Source: Lentzea aerocolonigenes
GTDB lineage: Bacteria; Actinomycetota; Actinomycetes; Mycobacteriales; Pseudonocardiaceae
Assembly: GCF_000974445.1 (NCBI RefSeq)
Contig: NZ_BBOJ01000015.1
Coordinates: 1-64,000 of the forward strand
Length of the DNA stretch: 64,000 nucleotides
Direction: 5' to 3'
Shown here: piece by piece, positions 1 to 64,000 of the stretch
Position numbering within the stretch: the stretch's first letter is position 1
Layout of the letters: every line of letters begins with the position of its first letter
Position numbers and translations under genes: made by a program
The notes under the pieces: model-generated
Told to the model about the DNA's origin: nothing
Databases searched by the model: none
The model's input: the letters and a program-made list of their open reading frames with translations, nothing else

Positions 1-332
1 GATTCTGACTTGACTGGTGTCATCAGGGAGACCTCAGCGATGATCTGGCCGTCAAGGCCGTACTTGCCGCCGATCTCCTCGAAACAGCTGCGGCAGACCA
101 CGCCGGTGCTGCACTCGGCACCTTTGCCAGTGGCTCGGCAACAAGGTGTGAGAGGTACGAGGTACTCCGTGTGGTCGTCGCGGAGCATCGGCGTCGGCCG
201 GTCGCAGAGCGGCACCAGCAGATCTCCGTCCGAGTCGATGCCCCGCACGCGGGCGGCGAGAAACGACGGGACGAGATGGCGGAAGCCGTTGGTGAAGGTG
301 AGTTCGACGGTCGCAGGATCCAACGTGTACAC
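1..332 (-). CDS. Hypothetical Cys-rich protein, partial
   Basis: Open frame from a GTG at 332 to the left edge; the C-terminus is off the window. The start is supported by a GGAAAGGA ribosome-binding site 8 bases upstream. The product begins VYTLDPATVELTFTNGF and contains a Cys cluster (PCC, then C, C and CRSC over about 22 residues), suggesting a structural zinc site. I do not recognise the family. It is the last visible gene of the minus-strand cluster and is separated from the ParB-like gene by a hairpin. Confidence 0.6.
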   Translation of the reverse strand, partial: MYTLDPATVELTFTNGFRHLVPSFLAARVRGIDSDGDLLVPLCDRPTPMLRDDHTEYLVPLTPCCRATGKGAECSTGVVCRSCFEEIGGKYGLDGQIIAEVSLMTPVKSE

Positions 333-363
333 GGGTTGGTCCTTTCCGTGCGTGGTAGCGAGA

Positions 364-398
364 AGGCCCCGAGCCGCCGGGATGGCAACTCGGGGCCT
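364..398 (-). terminator. Hairpin after the ParB-like gene
   Basis: Perfect 10-bp inverted repeat AGGCCCCGAG / CTCGGGGCCT (364-373 and 389-398) with a 15-base loop. It lies between the stop of the ParB-like gene (419) and the start of the next minus gene (332). There is no clear U-tract, so it may attenuate rather than fully stop transcription. Confidence 0.55.
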
Positions 399-418
399 GA
401 CAGGGGTGACATGGACTG

Positions 419-2341
419 CTAGGCCGCCTCGTCGAGGCCGGCGGTGTCGTCGACGAGGTGCGGCCACTTCTCGTTGTCCAGCTCGGGGTTGAGGACCAAC
501 TGCTCGACGTGGGAGCCGCGATAGCCGAGCGTCTTCAGCGCTTCGAAGTAGAAGCGGACGTCCTCGATCTGCTGGCGCCAGGTGGTGTTGGCGCCCCTGA
601 CGGTGTAGCCGTGGTTGAAGTACTCCTCGCAAGCACCGAGGAGCTGGGCGAGTTGGATGATCGTGATCTGGTCCTCGCCGACGGTCTGCTTGCGCAGCTC
701 CTTCACGATCGGATGCTCGGCGTTGCTGGTCCCGGTCGGGTCCGCGAGACCGAGGAGTTCGCACGCGTAGCGGTGCGACGGCGAAGCCTCCTTCATGACT
801 TGGGTCGCCTGCACGGTCGCGCGCGTGAGCAGATGCCGAACCTTGGGAGCCAGATCGAACTTGGGAGCCCGCTTGCCCTGATCCTTCGACGTCCTCACAC
901 CGACGCCCTTGACTGCCCGCGCGGCTGCTGGCTTAGATGCGGCTTTGCCGTTGTGGCTTGTGGCGACCTTGCCGCTCCGCCACGGCTTGAAGTACTCCTT
1001 GAGCCAATCCCTCCGGACTGGCTCAGCGGCCTCCCAGAGGTCGTTGTTGCACTTCGCACGCTTGACCTCCAAGGCTTTCCACGATGCGCTGCGACTCGGC
1101 TCCTCTGGTAGAGCGCGGTCCAGAACGTGGCCGTGGGAGATGTAGTCGGTGCAGACGAAGCGGATGTCGGCCTCATTTCCGTCCAGTTCGTCGTCGACGT
1201 AGGCGGCGTGGCCGGGGCAGTTCTCGTGCTCCTCGCTGGTGAACGCGTGGTCGCTGTCGGCGTCGTGGAAGAGGCGCTCCAGCTCGACAACGTTGTCACC
1301 TTCGCGGTCGACGAGTAGCACGCCCGCGTCGCGCAGCTTCTCCTCCGCGGAGGAGATCACGACCGATGCGATGGTGCGATGTCCGTGGGAGGCGAAGTCG
1401 ACGCAGTACTCGGTCGCCCGCACGTCGAGCTGGTAGGTGACCCAGAGGTGGACCGCACGGCCAGGGCACTCAGCGTGCTGGGCGGGGTCGATCGGCGCTG
1501 CGTCAGCTGCAGCGCAAAGCTTCTCGAGTTCCTCGATGGTGTCGGGGAGCTGGTCGTCCTCGTCGAGGATCGCGTAGCCCTTGTCGGTGAACTCGCGGAT
1601 GGCTTCGTCGCGGACGGCCTGTTCGTTCGCCTTGCGCTCCCTCGCGTTGCGCGCCTGCTTGAGTTCCCAGGCGAAGGTGCCAGGCCTGGAGCGCAGGACC
1701 TCGACGAGCAGCGCGTGCAGCGCTTCGTCGTCCTCGAACTCGGCGAGCTCGGACAGAATGAGCAGGTCGACCTCCGGCAGCTCGGCGACGGCCGCACGGG
1801 TTCGCGTAGTAGCAGCCACAGCGAGACCGGCCTCCACCTGATCGGGCTCCCGCGGCAGGACCTTGGCGATCGCCCCGGCGTCCATGCCGAGTCCTTCGAG
1901 CTTCAGGTAGAGAGCGACCTCCTCGTCCTGGGTGTAGCTCTGGCGGTTCATGTTCTCGATGGCCTGGGCGACTGTCAGGTCCAGCGGAGTGGTGCCGGGC
2001 GCGTGGACCAGGACGTCGATGAGCAGATCAGGCTTCTTGTCCTCCTTCACTGCTACTGCGGCGGCATGGCGGTGGTGGCCGACGAGCACGGTGAGGCCTT
2101 CCGGCTCGTCAGCGACGGTGATCATCGAGATTCGCGTGTCCAGTCCGAACTGTTCGACGGCGGACACCAGGTCAGATCGCTCCTCGCGCACATCCCGCGT
2201 CCGACGGGAGTTCTGGTTCGTGCGCAGCGTCCGCGGATCGACGCCGTGCATGACGTACGGATAGCGGCGAGCCTGATCGGTAGCGATCAGGGTGACGACC
2301 GGTTCGGGGCTCGTGTTGCTCTTGATGCGGAGCTTCCTCAT
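419..2341 (-). CDS. ParB-like nuclease-domain protein, 640 aa
   Basis: The N-terminal ~140 residues look like a ParB/Spo0J domain: GHHRHAAA at about 88-95 corresponds to the ParB GxRRxxA box, followed by IENMNRQ (129-134) and a helix-turn-helix-like stretch. The remaining ~450 residues contain two related Cys/His segments (AECPGRAVHL and ENCPGHAAYV) and an unassigned C-terminus. ATG at 2341 is preceded by GAGAGG. ParB-fold proteins on mobile elements act in partition, regulation or as nucleases, and ParB-like DpdB accompanies DpdA in 7-deazaguanine DNA-modification clusters; here the DpdA-like gene lies directly upstream. The length far exceeds a chromosomal ParB (about 300-350 aa), so a plain partition role is doubtful. 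Confidence 0.72.
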   Translation of the reverse strand: MRKLRIKSNTSPEPVVTLIATDQARRYPYVMHGVDPRTLRTNQNSRRTRDVREERSDLVSAVEQFGLDTRISMITVADEPEGLTVLVGHHRHAAAVAVKEDKKPDLLIDVLVHAPGTTPLDLTVAQAIENMNRQSYTQDEEVALYLKLEGLGMDAGAIAKVLPREPDQVEAGLAVAATTRTRAAVAELPEVDLLILSELAEFEDDEALHALLVEVLRSRPGTFAWELKQARNARERKANEQAVRDEAIREFTDKGYAILDEDDQLPDTIEELEKLCAAADAAPIDPAQHAECPGRAVHLWVTYQLDVRATEYCVDFASHGHRTIASVVISSAEEKLRDAGVLLVDREGDNVVELERLFHDADSDHAFTSEEHENCPGHAAYVDDELDGNEADIRFVCTDYISHGHVLDRALPEEPSRSASWKALEVKRAKCNNDLWEAAEPVRRDWLKEYFKPWRSGKVATSHNGKAASKPAAARAVKGVGVRTSKDQGKRAPKFDLAPKVRHLLTRATVQATQVMKEASPSHRYACELLGLADPTGTSNAEHPIVKELRKQTVGEDQITIIQLAQLLGACEEYFNHGYTVRGANTTWRQQIEDVRFYFEALKTLGYRGSHVEQLVLNPELDNEKWPHLVDDTAGLDEAA

Positions 2342-2378
2342 GGCGACGGCCTCTCTTCAGAGTTGACGGCATGGCAAA

Positions 2379-2409
2379 GCCCCGGCGCGAATGTGTGATG
2401 CGCCGGGGC
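2379..2409 (-). terminator. Hairpin after the DpdA-like gene
   Basis: Perfect 10-bp arms GCCCCGGCGC / GCGCCGGGGC (2379-2388 and 2400-2409) with an 11-base loop, lying between the DpdA-like stop (2446) and the ParB-like start (2341). Confidence 0.6.
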
Positions 2410-2445
2410 GAAGGTGGTTTTCTGGAGCGGAAGCGACGGCCTTGC

Positions 2446-3330
2446 TCAGTGCGAGAAGATGCGCCGCTCGGAGTCGCGAATAGCGGTGATAACTGTTTCT
2501 CGCCAGGTCAGAGCCCAGCGGGGGCAGTTGTTGCAGATACCGGCGTGCTGGCAGCCTGGCAGCCGCAATCGGGTGCGCCGAGCCTGATCACTCCACGCCA
2601 TGCTGTCTGCGGATGCGAAGTGGTGTGCGTTGGCACGGAGTGCAGTGGTTTTCAACCCGAAGCCGTGCATCCGATAGCCGCGGCGGGCGAACCGCTCGGC
2701 GATCACGCCGATGGGCTGGACTGAACCGCGGCGACAGATCGACCCGAGTCCTACTCGTCGCTGCACGGCCAGGTTGATCCCGGCTTTGCGGTACATGGCG
2801 TCGTGCTGCTCGTACTCCTCCAGAGTCCAGCCTTGGAGCACAGGCAGCCAGGGCACCGCGGGGAACTCGCGCGCCAGGTACAGATAGGACTCCAGCGTGC
2901 ATTCCTGGTGGTCGAGTGTCGTCGCGCCCGCGCGGTCGAGAACTTCCGGTTCGGCTGGTCTGTCGAGCGGAGCCACGAAGTCCGGGATCCCGATCTCGTC
3001 CATCAAGCGGTAGACCATGCCGCCGTACTGGTCCTCGTCCCACCGCCACGTGCCGTGGTCCCGGATCTCGGTGTATGCGCCGCTGTCGATGATGTAAGGC
3101 ACGCCGGCGACAGGCATCCCGCGGCCGCCAGGAACATAGGCGGCCAGCGTGTGCGCGGAGACGCACAGAGGTACCGGGCTATGGGCCAGCCACCACGGAC
3201 GGTGCGTCCCGAGGTAGAAAGTCGTTCGGCGTGCTGGATCTCGCGCGATCCGGGACCGCGTCCAAGGCGCAGGAGTGAGATCCCGCATCGCTGGCCACTG
3301 GGCGCGAGGCCGTGGCGGACGCGTGATCAC
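2446..3330 (-). CDS. DpdA-like / TGT-fold deazapurine transferase-like protein
   Basis: 294 aa. The layout matches the actinobacterial and phage DpdA-like branch of the tRNA-guanine transglycosylase superfamily: FYLGTHRPWWL near the N-terminus, IDSGAYTEI (compare DSGGFQ, the substrate-pocket Asp of TGTs), PWLPVLQGW, VGLGSICRR, HGFGLKT and SADSMAWS (probable second catalytic Asp), then a C-terminal Cys/His zinc site around CQHAGICNNC. DpdA exchanges guanine in DNA for a 7-deazapurine such as preQ0. Whether this protein acts on DNA or RNA cannot be told from sequence, and no preQ0 biosynthesis gene lies in the window. GTG at 3330 is chosen: it starts just after the upstream stop (3346), while the internal ATG at 3288 has no ribosome-binding site. 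Confidence 0.75.
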   Translation of the reverse strand: MITRPPRPRAQWPAMRDLTPAPWTRSRIARDPARRTTFYLGTHRPWWLAHSPVPLCVSAHTLAAYVPGGRGMPVAGVPYIIDSGAYTEIRDHGTWRWDEDQYGGMVYRLMDEIGIPDFVAPLDRPAEPEVLDRAGATTLDHQECTLESYLYLAREFPAVPWLPVLQGWTLEEYEQHDAMYRKAGINLAVQRRVGLGSICRRGSVQPIGVIAERFARRGYRMHGFGLKTTALRANAHHFASADSMAWSDQARRTRLRLPGCQHAGICNNCPRWALTWRETVITAIRDSERRIFSH

Positions 3331-3345
3331 CGAGCACCGTCCGTT

Positions 3346-4143
3346 CTACAGCGGCGGCTTCGGAGTGTCGCCAGACCTGCAATCGCCGAACCAGGCGTGG
3401 CGGCACATCCCGAGGAGATCGGCGTGTCGTCGGCGCCAGTCGGGCATCCAGAGGCGCAGTCGTTGCCGCCACTGCGGACCGTGAGCGCGCCCGGCGGGCT
3501 GAGTGGCGTGGGCCAGCTCGTGGACGAACACGTACTCGACAACCGGCATCGGGAGGGCGAACGCCGTCCAGTGCATCGTTACGAGGTGCTTGTCCGGGCC
3601 TTCGTAGATGCCCCAGCGCTTTCGGCCGAGGTTGCGCACGGCGTAGGAGAGTCCAGATATCCCACCGTCTACTTCGTACGGACGGCCTTGCTGTTGCATC
3701 CAGGCGAGGCCGACATCGCGATAGAGCCCCGCGATCGCACGACGAGCGACGTCGGGACGTTGAGGCTTCGCGTAGAGGATGCCGTCCTTGGCGATTGCGG
3801 GAAGCTTGCCGATGTCGCCGGGTGGTGTCGTGACGAGGCGGAGCAGGTAGCGGTGACCGAGAAGGTCGAAGGGTTCGCCGTCGACGAGTGCTTTGGCGGG
3901 ATACCTGGGAGCGCAGAGCTCGAAGCGTTCGCGCTGCTGATTGATCCAGGAGCGACGATCACTGACGAACTTCACCACTCGCTCGGTGGTGGCCACGGTC
4001 GGTACCAGGACGGCGACAGCACCATTTGACCTGATCTTGATCGTGATCAGGCGGCTCTGCGGACGGAGCACCACTGTCGTGCGCCACTCGCTGGGTAGTC
4101 CGAGCGAGCCCAGAGCAGCGAGAAGGTGGCCGGCGTCGGTCAT
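3346..4143 (-). CDS. YgjP-type M48-like metallopeptidase
   Basis: 265 aa. The C-terminal half has VHELAHATQ (HExxH zinc motif) followed by a third ligand in HGPQW and MPDW, the hallmark of the YgjP/DUF45 family of SprT-like metallohydrolases. The N-terminal half has the family's beta-rich region (RLITIKIRSNGAVAVLVP). The ATG at 4143 overlaps the DprA-family stop by 4 bp (ATGA), indicating translational coupling and deciding the start. Its substrate is unknown; relatives occur in mobile elements beside nucleic-acid enzymes. Confidence 0.8.
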   Translation of the reverse strand: MTDAGHLLAALGSLGLPSEWRTTVVLRPQSRLITIKIRSNGAVAVLVPTVATTERVVKFVSDRRSWINQQRERFELCAPRYPAKALVDGEPFDLLGHRYLLRLVTTPPGDIGKLPAIAKDGILYAKPQRPDVARRAIAGLYRDVGLAWMQQQGRPYEVDGGISGLSYAVRNLGRKRWGIYEGPDKHLVTMHWTAFALPMPVVEYVFVHELAHATQPAGRAHGPQWRQRLRLWMPDWRRRHADLLGMCRHAWFGDCRSGDTPKPPL

Positions 4144-5018
4144 TGCAGACCGTCCTCGTAGGCGATGTGTTCGACAGACGTGGCGAGAGTTGCCGCGCCG
4201 GTTCGAAGCAGCTCGTGGACGCCTAGGGAGCTGGCGGAATAGATCGACCCAGGTACGCCGTAGGAGCGTCGGCCGAGCTCGTTGGCGACGCCCACCACCG
4301 CGAACGATCCGCTTCTCCTTCCCGCTTCTACGACAACCGTCGCGCCGGTCAGCGCCGCAAGCAGACGGCAACGCGCGTGGAATCGGTGACGTGCCGGCGT
4401 AGCCCCGAACGGATACTCGCTGACCAGCAACCCGCCATCGTCGATCACTGCTCGGTACAGGCTGGTGTGCGGGCGTGGATGAGCCAGGTCGACTCCGTTG
4501 GCGAGCACGACAACCGCCCGGCCTCCAGCCGAAAGGGCTCCGCGGATCGCCGCGCTGCCGATTCCGTAGGAACCGCAGCTGACGACGGTCACGGCTTCAC
4601 GTGCGATTCCGTTGCCGAACTCTTCGGCGACGGAGTGACCGTAGGCCGACGCAGCGCGTGAGCCGGTCACCGTCACGGCTCGCTTCGTGATGTCGGCCAA
4701 CGATCCTTTTCCCTTGAGCCACAACGCGAGCGGCGCTCCGCGGGCTGTGAGCCCGCTGAAGCGGCCGAACGGCCAGTCGTCGTGTTCCGGTGTGAGAAGA
4801 CGCGCCTCGCCGCGCTCGATGGCGTCCAGGTCGTCGTCGATCTCGATGTCGGACCGACGGATCTCGCCGAGAACTGCCGCTGGTGCAGTTCCCTCCCGGA
4901 TCTGAACGACAGCTTCCACCGGACCGTGAACAGCGACATATTGCTGCAGTGCCGGTGCTGGAGGTTCTGAGACGCGCAACAAGTAGAGACGAGCGCGAAG
5001 CTCTGCATCTGAGGACAT
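4140..5018 (-). CDS. DprA/Smf-family DNA-processing protein
   Basis: 292 aa with the Rossmann-like (SLOG) core of DprA: VTGSRAASAYG, VVSCGSYGIGSAAIRGAL, LANGVDLAHPRPH, GGLLVSEYPFGATP and VVEAGRRSGS. Chromosomal DprA binds ssDNA and loads RecA during transformation; element- and phage-borne copies may do this during entry or act as sensors. ATG at 5018 has AAAGGGAG 7 bases upstream. It is coupled to the YgjP-type gene. No C-terminal winged helix is visible, so it resembles the short form. It is probably not the housekeeping copy. Confidence 0.85.
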   Translation of the reverse strand: MSSDAELRARLYLLRVSEPPAPALQQYVAVHGPVEAVVQIREGTAPAAVLGEIRRSDIEIDDDLDAIERGEARLLTPEHDDWPFGRFSGLTARGAPLALWLKGKGSLADITKRAVTVTGSRAASAYGHSVAEEFGNGIAREAVTVVSCGSYGIGSAAIRGALSAGGRAVVVLANGVDLAHPRPHTSLYRAVIDDGGLLVSEYPFGATPARHRFHARCRLLAALTGATVVVEAGRRSGSFAVVGVANELGRRSYGVPGSIYSASSLGVHELLRTGAATLATSVEHIAYEDGLQ

Positions 5019-5070
5019 GATCAGCTCCCTTTCAGCGGCCTGGTCGCGAGGGCGAAGCGGCGGAAAGTCT

Positions 5071-5637
5071 CTAGAGGGGAAGAGAATCCGGCAGTTGACC
5101 GTGTGACATGCCGTGGGCGATAAGGCGTCCGATGACCGCCTCCCAGGCGTTGCGCTGGTCGCCGTGACGAACCTCGACGACAACGGTGCGCGCACGCTCC
5201 TTGCGGAGCGCAGGGCACGCGGCTGCCGAGAAGGCAAAGCACCGCTTGTGCATCGCGCCACCCTCAGCGACGACACCCTCGAAAACCGCAACCCACGCTC
5301 GTGATCGCCGGTCCAACGACTCACCGCAGACCTGGCAAAGCCAGTGCCTCAGCGCCTCACGGACACGTGCTCCGTTGAGTGCGGCCCAAGCGACTCGGTC
5401 ACCGATGACCGGTGTGATCCAGGGGATCTTGCGGCCTTCCATCTCGGGACGGGGCCAGCCTTCGTCAGGTTGGAGGTGTTGGATGACGACGTCGCCTGCG
5501 TTGTCTCCATTGAAGGGGCAGGTGCCGCGAACGCAGTAGACGTACCTGAGGTCTTCCTCCGGACGTAGCTGCAGGTCGCCGCCGCATTCAGGGCATGACG
5601 GAAACACTGGGATCGCAGCCCACTGTTGTGTACACAT
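5071..5637 (-). CDS. Zinc-ribbon protein of unknown function
   Basis: 188 aa. CPECGG near residue 15 followed by YCVRGTC forms a four-Cys ribbon. A second cluster, LCQVCGES with a later HKRC, lies mid-protein. ATG at 5637 is preceded by GAAGGAAGG. The family is not recognised. Its place between a phage-type protein and the DprA-family gene suggests a nucleic-acid-related role, which is inference only. Confidence 0.65.
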   Translation of the reverse strand: MCTQQWAAIPVFPSCPECGGDLQLRPEEDLRYVYCVRGTCPFNGDNAGDVVIQHLQPDEGWPRPEMEGRKIPWITPVIGDRVAWAALNGARVREALRHWLCQVCGESLDRRSRAWVAVFEGVVAEGGAMHKRCFAFSAAACPALRKERARTVVVEVRHGDQRNAWEAVIGRLIAHGMSHGQLPDSLPL

Positions 5638-5685
5638 TGGACCTTCCTTCGGGCTTCACGTGAGAGAGACATCAGGGCTGGGTCG

Positions 5686-6501
5686 TCATCCCCACTTGCT
5701 GTGCTCGCGCGTCCACTTGGCTTCGACCTTGGGCGCGAGCTCCTCACGCAGGTCGTCTTCGGTGCGGCCGTGCTTTGCCGACAGCGCGGCGAGGATGAGG
5801 CGTGCGTCTTCCTGGTGCTCGGCGATGCTGGCGCGGTGGAAGACCACGTTCTGCCGCGTCAAGTACCTGGCGTAGCTCAGCAAGTCGGCGTACGAGCGTC
5901 GGGCGGTGAACTCGGTCTCGATCAGTCCACAGTGCTTGGTGCGCAGGGGAGTTCCATCCGGGGAAGAGATTGCCTTCGCAGCTTTTGCACGCGCCCGTTG
6001 CTCTCGCCCGGCGCTCCGTGCGAGCTGCTCAGGGGTCTTGATTCGACTAGGTTGATTTCGGACCTCGACCGGTGCGCTCGGGTAGCACTCGGTGCAGGCG
6101 GCCTTGCCGGCCAGATCGACGATCTCCACCTCGTCGCGTCCGGACAGATGCGTGAGCCACGCGAACTTCGTGGTGGGGAAGCAGGTTCGACAGGCGGTGG
6201 TGCGATGCACGTGCCCGCCGGTGTTGAGCACGAGCCAGGCGCGCGTCCAACCACCGCGCCGTGTGAACTCCTGCTCAAAGGGCATTGCCGCGGCTTCGCA
6301 CGCGTCGGCAGCAGAACACGCCTGCTCGATCTGGACTACCAACTCGTCCGCCAGATCGACTTCGCCGCGTTCGATGCGATCTCGACGACGCTTCCTGAGC
6401 GCCACGAGGGTCTGCTCCGCCTTGGTGAGTTCCACGTTCAGGCGGGCGAGTTCGGCATCGATCTCGTTCGGAGAAGCCTTCGCCAGGTTGTTGATGGGCA
6501 T
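5686..6501 (-). CDS. Actinophage-type coiled-coil / Cys-cluster protein
   Basis: 271 aa. Residues 10-55 are a charged coiled coil (ELARLNVELTKAEQTLVALR). The centre reads GGWTRAWLVLNTGGHVH, then CRTCFPTTKFAWLTHLSG and AACTECYPSAP. From memory, this Cys-pair pattern is shared with abundant actinobacteriophage proteins of unknown function. The C-terminal part resembles a helical domain (SYADLLSYARYLTRQNVVFHRASIAEHQEDARLI). The function is unknown; the likeness supports a phage contribution to the element. Confidence 0.65.
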   Translation of the reverse strand: MPINNLAKASPNEIDAELARLNVELTKAEQTLVALRKRRRDRIERGEVDLADELVVQIEQACSAADACEAAAMPFEQEFTRRGGWTRAWLVLNTGGHVHRTTACRTCFPTTKFAWLTHLSGRDEVEIVDLAGKAACTECYPSAPVEVRNQPSRIKTPEQLARSAGREQRARAKAAKAISSPDGTPLRTKHCGLIETEFTARRSYADLLSYARYLTRQNVVFHRASIAEHQEDARLILAALSAKHGRTEDDLREELAPKVEAKWTREHSKWG

Positions 6502-6574
6502 GGTTGTTTGCCTCGACCTTCGTGAGGGGTGCGGAACCGGCAGCTCGAGCTGGAGGCGCCTGGAACGGGAAGCG

Positions 6575-7447
6575 TCAGCGGTATTCGCCGGTCACCTGGA
6601 CCAGATGGGCCATGTCGACCACGGGGCCGGCCCAGTAGCGGACGTGAGCGGGCTCATCGCCGATTCCCCAGGCGTAGAGCCTGAAGTCGGGATCGCTCGG
6701 GCTCGCCCACTCGGAGGTGTTGCCGAGACCGCCGGGTGTCCGCACCCCGTACTCGTCGCATCGGTCGACATCGATCTCGAACCAGGGACCGGCGCGGAGA
6801 TGCTCGAACACTCGGCTGTAGGGCGCGTCGAACGGAGTGATGTGGGCCTGCTGGCATGCAGCCGCCCACTCGGCCAACGCTGACGCGGACAAGGAACGAG
6901 AAGAGGTGATCACCGCATGTACGGCGTCGACGTCTGGCAGGCGGCCATGATCGCTGCTGTCCGCGTAGGCGATCGTCGTCGGACTGGTGAACCACAACGT
7001 GATCCATTGGGGCCCGCGGTGCCAGCCTCGGGTGAAGCCTCGGACGCCGTCGCCGATCTCTGAGATCGGGATCGGTGGCAGCACTCCCTGCAGGCCTTGA
7101 TCAGGTCGAGGCGTCCAGTTGTGGGAGCGGAGATCGTCGTCGACGGTCCGGTACAGCATGTCGGTGGTCCGGGCGCCGGTGTAGCCGTGCGCGGCTCTGC
7201 TCAGCGTCTGCGCCAACCCGTTCATGCGACCTGTGACGTTGCGTAGACGTTGTGGGGGAACGGGTTCCGAGCTCAAGGCGTCGTCAGCAAGGTCGGCAAC
7301 CTGGCACCGAAGCTCCGCGGAGAGCGCGGCCAGCTCCAGAAGGCTGGCGGCTTGCGCTCGGTTGACCATCTCGAACGAGTCGGCGCGAGCCCGTTCCCTG
7401 GCGAGTTCTGCACGCGCCGACTCGGCGGCTTGGCGGTCCTGCGACAT
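6575..7447 (-). CDS. Hypothetical protein with N-terminal coiled coil
   Basis: 290 aa. The first ~70 residues are a heptad-rich helix (ESARAELARERARADSFEM). The rest holds short Trp-rich segments (GWHRGPQWITLWF, GPWFEIDVDR). ATG at 7447 is chosen over the longer frame because AAAGGGAG lies 7 bases upstream, the same ribosome-binding pattern as the DprA-family gene. No family is recognised and no membrane segment is seen. Confidence 0.55.
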   Translation of the reverse strand: MSQDRQAAESARAELARERARADSFEMVNRAQAASLLELAALSAELRCQVADLADDALSSEPVPPQRLRNVTGRMNGLAQTLSRAAHGYTGARTTDMLYRTVDDDLRSHNWTPRPDQGLQGVLPPIPISEIGDGVRGFTRGWHRGPQWITLWFTSPTTIAYADSSDHGRLPDVDAVHAVITSSRSLSASALAEWAAACQQAHITPFDAPYSRVFEHLRAGPWFEIDVDRCDEYGVRTPGGLGNTSEWASPSDPDFRLYAWGIGDEPAHVRYWAGPVVDMAHLVQVTGEYR

Positions 7448-7518
7448 AGTGCTGCTCCCTTTCGCTCTATTGGCGCAGCGAGGTTCAAATTTCCCGGTAG
7501 GGGTTCGAGATTCGAGTG

Positions 7519-8334
7519 CTATGCGGCGGACAGGTAGCCAGTGCCTGGGAAGACGGCCAACTCGGGTAGGTGGAGTTCCCTGAAGGCTTGCCATGCCTCT
7601 TCGGAATTGGCGCGGGCTCGATTTCGTGCCTTGTCGAGAGGGTTGAGGCCACGCTGCTGCTCGGTTTCCTGATTCAGTCGTTGCCGGACGAGCCAGGTAA
7701 CGGCCTGGACCTGATGCGCCGCGACAAGGCGGCCGGAACTGGCGGTCGTCAGTTCCGCAGCAGACCGGTACTGATCGACGACGTGGTCGTAGTGCCGACG
7801 GCTGATCGAACCGTCGCGGCGCTTGGCCCCCTTGAGGGGAGCCGCGCCGTACTCCTCGGTGGTGACCGGGTATCCGATCGCGACGGAGATGGCGTGCCGG
7901 TCCACCACGACGTGCGGATCTGCCGGATCCTTGTCGCCGCCGTGCTCGATGAGGTGGGCGAAGTCGCGGATCTTAGGACCGGTGAGGAGGTCCTCGTATC
8001 GCTCGCCGGCCAGGAGTCGATCGGCAGCACGCTTCTGCAGCGCAGACGCGAACGCGCCAGAGCCGGGGCCGCCGATCCCCTTCCGCTCCTGGAGCACACG
8101 TGCTGCGGTGAGGATGTTTTCGATCCAGCCCTGCTGTGGCGAATAGATGGCCAACATGCCTGCGCCAAGATGGGCGTCACCGTCCGCGATGGTTACGGCG
8201 ACATGATTGGCGTCTCGGTACCAACGCATGCCTCGTTCGATCTCGCCGGACGTTGCGAGCTCGTAGTGCCGCACAATGTTTTCGGGACTAACTGGGTGCA
8301 TCTGAAACCACGGATGGTCGCAAGCGGGAGTCAT
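7519..8334 (-). CDS. Phage-associated protein (DUF7178-like)
   Basis: 271 aa. The order NILTAARVLQERKG ... LLTGPKIRDFAHLIEHGG ... DPHVVVDRHA is shared with phage-encoded proteins of the DUF7178 type, recalled from memory rather than searched. The mean-length helical fold has no obvious catalytic signature other than the conserved VDRHA. ATG at 8334 has GAGGAAC upstream; an ATG at 8361 is possible but has no ribosome-binding site. The function is unknown. Confidence 0.6.
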   Translation of the reverse strand: MTPACDHPWFQMHPVSPENIVRHYELATSGEIERGMRWYRDANHVAVTIADGDAHLGAGMLAIYSPQQGWIENILTAARVLQERKGIGGPGSGAFASALQKRAADRLLAGERYEDLLTGPKIRDFAHLIEHGGDKDPADPHVVVDRHAISVAIGYPVTTEEYGAAPLKGAKRRDGSISRRHYDHVVDQYRSAAELTTASSGRLVAAHQVQAVTWLVRQRLNQETEQQRGLNPLDKARNRARANSEEAWQAFRELHLPELAVFPGTGYLSAA

Positions 8335-8396
8335 GTTGTCAGTTCCTCGCGTTCGATTCATGAAAACTGACGGGGTTTGGTTTGAGTGCGCACGAC

Positions 8397-8436
8397 AAAG
8401 GCCGGCCGCGCTCCCTCGGGAACGCGACCGGCCTTT
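8397..8436 (-). terminator. Strong hairpin between cluster genes
   Basis: 14-bp arms (8397-8410 and 8423-8436) with a single G:T mismatch, AAAGGCCGG... / ...CCGGCCTTT, flanked by T-runs. It lies after the stop of the first cluster gene (8460) and before the start at 8334, so the cluster is probably not one uninterrupted transcript. Confidence 0.7.
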
Positions 8437-8459
8437 TGTAGACGTGCCGTTGCGACGAA

Positions 8460-9350
8460 CTAGTCGATGCGGACGAGGCGTCGGCAATGTTTGGCGGCGT
8501 GGATGACGCCGGACTCGTCCCGCCCGGTCGGGCGCCACCGTTCGAACCGGACGGTGCGCTGCCTCTTCGTGGTGCACTGGCACCACTCGTCGGAGTGGAT
8601 CACGTCGCTGCGATCGCCGATGAGCATGAAGCGCTTGCCAGGCTTGCCGAACAGGAACAGATCGTCGCTGAACGGCACGGCGAAGTAGTAGACGTCCGGG
8701 TCGGGCAGCTCGCGAGTCAGTTGTTCAGCCCTGCGAATCCTGGTCTCGTTCTCGAGCGCGGTCAGAGGCGAGCGACCGAGCAGGGGCGTCCACTCGACGC
8801 CGTTGAACATCTGCCAGTACGCGGACTCGTCATCGAGACCGTATGCCGGATGGTTGGACAGCTTGGCAGCCAGTCGTTCGCGAGCGTCCTGGCGCAGGAC
8901 GATTCGTCGGCAGACGAGTGGGTCGCCTCGTTCAGGCCCCCAGAGCGCCGCGCGGCGAGGGAGGTAGCTCCGGACGAGAAGGTGGTTGCCTCGGCCGGCA
9001 TTGGCCACGATGCCGGCGGTCTCGGCCTCGTAGATGATCTCGTCGAGAAGGACGTGCAGGACGTCGGCGAACATGGGTTCGTTGTCTTGTTGGCATTGCT
9101 GCAGAAACTGCTTGAGCTCGCGGTCTCCGAACTGCGTGTCGTCGTGGGCGGTGAACTCGGTATCGTCGCCGCAACCTCTGTTGGTGATGCGACCGACCAC
9201 GCCGAGTTCCGGGTGTATGAGTTCGGCGCTGAAGGCGACGCCGCGGTCGTGTTCCACCGTGGCCAATCCGCTGATCGAGAACGAGTAGGGCGCGCAGATG
9301 CCGGTGTGCACCCAGCGCACTTCGAGGGCCGGTTCTGGCGCGGTAGCCAT
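8460..9350 (-). CDS. Hypothetical protein, first gene of the minus cluster
   Basis: 296 aa; the family is not recognised. ATG at 9350 is decided by AAGGAG 6 bases upstream; the longer frame would run into the palindrome at 9426-9555. The C-terminal half contains FFAVPFSDDLFLFGKPGKRF-type beta segments (YYFAVPFSDDLFLFG) and ends in a basic tail. The middle has an acidic helix (DVLHVLLDEIIYEAETAG). No signal peptide or membrane segment is seen. Confidence 0.6.
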   Translation of the reverse strand: MATAPEPALEVRWVHTGICAPYSFSISGLATVEHDRGVAFSAELIHPELGVVGRITNRGCGDDTEFTAHDDTQFGDRELKQFLQQCQQDNEPMFADVLHVLLDEIIYEAETAGIVANAGRGNHLLVRSYLPRRAALWGPERGDPLVCRRIVLRQDARERLAAKLSNHPAYGLDDESAYWQMFNGVEWTPLLGRSPLTALENETRIRRAEQLTRELPDPDVYYFAVPFSDDLFLFGKPGKRFMLIGDRSDVIHSDEWCQCTTKRQRTVRFERWRPTGRDESGVIHAAKHCRRLVRID

Positions 9351-9425
9351 GACGAAACTCCTTGTGGCGCAGGAAGATCTGCTTCGACACCCGCCACGCA
9401 TGCGCTCATTCACCACACAGCGCGG

Positions 9426-9555
9426 TGTTGTCCCGCGTGCGGCGGGCGCACACGAAATGCACTGGCGCGCCGAGAAGGGCAAGCCCCTCTTTTGGGCTTG
9501 AGCTTCTCGGTGGGACGGTGCATCGTGTGGGTCGCCCGCCGCACGCGGGACAACA
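9426..9555. repeat. 130-bp composite palindrome with perfect 23-bp arms
   Basis: The outer arms 9426-9448 and 9533-9555 are perfect inverted copies of 23 bp. Inside, 9449-9462 pairs with 9518-9529 apart from a 2-base bulge (CACACGA.. / ..TCGTGTG). Next come perfect 8-bp arms CCGAGAAG / CTTCTCGG (9470-9477 and 9503-9510) and a top hairpin CAAGCCC / GGGCTTG (9480-9486 and 9494-9500) with a CTCTTTT loop. Such nested symmetry fits a replication or transfer origin, a structured RNA or a miniature inverted-repeat element. No direct target duplication is seen at the flanks. Confidence 0.85.
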
Positions 9556-9680
9556 TCGGGAATCTGCCTCAACCGCCGCATAGACCTGCTACCGCTGCCA
9601 CTGATCCCGAAGCCGGGTCTGATGGACTGAAGCCAACTTAAGTACTCACTCGACCGCGTGATTTGAAGACCTCGCCGCGA

Positions 9681-9739
9681 GCGCATTGGAGAAGCTCCAA
9701 GCGCGGATCCGGTAGTGGAGTTAGCCTGCCTGAGCAGGC
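9681..9739 (+). promoter_or_regulatory. Two hairpins in the leader of the PAS/GAF-like gene
   Basis: GCGC(A)TTGGAG pairs with CTCCAAGCGC (9681-9691 and 9695-9704, one bulged A). GCCTGC pairs with GCAGGC (9724-9729 and 9734-9739). Both lie just upstream of the start at 9765 and may belong to an origin-like region or a 5' leader. Confidence 0.5.
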
Positions 9740-9764
9740 CAATCTTCGACCGGGGGACGGAGCG

Positions 9765-10796
9765 ATGGCGGCCGACTGGTTGTTGGTCGAGACCTTCGGG
9801 GGTTCTCGGTGCGAGCCGACGGTGCTCGCTGTTGGAAGCAACCCGAAAAACATGGTTCCGCTTCGTTCCGTGCTCGGCCGCGGGCCGTTCCTCGCCGACG
9901 CACTCGGCGTCACTGCTCGCATAGTTGAAGGGCGCCAGTCAGTTGAGGCCCGGACGACCACGGGCAAACGCCGCGTGATCGGGCACCCGTTGCTCGCCTA
10001 CGGCGGGCTGGTCCACGGGGTGTACCTGTGGGTGGGGCCGTTGGACGAGGATCCGCCGCCCCGCGATCCTGCTGGTGCCTGGCACATCAACCTCACGTTG
10101 CACGTCAGCAGCAGGTCTGACGATCTGCTGCGGTTGTACGGGACTAGACCGGACAGGTGGCGAAACGAGCACGACCTGGCCGAGCTGTTCGCCTACCAGC
10201 GGCTCACGACGAACGCCGACGAGGCCAAGGCGCTGGCGCTCATCGTCAGGGCGACTGCGGGTGCGGAGCACCTGGCCACGTGGACCGTGAACCGGGACGA
10301 CGGTGTTCGGCGTGCAGTGCACTTCGCGTGCCGGTGCATTGAGGTGAAAACTCCTGGCGGCAGGGTTGAGCTGATCGTCCGGGGAATCACCCACGACATC
10401 GGACCTGCGGAAAGCGTGCCGACCGCGCCGCCTCCCACGCCGGTTCTGCTCGCTCAGCAGATCGTTGCGGCGGAGGCAACGCCCGGACGATGGCGGGCGA
10501 TCGCCGACCTGCGCACCATGAGGCTGTTGAAGTGGCTCGACAACCCCATGCCCGGACTCGCGTGGACGCTCGACTCACCACACCACCCCGCGATTCACCG
10601 CGAGGACCTGCGCAGCGCGGTCGGCTTGTCGAAGGAACTGGCGTCGAGCGGGCGGGCGGACGGCGTTCTGCGGTTCCGCAGGGAGGACGGAGAGTGGATG
10701 AAAGTAGCGGTATCCGCTGCGCTCATCGCTCTGGATCAACACACCACCGCTGCGCTCGTCACCCTGACTCTCTCCGATCATGGGAAGGTCGACTGA
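9765..10796 (+). CDS. PAS/GAF-like protein (DUF5593-type)
   Basis: 343 aa. The N-terminus (ADWLLVETFGG ... PKNMVPLRSVLGRGP) and the following HGVYLWVGPLDEDPPPR resemble a mycobacterial/actinobacterial family annotated DUF5593 or PAS-domain protein. A second alpha/beta domain (residues ~250-343, LRTMRLLKWLD ... LRFRREDGEWMKVAVSA) looks like a further PAS/GAF unit. Members are presumed to sense small ligands, but no output domain is present. ATG at 9765 follows GGGGGACGGA. It is the first gene right of the palindrome and reads away from it. Confidence 0.6.
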   Translation: MAADWLLVETFGGSRCEPTVLAVGSNPKNMVPLRSVLGRGPFLADALGVTARIVEGRQSVEARTTTGKRRVIGHPLLAYGGLVHGVYLWVGPLDEDPPPRDPAGAWHINLTLHVSSRSDDLLRLYGTRPDRWRNEHDLAELFAYQRLTTNADEAKALALIVRATAGAEHLATWTVNRDDGVRRAVHFACRCIEVKTPGGRVELIVRGITHDIGPAESVPTAPPPTPVLLAQQIVAAEATPGRWRAIADLRTMRLLKWLDNPMPGLAWTLDSPHHPAIHREDLRSAVGLSKELASSGRADGVLRFRREDGEWMKVAVSAALIALDQHTTAALVTLTLSDHGKVD

Positions 10797-10825
10797 GTTG
10801 TTCGCCGCGGGGAAGGTGCTGGATC

Positions 10826-11665
10826 GTGAGCTGCTTCGAGGGCAAGGTCGCGGTGATCACCGGCGCTGCGGCAGGGATTGGCCGAGCTCTGGCCGTTGAG
10901 CTCGCGCGACGTGGGGCTCGGCTCTCGCTGCTTGATCACGACGCTCTTGGCCTTGCGGAAGTCGCTCACCGCTGTGAAGCGATCGGCGCACAGGTGCTGG
11001 CCCAGGTAGTCGACGTGACGGACTGGATCGATGTGCAGGCAGCTGCGGCCGCGACGACCTCAGCGCTGGGTGGTGTCGACTCGGTGTTCGCGGCCGCCGG
11101 GATCATTCACCGCGGCAGTCTGCTCGACTCCGACGTCGCGGATATCGAGCGCGTCATGTCGGTGAACTGGCGGGGGCTGATGTACACGGTCAAGGCACAT
11201 CTTCCAGCCGTTGTCAGCTCCCCAGCCGGCCGGATCGTGACGTTCTCAAGCGCCTTCGGCCTGTTGGCGATGCCGAGGTACAGCGCGTACAACTCGTCGA
11301 AGTTCGCCGTCCGCGGCTTCAGCGAGTCGCTGCGCCAAGAGCTCACGTCCACCCAGGTGTCGGTGACGTGTGTCTTCCCTGGGGGAGTGCGGACCTCGAT
11401 CGTCCGCAACGGCCTCTTCGCGGCAGGCGAGCACCGTGACGCGGTGATCCGGGGCTTCGAGAAGCGCGTCGCACGCACCGATCCCGAGGAAGCTGCGGCG
11501 ATCATCCTAAGTGGAGCGGAACGCCGTCGGGCGCGGGTGTTCGTGGGGAACGACGCCCGGCTGGTGGCGATCCTCGCCCGCCTTGCCGGCGGTCACTACC
11601 AGGATGCGCTGCCTGCGGTAGGACGGTTCCTCGGGCGAGTGCGGCGTCAGCTCCGCCGGCCATGA
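10826..11665 (+). CDS. Short-chain dehydrogenase/reductase
   Basis: 279 aa classical SDR. It has the TGAAAGIG cofactor-binding motif (TGxxxGxG) near residue 12, NAG replaced by AAAGI, the catalytic Ser in TFSSAFG, and YNSSK (YxxxK) around residue 151. The acidic residue after strand 2 (LLDHD) favours NAD(H) over NADP(H). GTG at 10826 follows GGAAGG with a 9-base spacer. It starts 29 bases after the PAS/GAF-like gene, so the two probably share a transcript. The substrate is unknown. Confidence 0.85.
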   Translation: MSCFEGKVAVITGAAAGIGRALAVELARRGARLSLLDHDALGLAEVAHRCEAIGAQVLAQVVDVTDWIDVQAAAAATTSALGGVDSVFAAAGIIHRGSLLDSDVADIERVMSVNWRGLMYTVKAHLPAVVSSPAGRIVTFSSAFGLLAMPRYSAYNSSKFAVRGFSESLRQELTSTQVSVTCVFPGGVRTSIVRNGLFAAGEHRDAVIRGFEKRVARTDPEEAAAIILSGAERRRARVFVGNDARLVAILARLAGGHYQDALPAVGRFLGRVRRQLRRP

Positions 11666-11684
11666 CCCACATCGGTGACATCGT

Positions 11685-11738
11685 TTGACGTGATCGGGAC
11701 CACTGCTTACGCTGGACCAATCGGACTATTCCGATTGG
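11685..11738 (+). promoter_or_regulatory. Promoter with downstream palindromic operator
   Basis: TTGACG (11685-11690), a 17-base spacer and TACGCT (11708-11713) resemble a -35/-10 pair. Four bases later begins a perfect palindrome, CCAATCGGA / TCCGATTGG (11717-11725 and 11730-11738), covering the expected start point. This is a plausible repressor site; the IclR-type HTH protein encoded downstream is a candidate ligand. Confidence 0.55.
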
Positions 11739-11792
11739 GTTGGCTTTGTCGCTATCGGGCTGATCCCTGAAACGCAGTGGTGAGGCAGCTTT

Positions 11793-12029
11793 GTGCTGGC
11801 CTCGAACGCGATCGGGGATCGACATGTCTCGGCGAACTTCAGCTTCCAGCAACCACCGTCTGGTACCTCACAGCGCACTCTTGCGCTCTTCGGCCTGGAT
11901 CCCGCCTGCCGGAGGCTCATCTGCTCACGGGCCCGTGATGGCCATGTTGCTGTCGTACTGGTACCTCGGCGTGGTCACAGGCCCGCCCGTGGAGCTCTTC
12001 TGCTTCTCGATCACGTCAACGTCAGTTAG
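11793..12029 (+). CDS. Doubtful small protein, 78 aa
   Basis: GTG start with TGAGG 7 bases upstream, about 70 bases after the promoter/operator at 11685-11738. The product (LFGLDPACRRLICSRARDG ...) matches nothing I recognise, and its codon use is only moderately GC-rich in third positions. It may be leader RNA rather than a gene. Confidence 0.25.
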   Translation: MLASNAIGDRHVSANFSFQQPPSGTSQRTLALFGLDPACRRLICSRARDGHVAVVLVPRRGHRPARGALLLLDHVNVS

Positions 12030-12095
12030 CTCAAGGCACGGCGGACGGTTGAACCGACGTGTCGCGATGAAGTCATGCCAAAGGGGAGGACAGAA

Positions 12096-12362
12096 ATGAA
12101 CGCAGAGCTGGAGAAGTCGCCGCAGGTCAGCGCTCCTGAGCGGTTCGCGTGCATTCTGAGGCAGTTCACCGAGGGGCAGCCATCGAAGAGGCTGTCCGAC
12201 CTGAGCGCCGGCGCCGGGTTGCCGATCAGCACCACGCACCGGTTGCTGAAGGGGTTGGTCGACAACAAGGTGCTGGTGCGTGACGAGGACGGGCGTTATC
12301 AGGTGGGACCGCTGATGCGCGCGATCGCCGATCAGCTCGAACACGCGGATGTGGCGAGCTGA
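12096..12362 (+). CDS. Stand-alone IclR-type winged-helix protein
   Basis: 88 aa. LRQFTEGQPSKRLSDLSAGAGLPISTTHRLLKGLVDNKVLVRDEDGRYQVGP is split here only by description: residues ~22-75 are the IclR winged HTH with its wing. The ~170-aa effector-binding domain of full IclR proteins is absent; a stop follows at 12362. ATG at 12096 has GGGGAGG 5 bases upstream, so it beats the ATG at 12075. It could be a small repressor acting on the palindrome at 11717-11738, or a remnant. A strong hairpin follows at 12481. Confidence 0.72.
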   Translation: MNAELEKSPQVSAPERFACILRQFTEGQPSKRLSDLSAGAGLPISTTHRLLKGLVDNKVLVRDEDGRYQVGPLMRAIADQLEHADVAS

Positions 12363-12480
12363 CGGCACAGACCTCGTCGGCGAACCATCAGCTCGTCGAC
12401 GCACTGGAGGCGCACGGTCGTATGCGGATCTCGCCGGCCGTGCGCTTCGCCGTCGCCAGACTCTTCGTGCCACGCTCGAC

Positions 12481-12515
12481 GGAAGGCTCGCGCTCATGGT
12501 GAGCGCGAGCCTTCC
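12481..12515 (+). terminator. Perfect 16-bp terminator hairpin
   Basis: Arms 12481-12496 and 12500-12515 (GGAAGGCTCGCGCTCA / TGAGCGCGAGCCTTCC) are perfectly complementary with a TGG loop. It stands at the end of the plus-strand unit, 120 bases after the HTH stop. Confidence 0.75.
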
Positions 12516-12524
12516 TGGGATCGG

Positions 12525-12560
12525 TTGATGCGCACCGACCGGACGCTAGGTGCGCATCAA
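12525..12560 (-). terminator. Terminator hairpin for the small secreted protein
   Basis: Perfect 11-bp arms TTGATGCGCAC / GTGCGCATCAA (12525-12535 and 12550-12560), directly beyond the stop of the minus gene at 12569. Together with 12481-12515 it separates the convergent units. Confidence 0.7.
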
Positions 12561-12568
12561 CATATCGA

Positions 12569-12928
12569 CTATGCGATGCAGGTGGGCTGGTACCAGTCGA
12601 CGAATTGCAGGGAGACCCAGCCTCGGACGCCAGTGCGGAGGTTCGTGGTCAGCATCCAGGCGTCGTCCTTGTAGTCGTCTGGCCATTTCGGCCAGCTGTA
12701 GTGGTCGAAGCGCATGGACTGACCAAGGATTGGCAGGCCGCCCGGCGTCGCTCGGATGTTGACCCAGTCGCCCGTCGAGAACGGGTAGCCCGTGCAGTCC
12801 TTTGTGGAGGCGGTGGGCTGTGGCATGGGCTCGTTGGTTGCGGCTTGGGCGTTGACGACGCCGATGCCGACCATGGTTGCCACAATGGCAAGCACGCTCG
12901 TGAATCGGCTGATGGACATGCGAATCAT
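12569..12928 (-). CDS. Small secreted protein, SH3-like
   Basis: 119 aa with a Sec signal peptide: MIRMSISR, the hydrophobic VLAIVATMVGIGVV, then NAQAA with likely cleavage near residue 30. The mature ~90 residues contain YPFSTGDWVNIRATPGG, typical of bacterial SH3 domains, then RGWVSLQFVDW. Two Cys (CTG and CIA) probably form a disulfide. ATG at 12928 follows AGGAGAGG. It may bind cell-wall material. It is monocistronic, ended by 12525-12560. Confidence 0.7.
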   Translation of the reverse strand: MIRMSISRFTSVLAIVATMVGIGVVNAQAATNEPMPQPTASTKDCTGYPFSTGDWVNIRATPGGLPILGQSMRFDHYSWPKWPDDYKDDAWMLTTNLRTGVRGWVSLQFVDWYQPTCIA

Positions 12929-13090
12929 AGTTGGCCTCTCCTGATTTCAATCAGTGGAAGCGTGCGCGCCTAGGCTTTATGGCCGGATTGCGCCTTCGCT
13001 CTGTGAACTAAGAGAAGCTCGCTTGCGGGTTGGCGTCAACGAATGGTGCGAATATTGGTTAATGCTGATCCCGGCGGATTCTTTGCACGA

Positions 13091-13126
13091 CAGATTGCCG
13101 GTTCGGAAACCCTTGCCGGCAATCTG
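13091..13126 (-). terminator. Terminator hairpin after the XRE gene
   Basis: Perfect 11-bp arms CAGATTGCCGG / CCGGCAATCTG (13091-13101 and 13116-13126), 42 bases beyond the XRE stop at 13168. The extended arms share further bases (GCAC / GTGC). Confidence 0.65.
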
Positions 13127-13167
13127 TGCGGTCTGTGATTGGCTATGTCAGCGCGAGGAACAGTAGA

Positions 13168-13725
13168 TCATGCAGCACTCCTGAGTTCGTGGTGCACGGC
13201 CTCGTACAGGGCGGCGGTGCGGTCGAAGGCGGACTGAATCTCCAGCGGCTCGACGTGCAATGCTCGCGCGAGGCGGCGGGTGATCGTCCTGGGTACCTGG
13301 CCCGTGAGGAGATACCGGTCGATGGTGTCGGTGGCGAGGCCCAGGAACGCGGACAGCAGTGGCGGGCTTTCGTCGGCGGTGCCAAGGCTGCCGGTGCGCT
13401 CCCAGAACTGCAGACGACCGAGGTTGGTAGCGCTGCGCACGGCCAACTCGGCGGTGGTGAGTGCGTGGTTCATACGCAGATCGGCAAGCGAGGGATCGCC
13501 GCTGGGTGGGTAGAGCAGGTCTGAAGGTCGGACCTGCAGAACCTGTGCGGCGGCGCGCAGGTTCCGTGCAGACGGTGTGCTCACGCCGGTTTCCCACCGC
13601 ACAACGGTTTGCTGCGACAGGTTGGTCTGACGGCCGAGGCTCTGGCGGCTCATTCGGGCCTTGCGCACGGCGTGGAACGCCTCGGGGTTGAACCGGGGGC
13701 ATTCGTCGATTGCTCTCCTAGGCAT
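13168..13725 (-). CDS. XRE-family regulator with two HTH-like halves
   Basis: 185 aa. Residues ~14-70 form a Cro/C1-type HTH (ARMSRQSLGRQTNLSQQTVVRWETG). A second, weaker copy follows at ~80-160 (MNHALTTAELAVRSATNLGRLQFWERTGS), so the protein looks like a tandem HTH. The ATG at 13725 lies 19 bases after the stop of the phosphatase-like gene, with AAGGGG before it. The two genes form one operon, so it may sense or regulate with that partner. No ligand domain is seen. Confidence 0.75.
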   Translation of the reverse strand: MPRRAIDECPRFNPEAFHAVRKARMSRQSLGRQTNLSQQTVVRWETGVSTPSARNLRAAAQVLQVRPSDLLYPPSGDPSLADLRMNHALTTAELAVRSATNLGRLQFWERTGSLGTADESPPLLSAFLGLATDTIDRYLLTGQVPRTITRRLARALHVEPLEIQSAFDRTAALYEAVHHELRSAA

Positions 13726-13744
13726 TGCTTGCGCCCCTTCGGTT

Positions 13745-14632
13745 TCAGGCCGTGCGGCTTGGTGAGGAGGTGAGCGGGGACCTGGGAGGCGGGGGCTGGC
13801 TGGATCGACGCACGGAGGCGGCGCTGGCGTGCGCTAGTGCTTCCAGCAGTGCGTCGGAGATACCTGGCGCAGTGGCGAAGACTGGGTCGCCCAGTTGTGC
13901 GCCTGGTCCTTTGTGGCCTGGCCAGTGGACGGTGGCGCCTGCTTCGTGCGCGATGAGAAGGCCGGCCGCGGAGGCCCTCAGGCCTACGTCGTGCTCGACG
14001 TAGGCCGTCAGCCATCCTGCGGCGACACGGCAGAGCTCCAGCGCGGGAGCGCCGCCACATCGCAGGTCGGCCACCTGAGGCAGAAGCCTCGCCACCAGTT
14101 CGGCTTGATCCGCGCGGATCGCCGCAGCCGCGGAGAATCCGGTGCTGATCAGCGCATCTTCCAAGAGCTGCGTCGATCCAACGCGGATCTCGAGCCAGTC
14201 GGTGGAGATAGCAGGGTCGCGCAGTTGAGCGCCCTGTCCCAGGCCTGCCAACCAGAGCCGACGGCTGTGCGGTTCGGCAACCGCGCCCGCCAGGACGACG
14301 TCGTCGAGCGCGGCTGCGACGGAGACCGCGTAGCTGGGCAGTCCGCTGACGTAGTTGTCGACACCGCTGAGCGGGTCGATGATCCACGTGATTTGGCCGG
14401 ACGCGGCTGGCTTCTCGTCCAGTACTGCGTCTCCGGGGCGATGCAGCGCTATCAGGTCGCGAGTGAGGTGTTCCGAAGACATGGCGGCCGGCACGAGCAG
14501 GCCGCTCGAGGTGTGGCGGGCGCCTCGGTACGGCCCGCCGGCAGTGCGCAGGCGGTCGGCCCAGATCTCTCGGGCTGCATGTGCGGCAAGGTGTCCAGCG
14601 AATGCGGAGAGCCGCTCGACGTGTGTGAACAC
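13745..14632 (-). CDS. Degenerate inositol-monophosphatase-family protein
   Basis: 295 aa with the fold signature of inositol monophosphatases: WIIDPLSGVDNYVSGLPSYAVSVA and ALELCRVAAGWLTAYVE ... SAAGLLIAHEAGATV. In active members the first motif is DPLDGTxN and the later one WDxAAG. Here the second Asp is Ser and the WD is replaced, so two metal-binding Asp residues are missing. Catalysis is unlikely; it may bind a sugar phosphate or nucleotide as a sensor for its operon partner, the XRE regulator. GTG at 14632 follows AAAGGGGGA. Confidence 0.7.
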   Translation of the reverse strand: MFTHVERLSAFAGHLAAHAAREIWADRLRTAGGPYRGARHTSSGLLVPAAMSSEHLTRDLIALHRPGDAVLDEKPAASGQITWIIDPLSGVDNYVSGLPSYAVSVAAALDDVVLAGAVAEPHSRRLWLAGLGQGAQLRDPAISTDWLEIRVGSTQLLEDALISTGFSAAAAIRADQAELVARLLPQVADLRCGGAPALELCRVAAGWLTAYVEHDVGLRASAAGLLIAHEAGATVHWPGHKGPGAQLGDPVFATAPGISDALLEALAHASAASVRRSSQPPPPRSPLTSSPSRTA

Positions 14633-15088
14633 GATTAAGTCCCCCTTTGGTGCGGACCGGCGAGTGAATGCGCCAAGGCATGGACTCGCGCAGGTGTCGT
14701 CATGCACGTGGGGGAGGAGAGGTGACCTCAGGCTACACCAATAGCGCTGCGGAATTGTCATTCTTTCAGTCAATGGAAATTGGCTTACCGTCGACTGGAA
14801 ATCGAGTTTCCGGGCGGCGGAAGAACGGCTGCTGGCTGGCCACGTCGTAGGTCGGGCAGGCTTGTGCTTCTGGAGTGGGAGCTGCCTGTTTTTGCACGTC
14901 CTGGCTACCGGATCGACGACATCTCCATGCGTTCGTGTGAACATCGATAGGTGCAGCAGATGGAAAGTAGGACCTGTGCCACATCGCGCTAGGCCGCCTC
15001 GGTAGGCGAGTTTTCGAGGCAGTTAGGCGGCAGCGGTCTGAAGTTCTGCTGTGTGGAATTTTGGATTCGTTTGGGCATGGGAGTTTGA
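14633..15088. other. 456-bp divergent intergenic region
   Basis: Lies between the phosphatase-like gene (minus) and the cyclotransferase gene (plus) and must hold both promoters. It is noticeably more AT-rich than the genes. A short GGAAA / TTTCC repeat near 14797-14811 is the only symmetry seen. Open frames here have no ribosome-binding sites or family resemblance. Confidence 0.5.
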
Positions 15089-16009
15089 ATGTTGCACCGA
15101 CGCAGGATTACCCCTGATCTCTTTGGTGGTCGCAAATGGGACCTTGCGCGCATCCTGGCTCTGACTGTCGCGGCTGGGGTCTTTCTGACTGCGTGCACGT
15201 GCGTGGAGAGGGCCCGTCCAGGGCGAGGACTGTCTCCTCCTGCTCGAACAGCGTTGGCCACCACCGCTTCAACCCGAGTCATGAAGGTAGAGACCTTCGC
15301 TGCCGCGGTCGTCGGGCAGATGGCAGGCGGCGACAGCAAGGGCACAGGCCTCGTCAACGGCGAAGATGTGCTCCTCGAGAGCATCAACCGACCTCAGGGC
15401 GGAGGGATCCGTGGGATCGACGCGACGAGCGGTGTCGAGCGAATCCAGCTGACAGACCAGCCTCGCCGCACGATGTCGGGGGTCGCTGTCAGCCTGCGCC
15501 CAGGCCGGCCGGGGATTGTGTGGCAGCTGACCCTGAAGGACAACGTCGCGATCGCCAGAGACCAGTCCACTTTGGCCGAACAGCGTCGGGTGGCGTACCG
15601 CGGTGAAGGCTGGGGGTTGTGCGACGACGGAACCCAGTTGGTGCAAAGCGAAGGGACGATGCGGCTCGTGTTGCGAGACGCAGACACCTTCGCCGAGAAG
15701 GGGGTGATCGAGGTGGCCGGCGGGTGGTGGTCGAGCAGACGCCTTGGCGAACTGGAGTGCGTGCGCGACGGTGAAAGAAGTCAGGTGTGGGCGAACCTCG
15801 CGGGAACCAGCTGGATGCTTCGTGTCGACCTTGACGCGCGTGCAGTGACCGCGGTCGCTGACCTCGCTCCGGCAATGGCGGGATCAGTAGCGGCGGAAGG
15901 AGATGTGATCAGCGGTATCGCTTGGATTCCTGGTGCGCGCAACGAATTCTGGCTGTCGGGAAGCGGTTGGCCTCGGCCAGTGAAGGTCCGCTTGGCGGCG
16001 AGGCCGTAG
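15089..16009 (+). CDS. Glutaminyl-peptide cyclotransferase, lipoprotein
   Basis: 306 aa. The N-terminus is a lipoprotein signal (hydrophobic ILALTVAAGVFLTAC, lipobox LTAC at about residue 35), so the enzyme is tethered outside the membrane. The body follows the bacterial/plant-type glutamine cyclotransferase beta-propeller: LLESINRPQGGGIRGID, VWQLTLKDNVA, GEGWGLCDDG, VQSEGTMRL, LGELECV, VWANLAGTSWMLRVDL, DVISGIAWIP and SGSGWPRPVKV. These enzymes convert N-terminal Gln to pyroglutamate, protecting exported peptides from aminopeptidases. The usual Asn in LNELE and LNGIA is replaced by Gly or Ser here, so activity is uncertain. Confidence 0.78.
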   Translation: MLHRRRITPDLFGGRKWDLARILALTVAAGVFLTACTCVERARPGRGLSPPARTALATTASTRVMKVETFAAAVVGQMAGGDSKGTGLVNGEDVLLESINRPQGGGIRGIDATSGVERIQLTDQPRRTMSGVAVSLRPGRPGIVWQLTLKDNVAIARDQSTLAEQRRVAYRGEGWGLCDDGTQLVQSEGTMRLVLRDADTFAEKGVIEVAGGWWSSRRLGELECVRDGERSQVWANLAGTSWMLRVDLDARAVTAVADLAPAMAGSVAAEGDVISGIAWIPGARNEFWLSGSGWPRPVKVRLAARP

Positions 16010-16091
16010 TACCGCGCCGCCAGTAACCGCGAAGCGGGTGCGGGTGCGGCTGCGGGAAGCGAGTCGTGTTGTGAACACCTGACAAGATCGC

Positions 16092-19000
16092 TCACGGCCA
16101 CCAGCGCTGAACGTCCTCCAGGGCCCGCAGGAGCCGCACCGCCGTGTCCGGTCCGCCGATCGCACAGAGGCTCGGAAGGCTCGCGGCGAGGATCTCCATG
16201 CAGTTCCGGCGGCTGTTCGCGCTCAGCAGGCTGCGTAGGACGCCCAGGTAGAGCTGATCATCGGACAGTTCGGCCGCGCGAGCCAGCAACGCGCAGGACG
16301 TGTGAAGGTCGCCGACCATGGTCAGGGCGAGCAGGACGGGAAGCTGGTCCGCGGACAGGAATGGGGCGAGTTCGGCCGGCGCATGGTCGTTCGACGGGAA
16401 CTTGGCGTACAAGGTCTCCAGCGTCGCGTCGATCACCTGGGTGCGTTCGTCTGCGGGGAACTGCCCGACGAGGGCGGTGAGCACTGCGGTGCGGCGGGAG
16501 TCGTCGGAGATCGCCATCGCGGCTGCGAGGGCTTCTTGCCGCCGTTCCGGGGACAGGCGCGGGATGAGGGAGGCCAGGGCGTCCACGCCGTGGGTGAAGT
16601 CGGTGTCGTACCAGGAGCCCAAGTGGTCCGTGATCGTTTTGACCGCGAGGGCAACGGCCGCTTCGGTCGAGCGCAGAGCTAGGGCCGCGCGCACCCTCGC
16701 CCGCGTCCCTGGGCTGGAGAACGTCGAGACGAGTGCTTCGGCGCGCGGCAGGGCCTCGGCGGGAAGGACGGAGATAGCTTCCTGCACCAGGAAGCTCCGC
16801 GGGTTGTCCTCCTCCGGATTCACCCGCTCGACCAGGGAGAAGAAGAGCGGGACGTGGTCGGCGGTGAGGTGGGGCGCGAGGCCGTCCAGCGCGATGGGCG
16901 GTAGATCCCGTTGGCGCGCAACGACCTCGCTCAGCACGTCCGTCACTACCGTGCCGCGCTGGTGATCGGGTAGATGGGGCAGAAGTGCAATCAGCGCCGT
17001 GGCCCTCGAACGTTCTCCCAGACCGTAGGCGGCGGCAAGCGCGCGATAGCGGTCCGGCAGCGACAGGCGCGGTGCCAGCCGACTGAGCAGCTCTCCTTGC
17101 CGGTTGGAGTACGACATGCGCCTGAGCAGCTCCGGCAGGCGCGACAGCAAGTCCAGCCCCGGATGTCCGGCCAGGGCGAGCACCAGATCCGGCTCGTCCA
17201 GGAACGGCTCCAGTTCGTCCGCGGGAAGGAACGCCAACGAGTCGCCCAGCCTCCGCAGCACGGCGTGCCTGTCCTCGGGGACCTTGAGCCACGTCCCGGT
17301 CACCCGCGAGACCATCGTGCGGCGCTCGTCGTCCGGGAGGTGCGGGATCAGCGAGACGGACAGCGCGATCCGGCTGTTGCGATCGTGGATCTCGCTGGAG
17401 GCCGCCAACGCCGACGCGACGGCGCTCTGCTGTTGCCGGGGCGTCGGCAGGTACCGGCTCAGGTCGATCAGCGCGTTCACGGCCACCGCATGGGGTTCGG
17501 CCGACTCGGCCAGCTCTACCGCGACCGGGAGCAGGTCCGCGGGCAGCAGCGGGGCCAGCTCCGTGAGGAGATTTGCCCTGGTCACCGCAGGCAGGTTCCG
17601 CGCAGCCTCCAGCGTTCGAGGGAGCAGAGCCGCGGGCAGGTGAGGGGCGAGTCGCAGCAACAGCGTGGTGTCGGTGAACCCGTCCGCCGACGGCTTCACG
17701 AGGAGCCGGATCGCGTCTTCGAACAGCGCGGCAAGCCCTTCGACCGGCAGGTGTTCGGCGAGAGCGGGGAGCAGGCGGGCCCGTGTGCCCCACTGGTCCG
17801 GACCGGCGATCGCGGCCGCGATCGTGCGCGCGACATCGGCGCGTTGTCCTGCCGGCAGGAAAGGCACGAGGTGAGCGAGGGACGAGATTCGCGTTTCCGA
17901 GTCGTCAACGGCTTTGATCGCACGGTGTACGCCGGCGATCTGCTCCTCGGTCATCAGCGCCGCGAGCTGCAGCCTGTCCGTGAGGGACTGCCCCTCGGTG
18001 TCGAGCTCCGCGAGCGCGGTTCGCCGCAACTCTGATCGTTCCGGCTCCGGCAAGAGGTCGACCACGTCGGCGGCTGCGCTGACCTTGGCCGAGAGAACCA
18101 AGCCCTGGGCGAACTTGGCGGGGAGGTAGTCCAGGCTGATCAGGGGGAAGTTGGCGAGGACGTTCTTGGCCTCCTGGTCGGTGATCAGCGCCGCCGCCGG
18201 GAGCGTCCGGCGGCGCTGGTCCTCGGACAGGTACGGGGCTAAGGCGATCAGCGTGGTGCGACGGAGGTTCGCGCTCTCCAGCGCCGTGACGGCCGAGATC
18301 ACCTGTTCCAGTTGCCCGGTCGTGAGGTGAGGCGCTATCGCCTTGAACGCGGCTAGCGCGGGATCGGGCTCGGTGAGCGCCAGCGCCTCGGCGAACGTTC
18401 GGTCGCGCAGCTCCTGCGGCAGGTGTGCTGCGAGGTGAGCCACCGCGACCGTACGGTCGCCCGGATCGGGAATCCAGTCGGCGACGGCCAACGCCTCGTC
18501 CAGGACGTCCGGGTGTCGCGCCGCCGGCAGAATTGGGAGCAGCGTTGCCAGCGTCAGCACGTGGTCATACGGCGACGGCGTGCGACGGGCGTAGCTGATC
18601 GTCCTCTGTGGACTCCACACCTTCGTCGCCGCTAGCGCGCGCAGGAGTCCGAGCGAGATCCTCTCGGTGAGGTCGCCGATCGACGTGATCATCAGGAGGT
18701 AGCGCAGTTCCGATGGCAGGCTCGGCGCCACGCCGTCTGCGGCCAGCTCGGCATCGGCAGTTGTGGCGTGGTGCCACAGCGCCAGGTTCAGATCGCCCAC
18801 GTACCTGTCGAGGCTGTCGGCGCTGTCGTGCGCGGTGAACCACCTGAGCCTGCCGTCGACCTCTTCGGACAACAGCGCGTCCAGGTCGTCGGGACGTCCA
18901 CCGAACAGCAGATGGCTTGTCAGGTGGCGCAACGCGTACGAGTCCGTGCTCGCAAGGCACTGGTCCGCGATCCGGCTGTGAGCGGCCAGCGCCGCGGGAC

Positions 19001-20147
19001 CGAGCAGATCAGCCCAGGCCAGCTCCTCCTCGCTCTGCGGCGGCGCGGAAGCGGTGAGCAGTTCGAACAGGCTCGCGTGGTAGATCTCGAACAGCCGCGG
19101 CGGACCCGGGACAGCGGTGAGAAATGGCCGGAGCTTGCCGAGACACCACCGTTCCACCAAGTTCTGGTCGGCGCCGCTCAGACGCGCCAGGGCGTCCAGC
19201 GGCAATGCCTCACCCGCCACCGCGAACGTCGAGACGAGCGGGAGCACCGTGTCGTGCCAATGCTCGTCCTCGCGCCAGCGGGTCAACTGCGCCAGGTAGT
19301 AGGACATCAGGTCACCGGGGAGATCCGCGAGGTCCTCCGGGCGTCGCAGGCCGAGCCGGATCTCCTCCAGCACGTACCTGAGGTAGATCCACACGCCGCC
19401 GCATCGCGCCGCCAACTCGTCCACCGGCACCTCGGCCGGAGCGTGCTGGAGCAGATGTGCGCGCAGGTCTTCGAGATTCTCGTCGTCCAGCGCGGACAGC
19501 CGGAGCACCGCGTGTGGCGACTCGCAGCGGGCCGGTGCACCACCGGTGCGATAGGTGCCGACGACGTAGACCCCGGCCGGCAGTTGACTCGGCAGTCCCC
19601 AGGGTTGCGGCCCGGCCTCCGCCTCGTCGGCACCGTCGACGAGCAGCACGACCTTCTCGCCCTCAGCGGCCGCAGTGGCTTCCGAGAGCAGCTGCTCGAA
19701 CCCACCGGGGGTGCACATCCAGTCGGGCAACGTCCGATCCGGCACCAGCCGCCACAGGTCGTACCGGATGATCAGCTGGGAGGCGAGGTTCTGGAGGCCG
19801 ACGTGGATCGACCACCCCGCCGCGTACCGGGAGAAGTGGCAGATCCAGCCACGTTCCTGCGCCAGGTGCGCCGCAAGTGCGGTCTTGCCCATCCCGGCGC
19901 CGGCCTCGACCCACACGTAGCCGCACGGGTGTTCGTCGACAAAGGCGTCGATCCTGGCGATGAGCCAGGCGCGGCCGGTGAAGCCATCGGTGAGCACACT
20001 GGCGACCACGGAACTCGGGTCGCGCGCCGCCATGTCCACCGGAATCGCCGGAACGGCAGGGCCCGTGATGGTTAGCTCACCGGTCTGAACCACGGTCCCG
20101 TAGTTCGTGCCGGTGGATACGTTATGGACGTGGTCGGCCACCTGCAC
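16092..20147 (-). CDS. STAND-type NTPase with long helical-repeat C-terminus
   Basis: 1351 aa. The N-terminal segment (HNVSTGTNYGTVVQTGELTI) resembles the glycine/Val-Gln motif found before NTPase domains in actinomycete conflict proteins. Walker A is EAGAGMGKTAL (81-91) and Walker B KVVLLVDGADEAE (165-177), giving a NACHT/STAND-like ATPase. From about residue 480 to the end run many ~35-45-aa helical repeats with a recurring LAPHLP core (for example LLRLAPHLPAALLPRTLEAA), like HEAT or TPR superhelices. STAND proteins bind a trigger with the repeats and oligomerise. The partner effector is likely the divergent HNH protein. GTG start at 20147; the next GTG (codon 3) is an alternative. Confidence 0.8.
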   Translation of the reverse strand: MQVADHVHNVSTGTNYGTVVQTGELTITGPAVPAIPVDMAARDPSSVVASVLTDGFTGRAWLIARIDAFVDEHPCGYVWVEAGAGMGKTALAAHLAQERGWICHFSRYAAGWSIHVGLQNLASQLIIRYDLWRLVPDRTLPDWMCTPGGFEQLLSEATAAAEGEKVVLLVDGADEAEAGPQPWGLPSQLPAGVYVVGTYRTGGAPARCESPHAVLRLSALDDENLEDLRAHLLQHAPAEVPVDELAARCGGVWIYLRYVLEEIRLGLRRPEDLADLPGDLMSYYLAQLTRWREDEHWHDTVLPLVSTFAVAGEALPLDALARLSGADQNLVERWCLGKLRPFLTAVPGPPRLFEIYHASLFELLTASAPPQSEEELAWADLLGPAALAAHSRIADQCLASTDSYALRHLTSHLLFGGRPDDLDALLSEEVDGRLRWFTAHDSADSLDRYVGDLNLALWHHATTADAELAADGVAPSLPSELRYLLMITSIGDLTERISLGLLRALAATKVWSPQRTISYARRTPSPYDHVLTLATLLPILPAARHPDVLDEALAVADWIPDPGDRTVAVAHLAAHLPQELRDRTFAEALALTEPDPALAAFKAIAPHLTTGQLEQVISAVTALESANLRRTTLIALAPYLSEDQRRRTLPAAALITDQEAKNVLANFPLISLDYLPAKFAQGLVLSAKVSAAADVVDLLPEPERSELRRTALAELDTEGQSLTDRLQLAALMTEEQIAGVHRAIKAVDDSETRISSLAHLVPFLPAGQRADVARTIAAAIAGPDQWGTRARLLPALAEHLPVEGLAALFEDAIRLLVKPSADGFTDTTLLLRLAPHLPAALLPRTLEAARNLPAVTRANLLTELAPLLPADLLPVAVELAESAEPHAVAVNALIDLSRYLPTPRQQQSAVASALAASSEIHDRNSRIALSVSLIPHLPDDERRTMVSRVTGTWLKVPEDRHAVLRRLGDSLAFLPADELEPFLDEPDLVLALAGHPGLDLLSRLPELLRRMSYSNRQGELLSRLAPRLSLPDRYRALAAAYGLGERSRATALIALLPHLPDHQRGTVVTDVLSEVVARQRDLPPIALDGLAPHLTADHVPLFFSLVERVNPEEDNPRSFLVQEAISVLPAEALPRAEALVSTFSSPGTRARVRAALALRSTEAAVALAVKTITDHLGSWYDTDFTHGVDALASLIPRLSPERRQEALAAAMAISDDSRRTAVLTALVGQFPADERTQVIDATLETLYAKFPSNDHAPAELAPFLSADQLPVLLALTMVGDLHTSCALLARAAELSDDQLYLGVLRSLLSANSRRNCMEILAASLPSLCAIGGPDTAVRLLRALEDVQRWWP

Positions 20148-20400
20148 AGTATGGCGTCACGCGAGATGCCGTCCGGTCGCACGAGTTCTGCTTTGTTCTC
20201 GGCGTCGAGTCGAGCAGCACCAGTGGCCGTTGTAGTGCTGAGTTGGCGTCGTGGACGGGACGGTGATGCGCAGATCTGTTGGATCACGTCCAGTCGAGTG
20301 ACGCGCTGTTGTTGGCCTTGATCGTCCACGGGCGCCTGGCAGGCTGCTGGAGGCTCAGAACAATCGCATGTCTCGCGGCGACCGTGAAAGGAGGTCCGGT
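20148..20400. promoter_or_regulatory. Divergent promoter region of the NTPase/HNH pair
   Basis: 253 bp between two divergent genes, so it contains both promoters. The NTPase GTG start has CATACT directly upstream on its strand, allowing a short or absent leader. The HNH gene has a strong AAAGGAGGT (20387-20395). Shared control is plausible but no palindrome is obvious. Confidence 0.45.
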
Positions 20401-21081
20401 GTGGCCACCCGTGACTATCCGCCCGCAGTAAGGGCAGCGCTGACGGCGTTCAGCTCCGGAAAGTGCTACTGGCCGGGCTGCGGTGAACAGCTGCTCCGTC
20501 TGGTGAACGGCAGGTACCGGATGGCGCTCGACATCGCGCACATCCGCGCGCTGAACCCTGATGGCCCCCGCTACGACCCGGAGATGACAGACAAGCAGCG
20601 CAACGACTTCCCGAACCTGATCTACCTGTGCCGCCTCCATCATCGAGTGGTAGACGAAGACGGCGGCGAGGCATATCCGGTGGAGCTGTTGCTCGACTGG
20701 AAAGCAGATCGAGAGACCACCGGCCAGCAGCGCTTGCAGGCGCAGTCGCCGGTCACAGTCGAACTCTTCGAAACGGTGATCGCGGATGCGATGGAGCGCC
20801 GCGACGAGCAGATCAACGAGACCTTGGCGCGACTCGAGCAAACCGATCTTGAAGCAGCTCGGCTGATGCGCGAGCTGCGAGAAGAGTTGCAGGAGATCCG
20901 CCGAAACGGGGCGGTCATCGACCCCGACACCGCCGCGATGCTCAGCGGCGCCGCTCACCAGTTGCAGAGCCTGCCTGACAGCGCCGGGATGCTCGACGAA
21001 GTCGCCGGGAAGCTGCTGGGTCTCGAAGGTCTCGTGAGTCGGCTGGACGCGGCAGCGAACCGCCTGAACGGCTTCCAATAA
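20401..21081 (+). CDS. HNH endonuclease with coiled-coil tail
   Basis: 226 aa. Residues 20-85 are an HNH nuclease: C22 and C27 (CYWPGC), H47 in DIAHIRA, N72 in FPNLIYLC and H80-H81 in RLHHRVVD, with LNPDGPRYDPEM between them. Residues ~110-226 are helical and acidic/basic (ERRDEQINETLARLEQTDLEAARLMRELREEL), a long coiled coil suited to docking on another protein. GTG at 20401 is preceded 5 bases upstream by AAAGGAGGT, a near-perfect site that decides this start over the ATG at 20368. Together with the divergent NTPase it looks like a sensor/effector pair. Confidence 0.85.
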   Translation: MATRDYPPAVRAALTAFSSGKCYWPGCGEQLLRLVNGRYRMALDIAHIRALNPDGPRYDPEMTDKQRNDFPNLIYLCRLHHRVVDEDGGEAYPVELLLDWKADRETTGQQRLQAQSPVTVELFETVIADAMERRDEQINETLARLEQTDLEAARLMRELREELQEIRRNGAVIDPDTAAMLSGAAHQLQSLPDSAGMLDEVAGKLLGLEGLVSRLDAAANRLNGFQ

Positions 21082-21203
21082 CGGTCAGTCAGTGTGATCT
21101 CTGTGGTGAGACTGGGCGGTGTCGTGGCGCAGCTGAGCGATCCGTCGTTGCACTTCTGCGGTCTGAGCGGCTTGTCGGGGCGTTTGCTGTTCGAGGAGCG
21201 GAT

Positions 21204-21653
21204 CTACTCGTCGGGTTGGATGATCATGAGGCGGAACGTCGTGGATGGTGACTCGCGTCCGCAGGTTTGCAGCATGTGCCAGGCCAGGTTGCCGGGGCCG
21301 TTGTCGGCTTGGGGGAGTCGCTGCCTGCTGATTCCGAGGATTCCGTCCGGGCTTTCGGCTAGGACCTCGGGCGTGCCGACGAGCACCGCCAGGCCGAACG
21401 CCAGTACATCGGCGCGCAGGTCGTCGTCCAGGTCGTCGGTGAGCCCGATCGAGCCCTGCGGCTCGCCGTTCTTGTCGGAGCTGACGCCGACGAGGCCCGC
21501 GAGTCCGACACTGCGTGCCGTGGGAATGTCGAACACTCTGGTGCCGGTGCCCATCGCGAGTGCCATCAGCCTGGCTGCCGGGGTCGAGAGCAGCGGGTCG
21601 TTGATGGAGGCGTCGCCTTTGCCAACAGGGTCGTCCGTGCTCTCGGACATCAT
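21204..21653 (-). CDS. Hypothetical 149-aa protein
   Basis: The product reads as a folded acidic protein (STPAARLMALAMGTG, SIGLTDDLDDDLRADVLAFGLAVLVGTPEVL) with no motif I recognise, and has no signal peptide or membrane segment. ATG at 21653 lacks a ribosome-binding site, but TACGAT lies 7 bases upstream, as in leaderless actinobacterial promoters. It lies between the HNH gene (convergent) and Lsr2. Confidence 0.5.
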   Translation of the reverse strand: MMSESTDDPVGKGDASINDPLLSTPAARLMALAMGTGTRVFDIPTARSVGLAGLVGVSSDKNGEPQGSIGLTDDLDDDLRADVLAFGLAVLVGTPEVLAESPDGILGISRQRLPQADNGPGNLAWHMLQTCGRESPSTTFRLMIIQPDE

Positions 21654-21745
21654 GGGGCCGATCGTATTGGTGAAGACCGAGCCGAGTGTGACTACGGCGA
21701 GTCGCGCCGCCGCCCAACACGCTGGCAGTTGTGGGTGGTCAGCCC

Positions 21746-22099
21746 CTATGCGCGGTGCGCCTTCTCGAATTCTTCGATGACGTGTGTGGGGATGCGGCCG
21801 CGGTCGGAGAGTTCGTGGCCGTTGGTCTTGGCCCAGTCGCGGATGGCTTTGGTCTGTTCCTTCGTGCGGGACTCGGCCACGACGGTGCGGGTGGTATTCG
21901 GGGACTTCTTGGCGCGGCCTCGGGTGCTGCGCGCGCTGGCGACGAAGTCGGCGAGGGCGTCGCGGAGTTTGGTGGCGTTGTCCGGCTTGAGGTCGATGTC
22001 GTAGGTGACGCCGTCCAGGCCGAAGCTCACGGGTTCAACGTCCTCGGCGGTGGTGCCATCGAGGTCGTCGATGAGCTGGATGAGCACCTTCTGCGCCAT
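21746..22099 (-). CDS. lsr2: Lsr2-family nucleoid-associated protein
   Basis: 117 aa. The N-terminal dimerisation part is MAQKVLIQLIDDLDGTTA ... VSFGLDGVTYDIDL, and the C-terminal DNA-binding part is IRDWAKTNGHELSDRGRIPTHVIEEFEKAH with the AT-hook-like RGR. Lsr2 is the actinobacterial H-NS analogue that coats and silences AT-richer foreign DNA. An element-borne copy could silence the element or interfere with host Lsr2. ATG at 22099 is chosen because all family members begin MAQKV. Confidence 0.93.
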   Translation of the reverse strand: MAQKVLIQLIDDLDGTTAEDVEPVSFGLDGVTYDIDLKPDNATKLRDALADFVASARSTRGRAKKSPNTTRTVVAESRTKEQTKAIRDWAKTNGHELSDRGRIPTHVIEEFEKAHRA

Positions 22100-22255
22100 G
22101 ACCTTGTCCGTTTCCTCGCGGGGCTGGATTCGCGAGAACAGTAGCAAGATCAACCGAGGTCGCCAGGTGTCGCCACTCGGTTGGCGACCAAAGATCGGCC
22201 TTGCACCGGATTGATGCGGCGACCATGCGCCGCCGGGTTTGCGGACACGACGGGG

Positions 22256-22285
22256 GAGGCCCCCGAACCGAAGCCCGGGGGCCTC
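22256..22285 (-). terminator. Terminator hairpin after the integrase
   Basis: Perfect 10-bp arms GAGGCCCCCG / CGGGGGCCTC (22256-22265 and 22276-22285), 60 bases beyond the integrase stop at 22345. Confidence 0.7.
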
Positions 22286-22344
22286 GTGCCAGGTCGATAG
22301 GGATAGGGATGGAGCGGTGGGTTGACGTTGCTACGTGGTCGTCA

Positions 22345-23379
22345 TCAGATCGCCAGTGGATGCGGCTCTCCGGTGAGAGCTGCGAGCGCAGTGGCGACCT
22401 CGTTGATGCCGGCGCGTACGTACGTCGTGGTGGTGACGGCGTCGTTCTTGGTCTCGTGTCCTGCATAGGCCTGCGCAACGGCGAGACCGAACCTGCGCTC
22501 GACGAACGTAAGCGTCGTGTATCGCAGCCAGTGCGTGGCGACCTGCTGCCGGTCAGCCCACGGAATCTGCTTGCGGCACCGTTCCCAAAGCCCGTCGTAT
22601 CGCCTTGTGGTGATGGGATTGCCGTTGAGGTTGCGCAGCAGGCGACTTTCCGGATCCACGCAGCCCCGCCTCCGAGCGTGGTCCAGCAGATGGGCGATCA
22701 GTGTCGGCGAGGCAGGTTGCCACCGGACCGCGCCGCCCTTTTCGTGGAGAAGCAGCAGGCATTGCTGTTCGTCGATGTCGCGGAGCCGGAGCTTCAGCGC
22801 GGCGGCTCGCCGGGCGGCGGTTTCGAGGTGGAACCGCACGATCAGCGCGTCGAGGGCGGGATCGTTTCCGGTCGAGGAGGCCACGTCCACGAGTTCGTCG
22901 ACCTGATTGGCCGGCAAGCCTCGGCGGTTGGAGGGCAGTCGTCGGGGCTTGGGGACCTTGGCGGCGGGGTTGCTCGCGGCGGTGATGTAGTCGTCGATGA
23001 CCGCGAACTTGTAGAGGCAACGGAAGGCCGCGACCATGTGCTCGCCCGCGCAGTTGCCGCCGCGGCCGTTCTTGCGTTGGACGCGGTTCTGTTTGGTGTG
23101 CTCGACGAGGCCGGCGATTTCAGTCGCGGTGGGCTCGTCGAGGCGGCGTTCACCCCACCTCTCGTTGATGCGCTTCCAGTACGAGCCGTAGACCCGGAGA
23201 GTTCCAGGCGAGACCGCAGCCTCGACCATCGGAATGTAGACGTTGAACGTCGGCACCTCTTTGGTCTCAGTCGGCGTCGAGGTGAGGTCTTCGACGCTGA
23301 TGCCGAGGCTCGACAACATCAGTCGCGCTGCGGCCAGTCGGTCCGCGGGAGGTGCGGCTGCGGGTTCGGTGATCGTCAT
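22345..23379 (-). CDS. int: Tyrosine integrase of the element
   Basis: 344 aa phage-type tyrosine recombinase. An N-terminal SAM-like core-binding domain (~60-140) is followed by the catalytic domain with R190 or R191 (ETAARRAAALKL), a beta-hairpin Lys near 214 (HEKGG), HxxR at 283-286 (THWLR), H308 (YAGH) and nucleophile Y320 (TTYVRAG). It catalyses insertion and excision at the tRNA-Leu site. ATG at 23379 overlaps the upstream AbrB-like stop by 4 bp, so the two are co-translated. Its position next to the 3' end of the tRNA gene fits a self-encoded attachment site. Confidence 0.93.
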   Translation of the reverse strand: MTITEPAAAPPADRLAAARLMLSSLGISVEDLTSTPTETKEVPTFNVYIPMVEAAVSPGTLRVYGSYWKRINERWGERRLDEPTATEIAGLVEHTKQNRVQRKNGRGGNCAGEHMVAAFRCLYKFAVIDDYITAASNPAAKVPKPRRLPSNRRGLPANQVDELVDVASSTGNDPALDALIVRFHLETAARRAAALKLRLRDIDEQQCLLLLHEKGGAVRWQPASPTLIAHLLDHARRRGCVDPESRLLRNLNGNPITTRRYDGLWERCRKQIPWADRQQVATHWLRYTTLTFVERRFGLAVAQAYAGHETKNDAVTTTTYVRAGINEVATALAALTGEPHPLAI

Positions 23380-23864
23380 GGAGTAGTCACCTCGAATAGC
23401 GCGGCGAAGTTGGCGTGCGCGAAGTCGTCAAGAACGGATGCGTCGGCAAGGACAAGAACCTTGGTTCGAGAAGAGAAAGCGAGCAGGATGCGATGTCCTG
23501 CTTCCCACGACAGCCATCGACGCATCGCCAGCGGAACGTGAATCAACCCTCGCGATGTGACCCGCACCGCGGTTCCGGCGCGTTCTCGGATGACGACGGT
23601 GGATTCACGCAGAACGAAGTCGAGCTCGGTGTCCGCGGTCCACCTCAACTCGCGCAGGACGGCCCGGCCGCTGAAACGGCCATGGTCGTCGATCGTGGCG
23701 AAGTCGAGGGAGAGCGGAGATCTCGGCGAGGCGGTCCGCGCGAGATCCCGGACGAATACGGGCTGGATCTCCGCAGTCGCGGAACCGCTGTTGTCAGGCC
23801 GGGCTGGCACCGCGATCGCGGTGAGGTCGAGCGTGCGGATGATTGGCTCAGACACGGGCCTCAC
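23376..23864 (-). CDS. AbrB/SpoVT-like protein coupled to the integrase
   Basis: 162 aa. Residues ~95-150 (GTAVRVTSRGLIHVPLAMRRWLSWEAGHRILLAF is the span in question) show the swapped-hairpin AbrB pattern: basic strand, IP-like turn, W/LG-like turn, hydrophobic strand. The N-terminal ~90 residues are unassigned. GTG at 23864 or 23855 could start it. Overlap with int and nearness to the att site suggest a recombination directionality or repressor role, replacing a classical Xis; this is inference. Confidence 0.6.
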   Translation of the reverse strand: MRPVSEPIIRTLDLTAIAVPARPDNSGSATAEIQPVFVRDLARTASPRSPLSLDFATIDDHGRFSGRAVLRELRWTADTELDFVLRESTVVIRERAGTAVRVTSRGLIHVPLAMRRWLSWEAGHRILLAFSSRTKVLVLADASVLDDFAHANFAALFEVTTP

Positions 23865-23898
23865 CCCGCCCTGCGGGGGAGCTGTGCGAGCGCGCGAA

Positions 23899-23930
23899 AA
23901 CCAGGGTTCCGTTTGCCTGGAACCCTGGTT
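23899..23930. terminator. Perfect 12-bp hairpin between tRNA-Leu and int operon
   Basis: Arms AACCAGGGTTCC / GGAACCCTGGTT (23899-23910 and 23919-23930) with an 8-base loop. It lies downstream of the tRNA gene and upstream of the int operon on the same strand, so it can insulate int from tRNA transcription or serve as a recombinase accessory site. Confidence 0.55.
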
Positions 23931-23968
23931 CGACTGTCTTGCTGAGACCGGGGAAACTTCCCCACTGC

Positions 23969-24015
23969 TGGTGTCCGAGGGGGGACTTGAACCCCCACCC
24001 CCTTTCGGGGACTAG
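23969..24015 (-). other. Probable attachment site (attR/attL) in the tRNA 3' half
   Basis: The integrase operon abuts this end of the tRNA, and tyrosine integrases of this type normally recombine within the tRNA 3' half, regenerating an intact gene. The exact core cannot be fixed because the second copy lies outside the window. Confidence 0.6.
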
Positions 24016-24054
24016 CACCTCAAGCTAGCGCGTCTGCCATTCCGCCACCCGGAC
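23969..24054 (-). tRNA. tRNA-Leu (anticodon GAG)
   Basis: The minus strand starts GTCCGGG at 24054 and ends CTCGGAC-A-CCA at 23969, forming a 7-bp acceptor stem with one G:T pair. The anticodon stem CTAGC / GCTAG encloses TTGAGGT, giving anticodon GAG. A long variable arm (TCCCC..GGGGT region), a T-arm with GTTCAAG and an encoded CCA are all present, as expected for a class II leucine tRNA. Confidence 0.95.
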
Positions 24055-24229
24055 GTATTCAGTTCTCCCGCGGCTCGCGCCGTGGTGTGTGCATAGATTA
24101 CATGATCGTCGCTGCACGCCAAAATCGGGTCCCTGTGCAGCCATCTGTGCTGGTAGGGGCGGTGCGGGGCGTTGAAGTGGGATCGGGATGTCGGTACGTG
24201 GGTGGCGGTGTGAGGGTTAGGGTCGCGGC

Positions 24230-25159
24230 GTGGGTGGGCTGACTGAGTGGTTGCTCGACTCCGACCCGGCGCTGCGGTGGCAGGTTCAGCGGGACCTCCT
24301 GTGTGCGCCTGAGGAGGTGTGGCGGGCTACGCGGGGCCTGGTGGCCGTTGAGGGGTTTGGGGCTCGGTTGCTTGGGCTGCAAGGCGTCGACGGGATGTGG
24401 GGTGGTGGGGCCTTCTTTCCGCTCGGGTACGACGGGAAGGAGGACGGGCAGCCTTGGACGGCTACTACCTGGTCGTTGAACTCGTTGCGGGAGTGGGGGC
24501 TGGATGCCTCGGTGTTGCAGGCGCGGCGGACTGTCGAGTTGCTTGCCGAGGGGTGTCGGTGGGAGTACGAGGGGCTGCCTTACTGGGGTGGTGAGGTCGA
24601 CTGCTGCATCAACGGGTGGACGTTGGCCAACGGGGTTTGGCTCGGGGCGCCTGTTGAGGGGATTGCTGAGTGGTTCGTCTCGCATCAGCTCGAGGACGGT
24701 GGGTGGAACTGCGAGTGGGGTGCGGGGGCTGCCAGGTCGTCGTTTCACTCGACGCTCAACTCGTTGAAGGGGTTGTTGGCTCACGAGTTGGCTACTGGGG
24801 GTACGCCGGAGACGCGGGCCGCTCGGCGGAAGGGGGAGGAGTATCTGCTTGAGCGGCGGTTGTTCCGGCGGTTGTCCACTGGGGAGCCTGTGGGGGAGTG
24901 GGCCACGCGGTTTCGGTCGCCGTTTCGGTGGGAGTACAGCGTGCTCAACGCCGCTGACTACTTCTGGCAGGCCGGGGTCCGGGATCCTCGGATGGCTGAG
25001 GCTGTCGAGTTGATCAGAAGGGCTCGGCAGGCGGACGGGACCTGGTTGCAGGGTGGGCGGCATCCTGGGCGGGTGTGGTTCGAGATCGACGTTGAGCCGG
25101 GGGAGCCGTCGAAGTGGCTGACGTTGGTTGGGGCTCGGGTGCTTCGGTGGTGGGGTTAG
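24230..25159 (+). CDS. Squalene-cyclase / prenyltransferase-like toroid protein
   Basis: 309 aa starting at GTG 24230. The repeats LLGLQGVDGMWGGG, VSHQLEDGGWNCEWG and IRRARQADGTWLQGG carry the QxxDGxW signature of the alpha-alpha six-barrel seen in squalene cyclases and prenyltransferase beta subunits. At about half the length of a squalene-hopene cyclase and without a DxDD motif, it is not a classical cyclase. The role is unknown. Third positions are very G-rich. Its 3' end overlaps the convergent response-regulator gene by 4 bp. Confidence 0.7.
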   Translation: MGGLTEWLLDSDPALRWQVQRDLLCAPEEVWRATRGLVAVEGFGARLLGLQGVDGMWGGGAFFPLGYDGKEDGQPWTATTWSLNSLREWGLDASVLQARRTVELLAEGCRWEYEGLPYWGGEVDCCINGWTLANGVWLGAPVEGIAEWFVSHQLEDGGWNCEWGAGAARSSFHSTLNSLKGLLAHELATGGTPETRAARRKGEEYLLERRLFRRLSTGEPVGEWATRFRSPFRWEYSVLNAADYFWQAGVRDPRMAEAVELIRRARQADGTWLQGGRHPGRVWFEIDVEPGEPSKWLTLVGARVLRWWG

Positions 25160-25761
25160 ATCCAGCCCTTGGCTCTTGCCCAGCGGGCTGCCTCGTGGCG
25201 GTTCGACGTGCCGGTTTTGCCCACGGCTGAGGACAGGTAGTTGCGGACCGTGCCAGGGGAGAGGGAGGCGCGGCGGGCTATTTCGTCGACCGGGGCGCCT
25301 TCCAGGGCCAGTTCCAGGACGTCTGCCTCGCGTGGGGTCAGTGGGCTGTCGCCGGCGCTGATCGCTTCGGCGGCCAGGGCCGGGTCCACGTAGCGGCCGC
25401 CTTTGTGGACGGTGCGGACGACTGTGGCCAGGACGTCTGATGAGACTGTTTTGGGCAGGAAGCCTCGTACTCCGGCTGCCAGGGCTCGTTTCAGGTGGCC
25501 TGGGCGGCCGTGGCTGGTGACGATCATGGTGCTGCACGACGGGAGTTCAAGAGCCAGGGTTTGGGCCACCGAGACGCCGTCGAGGTCTGGCATCTGCAGG
25601 TCGATCACGGCCACGTCGGGGCGGAACGATCTGGCCATGGCCAGGGCTTCCGCGCCGGTGGCGGCGTGGGCGACTACTTCCAGGTCCTCTTCCAGGGAGA
25701 GCAGGGCTGCCATGGCGCCGCGGATCAGGTGTTCGTCGTCGGCCAGGAGGATGCGGATCAC
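25156..25761 (-). CDS. NarL/FixJ-type response regulator
   Basis: 201 aa. The receiver domain (1-120) has the acidic pair in LLADDEHL, the phosphoacceptor Asp in VAVIDLQMPDLDG and Lys in GFLPKTVS. The C-terminal LuxR-type HTH is LTPREADVLELALEGAPVDEIA ... GTVRNYLSSAV. GTG at 25761 overlaps the kinase stop (GTGA), fixing the start. Its cognate kinase and an ABC exporter are upstream in the same operon, a DesKR/BceRS-like arrangement for drug or membrane-stress response. Confidence 0.92.
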   Translation of the reverse strand: MIRILLADDEHLIRGAMAALLSLEEDLEVVAHAATGAEALAMARSFRPDVAVIDLQMPDLDGVSVAQTLALELPSCSTMIVTSHGRPGHLKRALAAGVRGFLPKTVSSDVLATVVRTVHKGGRYVDPALAAEAISAGDSPLTPREADVLELALEGAPVDEIARRASLSPGTVRNYLSSAVGKTGTSNRHEAARWARAKGWI

Positions 25762-26900
25762 GGGAGCTCCACGGTGAGGACGAAACGGTTGGGAGCTTCT
25801 GGGGTCGCGGTCACGGTGCCGCCGAGGGCTGCCACTCGTTCGCGCAGGCCCGTCAGGCCGCTGCCGAAGCGGAAGCCGGACGTCGGGGCGCCGTCGTTGG
25901 ACATGGTGAGGACCTTGCCGCGCAACGTGATCGTGCACGTGCGGGCGTGGCTGTGGCGCAGGATGTTCGTCACGCCCTCGCGGACTGCCCAGCCGAGTGC
26001 GCCTGCCGGTTCGCCGTCCACGGTCGGGTCGCCGATCACGCGGCAGTCGATGCCCGCAGAGGCCAGCAGGGAGCGGGCGCCTGCCAGTTCCACGGACAGG
26101 TCGGCGGTGCGGTAGCCGCTCACGACCGCGCGCAGTTCGTCCAGCGACTCCTGGGCGATGCGGCGGACTTCGAGCATTTCGTCGACCGCGGCCGCCCCGC
26201 GGTCGCGGCGGGCCAGCTGGGCCGCCAGGTCGGCTTTCAGTGCCACTACGGAGAGGTTGCGGCCCACGACGTCGTGCAGGTCGCGGGCGAAGCGCAGGCG
26301 TTCTTCCGCGACGGCCAGGTTGGCGCGGACCTCGCGGGAGCGGTCGAGCTCCCAGACCAGGCCCAGCATCCACAAGGTCACGCGGAACGTGGCGCCGACG
26401 ATGGCCATCAGCGCGGTGGCGGCCAGCGCCGAGTCCGGTGGGAGGACCGCGAACGCGCACACGCCGCAGACCACCACTGCCACGGTGAGGGCGCGCGGCT
26501 TCAGGACGGTCGACATCGCCATGAGCGTCAGGGCGAGGAAGAGGAACGTGAGGCCGTCTGCCGGGCCGTCGGGTTTACCGGGCGAGGTGCTGGGCAGCGT
26601 GAGCTCGCCGGTCACGACCACGGCGAGGGTGAACGCCAGGAGGATCGCCACGAGCCGGCGCGGGTACGGCACTCTGTCCAGGTAGTGCTCGATGCCGAGG
26701 TGGACGAGGCGGACGCTCAACGCGGTGTGGAGCAGCGCCGCCACCGAGACCGCGATCATGGCGGCGGTGCTGACCTCGTTCGCCATGCCCGTGATCAGCA
26801 GGGGCGGGATGACCACGAAGTTCAGGTAGAACGTCGCTCGCACGGACAGGTCGAACCGCGCCGCGTTGCCACGGGACCGCCACCAGCCGAGCAAGCTCAC
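25758..26900 (-). CDS. Sensor histidine kinase (HisKA_3 type)
   Basis: 380 aa. Several hydrophobic helices fill residues ~20-190 (FYLNFVVIPPLLITGMA, AALLHTALSVRLV, LVAILLAFTLAVVVTG, LTVAVVVCGVCAFAVL). A HisKA_3 dimerisation helix with phosphoacceptor His follows in FARDLHDVVGRNLSVV. The HATPase region has REGVTNILRHSHA and GSGLTGLRERVAALGG. It has no large extracellular domain, so it probably senses the membrane or its transporter. GTG at 26900 overlaps the permease stop. Confidence 0.9.
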   Translation of the reverse strand: MSLLGWWRSRGNAARFDLSVRATFYLNFVVIPPLLITGMANEVSTAAMIAVSVAALLHTALSVRLVHLGIEHYLDRVPYPRRLVAILLAFTLAVVVTGELTLPSTSPGKPDGPADGLTFLFLALTLMAMSTVLKPRALTVAVVVCGVCAFAVLPPDSALAATALMAIVGATFRVTLWMLGLVWELDRSREVRANLAVAEERLRFARDLHDVVGRNLSVVALKADLAAQLARRDRGAAAVDEMLEVRRIAQESLDELRAVVSGYRTADLSVELAGARSLLASAGIDCRVIGDPTVDGEPAGALGWAVREGVTNILRHSHARTCTITLRGKVLTMSNDGAPTSGFRFGSGLTGLRERVAALGGTVTATPEAPNRFVLTVELP

Positions 26901-27604
26901 CTCCGAGGATCCCAGCGGAACCAACGTCGTACAGCGTAGGTCCCGAGGAAGATCCACACCGCCAGGACGATCAACGGTCGCAGCACGGGCCCGCCGTCCC
27001 AGCCCGCGCGCAGAAGCTCGAGCACCGGTGTCAGCGGCAGCAGGCGCAGCACCGACGCGACGTCCTCCGGCAGGTCCGACAGCGGGATGATCATCCCGGA
27101 CCCGAGCAGGCACGCCATCAGCACCGGCAGGGCCGTCACCTGCGCCATCTCGACGGTGCGGGTGAACACGGACGACACGGCCGCCAGCAGTGTGAACACC
27201 ACGACACCGCCGGCGACCCCCAGCACCAGGAACCACGGCCGCGCCGGCACGGCCACCCCCGTCACCACGCCGACGATCAGCGCGAACAACACCATCTGCC
27301 CCAACGCCACCACGACGGACGGCAGGGCGGCGCCGACCAGGATCTCCGGGTCCGTCAGCTCGCCGACGCGCAGCCGCTTCAACACCAGTTCCTCGCGCCG
27401 CGCGACGAACGTGGTGACGAGGTTGTAGTACACCGCCATCGCCAGCACGAACCCCATCAACCCGATCACGAGCGGCACGCCGCCGGCGTCCACCGAGATC
27501 AGCACCGGCACGACCAGCAACGGCCCCAGGAACGAGTTGAACAACGCGGTCCGGTTGCGCCAGAACAACTTCAGCTCCGCCTGCCCCACGGCCACGGCCC
27601 TCAT
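26897..27604 (-). CDS. ABC-2 type exporter permease
   Basis: 235 aa with six predicted helices, including LLVVPVLISVDAGGVPLVIGLMGFVLAM, VVVALGQMVLFALIVGVVTG and VLMACLLGSGMIIPLSDLP; the motif SGMIIPLSDLP is typical of drug-resistance ABC-2 permeases (DrrB-like). ATG at 27604 follows GGAGGAGG and overlaps the ATPase stop (ATGA). It works with the ATPase encoded upstream. Confidence 0.88.
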   Translation of the reverse strand: MRAVAVGQAELKLFWRNRTALFNSFLGPLLVVPVLISVDAGGVPLVIGLMGFVLAMAVYYNLVTTFVARREELVLKRLRVGELTDPEILVGAALPSVVVALGQMVLFALIVGVVTGVAVPARPWFLVLGVAGGVVVFTLLAAVSSVFTRTVEMAQVTALPVLMACLLGSGMIIPLSDLPEDVASVLRLLPLTPVLELLRAGWDGGPVLRPLIVLAVWIFLGTYAVRRWFRWDPRR

Positions 27605-28485
27605 GCCGCCTCCTCCGCGATCGCCAGGAACGCCTCCTCCAGCGACGCCGACCGGGCGTCCAAACCGGACAGTTCCACCGAGTTGGCATGAGCCCAGGCG
27701 AGGAGCTCGTGCAACGTCTCCTGCAGGTTGTTCGTCCGCACGGTCATCCGCCCGTCCCCGTCCTCGGACGCCACGACGGGCAGCGCGACCCCCGCGGGCG
27801 GCACGAACGAGATGCGAGACGGGTACGCGTCCACCACCTCGGACACCGTTCCCTGCGCCACGATCCGGCCGCGGTGCATGATCGCCAGCCGATCGGCCAA
27901 CGTCTGCGCTTCCTCCAGGTAGTGCGTCGTCAGCAGCACGGTCACGCCCTCGCGCAGTAGGGATCGGATCAGCTCCCACGTGTTGCGCCGGCTCTCCGGA
28001 TCGAGCCCGGTCGTCGGCTCGTCGAGGAACAACACCTCCGGCCTGCCCAGTAACGCCAGCGCGAGGTCCAACCGCCGCCGCTCACCACCGGACAGCTGCT
28101 TCACTCGCACGGAAGCCCTGTGTGTCAGGTCAACGAGGGACAACGCCTCGTCAACCGGACGTGGCGAGGTGAGGGTCCCCGCCCACATCTTCGTGGCCTC
28201 GGTGACGGTCAGGTCGGGCGGAAAACCACCTTCCTGCAGCATCACGCCCACGCGAGGCCGGACGGCGGACCTCTCCCGGAACGGGTCGTGCCCCAGCACC
28301 GACACCGTGCCGGCCGCAGGACGTGAGAGCCCTTCCACCACTTCGACGGTCGACGTCTTCCCCGCGCCGTTCGTGCCGAGCAACGCGAACATCTCGCCCC
28401 GCTCCACGTCGAACGAGACGCCCCGCACGGCTTCGAAACCCCCGCTGTACCGGCGAGTCAGCCCGCGCACCTCGATCACTGTCAT
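27601..28485 (-). CDS. ABC exporter ATPase (DrrA-like)
   Basis: 294 aa. Walker A is LLGTNGAGKTSTVE (Gly-Thr-Asn in place of the usual GPNG), the signature LSGGERRRLDLA and Walker B VLFLDEPTTGLDPES, with the switch His in TTHYLEEAQ. A C-terminal ~80-aa DrrA-type domain is present. It powers the coupled permease; drug or lipid export is inferred from family. ATG at 28485 starts the conserved MTVIEVRGL; the upstream frame has no support. Confidence 0.92.
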   Translation of the reverse strand: MTVIEVRGLTRRYSGGFEAVRGVSFDVERGEMFALLGTNGAGKTSTVEVVEGLSRPAAGTVSVLGHDPFRERSAVRPRVGVMLQEGGFPPDLTVTEATKMWAGTLTSPRPVDEALSLVDLTHRASVRVKQLSGGERRRLDLALALLGRPEVLFLDEPTTGLDPESRRNTWELIRSLLREGVTVLLTTHYLEEAQTLADRLAIMHRGRIVAQGTVSEVVDAYPSRISFVPPAGVALPVVASEDGDGRMTVRTNNLQETLHELLAWAHANSVELSGLDARSASLEEAFLAIAEEAA

Positions 28486-28566
28486 AGGCCCACGATCTCG
28501 GCGAACACCCCCGTTGGGCAGTGCCGCGACACACCAGAAAGCCATGACAGATGTCATGTCGGCTGA

Positions 28567-28968
28567 TCAGGGGTGGTAGCGCCCCTGGATCTCGCTGATC
28601 TCCCCGCTCCAGTTGAACGTGAGCTCCGGGGCGTACGGCGGGTGCTCGAGCGCCAGGAACTCCTCCCGGCTGCACTCGGCCGCGCCCATCCCGTACCACG
28701 TCAGGTCGAGGCCGTGGGAGCCCGCGCACCCGAAGGCGGTCCGGATCTCCACGTTCGCGGCGAGCTTCGAGACGTGCGGTGGACCCGGCAGTTCCTTGAC
28801 GTAGGAGTGGTTCTCCTCGGCCGGCACGAGCTCGGCGTCGACCCACTCCACGGTGCCGTCGGGATGGATCGCGGTGATCACCGTGATGTCCGCCTGTGAC
28901 GGCACGAGCAGCCACACCGCGGCCGCGGCCACCGGCACCGCCGCGACCGTCCACATCCAACGCTTCAT
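28567..28968 (-). CDS. Small secreted or membrane-anchored hypothetical protein
   Basis: 133 aa. MKRWMW and the hydrophobic TVAAVPVAAAAVWLLV form an N-terminal anchor or signal, followed by an extracellular ~105-aa domain with two Cys (FGCAGSHG and AECSREE) that could pair. ATG at 28968 follows GGGGGCAG. The family is not recognised. It lies upstream of the ABC operon on the same strand but 80 bases away. Confidence 0.6.
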   Translation of the reverse strand: MKRWMWTVAAVPVAAAAVWLLVPSQADITVITAIHPDGTVEWVDAELVPAEENHSYVKELPGPPHVSKLAANVEIRTAFGCAGSHGLDLTWYGMGAAECSREEFLALEHPPYAPELTFNWSGEISEIQGRYHP

Positions 28969-29072
28969 CCGCTGCCCCCATCGGTTCGTGATCACCGTGT
29001 TCGACGTGTGGCCGCAACAGAGGTTGCGGGAGCTGGTAATCTCACGACTGTGTTAAAACGTGGGGGGAACGA

Positions 29073-29741
29073 ATGACACTGGGACTTGTCGCTGCGCTGG
29101 CCGGACTGGCGCTGCTCGACTCGACGAGCATCGGGACGCTGTTCATCCCGATCTGGCTGATGCTCACGCCGGGACGCGTGAGGCTCTCGCGGTTCGGCGT
29201 TTACCTGGGCACGATCACGGTCTTCTACTTCGTGGTCGGCGTTCTGATCGTGCTCGGCGCTTCGCAGGTGATCGACCACCTCGACAACGACGTCGCGCTC
29301 TGGATCCAGCTGGTGATCGGTGTGTTCCTGTTCGCCGTCAGCTTCCGGTTCGACGGCAAGAAGAAGTCGGACACGGGGAAGTGGCAGGACCGGATCAACG
29401 CCAACGGGTCGGTTCCGGCGCTGGCGGGAATCGCGTTGCTGGCGGGCGTCGTGGAGCTCGCGACGATGCTGCCGTACCTCGGCGCGATCGGGATGATGAG
29501 CGCCGCGGACCTCCGGCCCGCGCAGATCGGGCTGCTGCTGGCCGGATACTGCCTGGTCATGATCGTGCCGGCGGTCCTGCTGCTCGGTGGGCGGCTCGCG
29601 TTGCGCGGCCGGATCGAGCCGCTGCTCACCCGGCTCAGCACGTGGTTCGCGAAGAACGGCGCGAGCACCACGGGCTGGATTCTCGGCATCGCCGGGTTCC
29701 TGGTCGCACGGGATGCCGTCGCACGGCTGTTCTTCATGTGA
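29073..29741 (+). CDS. GAP/Sap-family integral membrane protein
   Basis: 222 aa with six hydrophobic helices (for example LVAALAGLALLDSTSIGTLFIPIWLML, FYFVVGVLIVLGAS, IGLLLAGYCLVMIVPAVLLL). The order and the conserved LLDSTSIGT, ELATMLPYLGAI and motif-rich helix 4 match the actinobacterial GAP family (LysE/RhtB-like fold). Transport of small molecules or peptidolipids is assumed from family. ATG at 29073 follows GGGGGGAA. Confidence 0.8.
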   Translation: MTLGLVAALAGLALLDSTSIGTLFIPIWLMLTPGRVRLSRFGVYLGTITVFYFVVGVLIVLGASQVIDHLDNDVALWIQLVIGVFLFAVSFRFDGKKKSDTGKWQDRINANGSVPALAGIALLAGVVELATMLPYLGAIGMMSAADLRPAQIGLLLAGYCLVMIVPAVLLLGGRLALRGRIEPLLTRLSTWFAKNGASTTGWILGIAGFLVARDAVARLFFM

Positions 29742-29799
29742 ACCATTTGGTCCAGTTGGCTGAACGACCCGGTTTCGTTTTGCTCCTACACTCCCGAGC

Positions 29800-30957
29800 G
29801 TGACTCAGCTGGACGATCCGCGCAGATCTGTCCCGCGGGAGCTGGCACCATTGCTCCGAACGGAAGTGGCTCCACTCTCGGTGCGGATTTTCGAAGCGAT
29901 CGAGAAATCGATTCCGGAATACAGTCAGTTCAGGGAGAACGTAGTAGACGGTATTCGACAGGCGCTGGTGAAGTTCGTCGGCAGGATCGCCCAGCCGGAT
30001 TCCCAGCCCGACCCGCACGACGACATCCACCGCAAGCTCGGCGCGTGGGAGTTCAAGTCCGGCCGGAGCCTCGACAGCCTGCAGGCGGCCTACCGGATCG
30101 GCGCGCGGGTGGCCTGGCGGCACGTGTGCGCGTTCGCCGAGCAGCGGGAGCTGTCGCTGCACCTGATGTCCGCGCTGGGTGAGGCGATGATGGCCCACGT
30201 CGACGAGCTCGTGAGCCTGTCGGTCGAGGGCTACGCGGCCGCGCAGGCGAGTGCGGCGGGAACGCTGGAACGCAAGCGGCGCAAGCTGATGGAGCTGCTG
30301 GTCGGTGATCCGCCGAGCAACTGGCAGAGCGTCGTGCAGGCGGCGGAGGCGGCGGCGTGGCCGATGCCGGACCGGCTGTGCGCCGTCGCCCTTGAGCCGT
30401 CCGCCGCACCGGCCGACGACCTGCCGCCGGACGTGCTGGTGAACTTCGAGGACGCCACGCCGTACCTGCTCGTGCCGAACCCGGCCGCCGTGTCGCGCTG
30501 GCTGCGCAGAGCTCTGCCCGGCTGGCGGGCCGCGGTCGGGCTGCCGGTGGTCCCCGCGGACGCGCGCAGGTCGCTGGCCTGCGCGCGCCGGGTGCTCGCG
30601 CTGGCACGCGACAAGGTGCTGCCGGACGGCCCGGTCCTCGACGCTGCCGACCACCTCGTCGAACTGACCGTGCTCGCGGACGAGTTCCTCGCCCGGCAGC
30701 TGGCCGAACGGGCGCTGGCGCCGCTGGCCCCGCTGACCGACCGGCAGCGCACGAAGCTCGCCGAGACGTTGCTCGTCTGGCTGGCCGCACGCGGTGGCGC
30801 ACCCGAGGTCGCCGCCCGGTTGCAGGTGCATCCGCAGACCGTGCGCTACCGCGTGAACCAGTTGGAGGAACTGTTCGGCGACCGAATGCACGATGCCGGG
30901 GAGAGGTTCACCCTCGAACTGGCGCTGCGGGCGCACTATTTGTTGGATCGCGACTGA
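29800..30957 (+). CDS. PucR-family transcriptional regulator
   Basis: 385 aa. The C-terminal HTH is LAETLLVWLAARGGAPEVAARLQVHPQTVRYRVNQLEELFG in content (residues ~320-365), the PucR/CdaR signature. The N-terminal part resembles the RsbR-like helical domain often found before it (HRKLGAWEFKSGRSLDSLQAAYRIGARVAWRH). GTG at 29800. It is followed after 144 bases by a secreted-protein gene, which it may control. Confidence 0.85.
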   Translation: MTQLDDPRRSVPRELAPLLRTEVAPLSVRIFEAIEKSIPEYSQFRENVVDGIRQALVKFVGRIAQPDSQPDPHDDIHRKLGAWEFKSGRSLDSLQAAYRIGARVAWRHVCAFAEQRELSLHLMSALGEAMMAHVDELVSLSVEGYAAAQASAAGTLERKRRKLMELLVGDPPSNWQSVVQAAEAAAWPMPDRLCAVALEPSAAPADDLPPDVLVNFEDATPYLLVPNPAAVSRWLRRALPGWRAAVGLPVVPADARRSLACARRVLALARDKVLPDGPVLDAADHLVELTVLADEFLARQLAERALAPLAPLTDRQRTKLAETLLVWLAARGGAPEVAARLQVHPQTVRYRVNQLEELFGDRMHDAGERFTLELALRAHYLLDRD

Positions 30958-31101
30958 TAAATCGCTCTCCAGCAATTCGTACGCAAGTGACAAAAGTGGG
31001 TTTTCTCTTGCATTGCGGAATCCCGGGTGACTACTTTACTGGCGAGTAAAGCAACACCGCCTTCTTGCAGTTCAATGTCGTACTGATGGAGGTCCCTGCA
31101 G

Positions 31102-31695
31102 ATGAAGACCGGACTTTTCGCACGCGCCGCTGCCTGCGTTCTGGCTGCCGGAGCGCTGAGCGTGGCGACGGCCGGCGTCAGCTCGGCCGCGACCGCCGAG
31201 CTGAACATCACCTACTCCTGCAACTTCACCCTCATCGGCGCGCAGGACATGCCGACCACGGTCAGCTCCGCGAACCTGCCGGACTCGGCGGCGGTCGGTG
31301 TGCCGACGGCGGCGTCCGACACCACGGTGAAGAGCACTGTCTCGGAGAGCGCCACCGGCACCCTGAACTGGCTGGGCGCGAAGTCGGTGGACGGCACGAT
31401 GACCAGCAAGGTGCCCGTCACCAACGGCGGCGCCACCCAGACGCTGACGTCGGTGTCGACCATCCCGAACACGGCGGTGCCGCCGAGCGGCACGTTCGAC
31501 GTGACGGCCACGGGCACGTTCCCGGCCATGACGCTCGCCAACGCCGGCACGGCGACGATCTCGCTCGGCAACGCGGAGCTCAAGCTCACGCCGCGCTACG
31601 CGAACGGTGACCCGACCTGGCTCGGCACGATCACCGTTCCGTGCACCGTCAAGGCCGGTCAGAACACCTCGTTCTACACCTTCCCGGTGGCGTAA
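31102..31695 (+). CDS. Secreted DUF6801-type protein
   Basis: 197 aa. Sec signal (MKTGLFARAAACVLAAGALSVATAG) with cleavage near SSAA-TA. The mature part starts with the family-typical LNITYSCNFTLIGAQ and ends TFPVA. It is Thr/Ser-rich and beta-structured, with Cys at YSC and PCT likely bonded. ATG at 31102 follows GGAGG with 8-base spacing. The function is unknown; the family is common in actinomycetes as exported proteins. Confidence 0.78.
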   Translation: MKTGLFARAAACVLAAGALSVATAGVSSAATAELNITYSCNFTLIGAQDMPTTVSSANLPDSAAVGVPTAASDTTVKSTVSESATGTLNWLGAKSVDGTMTSKVPVTNGGATQTLTSVSTIPNTAVPPSGTFDVTATGTFPAMTLANAGTATISLGNAELKLTPRYANGDPTWLGTITVPCTVKAGQNTSFYTFPVA

Positions 31696-31721
31696 CGCCG
31701 TCCCGTGATGGGATTGGCGGC

Positions 31722-32612
31722 ATGCAGCTCCAGCAACTGGTGGACCGCATCGCCGCCGAGGTCACGCCGGGAGGGTCGGTCGCCGACTACATCCCGGCGC
31801 TGGCCAGGATCGACCCGCACGCCTTCGGCCTCGCCGTCGCCACACTGGACGGCGAGGTCTTCGGCGCGGGGAACCACCGCACACCGTTCTCCATCCAGAG
31901 CATCTCCAAAGCGTTCACCCTCGCTCTGGCGCTCGCCGACAACGACGACGTCTGGACGCGCGTCGGCCGCGAGCCGTCCGGGTCGCCGTTCAACTCGCTG
32001 GTCCAGCTGGAGACCGAGCAGGGCATCCCGCGCAACCCGTTCATCAACGCCGGCGCGCTCGTCGTCACCGACCACCTCGGCTTCGGCGCCTCGGACCGGC
32101 TCCTGGAGTTCCTGCGGCAGGAGAGCGGCAACCCCGCGCTGGACGTGGACGCCGAGGTCGCCAAGTCCGAGCTCGACCACGCCGACCGCAACCGCGCCCT
32201 GGCGCACTTCATGGCCTCCTACGGCAACATGCGCAACTCCGTCGACGTCGTGCTGCACGAGTACGTCCGGCAGTGCTCGATCGCGATGAGCTGCGCGGAC
32301 CTCGCCCGGTCGACGCTCTTCCTGGCACGCCACGGCGTCCGCAACGACGGCACGCGGCTCCTCGGCGTCAGCGGTGCCAAGCGGGTCAACGCCGTCATGC
32401 TCACCTGCGGCACCTACGACGCCGCCGGCCAGTTCGCCTACCGCGTCGGCCTGCCCTGCAAGAGCGGCGTCGGCGGCGGCATCATCGCGGTCGTCCCCGG
32501 CAAGTGCGCGATCTGCGTCTGGAGCCCGGCGCTGGACGCGCGGGGCAACTCCGTCGCGGGTGTCGACGCGCTGGACCGTTTCACCACTCTCACGGGCTGG
32601 TCCGTGTTCTGA
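31722..32612 (+). CDS. glsA: Glutaminase
   Basis: 296 aa, the normal length for bacterial GlsA. It has the catalytic SxxK in FSIQSISK (Ser about 63), NPFINAGA, YGNMRNSVDV, SCADLARSTLFLA, MLTCGTYDAAGQFAYRVGLPCKSGVGG in pieces, and a C-terminal conserved SPALDARGNSVAG. It hydrolyses L-glutamine to glutamate and ammonia in the cytosol. ATG at 31722. It is 26 bases after the secreted protein and 19 before the M20 peptidase. Confidence 0.95.
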   Translation: MQLQQLVDRIAAEVTPGGSVADYIPALARIDPHAFGLAVATLDGEVFGAGNHRTPFSIQSISKAFTLALALADNDDVWTRVGREPSGSPFNSLVQLETEQGIPRNPFINAGALVVTDHLGFGASDRLLEFLRQESGNPALDVDAEVAKSELDHADRNRALAHFMASYGNMRNSVDVVLHEYVRQCSIAMSCADLARSTLFLARHGVRNDGTRLLGVSGAKRVNAVMLTCGTYDAAGQFAYRVGLPCKSGVGGGIIAVVPGKCAICVWSPALDARGNSVAGVDALDRFTTLTGWSVF

Positions 32613-32631
32613 CTGGTGGTAGGAAGACTGT

Positions 32632-33957
32632 GTGAGCACAACGGGGAACGCACTGGCACTGGCCGAGGACGAGGCCGTCACGCTGGTCAGCGAGCTGATC
32701 AGGATCGACACCACCAACACGGGTGACCCCGCGACGGTGGTGGGGGAGCGCGCCGCCGCCGAGTGGGTGGCGGAGAAGCTGTCCGAGGTCGGCTACGAGA
32801 CGACCTACGTCGAGTCGGGCGCCAAAGGCCGTGGCAACGTGATCGCGAGGCTGGCGGGCGCGGATCCCAGCCGGGGCGCGCTGCTGGTGCACGGCCACCT
32901 CGACGTCGTGCCCGCCGACGCCTCCGAGTGGTCGGTGCACCCGTTCTCGGGCGCGGTGCAGGACGGGTACGTGTGGGGTCGCGGCGCGGTCGACATGAAG
33001 GACATGGTCGGCATGACGCTCGCGCTGGCCCGCCATTTCAAGCGTGAGGGGATCGTGCCGCCGCGCGACATCGTGTTCGCGTTCCTCGCCGACGAGGAGG
33101 CGGGCGGCCTGTTCGGCGCGAAGTGGCTGGTGGAGAACCGTCCCGAGCTGTTCGAGGGCGTCACCGAGGCGATCAGCGAGGTCGGAGGGTTCTCGATCAC
33201 GCTCAAGGACGACGTGCGCGCCTACCTCGTCGAGACCGCGGAGAAGGGCATCCGCTGGCTCAAGCTGCGGGTCAAGGGCACCGCGGGCCACGGCAGCATG
33301 ATCCACCGCGACAACGCCGTCGCGAAGCTCGCCGCCGCCGTGACGCGGCTGGACCAGCACCAGTGGCCGCTGATCATCCGGCCGTCCGTGCGCGAGTTCC
33401 TCGACGGCGTCACCGAGATCACCGGCATCGACTTCCCCGACGACGACGTCGAGGGCTCGATCGGCAAGCTCGGCGCGTTGTCGCGGATGATCGGCGCGAC
33501 GCTGCGCGACACCGCGAACCCGACCATGCTGTCCGCGGGCTACAAGGCGAACGTGATCCCGTCGACGGCGGAGGCCACTGTGGACTGCCGCATCCTGCCG
33601 GGTCGCGAGGAGGCGTTCGACCGCGAGCTCGCGGAGATCCTCGGCCCGGACGTGGAACGCGAGTGGATCGGCCTGCCGCCGGTGGAGACGACGTTCGACG
33701 GCGCCCTGGTGGACGCGATGACGGCGTCGATCACCGCCGAGGACCCCGGCGCCCGCGTGCTGCCGTACATGCTCTCCGGTGGCACGGACGCCAAGTCGTT
33801 CCAGCAGCTCGGCATCCGCAACTTCGGCTTCGCGCCGCTGAAGCTGCCGGCGGACCTCGACTTCTCCGGGCTCTTCCACGGCGTGGACGAGCGCGTGCCC
33901 GTCGACGCCCTCAAGTTCGGTGTGCGCGTGCTCGACCGGTTCCTGCGCAACAGCTGA
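32632..33957 (+). CDS. M20-family zinc peptidase / deacylase
   Basis: 441 aa. Metal ligands are visible in LLVHGHLDVVPAD (HxD), the bridging Asp in RGAVDMKDM, the catalytic Glu pair in FLADEEAGG and the C-terminal His in SGLFHGVDE. The lid domain carries KGTAGHGS. The closest named families are ArgE/DapE and carboxypeptidase-like M20 proteins; the substrate is not predictable. GTG at 32632 follows GGAAG. It is co-oriented with glsA and the next SDR gene. Confidence 0.9.
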   Translation: MSTTGNALALAEDEAVTLVSELIRIDTTNTGDPATVVGERAAAEWVAEKLSEVGYETTYVESGAKGRGNVIARLAGADPSRGALLVHGHLDVVPADASEWSVHPFSGAVQDGYVWGRGAVDMKDMVGMTLALARHFKREGIVPPRDIVFAFLADEEAGGLFGAKWLVENRPELFEGVTEAISEVGGFSITLKDDVRAYLVETAEKGIRWLKLRVKGTAGHGSMIHRDNAVAKLAAAVTRLDQHQWPLIIRPSVREFLDGVTEITGIDFPDDDVEGSIGKLGALSRMIGATLRDTANPTMLSAGYKANVIPSTAEATVDCRILPGREEAFDRELAEILGPDVEREWIGLPPVETTFDGALVDAMTASITAEDPGARVLPYMLSGGTDAKSFQQLGIRNFGFAPLKLPADLDFSGLFHGVDERVPVDALKFGVRVLDRFLRNS

Positions 33958-33967
33958 GGAGAGTGCC

Positions 33968-34753
33968 GTGTCCACTGTGGACTTGACGGGTCAGGTCGCG
34001 CTCGTGACGGGCGGCGCGGGCGGGATCGGCACCGCCGTGGTGCGCCGGCTCGCGAAGCTCGGTGCCCAGGTCGCCGTGCTCGACCTGAACGCCGCGGGGG
34101 CGCAGCGGATCGCCTCCGCGACGGGCGGGATCGCGATCGCCGGTGACGTCACCGATCCCGAGACCATGCCCGCCGCGGTGGAGCAGGTCGAACGCGAGCT
34201 CGGGCGGCTCGACATCGTGCACCTCAACGCCGGGATCGGCGGCGGCCAGGCCGGGGTCGACGCGCTGGACGTGCAGCGGTACCGCAAGCTGGTCGGGGTC
34301 AACGTCGACCACGTCGTCTACGGGCTGTGCGCGGCGGTTCCGGCGCTGCGGCGGCAGGGCGGCGGGAAGATCGTGATCACGTCGTCGCTGGCCGGGCTGG
34401 CGGCGATGCCGGCGGATCCGCTGTACACGCTGACCAAGCACGCGGTGGTCGGCTACGTGCGTGCGGCGGGGAAGGCCCTGGCGGCGGACGGGATCGTGGT
34501 CGCCGCGCTGTGCCCTGGATTCGTCGACACGTTGCTGCTGGGCGCCGCCAAGGAGGAGTTCGACGCCGTCGAGTTCCCGTTGCTGACGCCGTCGGACATC
34601 GCCGACGCGTTGCAGGCCGTGCTCGCGCAGGGCGAGCCGGGGGAGGCCTGGATCATCCAGCCCGGCGGGCAGGCCTCGGCCTACCGGTTCTGCGGCGTGC
34701 CCGGCGTCGGTGGCGGCCAGCTGCCGCCGGATGTGGTTCTTGGTCGCGTCTGA
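33968..34753 (+). CDS. Short-chain dehydrogenase/reductase
   Basis: 261 aa. TGGAGGIG cofactor motif, LDLN after strand 2 (NAD preference), NAGIG, catalytic Ser in ITSSLAG and YTLTK (YxxxK) near residue 157. GTG at 33968 follows GAGGAGAG and lies 10 bases after the M20 stop, suggesting co-transcription. The long C-terminal tail GVGGGQLPPDVVLGRV is unusual. The substrate is unknown. Confidence 0.88.
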   Translation: MSTVDLTGQVALVTGGAGGIGTAVVRRLAKLGAQVAVLDLNAAGAQRIASATGGIAIAGDVTDPETMPAAVEQVERELGRLDIVHLNAGIGGGQAGVDALDVQRYRKLVGVNVDHVVYGLCAAVPALRRQGGGKIVITSSLAGLAAMPADPLYTLTKHAVVGYVRAAGKALAADGIVVAALCPGFVDTLLLGAAKEEFDAVEFPLLTPSDIADALQAVLAQGEPGEAWIIQPGGQASAYRFCGVPGVGGGQLPPDVVLGRV

Positions 34754-34758
34754 CCGTG

Positions 34759-34809
34759 TCCTTTCGCCGTGTTGTCTCGTTAGGACGAACAGACGACACG
34801 GCGAAAGGA
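34759..34809 (+). promoter_or_regulatory. Hairpin covering the ribosome-binding site of the hydrolase gene
   Basis: 19-bp arms (34759-34777 and 34791-34809) with one mismatch and a 13-base loop. The 3' arm ends in GGCGAAAGGA, which is the ribosome-binding site of the gene starting at 34816. It could end transcription of the SDR gene, hide the ribosome-binding site, or both. Confidence 0.6.
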
Positions 34810-34815
34810 ATCCGC

Positions 34816-35649
34816 ATGGTGCGGCTGGAAGACGGGACCGAGCTCAACGTGGTGCGCACGGGCGACCCCGAGGCACCGGTGACGGTCGTGCTGGCGCACG
34901 GCTACGCGCTCGACCACCGCAGCTGGCACAAGGTCGTCGAGCAGCTGAGCGGGGACTTCCAGGTCATCGCCTACGACCACCGCGGCCACGGCAAGTCGGC
35001 GGGCGCCACCAAGGAGACCGCGACGATCGAGCAGCTCGGTGACGACCTGGGGGAGCTGATCGAACGGGCCGTGCCGCAGGGCCAGGTGGTGATCGCCGGG
35101 CACTCGATGGGCGGCATGGCGGCGCTGGCGATGGCCGAGCGCAGGCCGCGGCTGTTCCGGCAGCGGGTGCTGGGCAACGTGTTCGTGTCCATGGCGGCGA
35201 GCGGGCTGTCCGAGACGTCGCTCGCGTGGCCGAAGGCGGTCGGGAAGCTCGTGCGAGAGCTGGAACGGGCGTTCGGGCCGATCGTGCGGGCGGTGCGGGA
35301 GAAGATCGAGCCGACCAAGACCGCCGGGCTGCGGTGGTGGCTGTTCGGTGACGAGCCCGAGGAGGCCGACGTCGAGCTCACCGCGGACATGGTGTGGGGG
35401 CAGTGGCCCGAGACCGTCGCGCTCTTCCGGCCCGCGGTGGACCGCTACGACCGGGAGGCGGGGCTGACCGTGGTGAAGGAGAAGGCCGTGGTCGCCGTCG
35501 TGGGGGACGAGGACCGGCTGGTGCCCGAGGCCGACGCGGTGAAGTTCGGTGGAACGTCCGTCGTGCTGGCCGACGCCGGGCACATGCTGCCGCTGGAACG
35601 GCCGGTCGAGCTCGCGAACCTCATCCGCGAGGTGGCCGCCAAGGCTTGA
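34816..35649 (+). CDS. Alpha/beta hydrolase
   Basis: 277 aa. LAHGYALDHRSW (oxyanion region), YDHRGHGKS, nucleophile elbow GHSMGG, acid in VGDEDRLVP and His in DAGHMLPLE make a complete Ser-Asp-His triad. The cap region (KIEPTKTAGLRWWLFGDEP) is helical. ATG at 34816 has AAAGGA upstream inside the hairpin 34759-34809. The substrate is unknown. Confidence 0.88.
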   Translation: MVRLEDGTELNVVRTGDPEAPVTVVLAHGYALDHRSWHKVVEQLSGDFQVIAYDHRGHGKSAGATKETATIEQLGDDLGELIERAVPQGQVVIAGHSMGGMAALAMAERRPRLFRQRVLGNVFVSMAASGLSETSLAWPKAVGKLVRELERAFGPIVRAVREKIEPTKTAGLRWWLFGDEPEEADVELTADMVWGQWPETVALFRPAVDRYDREAGLTVVKEKAVVAVVGDEDRLVPEADAVKFGGTSVVLADAGHMLPLERPVELANLIREVAAKA

Positions 35650-35676
35650 GCCGGACCGGGGAGGGCCCGGTCCGGC
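35650..35676. terminator. Bidirectional terminator hairpin
   Basis: Perfect 11-bp arms GCCGGACCGGG / CCCGGTCCGGC (35650-35660 and 35666-35676) with a GAGGG loop, between convergent genes ending at 35649 and 35691. Confidence 0.75.
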
Positions 35677-35690
35677 TGGGTTCAGTCCAC

Positions 35691-36152
35691 TCAGCGGCCG
35701 GCCGCGCTGGACCGGCGCCTTCCCGGCGGCCGGCCGAAGAGCCGCACGTGCTCGTCGACCAGCCAGTCCTTGAGCGGTGCCCACTCCGGGTGGTGGTTGA
35801 GCACCAGCAGCCGGTGCATCCACCAGTTCGGGTCGTCGTGGCGGGGGAACGCCGCGAGCCACGCGGCCCGTTCCTCCGCTGACAGGCCCCACAGGTGAGC
35901 CAGCTGGCCCTGGGCGTCCGTGTCGAGCTGGGCGGTGATCTTGCCGCCCTCCGTGTGCCATTCCGCGCGCAGTTCACGCAGTACGGCGATGGCGCGTTCG
36001 TCACCTTCCTCGGCGGTGACGACGACTGTGTGCAGGCCCTGCGACGCGGCTTCGGCGAGCAGGGCTCGGGCGGACGTTTCGTCGTGCGGCAGTGCGCTGT
36101 GCGCGACCCCGACTTCTTGCGGCACGAGCTCCATGACACCGAATCTGATCAC
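35691..36152 (-). CDS. Hypothetical protein under the shared operator
   Basis: 153 aa; the family is not recognised. The centre (GLHTVVVTAEEGDERAIAVLRELRAEW) looks alpha/beta; the C-terminus has PRHDDPNWWMHRLLVLNHHPEWAPLKDWL and a basic tail. GTG at 36152 is chosen because the -10 of the operator-bearing promoter (36175-36180) would start RNA near 36168 and CCGGAG lies in between; ATG at 36134 is the alternative. It shares its promoter architecture with the WD40 gene and the lipoprotein gene. Confidence 0.55.
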   Translation of the reverse strand: MIRFGVMELVPQEVGVAHSALPHDETSARALLAEAASQGLHTVVVTAEEGDERAIAVLRELRAEWHTEGGKITAQLDTDAQGQLAHLWGLSAEERAAWLAAFPRHDDPNWWMHRLLVLNHHPEWAPLKDWLVDEHVRLFGRPPGRRRSSAAGR

Positions 36153-36174
36153 ATCTGCAACTACTCCGGCGAAT

Positions 36175-36203
36175 TTTATTGCTTCAGTGTTGACTGAAGA
36201 GTC
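36175..36203 (-). promoter_or_regulatory. Promoter with spacer palindrome, copy A
   Basis: On the minus strand: -35 GACTCT (36203-36198), a 17-base spacer and -10 AATAAA (36180-36175). The spacer carries TTCAGT-N4-ACTGAA (36183-36198), a perfect palindrome. The same arrangement recurs at 39990-40018 and 41212-41240. Confidence 0.65.
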
Positions 36204-36320
36204 ACCTTCCGCCGGTCGCCCGCCGCGTTGGACGAACGTTGTTGTACAACACCCGGACATCGACACCGCACAACGTTTTCGCACTACAAAGGCGGTCGAG
36301 AGGAAAGGTGAGGGTGTTGC

Positions 36321-39300
36321 TCAGCAGAGAGGCCTCGGCTCGACTCCGGGGAAGTACTGCTCCCAATGACGAGTGGACAGGTGCGGCGTCGTAGTGGCGC
36401 AGACGCGGGCCGCGGTCGCTTCGACGTCGATGTCCCACACGCGGACGGTGCGGTCCGCGCCGGTCGTCACCAGAGTGCGGTTGTCCGGAGCGAAGGCCAC
36501 GCCCCACACCCGTTCCGTGTGTCCGTGCAGCACTGCCCGCACCTGGGGGTTGCGGGGATCGCGCACGTCCCACACGCGGATCACGTCGTCGGTCGTCCCG
36601 GCGGCGAGGAGGGTGCCGTCGGGGGAGAAGGCGAGGCGTTGCAGCGGTCCGCCGTCGTTGGGCAGGGAACTGACCTTGCGCGGCTGAGCCGGGTCGCTGA
36701 TGTCGTACAGGGCGCCGCTGCTGCCCATGTTCGCGAACGCCATGAGGTTGCCGTGGACGACGACGGTCATGACCTCCTCGCGGCCCGCCTGCCCGCCGCG
36801 GCGGATGGGGTCGGGGTTGTCGTCGGTGCGCAGGGAGGGGTGGGCGCGGGGAGAGGCGGGGTTGCCGACGTCCCAGAGTTGGAGCTCCCTGCTGCCGTTC
36901 GCGATGACGAGCGTGCGGTCGTCCTGGGAGAACTCGAGCTGCCACACGGTGTCGGTCTCGGGGATCTTGAAGCTGCCCGACTTCACCGGGTGGGCGGGGT
37001 CGGTGACGTTCCAGAGGCTGATCACGCCGTCCTCCTCGCCGACGGCGAGCGTCCTGCCGTCGTGGCTGAAGTCGGCGGCGACGATCGGGACGTTCCTGGT
37101 GATCGCGCGGTTGAGCTCGCGGGGCTTCGCGGGATCGGTGACGTCCCACAGGGCGTTGCCGGCCGCAGTCGCCTCGAACAGGACGTTCCCGCCGGGGTGG
37201 ACGTCGACGGTGTACGCCTCGTCGTCCGGGGCGAGCTTCGGCAGGGTGGCGATCTCCTCCGCGTGCCGGTCGTCGGGGCGCCACAGCTTGATGGTGCCGT
37301 CGGAGGAGACGGTGGCGAGGTACCGGCCGCGCTGGTCGTAGTCGAGCTTCCAGATGGTCCACGTGTGGTGCGCGTAGTTGAGGTTGGCGAGGTCGAGCAC
37401 GCGGGCCTCGGCGTCGGTCGTGGCGGTGACCATCCGGCGCGAGTCGGGGCTGAAGTTGACCGACCAGAGCGTGTCGGTGTGGCCGGCCAGCGCGGTCGCG
37501 AGCCGGACCTTGCGCGGATCGGTCACGTCCCACACGCGGGTGGTCTTGTCGCCGCCGCCGCTGGCGAGGAACTTCCCGTCGGGGGAGAACGCCAGGGTGT
37601 GGATCGAGAACATGTGCCCGGTGAGGAGGCTGAGCTGCACGGGGTTGCGCGGGTCGGTGACGTCCCAGAGCCGCACGTCGCCGTTGTCGGCGCCCGTGGC
37701 GAGCAGGCCGGCGGAGGAGAAGACGGCGGCGTCGGAGGCGAAGTTGCCGGGAGCCGGGTCGATCGTGGAGAGCTGCGTGCCGGTCGCGAGGTCCCAGAGC
37801 TTGACCGTGCCGTCCCAGGACGCCGACGCGATCGTGGTGCCCTCGCGGTTGAGCGAGAGGCCGTGCACGAGCTGGTCGTGCGCCTGGATCGTCCGCACGA
37901 GGGCTCCTGAGACGTCCCAGACGCGGATCGTCTTGTCCTTGCCGCTGCTGACGAGCGTGCGGCCGTTCGGCGTGAACTGCACGGCCTGCACCTGGCCGTC
38001 GTGGCCGCTGATGCGCGCCTTCTCGGCGGGCTTGCGCGGGTCGGTGAGGTCGAACAGGCGGATGTGACCGTCCCAGTTCGCGGTGGCGAGCGTCCTGCTG
38101 TCCGGGCTGAAGGCCATGTTGTGGGTGGCGTTCTCGCCGGCGTGGACGCGGCCGAGCTCGGTGGGGTGGTGGGGGTCGGCGAAGTCCCAGATGATCAGCG
38201 CCTTGTCGTCGGCCGCGGTGGCCATGAGCCTGTTGTCGGGGCTGAACAACGCGTACGAGGTCGCGTCCTGGTGGCCTTTGACGAGGGTGACCTGGGGTGC
38301 GGCGAACGTGCTCAGCAGGCTGTCGCGCGCGGCGGGAAGACCGGTGAGCCGGTAGGCGGCCAGGCGCAGCTGGCTCGCGAGGCCGGGATCGCGGTCCTGC
38401 AGTCCGTTGGCTTCGGCGATGGCCTTCTGGGCGAGCGCGATGGTGCGTTGCTCGGTGGTCTGTTGTTGCGCGCGTACGGCGAACACGGTCGCTGTGGTGG
38501 CCACGAGCAGGAGGGCGGCGAGCAACGCGACGACGCGGCGCAGGTTGGTGGTGCGGCGTTTCTCGGTGGCCAGTTCGTGTTCGGCGGCGGCCCTGCTGGC
38601 GTCGAGGAACGCCTTCTCCTCGGCGTTGAGGGCGGCGGGGTCGCGCAGGGCCCAGTCCGTCGCCTGGGTGAGCGGCACGCCCCGGTAGAGCGAGCCGGGG
38701 TCGCGGCCGTGGGCCTCCCAGTCGGCGGCTGCGGCGGTGAGCCTGCGGTGCACGCGGAGGTCGTCGCGTGCCTCGGCGAGCCAGTCCTTGAGCCGCGGCC
38801 AGCCCCGGATGACGGCTTCGTGGCTGATCTCGACGCTGTCGTCGTCGACGGTGAGGATGCGCGCGTTGGCGAGGTGTTCAACTACCTCGTCGGCCGCGAG
38901 CTCGGAACGTTTGACGCGGCGTTTGGTGTCCTCGGTGCCCTCGCCGGGGTTGACCAGGCGCAGGAACACCTGACGCGCCTGGGTCCGCTGGCGCTCGTCG
39001 AGGCTGCTGTAGGCGTTCTCGGCGGTGTTGGCGATGGCACGGGCGATGCCGCCGCTCTCGTGGTAGCTGGTGAGCGTGAGGGTGTTGCCGCGCTTGCGTT
39101 GCCACGTCTCGAGCAGCGCGTGGCTGACGTGTGGGAGCACTCCGGGTTCGCCTGTCGCGTCGGCGATGAGCCTGGCGACGAGTCCGGTCTCGAGCGCGCA
39201 GCCGACCTCGACGGCGGGCTGGGTGATGGCCTTGCGCAGCTCGTCGGTGGTCATCGGACCGACGAGCACCTGCGCGTCCTCGACGGCCGTGGCCAGACCG

Positions 39301-39950
39301 GGGTAGCGGGCGCAGTGACCGTAGAAGTCGGCGCGGATGCCGATGACGGTCTTGTGGCCGCGGCCGGTCAGCGCGGCGATGAACTCGTCGCGGTGGGGGA
39401 GGGCGAAGATCTCCTCGAACTGGTCGACGACGAGCAGGCCCTCGGTGCGGGGGAGCGCGGGGTGCGTGCTCGGGGTGATCAGCTCGCCGCTGCTGCGGGC
39501 CAGCAGACCCGCGCGCAGCAGCGAGGACTTGCCCGACCCCGACGCGCCGACGACCAGCACGGTGTCGTGCTGCTCGAGCTTGGCCAGGAGCTTGCCGACG
39601 AGCCGCTCGCGGCCGAAGAAGCGGTCGGCGTCGTGCTCGGTGAAGGCTTTGAGGCCGACGTAGGGGGAGTCGATCCGCTGGTCGGGCGCGGTCTCGCCGA
39701 TCTCGCGCCAGCGCCGTTCCCACAGCTCCTCGTCGCCGCCGCAGGCCCGGACGAACGCGAGGGTGACCGCGAGGCTCGGCAGCCGCTGGCCGCGGGCGGC
39801 GTCGGCGAGGGTGCTGGCGGAGTAGTGGCTGAGCCTGCCGAGCTCGCGGTAGCCGGGGGAGCCGGCCTTCTCGCGGAGCTTGCGCAGGTCGAAGGCGAAC
39901 TGTTCCACGGGCCCGGCGAACGGGTCGAGCGGCTTCTCCGGGCGAGGCAT
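36321..39950 (-). CDS. HTH-NTPase-WD40 protein (nSTAND type), 1209 aa
   Basis: Residues ~15-85 resemble an XRE-like HTH (YRELGRLSHYSASTLADAARGQRLPSLAVTLAFVRACGG). The NTPase follows, with Walker A VVGASGSGKSSLL (133-145) and Walker B GLLVVDQFEE (171-180). A single membrane helix lies at ~472-492 (VVALLAALLLVATTATVFAV). From ~555 to the end run about 13 WD40 repeats (FSPDGKFLASGGGDKTTRVWDV type), making two beta-propellers that face outside if the N-terminus is inside. The family is common in actinomycetes; its ligands are unknown. The promoter at 39990-40018 has the shared palindrome, which the protein's own HTH might bind. Confidence 0.88.
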   Translation of the reverse strand: MPRPEKPLDPFAGPVEQFAFDLRKLREKAGSPGYRELGRLSHYSASTLADAARGQRLPSLAVTLAFVRACGGDEELWERRWREIGETAPDQRIDSPYVGLKAFTEHDADRFFGRERLVGKLLAKLEQHDTVLVVGASGSGKSSLLRAGLLARSSGELITPSTHPALPRTEGLLVVDQFEEIFALPHRDEFIAALTGRGHKTVIGIRADFYGHCARYPGLATAVEDAQVLVGPMTTDELRKAITQPAVEVGCALETGLVARLIADATGEPGVLPHVSHALLETWQRKRGNTLTLTSYHESGGIARAIANTAENAYSSLDERQRTQARQVFLRLVNPGEGTEDTKRRVKRSELAADEVVEHLANARILTVDDDSVEISHEAVIRGWPRLKDWLAEARDDLRVHRRLTAAAADWEAHGRDPGSLYRGVPLTQATDWALRDPAALNAEEKAFLDASRAAAEHELATEKRRTTNLRRVVALLAALLLVATTATVFAVRAQQQTTEQRTIALAQKAIAEANGLQDRDPGLASQLRLAAYRLTGLPAARDSLLSTFAAPQVTLVKGHQDATSYALFSPDNRLMATAADDKALIIWDFADPHHPTELGRVHAGENATHNMAFSPDSRTLATANWDGHIRLFDLTDPRKPAEKARISGHDGQVQAVQFTPNGRTLVSSGKDKTIRVWDVSGALVRTIQAHDQLVHGLSLNREGTTIASASWDGTVKLWDLATGTQLSTIDPAPGNFASDAAVFSSAGLLATGADNGDVRLWDVTDPRNPVQLSLLTGHMFSIHTLAFSPDGKFLASGGGDKTTRVWDVTDPRKVRLATALAGHTDTLWSVNFSPDSRRMVTATTDAEARVLDLANLNYAHHTWTIWKLDYDQRGRYLATVSSDGTIKLWRPDDRHAEEIATLPKLAPDDEAYTVDVHPGGNVLFEATAAGNALWDVTDPAKPRELNRAITRNVPIVAADFSHDGRTLAVGEEDGVISLWNVTDPAHPVKSGSFKIPETDTVWQLEFSQDDRTLVIANGSRELQLWDVGNPASPRAHPSLRTDDNPDPIRRGGQAGREEVMTVVVHGNLMAFANMGSSGALYDISDPAQPRKVSSLPNDGGPLQRLAFSPDGTLLAAGTTDDVIRVWDVRDPRNPQVRAVLHGHTERVWGVAFAPDNRTLVTTGADRTVRVWDIDVEATAARVCATTTPHLSTRHWEQYFPGVEPRPLC

Positions 39951-39989
39951 GACAGTGATTCTTTCATCGGCTCTTGGTTCGTCATGCTC

Positions 39990-40018
39990 TATAGCTTCAG
40001 TGTTGAATGAAGTGAATC
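39990..40018 (-). promoter_or_regulatory. Promoter with spacer palindrome, copy B
   Basis: Minus strand: -35 TTCACT (40018-40013), 17-base spacer, -10 TATAGA (39995-39990). The spacer holds TTCATT-N4-ACTGAA (39998-40013), one mismatch from the perfect form at copy A. The predicted RNA start is about 33 bases before the WD40 gene. Confidence 0.68.
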
Positions 40019-40071
40019 CTCATGCGGTGGCGACGTTCTACAAGCGAAGGAAACGTCTGCAATGCCACGAG

Positions 40072-40245
40072 GTGAAAGATGAGCCGGCCGACGGGACGGG
40101 AGGAACGTGCGACGCCGTGCCTCTGGAGCAGGCCGTGGACTGCCTGGGCGAGGTGGTACTGCCGCCGGAAGCGGTCGCGCGCCTGTACTGCGGCGGCCCC
40201 GAGCGGGGCTTTCCGGCGGACTTCGGTGAGGCTGTGGTCAGGTGA
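40072..40245 (+). CDS. Possible small protein, 57 aa
   Basis: Frame VKDEPADGTGGTCDAVPL ... VVLPPEAVARLYCGG with GC-rich third positions, so it reads like coding sequence, but the GTG at 40072 has no ribosome-binding site; the frame is open upstream to the operator. It overlaps the convergent DUF5703 gene by 8 bp. No family is known. Confidence 0.3.
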   Translation: MKDEPADGTGGTCDAVPLEQAVDCLGEVVLPPEAVARLYCGGPERGFPADFGEAVVR

Positions 40246-40450
40246 TGAGGCCTGGCAACAGCGCTGGCTGGCGCTTGCGGCGGAGCCAGACCTTCCGGGA
40301 GCCGTCGCCGTAGAGCAGCGTGCGGGACAGTTCCCAGCCCGCGAACTCGGCGTGGATGGCCAGCTGCGTGGTCGCGGTGCGGCGGGAGATGCCCGGCGGC
40401 AGACGCAGCGGCCGGTACTCCCAGTCCCCGTCGATCACCCCTTCGTTCAT
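40238..40450 (-). CDS. DUF5703-family small protein
   Basis: 70 aa. WEYRPLRLPPGISRRTATTQLAIHAEFAGWELSRTLLYGDGSRKVWLRRK in content fits the short actinobacterial DUF5703 family. The ATG at 40450 overlaps the lipoprotein stop by 4 bp (ATGA), so the two are coupled. The function is unknown; it is cytosolic by composition. Confidence 0.8.
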   Translation of the reverse strand: MNEGVIDGDWEYRPLRLPPGISRRTATTQLAIHAEFAGWELSRTLLYGDGSRKVWLRRKRQPALLPGLIT

Positions 40451-41103
40451 GGCGAGATCACCTGTATCCCTCCGTTGTCGCCGGACGTGACCGTGACACG
40501 TCCGGTCTCCTGGTCGACGCTGACGGTGTTGGGTTGACGCACGGTGGCGAACCGGAACTTCTCGGCCGGTTCGCCACCGGCGACGTTGAGTCCGACGACC
40601 TCGTTGCGCTCGGTCAGCGTGATCCACGCGATGTCGCGCTTGGCGTCGTAGGCGATGCCGTAGGGGGAGCCCGGCACGGGGTAGCGCTGGCGCATGATCA
40701 GCGGGTTGACCGAGAACGCGATGAACTCGCCGCCGCGGGTGTCGACGACGAGCAGCCGGCCGAAGCGGTCGGGCACGGCGTTGGTGGCGCCGTCACCGGC
40801 CCTGAGGCCGGCGCCGCGGGTTTCGGCGCCCTTGTCGTCGGTGGTCATCTCGAACACCGCGCTGCGCAGCCGGTCGAGCTCGACGTTGCGGCCGTTGACC
40901 TGGAACTTCAGCGTGGTGTCGCCCTGCTTGAATTCGCCGCCGGGCGTGACTTCGCCGGGCACGGTGCCGTTCTGGGCGGGGGAGTGGGCCGGTGTGGCGG
41001 CTTCGAGGGTTTCCGCGATCTGCAGCGGGTCGTTCGACCCCTCGCTCTGGCCGCACGCCGTCAGCGTGGCGGTGGTCAAGATCAGAGCAGCGAGCCGGCG
41101 CAA
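40447..41103 (-). CDS. Lipoprotein with YncE/NHL-like propeller repeats
   Basis: 218 aa. TTG at 41103 is chosen because AGGAGG lies 8 bases upstream and the product then begins with a clean lipoprotein signal, LRRLAALILTTATLTAC (lipobox LTAC at residue ~17). The mature part has propeller-like strands: LLVVDTRGGEFIAFSVNP, PGSPYGIAYDAKRDIAWITLTERNEVVGL in pieces, and VRQPNTVSVDQETGRVTVTS. It is probably an extracytoplasmic binding protein of unknown ligand. Operon partner: DUF5703. Confidence 0.75.
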   Translation of the reverse strand: MRRLAALILTTATLTACGQSEGSNDPLQIAETLEAATPAHSPAQNGTVPGEVTPGGEFKQGDTTLKFQVNGRNVELDRLRSAVFEMTTDDKGAETRGAGLRAGDGATNAVPDRFGRLLVVDTRGGEFIAFSVNPLIMRQRYPVPGSPYGIAYDAKRDIAWITLTERNEVVGLNVAGGEPAEKFRFATVRQPNTVSVDQETGRVTVTSGDNGGIQVISP

Positions 41104-41211
41104 GATCGGGTCCTCCTGAGACACGTCGTGGTCTTCCAGCATCCACGACGTTCGCCCGGAGGTCACGCAAGGGGTGGGGTGAAACCCGTTCGGCGGTCCT
41201 GTGCAGTTATC

Positions 41212-41240
41212 TCTATCGCTTCAGTGTAGACTAAAAACAA
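41212..41240 (-). promoter_or_regulatory. Promoter with spacer palindrome, copy C
   Basis: Minus strand: -35 TTGTTT (41240-41235), 17-base spacer, -10 GATAGA (41217-41212). The spacer holds TTTAGT-N4-ACTGAA (41220-41235), one mismatch from copy A. It drives the lipoprotein/DUF5703 pair with a ~100-base leader. Confidence 0.65.
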
Positions 41241-41342
41241 TCCCCACCTGGACACACGACACTGCCAAACCCCAAGTCACAAAAACTGGCAACGACACCA
41301 GAGGCTCCCGCAGTGCAGATGACAGCGGGCTTGCGGGGTGGC

Positions 41343-42308
41343 CTACGGCATGGGGCGTTCGGGATAGCCGAGCTCGATGGCGCTGACGTCGTCCAACGCC
41401 GCCCTGATCGCGGGCGGCAACGTGAGCTGTTCGGCTTCCAGCGACGCGATGAGCTGGTTCGTGTCCCGCGCACCGACGACGGGTGCGACGACTCCGGGCC
41501 GGTCCCGCACCCACGCCAGCGCCACGCACAACGGTGAGGTCCCGAGCCCGTCGGCCGCGGTCGCGACGGCCTGGACGATCCGGGCGGCGCGTTCGTTGCG
41601 GTGCTGTTCGACGTAGCCCGCGAAGTGCGGCGATGCGCCGCGGGAGTCGGGTGGGGTGCCGTTGCGGTACTTGCCGGTGAGGACGCCGCGGCCGAGTGGT
41701 GCCCAGGGCAGCAGGCCGAGGCCGTGGTGCAGGGCGGCGGGGGCGACTTCGCGTTCGATGCCGCGTTCGAGCAGTGAGTATTCGACCTGGGTGGAGATGA
41801 GGGGGAACGCGGAGGGCGTCAGGGCGGCGGTGGCGAGCTGCCAGCCGCTGTAGTTGGAGACGCCGGCGTAGCGGACCTTGCCGGAGGAGATGGCGTGGTC
41901 GAGGGCGGAGAGGGTTTCCTCGACGGGGACCGCGGCGTCCCAGGCGTGGAGTTGCCAGAGGTCGATGTGGTCGACGCCGATGCGGCGCAGTGATCCGTCG
42001 AGGGCGTGCAGGAGTGCGCCTCGGGAGGCGCCGCCGCCGAAGGGGCCTTCGGTGCGGCGGGCGACGGCTTTGGTGGCGATGACGAGTTCTTCGCGGGGGA
42101 CGATTTCGCCGAGGAGGCCGCCGAGGATGCGTTCGGCTTCGCCGTCGGTGTAGACGTCGGCGGTGTCGATGAGGGTGCCGCCGGCGTCGGCGAAGGCCAT
42201 GAGTTGGGTGGCGGCCTCGTCCGCGTCGGTGTCGCGGCCCCACGTCATCGTGCCCAGTGCGGTCCTGGAGACGCGGAGGCCGCTGCGGCCGAGGTATCGC
42301 TGTTCCAC
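41343..42308 (-). CDS. Aldo/keto reductase
   Basis: 321 aa TIM-barrel oxidoreductase. It has GTMTWG, the catalytic Asp-Tyr in DTADVYTDGEAE, Lys in ATKAVA, His in LWQLHAWD, and the NADPH-binding end APVVGARDTNQL. GTG at 42308 has no ribosome-binding site, but TAGCAT lies 7 bases upstream, so translation is probably leaderless. It is divergent from the F420 oxidoreductase gene. The substrate is unknown. Confidence 0.92.
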   Translation of the reverse strand: MEQRYLGRSGLRVSRTALGTMTWGRDTDADEAATQLMAFADAGGTLIDTADVYTDGEAERILGGLLGEIVPREELVIATKAVARRTEGPFGGGASRGALLHALDGSLRRIGVDHIDLWQLHAWDAAVPVEETLSALDHAISSGKVRYAGVSNYSGWQLATAALTPSAFPLISTQVEYSLLERGIEREVAPAALHHGLGLLPWAPLGRGVLTGKYRNGTPPDSRGASPHFAGYVEQHRNERAARIVQAVATAADGLGTSPLCVALAWVRDRPGVVAPVVGARDTNQLIASLEAEQLTLPPAIRAALDDVSAIELGYPERPMP

Positions 42309-42380
42309 GTGCGCGATGCTAAGGGGTGATCATCGGCTGAGCCTGGCAATCGGTGTTACTGACCGGTAGGGTCTCGGCTC
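42309..42380. promoter_or_regulatory. Divergent leaderless promoters
   Basis: 72 bp between two genes starting with GTG. Minus strand: TAGCAT 7 bases before the start at 42308. Plus strand: TGGCAA, 17 bases, TAGGGT, then 8 bases to the start at 42381. Neither gene has a ribosome-binding site, so both mRNAs may begin at the start codon. Confidence 0.55.
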
Positions 42381-43430
42381 GTGAAGCTCGGATTGAACCT
42401 CGGATACTGGGGCGCCGGCAACGACGCCGCGAACCTTGAGCTGGCCAAAGAGGCCGACCGGCTCGGCTTTTCGGTGGTGTGGGCCGCGGAGGCCTACGGT
42501 TCCGACGCGCCGACGGTGCTCGCGTGGGTGGCCGCGCAGACCGAACGCATCGACGTCGGCAGCGCGATCTTCCAGATTCCGGCGCGGACGCCGGCGATGG
42601 CCGCGATGACGGCGGCGACGCTCGACACCCTGTCCGGCGGGCGGTTCCGCATGGGTCTGGGTGTGTCGGGTCCGCAGGTGTCGGAGGGCTGGCACGGTGT
42701 GCGGTTCGACAAGCCGCTGGGACGCACGCGTGAGTACGTGGAGGTCGTGCGGAAGGCGTTGTCGCGGGAGAAGCTGCGGTACGAGGGTGAGCACTACACG
42801 CTGCCGTTGCCGGATGGTCCGGGCAAGGCGTTGCAGCTGACGGTGCACCCGGTGCGGGAGCGGATTCCGATCTACCTGGCGTCGGTCGGTCCGAAGAACC
42901 TCGAGCTCACGGGTGAGATCGCGGACGGGTGGCTGGCGATCTTCTTCTCGCCGGAGTACTCGGAGGAGTCCCTTGCCAGCGTGAAGGCCGGTCGGGAGAA
43001 GGCCGGCAAGACGATGGACGGGTTCGACGTCGTTCCGACGGTGCCGTTGATCGTCGGTGACGACTGGAAGGCCTGCGCGGACCCGGTGCGTGCGTACACG
43101 GCTCTGTACGTGGGCGGCATGGGCAGCCGGAAGCAGAACTTCTACAACAACCTGATGGTGCGCATGGGTTTCCCGGCTCAGGCGGAGGAGATCCAGGAGA
43201 AGTACCTGGCGCGTGACTACGCCGGTGCGATGGCGGCGATCCCGCTGGAGTTCCTGGACGCGACGTCGCTGCTGGGGCCGAAGGAGCGCATAGCAGACAA
43301 GATGAAGGCGCTCGCTGCCGCGGGGGTCACCACGCTGTCCGTTTCGCCGATGCTGCAAGATCTGGAGCAGGGGATCGCGGGTCTTCGGACCGCGGCCGAA
43401 GCTCTGGATCTGGCAGGAGTGGGTAGTTGA
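42381..43430 (+). CDS. LLM-class F420-dependent oxidoreductase
   Basis: 349 aa with the luciferase-like fold: LGLNLGYWG at the N-terminus, [21 protein letters not shown], the bulge region [42 protein letters not shown], and [21 protein letters not shown]. These are marks of the actinobacterial F420 family. It uses F420H2 to reduce or F420 to oxidise an unknown substrate. It overlaps uppP by 4 bp (TTGA), so the two are coupled. Confidence 0.92.
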
Positions 43431-44254
43431 GCTGGTTGCAGGCTCTGGTTCTCGGACTCGTCCAAGGACTGACGGAATTCCTGCCCATTTCTTCCTCGGC
43501 GCATCTTCGCATCACGTCGACGCTGTTCTTCGGCAACGATGCGGGTGCGTCGTTCACCGCGGTCATCCAGCTGGGGACCGAGGTGGCGGTGCTGATCTAC
43601 TTCGCGAAGGACATCGGGCGGTTCGTGGCCGCCTGGTTCCGCGGGTTGTTCAGTGCCGCGGCGCGTCAGGAGAAGGACTACCGGCTGGCGTGGTACGTGA
43701 TCATCGGTTCCGTGCCGATCTCGGTTCTGGGTTACCTGCTCAAGGACGAGATCCGGACGTCGGCGCGGAACCTGTGGATCACGGCGACGATGCTGGTGGT
43801 GTTCGGTCTGCTGCTCGGTCTGGCCGATCACCTGGCGAAGCACGAGCGTGACGAGCTGCGGATGAAGGACGCGATCGGGATGGGACTGGCGCAGGCGCTG
43901 GCGCTCATCCCGGGCGTGTCGCGGTCGGGTGGCACGCTGACGGCCGGTTTGTTCCTGGGGCTGACGCGTGAGGCGGCGGCGCGGTACTCGTTCCTGCTGG
44001 CGATTCCGGCGGTGTTCGGTGCGGGGTTGTTCTCCATTCCGGACGTGCTGGAGCGCTCGGGTGAGGGTGTGCAGGCGTCGATTCCGCAGATGATCGTGGC
44101 GACGCTGATCTCGTTCGTGGTGGGGTATGCCACGATCGCGTGGTTGTTGAAGTACGTCTCGAAGCACTCGTACTCGGCTTTCGTGTGGTACCGGCTGATG
44201 CTGGGTCTGGTGCTGATGGGGCTGCTGTCGATGGGTTTGCTGCAGCCGATCTAA
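43427..44254 (+). CDS. uppP: Undecaprenyl-diphosphatase UppP (BacA)
   Basis: 275 aa, normal length. Signature motifs are [11 protein letters not shown] (E17 catalytic) and PGVSRSG (163-169), embedded in eight hydrophobic helices. It dephosphorylates undecaprenyl diphosphate at the membrane to recycle the lipid carrier for peptidoglycan and confers bacitracin tolerance. TTG at 43427 follows GGAG and overlaps the preceding stop. Confidence 0.96.
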
Positions 44255-44264
44255 GGTGGACGTT

Positions 44265-44957
44265 GTGGCCACGGTGATCCTGCTTCGACATGCGCGTTCG
44301 ACCGCCAACGGTTCCGGTGTGCTCGCCGGGAGGTCGTTGGGTGTGGGGTTGGACGAGCGGGGGCAGGCTCAGGCCGCGGCGCTCGTCGGCCGGTTGCGGG
44401 ACATCCCGATCAGTGCGGTGGTGTCGTCTCCGTTGCAGCGCTGTGAGGAGACGTTGGCGCCGTTGCTGGCGGATCGTGCTCTCGAGGCGGTCGCGGAGCC
44501 GGACGTGTCCGAAGTGGACTACGGGGCGTGGACCGGCAAGGCGTTGAAGGATCTGCTGAACGAGCCGTTGTGGGCGGTCGTTCAGCAGCACCCGTCGGCG
44601 GCGATCTTCCCCGACGGTGAGGGGCTGGCTTTTGTGCAGGCTCGTGCTGTTGCGGCGGTGCGGGCGCACGACGCGCGGATCACGGAGGAGCACGGGCCGG
44701 GTGCGGTGTGGGTGTTGTGCTCGCACGGTGATGTGATCAAGTCGGTTCTGGCGGATGCTTTGGGTGTGCACCTGGACGGGTTTCAGCGGATCGTCGTCGA
44801 CCCGTGTTCGATCTCGGTGGTGCAGTACACGCAGACGCGGCCGTTCGTGTTGCGCGTCAACGACAACGGTGGTGATCTGACGGGCGTGGTGCCGAAGGCG
44901 CCGCCGCAGGAGGAGCCGTCGTCGGACGCTACCGTGGGCGGCGCGACCGGGACCTGA
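44265..44957 (+). CDS. Histidine phosphatase family protein
   Basis: 230 aa. The N-terminus VATVILLRHARSTANG carries the RHG motif with Gly replaced by Ala; the second His is in VLCSHGDVIK, with SSPLQRCEETLAPL and the acid in DVSEVDYGAWTG. This matches the mycobacterial MSMEG_4193-type phosphatase commonly found next to uppP. GTG at 44265 is chosen over 44256 because AAGGTGG then has proper spacing and family members begin MATVILLRH. The Pro/Glu-rich tail overlaps the convergent sigma-factor gene by 29 bp. Confidence 0.88.
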   Translation: MATVILLRHARSTANGSGVLAGRSLGVGLDERGQAQAAALVGRLRDIPISAVVSSPLQRCEETLAPLLADRALEAVAEPDVSEVDYGAWTGKALKDLLNEPLWAVVQQHPSAAIFPDGEGLAFVQARAVAAVRAHDARITEEHGPGAVWVLCSHGDVIKSVLADALGVHLDGFQRIVVDPCSISVVQYTQTRPFVLRVNDNGGDLTGVVPKAPPQEEPSSDATVGGATGT

Positions 44958-46107
44958 GGTAGCGCTGTTCGGGCACGCTCAGTGTCCGTTTCGCGGCCTT
45001 CTCGTATTCTTCTCTGGCTGCGTCGTGGTCTCCTCGCAGGTCGAGGAGGTGTGCTTTGACGGCGTGGACGCGGTGGTGGTCGAGGTCCAGTGTGGACAGT
45101 TCGTCCAGCGCCTGCTGCGGGCCGTGGACCATGGCGACGGCGACGATCCGGTTGAGCGAGACCATGGGGCCGGGTGCGATGGCCGTGAGGAGTTCGTAGA
45201 GGCCGAGGATCTCGTGCCAGTCGGTGTCGTCGGCGGTTTTGGCGTCGGCGTGGACGGCCGCGATGGCGGCTTGGAGCTGGTAGGGGCCGATCTGGGCGGT
45301 CTGCAGGGCTTTCTGGACGAGTTCGGTGCCTTCGGCGATGGCGGTGGTGTCCCACTTCTCCCGGTCCTGCTCGGCGAGCGGGATGAGGGCGCCGTGGGGG
45401 TCGGTGCGGGCGGGCCGGCGGGCGTCGGTGAGCAGCATCAACGCGAGCAGTCCCGCCAGTTCGCCGTCGTCGGGCCTGCGTTTGTGCAGCTGGCGGGTGA
45501 GACGGATGGCCTCGGCGGTGAGGTCGACGCGGACCAGGTCGTCGCCGGAGCTCGCGGTGGAGCCCTCGGTGAAGATCAGGTACAGCACGTGCAGGACGGC
45601 CGTGAGGTCCTTGGGTGCTCTGAACTTCGTGCCTTTGATCTTCTGCTTGGCGCGGCTGATGCGTTGCGCCACGGTGGCTTCGGGCACGAGGAACGCGCGT
45701 GCGATCTCCGCGGTGGTGAGGCCGCCGACCGCGCGCAGGGTGAGGGCGATCTGCGAGGCGGTGGTGAGCGACTCGTGGCAGCACAGGGCGAGGATGGTGA
45801 GCGTGTCGTCCTGCGCGGGCACCGGGTCCGCGGGCGGAGGGGTCAGTGCGACGACCTTGTCCTCGCGCTGACGGCGTGCCACGTCGGACCGGTACTGCTC
45901 GATCCACCTGCGGCTGGCTGCCGTGATGAGCCAGCCCTTGGGGTTGTCGGGCACTCCTTGCGCCGGCCACTGCTGGGCGGCGCCGAGGAGGGCTTCCTGC
46001 ACGGCGTCCTCGCAGACGTCGAACTGGCCGTGCCGGCGCACGAGCACGCCGAGGACCTGCGGCGCCAGGTCGCGCAGCAGGCCCTCGATCCGCGGTGCGT
46101 CCGTCAC
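44929..46107 (-). CDS. ECF sigma factor with helical C-terminal extension (ECF42-like)
   Basis: 392 aa. Sigma-2 region: FDVCEDAVQEALLGAAQQW and NPKGWLITAASRRWIEQYR; sigma-4 region: ALTLRAVGGLTTAEIARAFLVPEATVAQRISRAKQKI. The ~200-aa C-terminus (TEAIRLTRQLHKRRPDDGELAGLLALMLL ... LDHHRVHAVKAHLLDLRG) is TPR-like and replaces an anti-sigma factor in the ECF42 group. GTG at 46107 overlaps the stop of the YciI-type gene (GTGA). It probably activates its own operon. Confidence 0.9.
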   Translation of the reverse strand: MTDAPRIEGLLRDLAPQVLGVLVRRHGQFDVCEDAVQEALLGAAQQWPAQGVPDNPKGWLITAASRRWIEQYRSDVARRQREDKVVALTPPPADPVPAQDDTLTILALCCHESLTTASQIALTLRAVGGLTTAEIARAFLVPEATVAQRISRAKQKIKGTKFRAPKDLTAVLHVLYLIFTEGSTASSGDDLVRVDLTAEAIRLTRQLHKRRPDDGELAGLLALMLLTDARRPARTDPHGALIPLAEQDREKWDTTAIAEGTELVQKALQTAQIGPYQLQAAIAAVHADAKTADDTDWHEILGLYELLTAIAPGPMVSLNRIVAVAMVHGPQQALDELSTLDLDHHRVHAVKAHLLDLRGDHDAAREEYEKAAKRTLSVPEQRYLRSRSRRPR

Positions 46108-46478
46108 ATGTCGTCCAGCATCGACATGTCCCACACCGGCCGGACCTCGATGCCGTCGTTGTGCGCGTCGGGCAGTGTCGCCGCGTGGGCGATGACCTGG
46201 TCGATCGTGTCGGCCTCGACGAGGTAGAACCCGGCCAGGTACTCCTTGGCCTCGGCGAACGGCCCGTCGGTGATCACCACCTCGCCGTTGCGGATGCTCA
46301 CGCCTTTACCGGTCTCGGGTCCGGGGAGGCCTTCGCTCGCGATCAGCTCCCCGGACGCGCGCAGCTTGTCGCTGAGGTCGTAGTGGGCCTGGCCGAACTG
46401 CATCTGCTGCTCGTCGGTCAGCTTCTCCCACGCGGCCCGCGACTTGGGGTTGCTGTAGATGAGGATCAGGTACTTCAC
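46104..46478 (-). CDS. YciI/DGPF-domain protein, partner of the sigma factor
   Basis: 124 aa. KYLILIYSNPKSR at the start and the eponymous DGPFAEAKEYLAGFYLVEA in the centre identify the DGPF-type YciI-like family that accompanies ECF42 sigma factors. GTG at 46478 follows GGAGG. Its biochemical role is unknown. It is translationally coupled to the sigma gene. Confidence 0.9.
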   Translation of the reverse strand: MKYLILIYSNPKSRAAWEKLTDEQQMQFGQAHYDLSDKLRASGELIASEGLPGPETGKGVSIRNGEVVITDGPFAEAKEYLAGFYLVEADTIDQVIAHAATLPDAHNDGIEVRPVWDMSMLDDM

Positions 46479-46585
46479 TTCCGGCCTCCGCTGCTGGGCG
46501 TCGAAAAATCTTCTCACCGCCATGTCGAGACCGCGGGCCGTGCTTCGACATCGGTGTGTCAGTCGGTTGCGATGGAGGTTTCGGG

Positions 46586-47035
46586 ATGACTCACACGCTG
46601 GTGCAGGACGAGGTGGAGATCCGGGCGTTGTTCACGGCGCTCGTGGAGGGCATGCGGGACCGTTCGCCGTCGCGTGTCGTCGGGCGGTACGCCGAGGACG
46701 CGGTGACGTTCACGCTGGCACCTCCGCTGCGCAACACCGGCCTGGACGCGCGGGATCCGGAGGCTCTCGCGGGGTGGATGGCGGGGTTCGACGGGCCGAT
46801 CACGGTCGAGCACCGCGACCTGGAGGTCGCGGTGTCCGGTGACGTGGCGTTCGTGCACGGTCTGCAGCGGCTTGCGGCGGTGCCGGTGGGCTATCCGGAG
46901 GGGTTCTCCATGTGGACGCGCATGACCGTGGGGCTGCGACGGCGTGATGGGCGGTGGCTGGTGACGCACGAGCACCAGTCGGTGCCGTTCTACATGGACG
47001 GGTCGTTCCTGGCGGCGACCGACCTGGAGCCGTGA
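46586..47035 (+). CDS. SnoaL/ketosteroid-isomerase-like protein
   Basis: 149 aa, one NTF2-like domain: EVEIRALFTALVEGMRDRS, YAEDAVTFTLAPPL, VEHRDLEVAVSGDVAFVHG, RMTVGLRRRDGRWLVTHEHQSVPF. This is the SgcJ/EcaC-type family. ATG at 46586 follows GGAGGT. It is divergent from the YciI/sigma operon by ~107 bp; such proteins often belong to the same regulon. The enzymatic role is unknown. Confidence 0.82.
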   Translation: MTHTLVQDEVEIRALFTALVEGMRDRSPSRVVGRYAEDAVTFTLAPPLRNTGLDARDPEALAGWMAGFDGPITVEHRDLEVAVSGDVAFVHGLQRLAAVPVGYPEGFSMWTRMTVGLRRRDGRWLVTHEHQSVPFYMDGSFLAATDLEP

Positions 47036-47036
47036 G

Positions 47037-47399
47037 TCAGCGCTGGACGTGGGGTGGGTAGTCGTCGAGCACGTAGAAGCGGCTGCCGTCCTTGCGGCCG
47101 GGCAGGTCCGTGTAGGTGAACGTTCCGTCGTTCCAGGTCACGCAGGTGATGACGTCGTTCTCGATGTAGACGTCGTAGAGGTAGGAGCCGCAGCCGGGGC
47201 AGTCCTCGCCGTAGCCTTCGGTGACGACCAGGCGGTGGCCTCGCTCGCCCCGGTTGTAGACGCCCCACTCCAGGGAGTCGCCGATCTCGAACTCCTGAAG
47301 GTTGCAGCCGCCGAAGTGGATCTGCACCTGGTTGTCGCCGACGTGACGGCAGCGCGGGCACTCCAGGCCGCGCACCGTGACCTGGCTCCACATGCCCAT
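47037..47399 (-). CDS. Zinc-ribbon hypothetical protein
   Basis: 120 aa. Two Cys pairs, LECPRCRH and EDCPGCGSY, about 55 residues apart can bind one zinc. The centre is beta-rich (LEWGVYNRGERGHRLVVTEGYG). ATG at 47399 or 47393 (MWSQV) may start it; neither has a good ribosome-binding site. It ends one base after the convergent SnoaL-like gene. The function is unknown. Confidence 0.6.
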   Translation of the reverse strand: MGMWSQVTVRGLECPRCRHVGDNQVQIHFGGCNLQEFEIGDSLEWGVYNRGERGHRLVVTEGYGEDCPGCGSYLYDVYIENDVITCVTWNDGTFTYTDLPGRKDGSRFYVLDDYPPHVQR

Positions 47400-47443
47400 G
47401 GGCAGAGGGAACCAGGTGAGCGGCGTGTTCGCGACAGAGATGT

Positions 47444-47485
47444 GCCGAGGCCCGGACCGTGCAGGGGGTCGGTCCGGACCTCGGC
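47444..47485. terminator. Terminator hairpin after the protease gene
   Basis: 15-bp arms (47444-47458 and 47471-47485; GCCGAGG... / ...CCTCGGC) with one G:T mismatch, 18 bases beyond the protease stop at 47504. Confidence 0.7.
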
Positions 47486-47503
47486 GTCTTTGTGGCGGGC
47501 CTG

Positions 47504-49021
47504 CTACTTGACGTTCACCGCGGCCCAGGCCCGGTCGACCGCCGCGTACTCGGCGCTGCTCGCGCCGTAGAGGTCGGCCGTGGCGGCGAGGGTGCCGGTG
47601 CGGGCGGCGGCGTACTTGGTGCTGGAGGTGAACTTGGTGGTCAGCGCGCGGTACCAGATCTTCTCGGCCTTGGCGCGGCCGATGCCGGTGACGGGCTGGT
47701 TGTCGTAGGTGGGGGAGTCGTAGGCGACGCCGTTGATGGTCTTCTGGCCGCTGCCTTCGGACAGCAGGTAGAAGAAGTGGTTGGCGATGCCGGAGGAGTA
47801 GTGCACGTCGACGTTGCCCGCGCTGGAGGTCCAGTAGTCGAGGCTGCGGCCGTCCTTGGAGGGCTTGTCCATGTAGCGCAACGGCTTGCCGTCGCCACGG
47901 ATGTTGATCTTCTCACCGATCAGGTAGTCGCCGGCGTCGGAGGCGTTCGCGGCGAAGAACTCGGTGGTGGAGCCGAAGATGTCGCTGGTGGCCTCGTTGA
48001 GGCCGCCGGACTCACCCGAGTACACCAGGCCGGCGGTGGCCGAGGTGACGCCGTGCGACATCTCGTGCGCTGCGACGTCGATCGAGGTCAGCGGGTTGCG
48101 GTTCTGCGCGCCGTCGCCGTAGGTCATGCAGGAGCAGGAGTCCGACCAGAAGGCGTTGACGTAGTTGTTGCCGTAGTGGACCTTGCTCAGCGCGCCCACG
48201 CCGTTGTTCTTGATGCCACTGCGGCCGTGGACGTTCTTGTAGTAGTCCCACGTCTGCGCGGCACCGAAGGCGGCGTCGACGCCCGCGGTGGCCTTGTCGG
48301 TGTAGGTGCCGTTGCCCCACTTGTTGTCGGCGTCGGTGAACAGGGTGCCCGTGCCGGAGCCGTTGTTGAGGTTGTTGACGGCCTGGTTGCCGCGTGCCGG
48401 GTCCTTGAGCTGGAACGTGCTGCCCGACTGGGTGGTGTTGAGCGCGACGGTGCCGGTGTAGGTGGACTGGCCGGTGCCCTCGACGTTGTGCACGTCGTCG
48501 TAGGACAGCAGCGTCTGACCGGTCTTCGCGTCGGTGAAGGTGTGCAGCTCGCTGGGCGTCTGGTCGTCCTTGACGCTGTGCTGGACGGTTTCCCACGCCA
48601 GCACGGGGGCGTGGTCGAGCGCGAACACGACGAGCGTGGCTCCGGCGGCCGCCGCGGTGGCGGGTGCGGTGGTGTCGAGGCCGGCGAGGGCGGCCTCGGA
48701 CGCCTTGGTGACGCCGGTGAGCCGGCCTGCCTTCTGCGTGACGACGAGGTCGCCGCCGATGACCTTGAGGCCGTTGAGGGTCCGGTCGAAGCGGAGGTGG
48801 TGGGTGCCGTCGGCGTCGCGCACGACGTCACGTGGCACGAGCTGCTCGCCGCCGGACAGGCCGAGAGCGGAGGAGATCGTCCCCGCCTGCTCGGCCGCCG
48901 CGTGCAGAGCGTCAGCCTTGGCGAGCAACGGGTTCACCGGCTGCGGTGCCGCGTTGGCCCCCAGCGTGCCCGTGGTGACCAACGCCAGGGCGGTGGTGAT
49001 GCCCAGGGTCGTGCGTTTCAT
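47504..49021 (-). CDS. Secreted thermolysin-family (M4) metalloprotease
   Basis: 505 aa prepro-enzyme. Sec signal (TTLGITTALALVTTGTLGANA) 1-24; FTP-like propeptide to ~190 (LRFDRTLNGLKVIGGDLVV). The catalytic domain has HEMSH (319-323) and NEATSD (342-347, third zinc ligand E343), plus DVHYSSGIANHFFYLLSEG and GIGRAKAEKIWYRAL from the M4 C-terminal half. It is an extracellular protein-degrading enzyme activated by propeptide removal. ATG at 49021 follows AAGGAG. Terminator at 47444-47485. Confidence 0.95.
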   Translation of the reverse strand: MKRTTLGITTALALVTTGTLGANAAPQPVNPLLAKADALHAAAEQAGTISSALGLSGGEQLVPRDVVRDADGTHHLRFDRTLNGLKVIGGDLVVTQKAGRLTGVTKASEAALAGLDTTAPATAAAAGATLVVFALDHAPVLAWETVQHSVKDDQTPSELHTFTDAKTGQTLLSYDDVHNVEGTGQSTYTGTVALNTTQSGSTFQLKDPARGNQAVNNLNNGSGTGTLFTDADNKWGNGTYTDKATAGVDAAFGAAQTWDYYKNVHGRSGIKNNGVGALSKVHYGNNYVNAFWSDSCSCMTYGDGAQNRNPLTSIDVAAHEMSHGVTSATAGLVYSGESGGLNEATSDIFGSTTEFFAANASDAGDYLIGEKINIRGDGKPLRYMDKPSKDGRSLDYWTSSAGNVDVHYSSGIANHFFYLLSEGSGQKTINGVAYDSPTYDNQPVTGIGRAKAEKIWYRALTTKFTSSTKYAAARTGTLAATADLYGASSAEYAAVDRAWAAVNVK

Positions 49022-49385
49022 GAACGCTCCTTGTTCCGGTGCAGGGAGTGATCGCCCGGCGTTACAGGGGTGCCGGGTCGATCACCGTGGAACATCCCGA
49101 CCATCGTCGATGACCGGGCGTGGTGATCGTATTGCGCTCAGTGCATGGATCCAGCCACTCCCAAGATGCGAGATTGCTTCACAAATTGGGCAGCAGTGCT
49201 GGTCAGGAGACCGTCTTTTGTCCGGATGGTGGAACAAAAGAGCAGCTCAACCAGTGTGGAAACACGGCGGAAACTTTCGGGTTCGGCCGTGCGGACGGCG
49301 CAGTCCCCTGCTCCGGTTGGTGCAGCCCTACCGGAGGGGATCTTGTTTACAGTTAACCTCACGCCCTGAGACCTGAGTCACAAAT
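49022..49385. other. 364-bp AT-richer intergenic region
   Basis: Between the protease start and the recombinase stop. Short frames exist on both strands but none has a ribosome-binding site. A perfect 8-bp inverted repeat TCTTTTGT / ACAAAAGA (49214-49221 and 49234-49241) is visible and could be an operator or a small hairpin. The protease promoter should lie near 49030-49130. Confidence 0.5.
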
Positions 49386-50504
49386 TCACAGGCCCAAACG
49401 GGCGACCGCGTTGTCCTCGAGAGGGTTCGCCGTCCGGATGTAGCGGTGCACGGTGCGCGGGTTGGTCCACCGGCCCTGCCGCATGATCTCCCGGTCGCTC
49501 GCCCCGCCCAGCGCCGCCTGCGTCGCGAACCCCGCCCGCAGCGAATGCCCGCCGAACAACGCCGGATCCAGTCCCGCCTTGAGCGCGTACCGCTTCACCA
49601 GCTCCGCCACCGCACGCCCCGACATCGCCTTCGACCCGACGCCGCCGTGCCGGTTGATCACCGGGAACACCGCGCCCTGACGAGGTGGCTGGGCATAGGA
49701 GTGGCAGCGGTGCAGGCCTGTCTCGGTGACGTCCTTGCCGTCGAGCACGTCCGCCCAGTCCGCGAACGCGCACACCGGGCACGTCGGGCGACGACTCCCG
49801 CGCGGCAACACCACCGACTGCTGATGGCGGCCCGTCTGATCGGTCTTCGTCGTCCCCAGCCGAATCAACAACAACGGCTCGTGCGTGCGCGGATCCACGT
49901 CCACGCTCACGTCCTCGAACTCGATCTGCGCGAGCTCACTGCGCCGCAACGCCCCCGCGAAACCCACGAGCAGCAGCAACGCATCCCTCGCGCGTGCGGG
50001 CCCTTCCGCCGGACGTTCGTTGAGCAGAGCTTCGAGCGTGTCGAGCAACACCGGCCGTTTGCGCCTGGGCTGCGACTTGCGCGTGCGCCGGATACCTCTG
50101 AGCGTCAGCCGCACCACGTCACTGCGCGTCGGGCTCGGCAACCCGTTCGCCGCGTGCACCGCCGAGATCGCCGCCGACTTGCGTTCCAACGTCGAAGCCC
50201 CGAACGCCGGCGACCCGTCCTCCTTGACCGTGTCCGCCGCGGCCGCCAGGTACACCGCCACGTCCAGCGGATCCGCCGGCAGCGCCTGCCGCCCCTCGGC
50301 CTGACACCAGCCCGCCCACGCGATCCAGTCCGACCGGTACGCGCGCACGGTGTTCGGCGACTGCGCACTGCGCAGATATCCGCTCAACGACGCCGCCTGC
50401 TCGTCGTCGAACCGCTCCCGCACCCGCGCGAGCGCATCACCGTCGATCAGCACCGAGTGCGACACCCGCACCAGCGCGTGCGCGACGGGTTCAGGCAGGC
50501 TCAC
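49386..50504 (-). CDS. Tyrosine recombinase (orphan integrase-like)
   Basis: 372 aa. N-terminal core-binding domain (SPNTVRAYRSDWIAWAGWC). Catalytic domain with Arg in GALRRSELAQI, Lys in TKTDQTG, HxxR in GGHSLRAGF, Gly-Arg-Trp in RQGRWTN and Tyr in HRYIR. GTG at 50504 overlaps the threonine-aldolase stop (GTGA). No tRNA or direct repeat is near, so it is not obviously part of an element. It resembles recombinases that are stable residents of actinomycete chromosomes. The target site is unknown. Confidence 0.88.
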   Translation of the reverse strand: MSLPEPVAHALVRVSHSVLIDGDALARVRERFDDEQAASLSGYLRSAQSPNTVRAYRSDWIAWAGWCQAEGRQALPADPLDVAVYLAAAADTVKEDGSPAFGASTLERKSAAISAVHAANGLPSPTRSDVVRLTLRGIRRTRKSQPRRKRPVLLDTLEALLNERPAEGPARARDALLLLVGFAGALRRSELAQIEFEDVSVDVDPRTHEPLLLIRLGTTKTDQTGRHQQSVVLPRGSRRPTCPVCAFADWADVLDGKDVTETGLHRCHSYAQPPRQGAVFPVINRHGGVGSKAMSGRAVAELVKRYALKAGLDPALFGGHSLRAGFATQAALGGASDREIMRQGRWTNPRTVHRYIRTANPLEDNAVARLGL

Positions 50505-51546
50505 ACCCGCGATCGTAGACCTCTGATCAACTCCGCGACCTCGCGCGGCGCGAACTCCAGCGCATCGATCCCCACGCTGATCTCGAAGCGGCACCGGCCC
50601 GGATCCGGGCTGGACCGCGCGTACAGGAACAACTTGATCCCCGTCTCCTCCAGCAGGTTCCGCGCAGCCCGTTCCGCCTCGAGCTTCGACAGAGGAACGT
50701 GCACGTGGAACAGGGGAGTGGCCGGTTCGGCAGGCGTCGTGTGCGCGAACCCGTCCTCGTTGATCGCCTCCGCCAGCGCCCGCGCGTGAGCCGCGAACTC
50801 CGCCATCCGCGGCAGGTTCTCGTCCATGCCCATCAACGCGATCGCCGCCAACGGCCACGCGTCCGCGATCGCACCACCCAGCCGCTGCCGCCACACCGCC
50901 GCGTGCCCGATCGTCTCCACGTCCCCGGCCAGCACCGCGCCCCGGACACCTTCGAGTCCTTTGTAGAGCGACACGTACACGGTGTCGAACAGCCCCGCGA
51001 TCTCGTGCAGTGGCGCGTCGTACCCGGTCTGCGCCTCCCACAACCGCGCACCGTCGCAATGCGCCGCCGCCCCAGCTCGCTTCACCCATCCGGTTTGCGC
51101 TTGGAGCTCCTCCAACGTCGGCAGCTGCCCGCCGATGTCACGCTGCGGCAGCTCGATCACCACGGCAGCGAGCGGCTCATGCACGGCCTCGAGGTCTTTG
51201 AGCGTGAGCAGCGCGTTGTAGTCGCCCACCGCGTGGAACCTCAGGCCGTGCACGGCGCTGTACCCCTGGTTCTCCCACACCTGCAGATGCGTCTGCGGAT
51301 GCCCGGCGAACGCGAACCTGCCGCGCCGCTCGGCATGCACCCTCAACGCCACCTGCTGGGCCATCGTCCCTGACGGGAAAACAACGCCTTCTGCTTGCCC
51401 AGCAGGTCCGCGACCCGTTGTTCCAACTCCCGCACCGGATCCTCGGGCGCGACTTCCGGGCCGACGCGTTCAGTGAGGCGCCGCAGGACCTCGTGAGGTG
51501 ATCGGCGCGGGCCGGCGTGGCTCGTCAGAGAACGGCGAATCTCCAT
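50501..51546 (-). pseudogene. Threonine-aldolase-like gene broken by a frameshift
   Basis: Two adjoining frames make one PLP-dependent aldolase. The N-terminal part, from ATG 51546, ends LLGKQKALF and then leaves frame. The main part, from 51364, starts MAQQVALRVHAERRG and carries the PLP Lys in VYVSLYKGLEGVRG and CDGARLW. One extra T in the TTTT run (plus strand 51378-51381) would give FFPSGTMAQQ and restore the family sequence. It is either a true inactivating deletion or a sequencing error in a homopolymer. Family members cleave L-threonine or allo-threonine to glycine and acetaldehyde. Overlaps the recombinase gene by 4 bp. Confidence 0.82.
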
Positions 51547-51559
51547 ACATGGAGCCTAG

Positions 51560-51582
51560 CTATTGCAACTATGGTGCAATAG
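51560..51582. promoter_or_regulatory. Palindromic operator before the aldolase-like gene
   Basis: Perfect arms CTATTGCA / TGCAATAG (51560-51567 and 51575-51582) around 7 bases, 14 bases upstream of the ATG at 51546. On the minus strand TAGGCT follows, 6 bases before the ATG, so the palindrome overlaps a leaderless promoter and could bind a repressor. Confidence 0.6.
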
Positions 51583-51606
51583 TGGGTTGGGGTGCCTTGT
51601 TGGTGG

Positions 51607-51978
51607 TCAGGCGGCCGCGCTCAGTCGCGCGTCCAACTCCTCCTCGTCCGCCACGAACCACAGCTGCCGCCCCTTGTTCGACTCGTACACGAAGTCCCGC
51701 AACGCCGTGCTCGCCCGCACGTGTGCGGCGATGTCCCCGACCACCGCCACCCGGAACCCGTACTGCTGCAGCTTCTGCACCACCGCGCCCGCCACGCGCG
51801 TGCGCAAGACGAAGAAGTCCTCGGTCAGCCGCTGCGTCGGCAACACCAACCACTGCACGTCCTGCCCCCACAACGTGCCGATCAAGTCCACAGCGGACTG
51901 CTCGTCGTGGATGGGCGGACCGTCGGGTGCGCACATGAGGACCGTCGCGCCGTGGCGCGTTTGCACAACATCAGACAT
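51607..51978 (-). CDS. DUF4180-family protein
   Basis: 123 aa. ATVLMCAPDGPPIHDEQSAVDLIG, WLVLPTQRLTEDFFVLRTRVAGAVVQKL, RVAVVGDIAAHV, STALRDFVYESNKGRQLWFV are the family's conserved blocks. DUF4180 proteins are small cytosolic alpha/beta proteins of unknown function. ATG at 51978 starts the conserved part; the longer frame is low-complexity His/Pro sequence from the repeat tract. Confidence 0.85.
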   Translation of the reverse strand: MSDVVQTRHGATVLMCAPDGPPIHDEQSAVDLIGTLWGQDVQWLVLPTQRLTEDFFVLRTRVAGAVVQKLQQYGFRVAVVGDIAAHVRASTALRDFVYESNKGRQLWFVADEEELDARLSAAA

Positions 51979-51989
51979 GGCACCGGAAC

Positions 51990-52640
51990 CTAGTGGCGGG
52001 GTGGGAGCGGTGTCGCTCGGAATTCGGGCGGTGGGCGGGGAGGGGCGCGGAACGCCGGGGTAGTCGCGGTGAGGCCATGTGGTGGCGGGAACGTGGTGGT
52101 GGCGGCGAGATCGTGGCGGTGAAGCTGTCGTGGTGAAGCGGTGGTGGGGCGGGAATGCGGTGGTGACGGCCGCGAGATGGTGGCGACGAGGCGAACGTGG
52201 CGAAGCGGTGGCCATAGTGGTGGGCATAGTGGTGGGCGGAGTGGTGAGGCGGAGTGGTGAGGCGATGCCGGCGGGCGGAGTTGGTGCGGAGTTGGGCGGT
52301 GGGCTCGATGCGTGGTCGCGTCATTGGGTCCTGCTGGCGAGGCCGTTTTCCGGTCACGGTCGCTCTTGGTCTCTGCGTCGCCGTGCCGCGAACATCGCCC
52401 GCCGCAGCCGGTGCCCTGGCCGCGGACATCCCTCGGCTGCAACCGTTGCCCTGGCCGATAACGTCGCACGGTCGTAACCGCCGCCCTGCCGCAGGTGATG
52501 TTCCGCCGCGGGTGTTGCCCTGCTGCGGGTGTTGCCCTGCCAAGGCGGTTGTCCTGTCGCGAATGCCCTGTCGGCCGCAGATGTCGTCCTGCCGAATTCC
52601 GGCGACCGGACCGGGCACCGCTTGATAGGGTCGCTCCACG
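51990..52640. repeat. Degenerate G-rich and CCCTG-type repeats, non-coding
   Basis: About 650 bp without a supported gene. 51990-52310 is strongly G-over-C on the plus strand and made of imperfect GTGGTGG and GGCGG units. From about 52395 to 52600 follow degenerate ~17-21-bp units built on GTTGCCCTGCCGCGGGT (for example near 52441, 52514, 52531 and 52549). It may be decayed coding sequence or a slippage-grown spacer. Confidence 0.55.
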
Positions 52641-52774
52641 CGATCAACCCGAGGAGGTGAGTCCCATCAACGCGGTCAACCCAGATGGGCGCTCCTCCAC
52701 ACTTCCGGCCTGACGCCTTCAGTCGCGCGTCGCCGCGGGAGCGCTCACAGCAGCCACCCGAAAGGCGATCGATC

Positions 52775-53530
52775 ATGCGCTTTCTCTCCGAAACGACCAC
52801 GAACGGCGTCACCGGACGCGACTTCATCCACGACGGCGTCCCCGGCGTCCTCTGGACCCCATCAGGCACCGACGCCCCCTCGCCACTCGTGCTGGGCGCG
52901 CACGGCGGTGGCCAGCACAAGCGAGCACCCCGGTCAGTCGATCACGCGGCGCGGTGCGCGGCGGCGGGCATGGCTGTCGTGACGCTCGACGCGCCTGCGC
53001 ACGGCGAGCGGCCGCGGACCGCGGAGGACGAGCGGGCGGTCGCCGAGATCAGGGCGCGGGTCGCCGCGGGACAGGACGTCGGCGAGCTGGTCGCCGAGTA
53101 CAACGCGAGTCTGGCGCGCCGAGCCGTTCCCGAGTGGCGGTCCGTGCTCGACGAGGTGCTGGAGCTGCCCGAGATCAGCAGCGGGGGCGGGGTCGGGTTC
53201 TGGGGGATGTCCATGGGCAGCGCGATCGGGATCGAGCTGGTCGCGGCCGAGCCCAGGGTGCTGGCCGCGGTGTTCGGGCTGGTGGGCAGGACCGAACAGC
53301 TGGCACGGGCTGCGGCGGGCGTGACTGTGCCGATGCGGTTTCTCCTGCAGTGGGACGACCAGCTGATCGCGCGTGAGGCCGGGCTGGCGATGTTCGACGC
53401 GTTCGCGTCGCGGGAGAAGACGTTGCACGCCAGCCCTGGTGGGCACGGGGATGTGCCTGAAGGCGAGATCGGCAGTGCGGTGGCCTTTCTCGCCGAGCGA
53501 CTCGGTGTTGGGCGGCTTGGCACCGAGTGA
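52775..53530 (+). CDS. Alpha/beta hydrolase (dienelactone-hydrolase-like)
   Basis: 251 aa. LVLGAHGGGQHKRAP (oxyanion Gly-rich turn), VVTLDAPAHGERP, nucleophile GFWGMSMGSAIG (GxSxG), acid in LLQWDDQLI and His in PGGHGDVPEGE. ATG at 52775 follows GAAAGG. The C-terminal codons (RLGVGRLGTE) run into the degenerate repeat tract that starts at about 53500, suggesting that the tail arose from the repeat. The substrate is unknown. Confidence 0.85.
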   Translation: MRFLSETTTNGVTGRDFIHDGVPGVLWTPSGTDAPSPLVLGAHGGGQHKRAPRSVDHAARCAAAGMAVVTLDAPAHGERPRTAEDERAVAEIRARVAAGQDVGELVAEYNASLARRAVPEWRSVLDEVLELPEISSGGGVGFWGMSMGSAIGIELVAAEPRVLAAVFGLVGRTEQLARAAAGVTVPMRFLLQWDDQLIAREAGLAMFDAFASREKTLHASPGGHGDVPEGEIGSAVAFLAERLGVGRLGTE

Positions 53531-53930
53531 CTCCGAGGTAGAGCGGCTCGGGGTAGGGCGGCTCGGGTTGTGAGCGGGCGGCTCGGGGCAGGGCTGCTCG
53601 AGTTGTGAGCGGGCAGCTGGGCCGGTGTCGTTTACACGCCGGGTCCGTTTTACATGCCTGGTCTGGGCTGCCCGCCTGAGTCTGGTCTGCCTGTCGGGTC
53701 CGGGCTGCCCGCCTGGGAGCCGTGCTACGTGCGGGTGCCGTTTCTGGCTGTCGGTGCCGGTTTGGCTGCCGGCACCGGTCTGCGTTAGTGGCTGGAGTTG
53801 GTCGGGTTCGTGCATCGCTGATGGGCGTGCCCGGTAGTACGCCGTCGGGATCCCACGCCCGGCCCTCCTTGCCCGCAGCCCCGCGCTCCTCCTTCCTTGC
53901 GGAGGTGAGTTGATCAAGAATTCCGGACAT
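53500..53930. repeat. Degenerate GGCTCGGG-type repeat tract
   Basis: The end of the hydrolase gene and the following ~400 bp consist of imperfect ~15-20-bp units such as GCGGCTCGGGGTAGG and GCTCGGGTTGTGAGCGG (53500-53620), then units with GGGCTGCCCGCCTG (53667-53720) and GGTGCCG (53740-53780). No gene is supported between 53531 and 54042. Confidence 0.55.
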
Positions 53931-54042
53931 CTACTAGACGGGCTCAGGCGTGGATTCGGACGGGATTCACTCATCCGGGTGGTGGCGGGGGCTGGGGAAA
54001 ATCGCGGGCGGTGGGGTTTGGGGCTGGGTAGCGTCGGGCGCC

Positions 54043-55017
54043 ATGCGTGATCTTGTTGCGTTGCCCAAGGCCCACCTGCACGTGCACCTGGAGAGCACTG
54101 TGTTGGCCGGCACGCTTGCCGAGCTTGCTGCCGAGCATGGTGTTGATGTGCCGGTGCACGACGGGGGGTTTGCAGGGTTTGCGCCGTTTGCCGCGCACAA
54201 CGGGGCCGTGCGGGACTGCCTGCGGCGAGCCGAGGACTTCAGCCGGATCGCTTACGAGTTCTGCGCCGAGGAAGCAGCGCAGGGGACTCGCTATGCCGAG
54301 GTCACGTTCACCGCGGCAGCGCACGGGGAACGGCTCGGGGATCCGGACATGCCGCTCGAGGCGGTGTTGTCCGGGCTCGCCGCAGGGCAGGCCGCCCACG
54401 GCATTGAATGCCGTGTGATCGTGGACCACCCCAGGAAGCGGTCGGTTGAACGGTTCGAGGCCTCGCTCCGGCTTGCGCTGGCGCACCCTCAGGTCGTGGC
54501 CATCGGGATGGCCGGTGCTGAGGATCATTCGCTGGCTCCCTTTGCCGGTGTGTTCCGGGCCGCGCGGGAGGCCGGGGTCGGGCTCGTGCACCACGCGGGG
54601 GAGTCCTGCGGGGCGGCGAGTGTCGCCGAGGCCGTTACCGTCGGGCTCGCTGATCGGATCGGGCACGGGTTCCGCGCGCTTGAGGATCCGGAAGTCCTGA
54701 AGCTGCTGCGGGACCGCGCCATACCGCTCGAGGTGTGCCCTTCGTCCAACGTCGCGCTGGGACTGGTCGAATCCGTCTCCTCTCATCCGCTGCCACTGCT
54801 CGTCGACGCCGGGCTGATCGTGACACTCAGCACCGACATCCCCTCTTCGACCGGCGCCACGCTCACCAGCGAGTACCGGCTCCTGCGCGACGTCCTCGGC
54901 TTCGACGACGACGCTCTCGCGCGCATCGCCACCAACGCCGTCGACGCCTCCTTCGCGCCCGTGGACACGAAGACCTCGCTGCGTCAGGACATCGCTGCCT
55001 GGCGCGCCGGTTCGTGA
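54043..55017 (+). CDS. Adenosine-deaminase-like purine deaminase
   Basis: 324 aa amidohydrolase. LPKAHLHVHLEST has the metal HxH motif, though Gly-Ser after the Glu is replaced by Ser-Thr. Further motifs are HHAGE (His and catalytic Glu), GHGFR, VCPSSNVALG and the metal Asp in LSTDIPSS (usually STDDP). Divergence at two motifs means adenosine may not be the substrate; adenine or AMP-like deaminases are alternatives. No ribosome-binding site; TAGCGT 8 bases before ATG 54043 suggests a leaderless mRNA. Confidence 0.82.
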   Translation: MRDLVALPKAHLHVHLESTVLAGTLAELAAEHGVDVPVHDGGFAGFAPFAAHNGAVRDCLRRAEDFSRIAYEFCAEEAAQGTRYAEVTFTAAAHGERLGDPDMPLEAVLSGLAAGQAAHGIECRVIVDHPRKRSVERFEASLRLALAHPQVVAIGMAGAEDHSLAPFAGVFRAAREAGVGLVHHAGESCGAASVAEAVTVGLADRIGHGFRALEDPEVLKLLRDRAIPLEVCPSSNVALGLVESVSSHPLPLLVDAGLIVTLSTDIPSSTGATLTSEYRLLRDVLGFDDDALARIATNAVDASFAPVDTKTSLRQDIAAWRAGS

Positions 55018-55494
55018 GCCGGGATCGCGGTGCCTCGAACGCGGTCTTCACACACGAAGACCGTGCCGTGTTGAGGCGCCACGGTCTCGTACGCCCGTAG
55101 TCACAGACCGCCTCGCTCGGTGGCGGGAGCCGATCCAGGCGCTACCGCAACCTGGGCGGGCCGAGGCCTCGGGGTGCCGGCTTGATCGCTCCGCGTGGAG
55201 GCATCCGTGACCAGGAAGATCGACGAATGACTCCGGACCGCCTGGGTGGACACGACCGCCGCTGACGTGGCGTGTTCCACGACGGCCTTGCGGCGGGACG
55301 TCGACGAGGCGCACCTGCTCCTCACCACGGGACCGCCCGATCACGGACCGCCCGAACACGGATGCCATGTGAGACAACGTCTGCGAGGCCTTCTGGCCGG
55401 TGTCTGCCGCTCGTGTGTGCCACTACCGGCATGCTGCGGGTGCGTGAACGCAGCCATGGGTTCCGGGGTCCGGCGATGCGGCGGCGCTGGCGGG
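55018..55494. other. 477-bp region without a supported gene
   Basis: Several overlapping frames on the minus strand (for example 55101-55328) have no ribosome-binding site, known motif or neighbour link. It may contain a decayed gene; I see no repeats or hairpins of note apart from a GTCTTC / GAAGAC symmetry near 55047-55065. Confidence 0.4.
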
Positions 55495-55821
55495 TCAGGA
55501 CATCGCCACCTCCCGCGACGGCTCGTAGCACACGAGGCCGTGTCGCTCGGCCAGCAGCGCCACCAGGTCCAGCACCTGGCGACGGGCCGGCCACACCACG
55601 TGCACGATCACCGCGTCGATCCCCACCGTCAGGGCTTCGTCCCACGACACCGGCGACGACGGGTCCGGCGAGGTCTGCCGCAGTTCCCGCACGAACGCCG
55701 CCACCGCCGGCTCGAAGGCGCCCAGCGGGGACGCGCGCAGCTCGGCGTAGCGGGCTGCCGCTTCCGCCGACGACGCCGGGCCGGGCGCCCGCCACACCAC
55801 CACGTCGACACCGACGTCCAT
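55495..55821 (-). CDS. Hypothetical protein coupled to DUF4240
   Basis: 108 aa. MDVGVDVVVWRAPGPASS, then a helical part (FEPAVAAFVRELRQT) and SWDEALTVGIDAVIVHVVWPARRQVLDLVALLAERHGLVCYEP. The ATG at 55821 shares its A with the stop of the DUF4240 gene, and GGAAAGGTGG precedes it, so the two are co-translated. The family is not recognised; it appears to be a fixed partner of the DUF4240 protein. Confidence 0.68.
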   Translation of the reverse strand: MDVGVDVVVWRAPGPASSAEAAARYAELRASPLGAFEPAVAAFVRELRQTSPDPSSPVSWDEALTVGIDAVIVHVVWPARRQVLDLVALLAERHGLVCYEPSREVAMS

Positions 55822-56381
55822 CACGCCACCTTTCCGAACAACGTGCCCAACCGCGGAATCCGCGCCGAGATCTCCGCCGGATCCGCGAAGTCCCACTGCT
55901 CGCCCGGCGGCTCCGGTGACGCGAGCAACTCCAGGCCGCGTGAGGCCAGCTCCGCGTCCAGGTCGCCGTCGAACGCCTCGGCCGCCACGTGGTCGAGGCC
56001 CTCCCAGTCCGGCCAGTCGTCGTCCGCCCACGCGTGGACGCCGCCGCGTGAGGCCAGCAGCCGCACGCGGGGCAGCGACGCCAGCTCGTCCGGCGAGGCC
56101 GCCACCGCCTCGAACACCTCCCGGCCCTGGCCGACCAGCCACGCCTGGAAGTAGAAGAACCCGTCGTCCGAGCACAGGCCGCCGCAGATCACGTACGCCG
56201 CCTGCCAGTGCGCCCACGTGTCGACCCGACGTCGCACCTCGTCGAGCCGCACCGCGAACTCCACCACCTCGGCACGAGGCAGCGCGGCCAGCGCGGCCGT
56301 CAGCCGCTCCAGCCGATCGTCCTGGTCGCGAGCCTCCACCGCGGAGGACTCCACCAGGGCCCAGAACGCGTTCAGGTCCAT
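55821..56381 (-). CDS. DUF4240-family protein, copy 1
   Basis: 186 aa. MDLNAFWALVESSA at the start and WAHWQAAYVICGGLCSDDGFFYFQAWLVGQGREVFEAVAASPDEL in content (residues ~60-105) define DUF4240. ATG at 56381 has no ribosome-binding site but sits exactly 7 bases after TAGCGT, so it is read as leaderless, downstream of a PafBC-like site (56389-56411). A paralogue with the same promoter follows at 56439-57020. Its biochemical role is unknown; damage induction is inferred. Confidence 0.82.
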   Translation of the reverse strand: MDLNAFWALVESSAVEARDQDDRLERLTAALAALPRAEVVEFAVRLDEVRRRVDTWAHWQAAYVICGGLCSDDGFFYFQAWLVGQGREVFEAVAASPDELASLPRVRLLASRGGVHAWADDDWPDWEGLDHVAAEAFDGDLDAELASRGLELLASPEPPGEQWDFADPAEISARIPRLGTLFGKVA

Positions 56382-56388
56382 GCCGAGC

Positions 56389-56411
56389 ACGCTAGCGAGG
56401 GGGTCTGACAA
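56389..56411 (-). promoter_or_regulatory. PafBC-like (RecA-independent damage) promoter 1
   Basis: Minus strand: TTGTCAGAC (56411-56403), 8 bases, TAGCGT (56394-56389), then 7 bases to the ATG. The mycobacterial PafBC-dependent promoter is TTGTCRGTG-N8-TAnnnT, so spacing and 7 of 9 bases of the upstream box agree. Confidence 0.6.
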
Positions 56412-56438
56412 TTTTTGGTGCCTCCGGATCCGCGCTGG

Positions 56439-57020
56439 TCAGGCCGCCTCTGACAGGCCGGTCGCGAGCTCCCACAGCCTCGGTAACCGCACCGCGGCCT
56501 CCAGCGGGGAGTCCAGCTCCCACACCGGACCCGTGAACGGGCCCGCGTCCGTCACCGGCACGTGCCCCAGGGCCGTCAGGGCCTCGCGAAGCGACTGCCC
56601 GGTCGCCGTGAAGAACGCGTCGTGCGGCACCCGGTCCAGCCCTTCCCACAACGGCCACGCCGCGTCCGGCCACGACTGGGCGCCGACCGCCAGCAACGTC
56701 CGCACCGCCGGCACCTCCGCCAGTGCGTCCGGACACGCCGACACCGACGCCAGCACCGACCTGCCCAGCCCGACCAGCCACGACTGGAACGCGAAGAACC
56801 GTTCCGCGGAACACAACCCGTCGCACAACACATAAGCCGCGTGCCAGTGCGAGAACGTGTTCACACGACCACGTGAGGCCGACAACAAAGTCTCGAACCC
56901 GCAAATGTCGCCAGGCGGCAGCAACGCGAGCCGCGACGTCAGCCAATCGCGACGTTCGCGCTGGTCAGAGGTAACGGAAGCCGACTGGTCGAGCAGTCCC
57001 CAGAAGACGTCGAGATCCAT
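56439..57020 (-). CDS. DUF4240-family protein, copy 2
   Basis: 193 aa. MDLDVFWGLLDQSASV, FSHWHAAYVLCDGLCSAERFFAFQSWLVGLGRSVLASVSACPDAL in content, and WPLWEGLDRVPHDAF align with copy 1, and the two C-termini share a WELDSPLEAAVRLPRLWEL / DPAEISARIPRLGTL pattern. ATG at 57020 lies 7 bases after TAACGT with no ribosome-binding site. Copy 1 and its partner gene follow directly, so this is a tandem duplication with duplicated promoter. Confidence 0.82.
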   Translation of the reverse strand: MDLDVFWGLLDQSASVTSDQRERRDWLTSRLALLPPGDICGFETLLSASRGRVNTFSHWHAAYVLCDGLCSAERFFAFQSWLVGLGRSVLASVSACPDALAEVPAVRTLLAVGAQSWPDAAWPLWEGLDRVPHDAFFTATGQSLREALTALGHVPVTDAGPFTGPVWELDSPLEAAVRLPRLWELATGLSEAA

Positions 57021-57027
57021 GCCGGTG

Positions 57028-57050
57028 ACGTTATCGAGAGGGTCTGACAA
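57028..57050 (-). promoter_or_regulatory. PafBC-like (RecA-independent damage) promoter 2
   Basis: Minus strand: TTGTCAGAC (57050-57042), 8 bases, TAACGT (57033-57028), then 7 bases to the ATG at 57020. It has the same boxes and spacing as promoter 1. Confidence 0.6.
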
Positions 57051-57235
57051 TTCTCGGCGTCCACCGATCGGACCATTTCCGGACAACGCCCGCAATCATC
57101 GAACCCAGCGGCCCGCGGCACCGGAGCCGGAGCAGCCGCGAGGCGTCCGGTGTGTCTGCGCCGCCACGCCGGGGAGGAGGCCTGACGGTTATTGACGCGA
57201 ACCGGACCGGGCACCCTGACTATCCTTGAGCGCAA

Positions 57236-60200
57236 ATGGACACCCCGCTCGCTGAACTGCACAAACGCCTGCCCGAGCTCATGCCGCGTGATCAACGCCG
57301 GCTCGCCAGGCGCCTCGACGGCGTACGCAAGGTCAAAGACCCCCTGGCGCGCCGCAAGATCACCGAGGAGATCGCCGCCCAGATCGACGAGGCCGCGCTC
57401 ACCGTCGCGCTGCGCAGGGAGTCCGTTCCCAAGATCACCTATCCGCCAGAGCTCCCGGTCAGCCAGCACAAGGACGACATCAAAGAGCTCATCGCGAACC
57501 ACCAGGTCGTGATCGTCGCCGGCGAGACCGGCTCCGGCAAGACCACCCAGCTGCCCAAGATCTGCCTGGAGCTCGGCCGCGGCATCACCGGCCAGATCGG
57601 CCACACCCAGCCGCGCCGCATCGCCGCCCGCACCGTCGCCGAACGCGTCGCCGAGGAACTCGGCACCAAGCTCGGTGACGCCGTCGGTTACAAGGTCCGC
57701 TTCACCGACCAGTCCGGCGACGACACCCTCGTCAAGCTCATGACCGACGGCATCCTGCTCGCCGAGATCCAGACCGACAGGACGCTGAGCCGCTACGACA
57801 CGATCATCATCGACGAGGCCCACGAACGCAGCCTCAACGTCGACTTCCTGCTCGGCTACCTCAAGCAACTCCTGCCTCGCCGCCCCGACCTCAAGATCGT
57901 CATCACCTCCGCCACGATCGACCCGCAGCGCTTCAGCCAGCACTTCGGCGACGCCCCGATCATCGAGGTCTCCGGCCGCACCTACCCCGTCGAGACCCGC
58001 TACCGGCCGCTGGAGGAGGACGACGACCAGACCCAGGGCATCATCAACGCCGTCCACGAACTGCAGGCAGAGGGCCCCGGTGACGTCCTGGTCTTCCTGT
58101 CCGGCGAACGCGAGATCCGCGACACCGCCGACGCCCTCAAACAGGAGGACCTGCGCAACACCGAGATCCTCCCGCTCTACGCACGACTGTCCGTCGGCGA
58201 ACAGCACCGCGTCTTCCAACGGCACACGGGCAGAAGGATCGTCCTGGCGACCAACGTCGCCGAGACCAGCCTCACCGTGCCGGGCATCAAGTACGTCATC
58301 GACCCCGGCAACGCCCGCATCTCCCGCTACAGCCACCGCCTCAAGGTCCAGCGCCTGCCGATCGAACCGATCAGCCAGGCGAGCGCCAACCAGCGCAAGG
58401 GCCGCTGCGGCCGCGTCAGCGAAGGCATCTGCATCCGCCTGTACTCCGAAGAGGACTTCGAGGCGCGCCCCGAGTTCACCGACGCGGAGATCCTGCGCAC
58501 CAACCTCGCCAGCGTCATCCTGCAGATGACCGCCATCGGTCTCGGCGACGTCGCGAAGTTCCCGTTCATCGACCCGCCCGACTCGCGCAACATCAACGAC
58601 GGCATCGGCCTGCTGCAGGAGCTCGGCGCCATCAACGCCGCCCAGAAGGGAGCGGGGGAGCAGAAGCTCACCCCGACCGGCCGCAAGCTCGCCCAGCTGC
58701 CCGTCGACCCCCGCCTGGGCCGCATGGTCCTGGAAGCCGACACCACCGGCTGCCTCAAAGAAGTCATGATCATCGCGGCCGCGCTGTCCATTCAGGACCC
58801 GCGCGAACGGCCCGCCGACCACCAAGAGGCCGCCACCCAGCAGCATGCGAGGTTCGTGGACAAGGAGTCGGACTTCGTCACGTTCCTCAACCTCTGGCAG
58901 TACCTCAAGGAGCAGCAGAAGGCGCTCAGCGGCAACCAGTTCCGCAAGCTGTGCAAGAACGAGTTCCTCAACTACCTGCGCGTGCGCGAATGGCAGGACA
59001 TCTACCTGCAGCTGCGTCAGGTCGCCAAGCAGCTCGGCATGCACCTCGACGACCAGCCCGGCGACCCCCGCAACATCCACATCGCGCTGCTGTCGGGTCT
59101 GCTCAGCCACATCGGCGTCAAGGACGTCCTCAAGAAGCAGGCGCCAGGCGAGAAACGCCGTCCCATGACGGAGTTCCTCGGCGCCCGCAACGCCAGGTTC
59201 GCGATCTTCCCCGGTTCCGCGCTCGCGAAGAAGCCGCCGCAGTGGGTCATGGCCGCCGAGCTCGTCGAGACCAGCCGCCTGTGGGGCCGCATCGTCGCCA
59301 AGATCGAACCCGAATGGGCGGAACGGCTCGGCGAACACGTCGTCAAACGCCAGTACTCCGAGCCGCACTGGGAGACCAAACGCGGCAGCGTCGTCGCCCT
59401 GGAGAAGGTGACGCTCTACGGCGTGCCGATCGTCGCCGGCCGCAAGGTCAACTACGGCCGCATCGACCCGGAACTGTCACGGGAGCTGTTCATCCGCCAC
59501 GCCCTCGTGCAGGGGGAGTGGACCACCCACCACAAGTTCTTCCACACCAACCGCGCCCTGCTCGAGGAGGTCGAGGAGCTCGAGAACAGGGCACGGCGGC
59601 GCGACATCGTCGTCGACGAGGAGACGCTGTTCGAGTTCTACGACCAGCGCGTCGGCGCCGAGGTCGTGTCCGCGCGGCACTTCGACTCGTGGTGGAAGAA
59701 GCAGAAGGACCGCAACCAGCTCACCTTCACCAAGGACATGCTGGTCAACGACCGCGCCGACGTCAGCCCCGACGCCTATCCCGACCAGTGGCGCCAGGGC
59801 GAGCTCACGCTGCCGCTGAGCTACCACTTCGAACCGGGCACCAAGAACGACGGCGTGACCGTCCAACTGCCGCTGCCCGCGCTCACCACGCTCGACGACG
59901 ACGCGTTCTCCTGGCAGATCCCCGGCCTGCGCCACGACCTCGTCGTCGCGCTCATCCGGTCACTGCCCAAGCAGATCCGCCGCAACTTCGTGCCCGTGCC
60001 CGACGTCGCCACCGCCGTCCTCGCGCGCATCAAGCCCGCGGAAACCAGCCTGCTCAACGGCATCGAACGCGAACTCAAAGCACTGACCGGTGTCACCGTG
60101 CACCGCGACGACTGGCAGTTCGACGCCGTCCCGGACCACCTCAAGCTCACCTTCCAGGTCGTCGACGAGGACAACCGCACCCTCGCCGAGGGCAAGGACA

Positions 60201-61117
60201 TCGCCGCGCTGAAGGAGAAACTGCGCGACGAGGTCCGCGAGTCGCTGAGCCAGGCCGCCGGCCACCTGGAACAAACCGGGCTGACGACCTGGGACTTCGA
60301 CAGCCTCCCGAAGACGATCGAGCAACGGCAGTCCGGCATCACCGTCACCGCCTACCCCTCACTCGTCGACCAGGGCAACGCCGTCGCCGTCAAGGTCCTC
60401 GACACCCCCGGCCGCCAGACCTACGCCCACCGCCGCGGCGTGCGGAGGCTGCTGCTGCTCGGCATCAACTCACCCGTCAAGCACCTGCAGCGCCACCTCG
60501 ACAACGCCGCCAAGCTCGCCCTGACCCGCAACCCGCACGGCGGCGTCGCGAACCTGCTGTCGGACTGCATCACCGCCGCGGTCGACCGGTTGATGGGCGA
60601 ACCCGCGTGGGACGCCAAGTCCTATGCGGCGCAACTGAAGAAGGTCCAGGCCGCGCTCAACGACACCACGTGGGTCGTCGTCCAGGAGGTCCGCAAGGTC
60701 CTGGAAGCCGCGCACGAGGCCGAACTCAAGCTCAACGGCCTCAAGGGGGCGCCGGACTCGGTCGCGGACATCCGCGCTCACCTCAACTCGCTGGTGTACA
60801 AGGGATTCGTGACGAAGACCGGGTACGACCGGTTGCCGGACCTCGTGCGGTACCTCAAGGGCATCGCACGGCGCGTCGAGAAGCTGCCGGAGAACCCGCG
60901 CCGCGACCTGGAGTGGACGCAGAAGGTTCACCAGGTGCACGCCGAGTACCGGGAGCTGCGGGCGCAGACACCGGCCGACGAACCCGCGCCGGAACTGGAC
61001 GAGATCCGGTGGATGATCGAGGAACTGCGGCTGTCGTACTTCGCGCAGACCATCGGGACCCGGTACACCGTGAGCGACAAGCGCATCTACAAGGCGCTCG
61101 ACGCCGTGCCCTTGTAG
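57236..61117 (+). CDS. hrpA: ATP-dependent RNA helicase HrpA
   Basis: 1293 aa, full length for HrpA. DEAH-box helicase: Walker A GETGSGKTTQ (96-105), TQPRRIAART, IIDEAHERS, TSATI, and in domain 2 LFLSGEREI-like VLVFLSGEREI, TNVAETSLTVPGI and QRKGRCGRVSEG. Helicase-associated and OB folds follow, then the long DUF3418 C-terminus (LPLSYHFEPGTKNDGVT ... TIGTRYTVSDKRI). It acts in mRNA processing and rescue of stalled ribosomes. ATG at 57236. Confidence 0.95.
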   Translation: MDTPLAELHKRLPELMPRDQRRLARRLDGVRKVKDPLARRKITEEIAAQIDEAALTVALRRESVPKITYPPELPVSQHKDDIKELIANHQVVIVAGETGSGKTTQLPKICLELGRGITGQIGHTQPRRIAARTVAERVAEELGTKLGDAVGYKVRFTDQSGDDTLVKLMTDGILLAEIQTDRTLSRYDTIIIDEAHERSLNVDFLLGYLKQLLPRRPDLKIVITSATIDPQRFSQHFGDAPIIEVSGRTYPVETRYRPLEEDDDQTQGIINAVHELQAEGPGDVLVFLSGEREIRDTADALKQEDLRNTEILPLYARLSVGEQHRVFQRHTGRRIVLATNVAETSLTVPGIKYVIDPGNARISRYSHRLKVQRLPIEPISQASANQRKGRCGRVSEGICIRLYSEEDFEARPEFTDAEILRTNLASVILQMTAIGLGDVAKFPFIDPPDSRNINDGIGLLQELGAINAAQKGAGEQKLTPTGRKLAQLPVDPRLGRMVLEADTTGCLKEVMIIAAALSIQDPRERPADHQEAATQQHARFVDKESDFVTFLNLWQYLKEQQKALSGNQFRKLCKNEFLNYLRVREWQDIYLQLRQVAKQLGMHLDDQPGDPRNIHIALLSGLLSHIGVKDVLKKQAPGEKRRPMTEFLGARNARFAIFPGSALAKKPPQWVMAAELVETSRLWGRIVAKIEPEWAERLGEHVVKRQYSEPHWETKRGSVVALEKVTLYGVPIVAGRKVNYGRIDPELSRELFIRHALVQGEWTTHHKFFHTNRALLEEVEELENRARRRDIVVDEETLFEFYDQRVGAEVVSARHFDSWWKKQKDRNQLTFTKDMLVNDRADVSPDAYPDQWRQGELTLPLSYHFEPGTKNDGVTVQLPLPALTTLDDDAFSWQIPGLRHDLVVALIRSLPKQIRRNFVPVPDVATAVLARIKPAETSLLNGIERELKALTGVTVHRDDWQFDAVPDHLKLTFQVVDEDNRTLAEGKDIAALKEKLRDEVRESLSQAAGHLEQTGLTTWDFDSLPKTIEQRQSGITVTAYPSLVDQGNAVAVKVLDTPGRQTYAHRRGVRRLLLLGINSPVKHLQRHLDNAAKLALTRNPHGGVANLLSDCITAAVDRLMGEPAWDAKSYAAQLKKVQAALNDTTWVVVQEVRKVLEAAHEAELKLNGLKGAPDSVADIRAHLNSLVYKGFVTKTGYDRLPDLVRYLKGIARRVEKLPENPRRDLEWTQKVHQVHAEYRELRAQTPADEPAPELDEIRWMIEELRLSYFAQTIGTRYTVSDKRIYKALDAVPL

Positions 61118-61146
61118 GCCGAGGCGCGCGCGTCACGGACGCGCAA

Positions 61147-61180
61147 CCGCCACCGGCGTCTCCAGGACGGCCGGTGGCGG
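61147..61180. terminator. Bidirectional terminator between hrpA and the ABC operon
   Basis: Perfect 11-bp arms CCGCCACCGGC / GCCGGTGGCGG (61147-61157 and 61170-61180) with a 12-base loop, between convergent genes. Confidence 0.75.
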
Positions 61181-61199
61181 TAGGTGAAAGGAAACCAGG

Positions 61200-61970
61200 T
61201 CAGGCGGCCTCTGGCGGCTCCATCGCGCCGGTCATGATCGCCACCGCGTCCGACATCGTCACCGACTTCGGGTCCACCACGGCCTTGCGGCGTCCCAGGC
61301 GCTGGATGTGGATGCGGTCCGCGACCTCGAACACGTGCGGCATGTTGTGGCTGATCAGGATCACCGGCAGGCCCCGGTCCCGCACCTGCAGGATCAGGTC
61401 CAGCACCGCCCGCGACTCCCGCACGCCCAGGGCGGCGGTCGGCTCGTCCATGATCACCACACGGCTGCCGAACGCCGCCGCGCGCGCCACCGCCACGGCC
61501 TGGCGCTGGCCACCCGACAGGGTCTCCACGGCCTGGCCCGGGTTCTGGATCGTCATGATCCCCAGCGCGTCGAGCTGGCGGCGCGCCTCCTCCCGCATGC
61601 CTGCGCGGTCGAGCATGCGGAACACCGAACCCAGCACACCCGGACGACGGCGTTCGCGGCCCAGGAACAGGTTCGCCGCGATGTCCAGCGACGGCGACAC
61701 CGCCAGCGACTGGTGCACCGTCTCGATCCCGGCCTTGCGGGCGTCCAGCGGCGTCGAGAACGACACCTCGGAACCGTCGACGAAGATCGTGCCCTCGTCC
61801 GGCACGACCGCCCCGGACAGGGCCTTGATCAGCGACGACTTGCCCGCGCCGTTGTCGCCGATCACCGCGAGGATCTCGCCAGGCATCAGCTCCAGGTCCG
61901 CGCCCGCCAGCGCGGTCACCTTGCCGTAGCGCTTCACCAGACCCGTGGCCTGCAACACCGGTGTGGTCAT
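61200..61970 (-). CDS. CUT2 sugar ABC transporter ATPase (FrcA-like)
   Basis: 256 aa, a single ATPase domain rather than the fused RbsA type: Walker A GDNGAGKSSLIK, signature LSGGQRQAVAVARA, Walker B VVIMDEPTAALGVRES, switch His in LISHNMPHV. Single-domain CUT2 ATPases of this type include fructose importer FrcA. ATG at 61970 overlaps the permease stop (ATGA). It energises uptake through the permease at 61967-62992. Confidence 0.93.
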   Translation of the reverse strand: MTTPVLQATGLVKRYGKVTALAGADLELMPGEILAVIGDNGAGKSSLIKALSGAVVPDEGTIFVDGSEVSFSTPLDARKAGIETVHQSLAVSPSLDIAANLFLGRERRRPGVLGSVFRMLDRAGMREEARRQLDALGIMTIQNPGQAVETLSGGQRQAVAVARAAAFGSRVVIMDEPTAALGVRESRAVLDLILQVRDRGLPVILISHNMPHVFEVADRIHIQRLGRRKAVVDPKSVTMSDAVAIMTGAMEPPEAA

Positions 61971-62992
61971 GGCTTGACCTTCCTGATCCACTGGTCCAGC
62001 GACACCGCCACGATGATCAGCACACCGACGGCCATCGTCTGCCACAGCACGTCCACGCCCGCCAGCGCCAGGCCGTTGCGGAACACGCCGACGATCAACG
62101 CGCCCAGCAGCGACCCCACGATCGCGCCGCGGCCACCGAACAGCGACGTCCCGCCGATCACCACAGCCGTGATCGAGTCCAGGTTGTCCAGCTGCCCGGC
62201 CTGCGGCGACGCCGAGGCGATCCGGCCGATCAACGTCCACGCCGCCAGCGCGTACACCAGCCCGGCGACCGCGTACACGCTCAGCAGCACCCGCGCGGTG
62301 CGGATACCGGACAGGCGCGAGGCCTCGGCGTCGTCACCGGTCGCGTAGACGTGCCGGCCCCACGCGGTGTTCTTCAGCACGAACGCCGTCAGCGCCACCA
62401 GCACCACGAGCATGATCGAGCCGTAGGTGATGCGCGTGCCGCCGATGTTGAGCGTCTGACCGGTCCACAGCAGCAGCGACGGCATGTCCGTGCCGCGGAT
62501 CGTCGCGCTGCCCGAGTACCAGAGGTTCAACGCGAAGAACACGTTGAGCGTGCCGAGCGTGACGATGAACGGCGGCAGCTTCAACCGGGTCACCAGCAGG
62601 CCGTTGAGCAACCCGCACAGCGTCCCGACCAGGAAACCCAGCAGCAGCGCGGGCAGCCCCGGCAGGCCGGTCTCCGCCGCGACCTTCGCCATCACGATCG
62701 ACGTCAGCACCATGATCGCGCCGCACGACAGGTCGATGCCCGCCGTGAGGATCACGATCGTCTGCCCGACCGCGAGCGTCCCCACCACCGCGACCTGCTG
62801 CAGGATCAACGAGATGTTGCCCGGCGTCAGGAACCGTGACGACAGCAGCGCGAACACGATCACCGCCACCAGCAGCACCACCGCGGGCCCGATCGTGGCC
62901 TGGGCGTGCAGCAGGTGCTGAAGACGCGTGAGCACCGAACGGTCGCGTTGCTCCGGCAACGGGGCCGGCGGCCGGGTAGCCGTTGTCGTCAT
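61967..62992 (-). CDS. CUT2 sugar ABC transporter permease (RbsC/FrcC-like)
   Basis: 341 aa with about ten hydrophobic segments. Family marks: LLSSRFLTPGNISLILQQ, GQTIVILTAGIDLSCGAIM (the usual SVGS is SCGA), PPFIVTLGTLNVFFAL and VVIGGTSLFGGRG. ATG at 62992. It lies 4 bases after the binding-protein stop and is coupled to the ATPase. It forms the membrane channel of a pentose/fructose-type importer. Confidence 0.94.
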   Translation of the reverse strand: MTTTATRPPAPLPEQRDRSVLTRLQHLLHAQATIGPAVVLLVAVIVFALLSSRFLTPGNISLILQQVAVVGTLAVGQTIVILTAGIDLSCGAIMVLTSIVMAKVAAETGLPGLPALLLGFLVGTLCGLLNGLLVTRLKLPPFIVTLGTLNVFFALNLWYSGSATIRGTDMPSLLLWTGQTLNIGGTRITYGSIMLVVLVALTAFVLKNTAWGRHVYATGDDAEASRLSGIRTARVLLSVYAVAGLVYALAAWTLIGRIASASPQAGQLDNLDSITAVVIGGTSLFGGRGAIVGSLLGALIVGVFRNGLALAGVDVLWQTMAVGVLIIVAVSLDQWIRKVKP

Positions 62993-62995
62993 GGC

Positions 62996-64000
62996 TCAGC
63001 CCCAGCAGTTCTGCAGGCCGTACGCCGAGTCCTTCGACTCGACACCGTCGGCCGGCTGGTCGGTGATCAGCGTGACGCCCGTGTCGGTGTTCTGCGGCTT
63101 CGAGCCGTCCTTGGCGAACTTCGCCACCGCCTCCACACCCAGCTGCGCCATCTTCAGCGGGTACTGCTGCGACGTCGCGCCGATCACGCCCGCCTTGACG
63201 TTGTTCACGCCGGGGCAGCCGCCGTCGACCGACACGATCACGACGTCCTTCTCCTTGCCCGCCGCCTTCAACGCCTCGTACGCACCGGCGGCCGCGGGCT
63301 CGTTGATCGTGTAGACCAGGTTGACGCCGGGGTCCTTCTGCAGCAGGTTCTCCATCGCCGTGCGGCCACCCTCGGGCGCGCCGTCGGTCACGTCGTGGCC
63401 CACGATCCGCGGATCCGACTCGTCACCGATCTTGTTCTTGTCCTTCACGTCGACGCCGAAGCCCTCCAGGAACCCCTGGTCGCGCTGCACGTCCACCGAC
63501 ACCTGGTTCGCGTTGAGGTCCAGCAGCGCGATCTTGGCCTGCTTGCCGTCCTTGGCGAACTTCGCCTTCGCCCACTGCCCGATCAGCAGCCCCGCCTTGT
63601 AGTTGTCGGTCGCGAACGTCGCGTCCGCCGCGGTCGCCGGCTCCAGCTGCGTGTCCAGCGCGATCACCAGCAGGCCCGCCGCCCGCGCCTTGTCCACCGA
63701 CGGCACGATCGCCTTCGAGTCGCTCGGCGTGATCAGGATGCCCTTGGCGCCCGAGGCGATCAGGTTCTCGATCGCGTCCACCTGCGTCTGGTTGTCGCCG
63801 TCCTGCTTGCCCGCGAACGACTGCACCGTCACACCCGAGGACGACGCCGCCTTCTGCGCGCCCTCCTTCATCTTCACGAAGAACGGGTTGGTGTCGGTCT
63901 TGGTCACCAATCCGACCAGCGTGGCACCGCCGCCTGACGACCCGCCGTTCCCGCAAGCCGCCGCAGCCAGCGTCAGCAACGCCGCCGCCGTCAGACCGAA
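62996..64000 (-). CDS. Sugar ABC transporter substrate-binding lipoprotein, partial
   Basis: The frame is open to the right edge, so the first residues are missing. The visible part starts with the end of a lipoprotein signal ([12 protein letters not shown], lipobox), then the periplasmic-binding protein type I fold: [63 protein letters not shown]. The order binding protein-permease-ATPase is that of frcBCA-type importers; fructose, ribose or a related sugar is likely. Confidence 0.9.

Follow-up and report, generated by a model that had tools for sequence, protein, structure and literature searches.

The virion RNA polymerase of phage N4 uses a promoter that is a hairpin on single-stranded DNA, as is proposed here, but that system relies on a phage-carried single-subunit polymerase and on much smaller hairpins. 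In bacteria, single-stranded promoters have been shown for enterobacterial plasmids (PMC9849209). According to that report, Frpo of plasmid F acts as a promoter on single-stranded DNA in vitro and in conjugating cells, and Frpo1 and Frpo2 of F, as well as ssi of ColIb-P9, are stem-loops of the transferred strand that carry -35 and -10 boxes and lie in the leading region, features that are predicted for the hairpins described below as well. Frpo-like candidates of anti-defence islands, similarly, are hairpins with predicted -35 and -10 boxes upstream of leading-region ORFs (Samuel et al. 2024, PMC11541004); they were found through similarity to Frpo or by a consensus search, and the main text of that paper contains no word beginning with 'actino'. 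The EGeRS of the pLS20 family are likewise repeated elements in front of establishment operons of Gram-positive conjugative plasmids, and their authors judged them not to be single-stranded DNA promoters, partly because the transferred strand is the non-template strand (PMC8708921). Conjugation in actinomycetes is best known for double-stranded transfer: AICEs move double-stranded DNA by an FtsK-like protein, and elements with a T4SS and a MOBF relaxase form a smaller and less studied group (PMC3218068). AICEs and T4SS-type ICEs, of which MOBF representatives have already been reported in the same source, resemble the element analysed here in being integrating conjugative elements of the same bacteria. 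We found no description of single-stranded DNA promoters in actinomycetes in the open-access literature, among the matches listed.

The subject of this analysis is a palindrome in a 64,000-nucleotide stretch of Lentzea aerocolonigenes DNA (contig NZ_BBOJ01000015.1, positions 1 to 64,000), hereafter the window. It is very probably a single-stranded DNA promoter in the leading region of a MOBF conjugative element, judging from its computed structure, covariation, one-way motif, profile of unpaired bases (the bubble profile), geometry relative to trwC and placement before genes. The parts of the hairpin are as follows.

9423-9558, plus strand: composite hairpin, on the strand presumed to be transferred, the putative template for the minus-strand operon
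9423-9448, plus strand: outer (lower) 5' arm, expected to supply the template side of the duplex past the start site
9456-9457, plus strand: template-strand bulge of two bases, opposite the -10
9487-9493, plus strand: apical loop, 7 nt
9498-9503, plus strand: -35-like hexamer TTGAGC in the 3' arm, adjoining the loop, with 9501-9502 in an internal loop
9521-9526, plus strand: -10-like hexamer CATCGT, 17 nt past the -35, with A-11 at 9522 and T-7 at 9526
9530-9532, plus strand: non-template bulge of three bases, at -3 to -1
9533-9558, plus strand: outer (lower) 3' arm, which would form the non-template side of the downstream duplex
9448, minus strand: predicted RNA 5' end, the partner of 9533, placed from the spacing

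The 130-bp palindrome with perfect 23-bp arms reported in the initial annotation was confirmed. Its outer arms (9426-9448 and 9533-9555) are perfect 23-mers, which extend to 26 nt (9423-9448 and 9533-9558) at 96% with a single mismatch that is gone in the L. kentuckyensis copy. Folded as RNA, the whole palindrome forms one hairpin of -108.8 kcal/mol (z -14.0), and none of 200 shuffles was as stable. Its hairpin-detector score of 114.5 is the best of the window, where the runner-up reaches 60.0 with identical settings; the best hairpin in ten dinucleotide shuffles of the window scored 66.5. The palindrome is flanked by a minus-strand gene starting at 9350 and an Rv3651-like gene on the plus strand, whose start at 9765 lies some 210 nt away from the hairpin. 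Searches with the window hairpin found no match in phage records or among 72,556 plasmid records, F being part of the plasmid collection, and the loop pattern matched once in viral contigs, in a surrounding sequence without such a hairpin. Weak DNA matches in three other genomes (G083, G270 and G298) were taken for chance. Elsewhere in the genome of the window (G000:C46, 1164-1317) there is a hairpin that scores 162.5 and is a weak match to the covariance model described below, without a promoter motif.

The full-length palindrome was found in one other of 24 genomes of the genus, that of L. kentuckyensis, in unchanged context. This copy has the same 130 bp with one change and the same flanks, within a 4.7-kb stretch that is 95% identical; by the binomial, so few changes across 130 bp have a probability of ~0.014. 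The changed position is the partner of A-11, which is left unpaired as a result.

The palindrome heads a block of co-directional genes. Between the hairpin base and the start codon of the first one, g8460, which is preceded by GGAG, there are 75 nt.

8460-9350, minus strand: g8460, the first downstream gene, 296 aa, no Pfam or NCBIfam match
7519-8586, minus strand: DUF7178-containing ORF, given as the longest ORF, with the true start probably internal
4140-5324, minus strand: DprA-like ORF
3346-4371, minus strand: YgjP-like metallopeptidase ORF
2446-3330, minus strand: DpdA-like ORF
419-2341, minus strand: ParB-like ORF, weak NCBIfam match, from which the block continues to the TrwC relaxase on contig G000:C50

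The TrwC (MOBF) relaxase gene of the window element lies on this separate contig, 6.4 kb from the contig start. L. kentuckyensis contig G013:C242 joins the end of C50 to the left end of the window (window 5-7387 abuts C50 243-11224), which places trwC about 16 kb beyond the window hairpin, in the expected direction. A TrwC relaxase is thus present on the same element by way of this junction, and AICEs are defined by transfer through an FtsK/TraB-type protein without one. Since the hairpins accompany TrwC relaxases, the relatives of the element are of the T4SS/MOBF type and not AICEs. Protein searches with the DpdA-like, ParB-like and g8460 products placed the element among actinomycete plasmids, with no match at 60% identity or more; DpdA relatives are present in many mycobacteriophages and actinomycete plasmids. 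The DpdA-, YgjP- and DprA-like ORFs of the leading block (2446-5324) may be establishment or anti-defence genes. On the other side of the hairpin, similarity to L. kentuckyensis (93% from 7367) ends at 16014, a short way ahead of an ORF of 1351 aa that weakly matches a NACHT domain, and window 16014-16092 is a possible element boundary or insertion point.

Another Lentzea-genus genome, G005, carries a weak match to the window hairpin in an element that encodes relatives of the window proteins (ParB-like 44%, DpdA-like 77%, h5071 50%, g8460 38%). The loop is kept in this copy (CAAGCCCAAAAGNGGGGCTTG occurs in 3 of 390 family genomes with one mismatch allowed), and the outer stems differ from those of the window in sequence and retain their pairing. 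The 164-kb contig has eight hairpins scoring at least 80, all located at 66.7-111.5 kb in a single orientation. Most genes in that interval point to a TrwC relaxase at 115.3 kb; the contig also encodes a coupling protein of the TraG/TrwB type, at 136.7 kb. On the strand complementary to the genes, all eight hairpins display a -35-like hexamer just past the loop, followed by CAnnnT at 17 nt (18 in one); on the gene-sense strand, the -35/-10 motif is found in none. The window hairpin has TTGAGC-17-CATCGT in the matching position. A further G005 hairpin outside the eight (C14, 106599-106773, score 78) has a perfect TTGACA in the 3' arm and GATTTG at the -10 place.

The initial annotation had suggested that the stems be examined for covariation, and covariation was found: in the covariance model R2, both sides change in 27 of 46 pairs, a number reached in none of 500 shuffles, with a structure derived from the folds of these same sequences. 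An earlier model, R1, was built on a poor alignment and was set aside. At E <= 0.01, R2 has matches in 37 of 390 Pseudonocardiaceae genomes (15 of 46 genera), some single weak ones probably being chance or other repeats; outside the family, at E <= 0.001, only two further genomes among 394 drawn from the class have matches. On contigs with more than one match, all matches are on one strand in 19 of 22 cases, and the three exceptions have matches 0.4 to 3.3 Mb apart. A genome from another family, G478, has a region that shares short 88% stretches with Streptomyces plasmids and carries the motif in 9 of 11 hairpins, always on one strand. In genome G019, three weak matches of near-equal score lie on separate contigs (C5, C19 and C24), one of which was read (L081) and has no motif; the trio is perhaps a dispersed repeat. 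Pseudonocardia alni plasmid pPaSha1 has composite hairpins of ~200-220 nt that separate genes of the same direction, close to genes for ParB and SSB, at these positions:

5997-6212, 10531-10750, 14361-14577, 16935-17154, 18980-19199 and 24063-24281: composite hairpins of pPaSha1 (locus L043)

Some of them share GACTC or TTCATCGCC. They failed the -35/-10 test for membership in the family and may represent another class.

The promoter motif of the family is one-way. In 78 hairpins found with R2 (the better-scoring strand of 129 matches on fetched loci), a -35/-10-like pair 16-18 nt apart is present in the 3' arm on the presumed transferred strand, as assigned from the relaxase position, in 72 cases and on the other strand in one. 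The spacing is exactly 17 nt in 57 of the 72. Taken alone, the count of 72 is partly circular because R2 was trained on motif bearers. To lessen this circularity, a structure-only detector was used: among 58 hairpins on 20 loci, themselves chosen for containing R2 matches, the motif occurs in one orientation in 49, in both in one and in neither in eight. When the base pairs of the stems were permuted, with C or T required as the first -10 base, the motif arose in 48 of 3240 single-orientation trials; in the same test, 66 of 81 real hairpins have it in either orientation and none in both. The position -12 is C in 54 of 57 hairpins (T in the consensus). The motif is absent from 6 of 78 hairpins in the R2 set, 8 of 58 in the structure-only set, 4 of 11 on one Streptomyces plasmid and 2 of 11 in G478. 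If their bases were matched, the near-palindromic arms would put the motif on the gene-sense strand too, and the mismatches are placed so that it is mostly absent there. As duplex DNA, the -35/-10 pair would fire away from the genes, and the folded strand alone makes the 5' arm a template into them, which points to a folded-strand promoter. As in the Frpo and ssi promoters, a stem-loop is thus predicted to rebuild -35 and -10 boxes on a single strand.

For comparison, a stretch of F, whose oriT lies beside traM, was analysed. Its leading genes likewise run toward traM; among them are ssb, an antirestriction gene, a methylase and a gene of the ParB family. With a laxer detector, the hairpins taken by place for Frpo2 and Frpo1 rank second and third, and the motif as defined here has a candidate in only one of the two, which makes F a control for place and fold and not for the motif. 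The actinomycete hairpins differ from Frpo of F in showing no detectable sequence similarity to it, in length (~130 versus 317 nt), in being GC-rich and in a -35 that sits beside the loop without the A+T-rich apical stem that F has. Unlike in F and ColIb-P9, some elements contain eight or more copies, and the host phylum is Actinomycetota. What sets the family apart from the candidates of Samuel et al. is a consensus of its own, together with geometry statistics and a bubble profile.

The pattern of unpaired bases is similar to that of an opened promoter. In open complexes, the non-template bases -11A, -7T, -6G and +2G are flipped into pockets of the polymerase, as described in PMC4496690. The hairpin profiles take in motif-bearing hairpins only (sets of 80, 53 and 16), so that the identity of A-11 and T-7 is fixed by the selection of hairpins and their unpaired state is not. 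With the hairpins aligned on the -10, the non-template strand is most often unpaired at -11 and -7 and frequently so within -6 to +2, and it is mostly paired again from +3. The first four -35 bases are nearly always paired; the last two are unpaired in up to 44% of the Streptomyces set. In the Pseudonocardiaceae set (n=53), -11 and -7 are unpaired in 42% and 45% of hairpins, respectively, and in the Streptomyces-type set (n=16) in 81% and 75%. In the latter, A-11 is unpaired in 13 of 16, T-7 in 12, and A-4 and A-3 in 12 each; G+2 is unpaired in all 11 hairpins that have G, and -2 to +1 are paired. Opposite -12/-11 the template strand has extra bases, counted 75 times over 80 hairpins. The window copy fits this pattern less well, with A-11 paired and two -35 bases in an internal loop. 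Overall, the hairpins resemble an opened promoter copied in DNA, in which the outer arms correspond to the downstream duplex, which would explain why the outer arms are perfect.

The hairpins also have a nearly constant geometry relative to the relaxase gene. A TrwC search in 24 of the 37 R2-positive genomes, picked for their R2 matches, gave matches in 22. From 106 R2 matches (the better strand per place), there are 69 hairpin-trwC pairs within 150 kb on 17 contigs, with one plasmid treated as circular and six pairs coming from G005, which was used in R2 training. In 68 of the 69, trwC shares the strand of the leading genes and lies downstream, at a distance of 8.6 to 63 kb; the exception is a single G041 hairpin, whose geometry is wrong. 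Drafts G088 and G337 gave no TrwC match, and neither did the contig of the Prauserella plasmid hairpins. With a crude ORF caller, 52 of 66 downstream and 54 of 67 upstream genes have the expected strand; a longest ORF encloses 23 of 67 hairpins, among them that of the window (ORF 8460-9686). The caller being crude, gene placement was taken from annotated records instead.

In two annotated plasmids, 12 of 14 hairpins are located 25-72 nt upstream of annotated starts. The three motif hairpins of Prauserella marina pPmarDSM45268 are 36, 45 and 72 nt upstream, and 9 of 11 on the Streptomyces sp. NBC_01795 plasmid are 25-55 nt upstream; a motif-less hairpin on L121 (4997-5144) and a 65-nt hairpin on L122 are excluded from the 14. 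All 11 hairpins of the NBC_01795 plasmid precede genes that point to mobF, and 7 carry the motif. The four without it (L122, NZ_CP109080.1, leading region 5141-13691; hairpins at 6479, 10213, 12572 and 13736), each 40-55 nt before one of the four genes annotated as MFS transporters, look alike, with CAAGCT at the -10 place, unpaired As and no -35-like hexamer at 15-19 nt; they are perhaps a subclass. The separate 65-nt hairpin (L122 1544-1608), 124 nt upstream of mobF and without promoter motif, is a candidate oriT region. The MOBF Streptomyces plasmid NBC_01241 has no motif hairpin in the 100 of 119 kb covered, only two motif-less ones. A plasmid of Amycolatopsis sp. AA4, typed as MOBP, encodes a g8460 homologue (32.7% identical) and has no motif hairpin and none scoring 80 in the 41 kb covered. 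The initial annotation had named homologues that retain the genes and lack the palindrome as a refuting result, and this outcome was observed for this one gene. We read it as the hairpin following the MOBF leading region and not that gene. The setting given to the palindrome by the initial annotation is otherwise borne out: it is a conserved, non-coding sequence of a mobile element that stands in front of a group of genes and is linked to transfer and regulation.

Our best reading, a model built on these predictions, is that the promoter would work like Frpo and ssi, without detectable sequence similarity to them, and would switch on the leading genes at entry. The transferred strand, the polymerase, promoter activity and timing are what we infer as follows. 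Conjugation would deliver one strand, here the plus strand, whose 5' end lies at an oriT near trwC. The incoming palindrome would fold so that its 3' arm supplies the non-template -35 (TTGAGC) and -10 (CATCGT) and its 5' arm the template. The region that RNA polymerase normally has to melt would be weakened or kept open by bulges and mismatches, and the perfect outer arms would act as the downstream duplex. The host RNA polymerase of sigma-70 type would then start near 9448 and transcribe leftward in the direction of oriT, covering g8460 and the block as far as the ParB-like gene on the way. Synthesis of the second strand would abolish the hairpin and leave a duplex -35/-10 that points away from the genes. 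With the hairpin lost and the duplex motif so directed, the burst of transcription would end.

Other explanations account for parts of these data. A single-strand origin or primer site, where the folded strand recruits RNA polymerase or primase to make the primer for the complementary strand, as in rolling-circle plasmids and ICEs, is unlikely given that eight copies in a single element and eleven along a plasmid stretch, mostly just before genes, are more than would be needed. The initial annotation had also considered an origin; the repeated copies, mostly just before genes and mostly with a one-way motif in the folded strand, fit a promoter better, and a replication origin would be at most an added function. 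The promoter proposed here may also lead to primer synthesis. It is quite improbable that the palindrome is instead a transcribed leader RNA (an attenuator, a riboswitch-like or a stability element) heading the operon. The sense RNA would also fold stably, as judged from the folded window plus strand and G005 gene-sense strand, the hairpins precede genes and the stems covary, but a leader would leave unexplained the near-confinement of the -35/-10 to the opposite strand, the unpaired -11, -7 and +2 of that opposite-strand promoter and the fixed orientation to trwC. Nor did the structured RNA of the initial annotation find a family: an Rfam scan of window 8000-11000 gave nothing near a gathering score, the best match being a microRNA model at 35.2 bits versus 94.

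The block does include a ParB-like gene and long inverted repeats can bind proteins, so a protein-binding or partition site, for example for the ParB-like protein, might be considered, as might an intrinsic terminator between the two units. Both are highly improbable: arm sequences vary between copies with the pairing kept, no T-run follows the window hairpin, and the one-way promoter would have no explanation under either. A miniature inverted-repeat transposable element, which the initial annotation had named and which long terminal arms, short length and non-coding nature recall, is exceedingly improbable. The full-length palindrome matches its own genome solely at its own locus, the remaining matches being short; the single further copy among the 24 genus genomes has the same flanks; and the other copies are diverged and ordered in leading regions. 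Scattered copies with target duplications, the sign of such an element, were absent from the one genome searched.

Beyond the single-stranded promoter proposed for this palindrome, we consider it likely that MOBF elements of actinomycetes possess a DNA promoter family of their own that copies the open complex, with -11, -7, often -6, and +2 unpaired and the -35 and downstream region in duplex form. Many leading genes or operons would own a copy, their early burst in the recipient would end at strand conversion, and the hairpins would mark establishment and anti-defence genes not known as such. If this is true, the use of the incoming strand for early expression has arisen in, or spread to, a second phylum, one of high GC. 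The hairpins would offer a handle, by structure plus motif, on the first-expressed genes of soil actinomycete elements, many of unknown function, and their unpaired bases would provide a natural way to test to what extent a promoter that is already open dispenses with melting by the polymerase.
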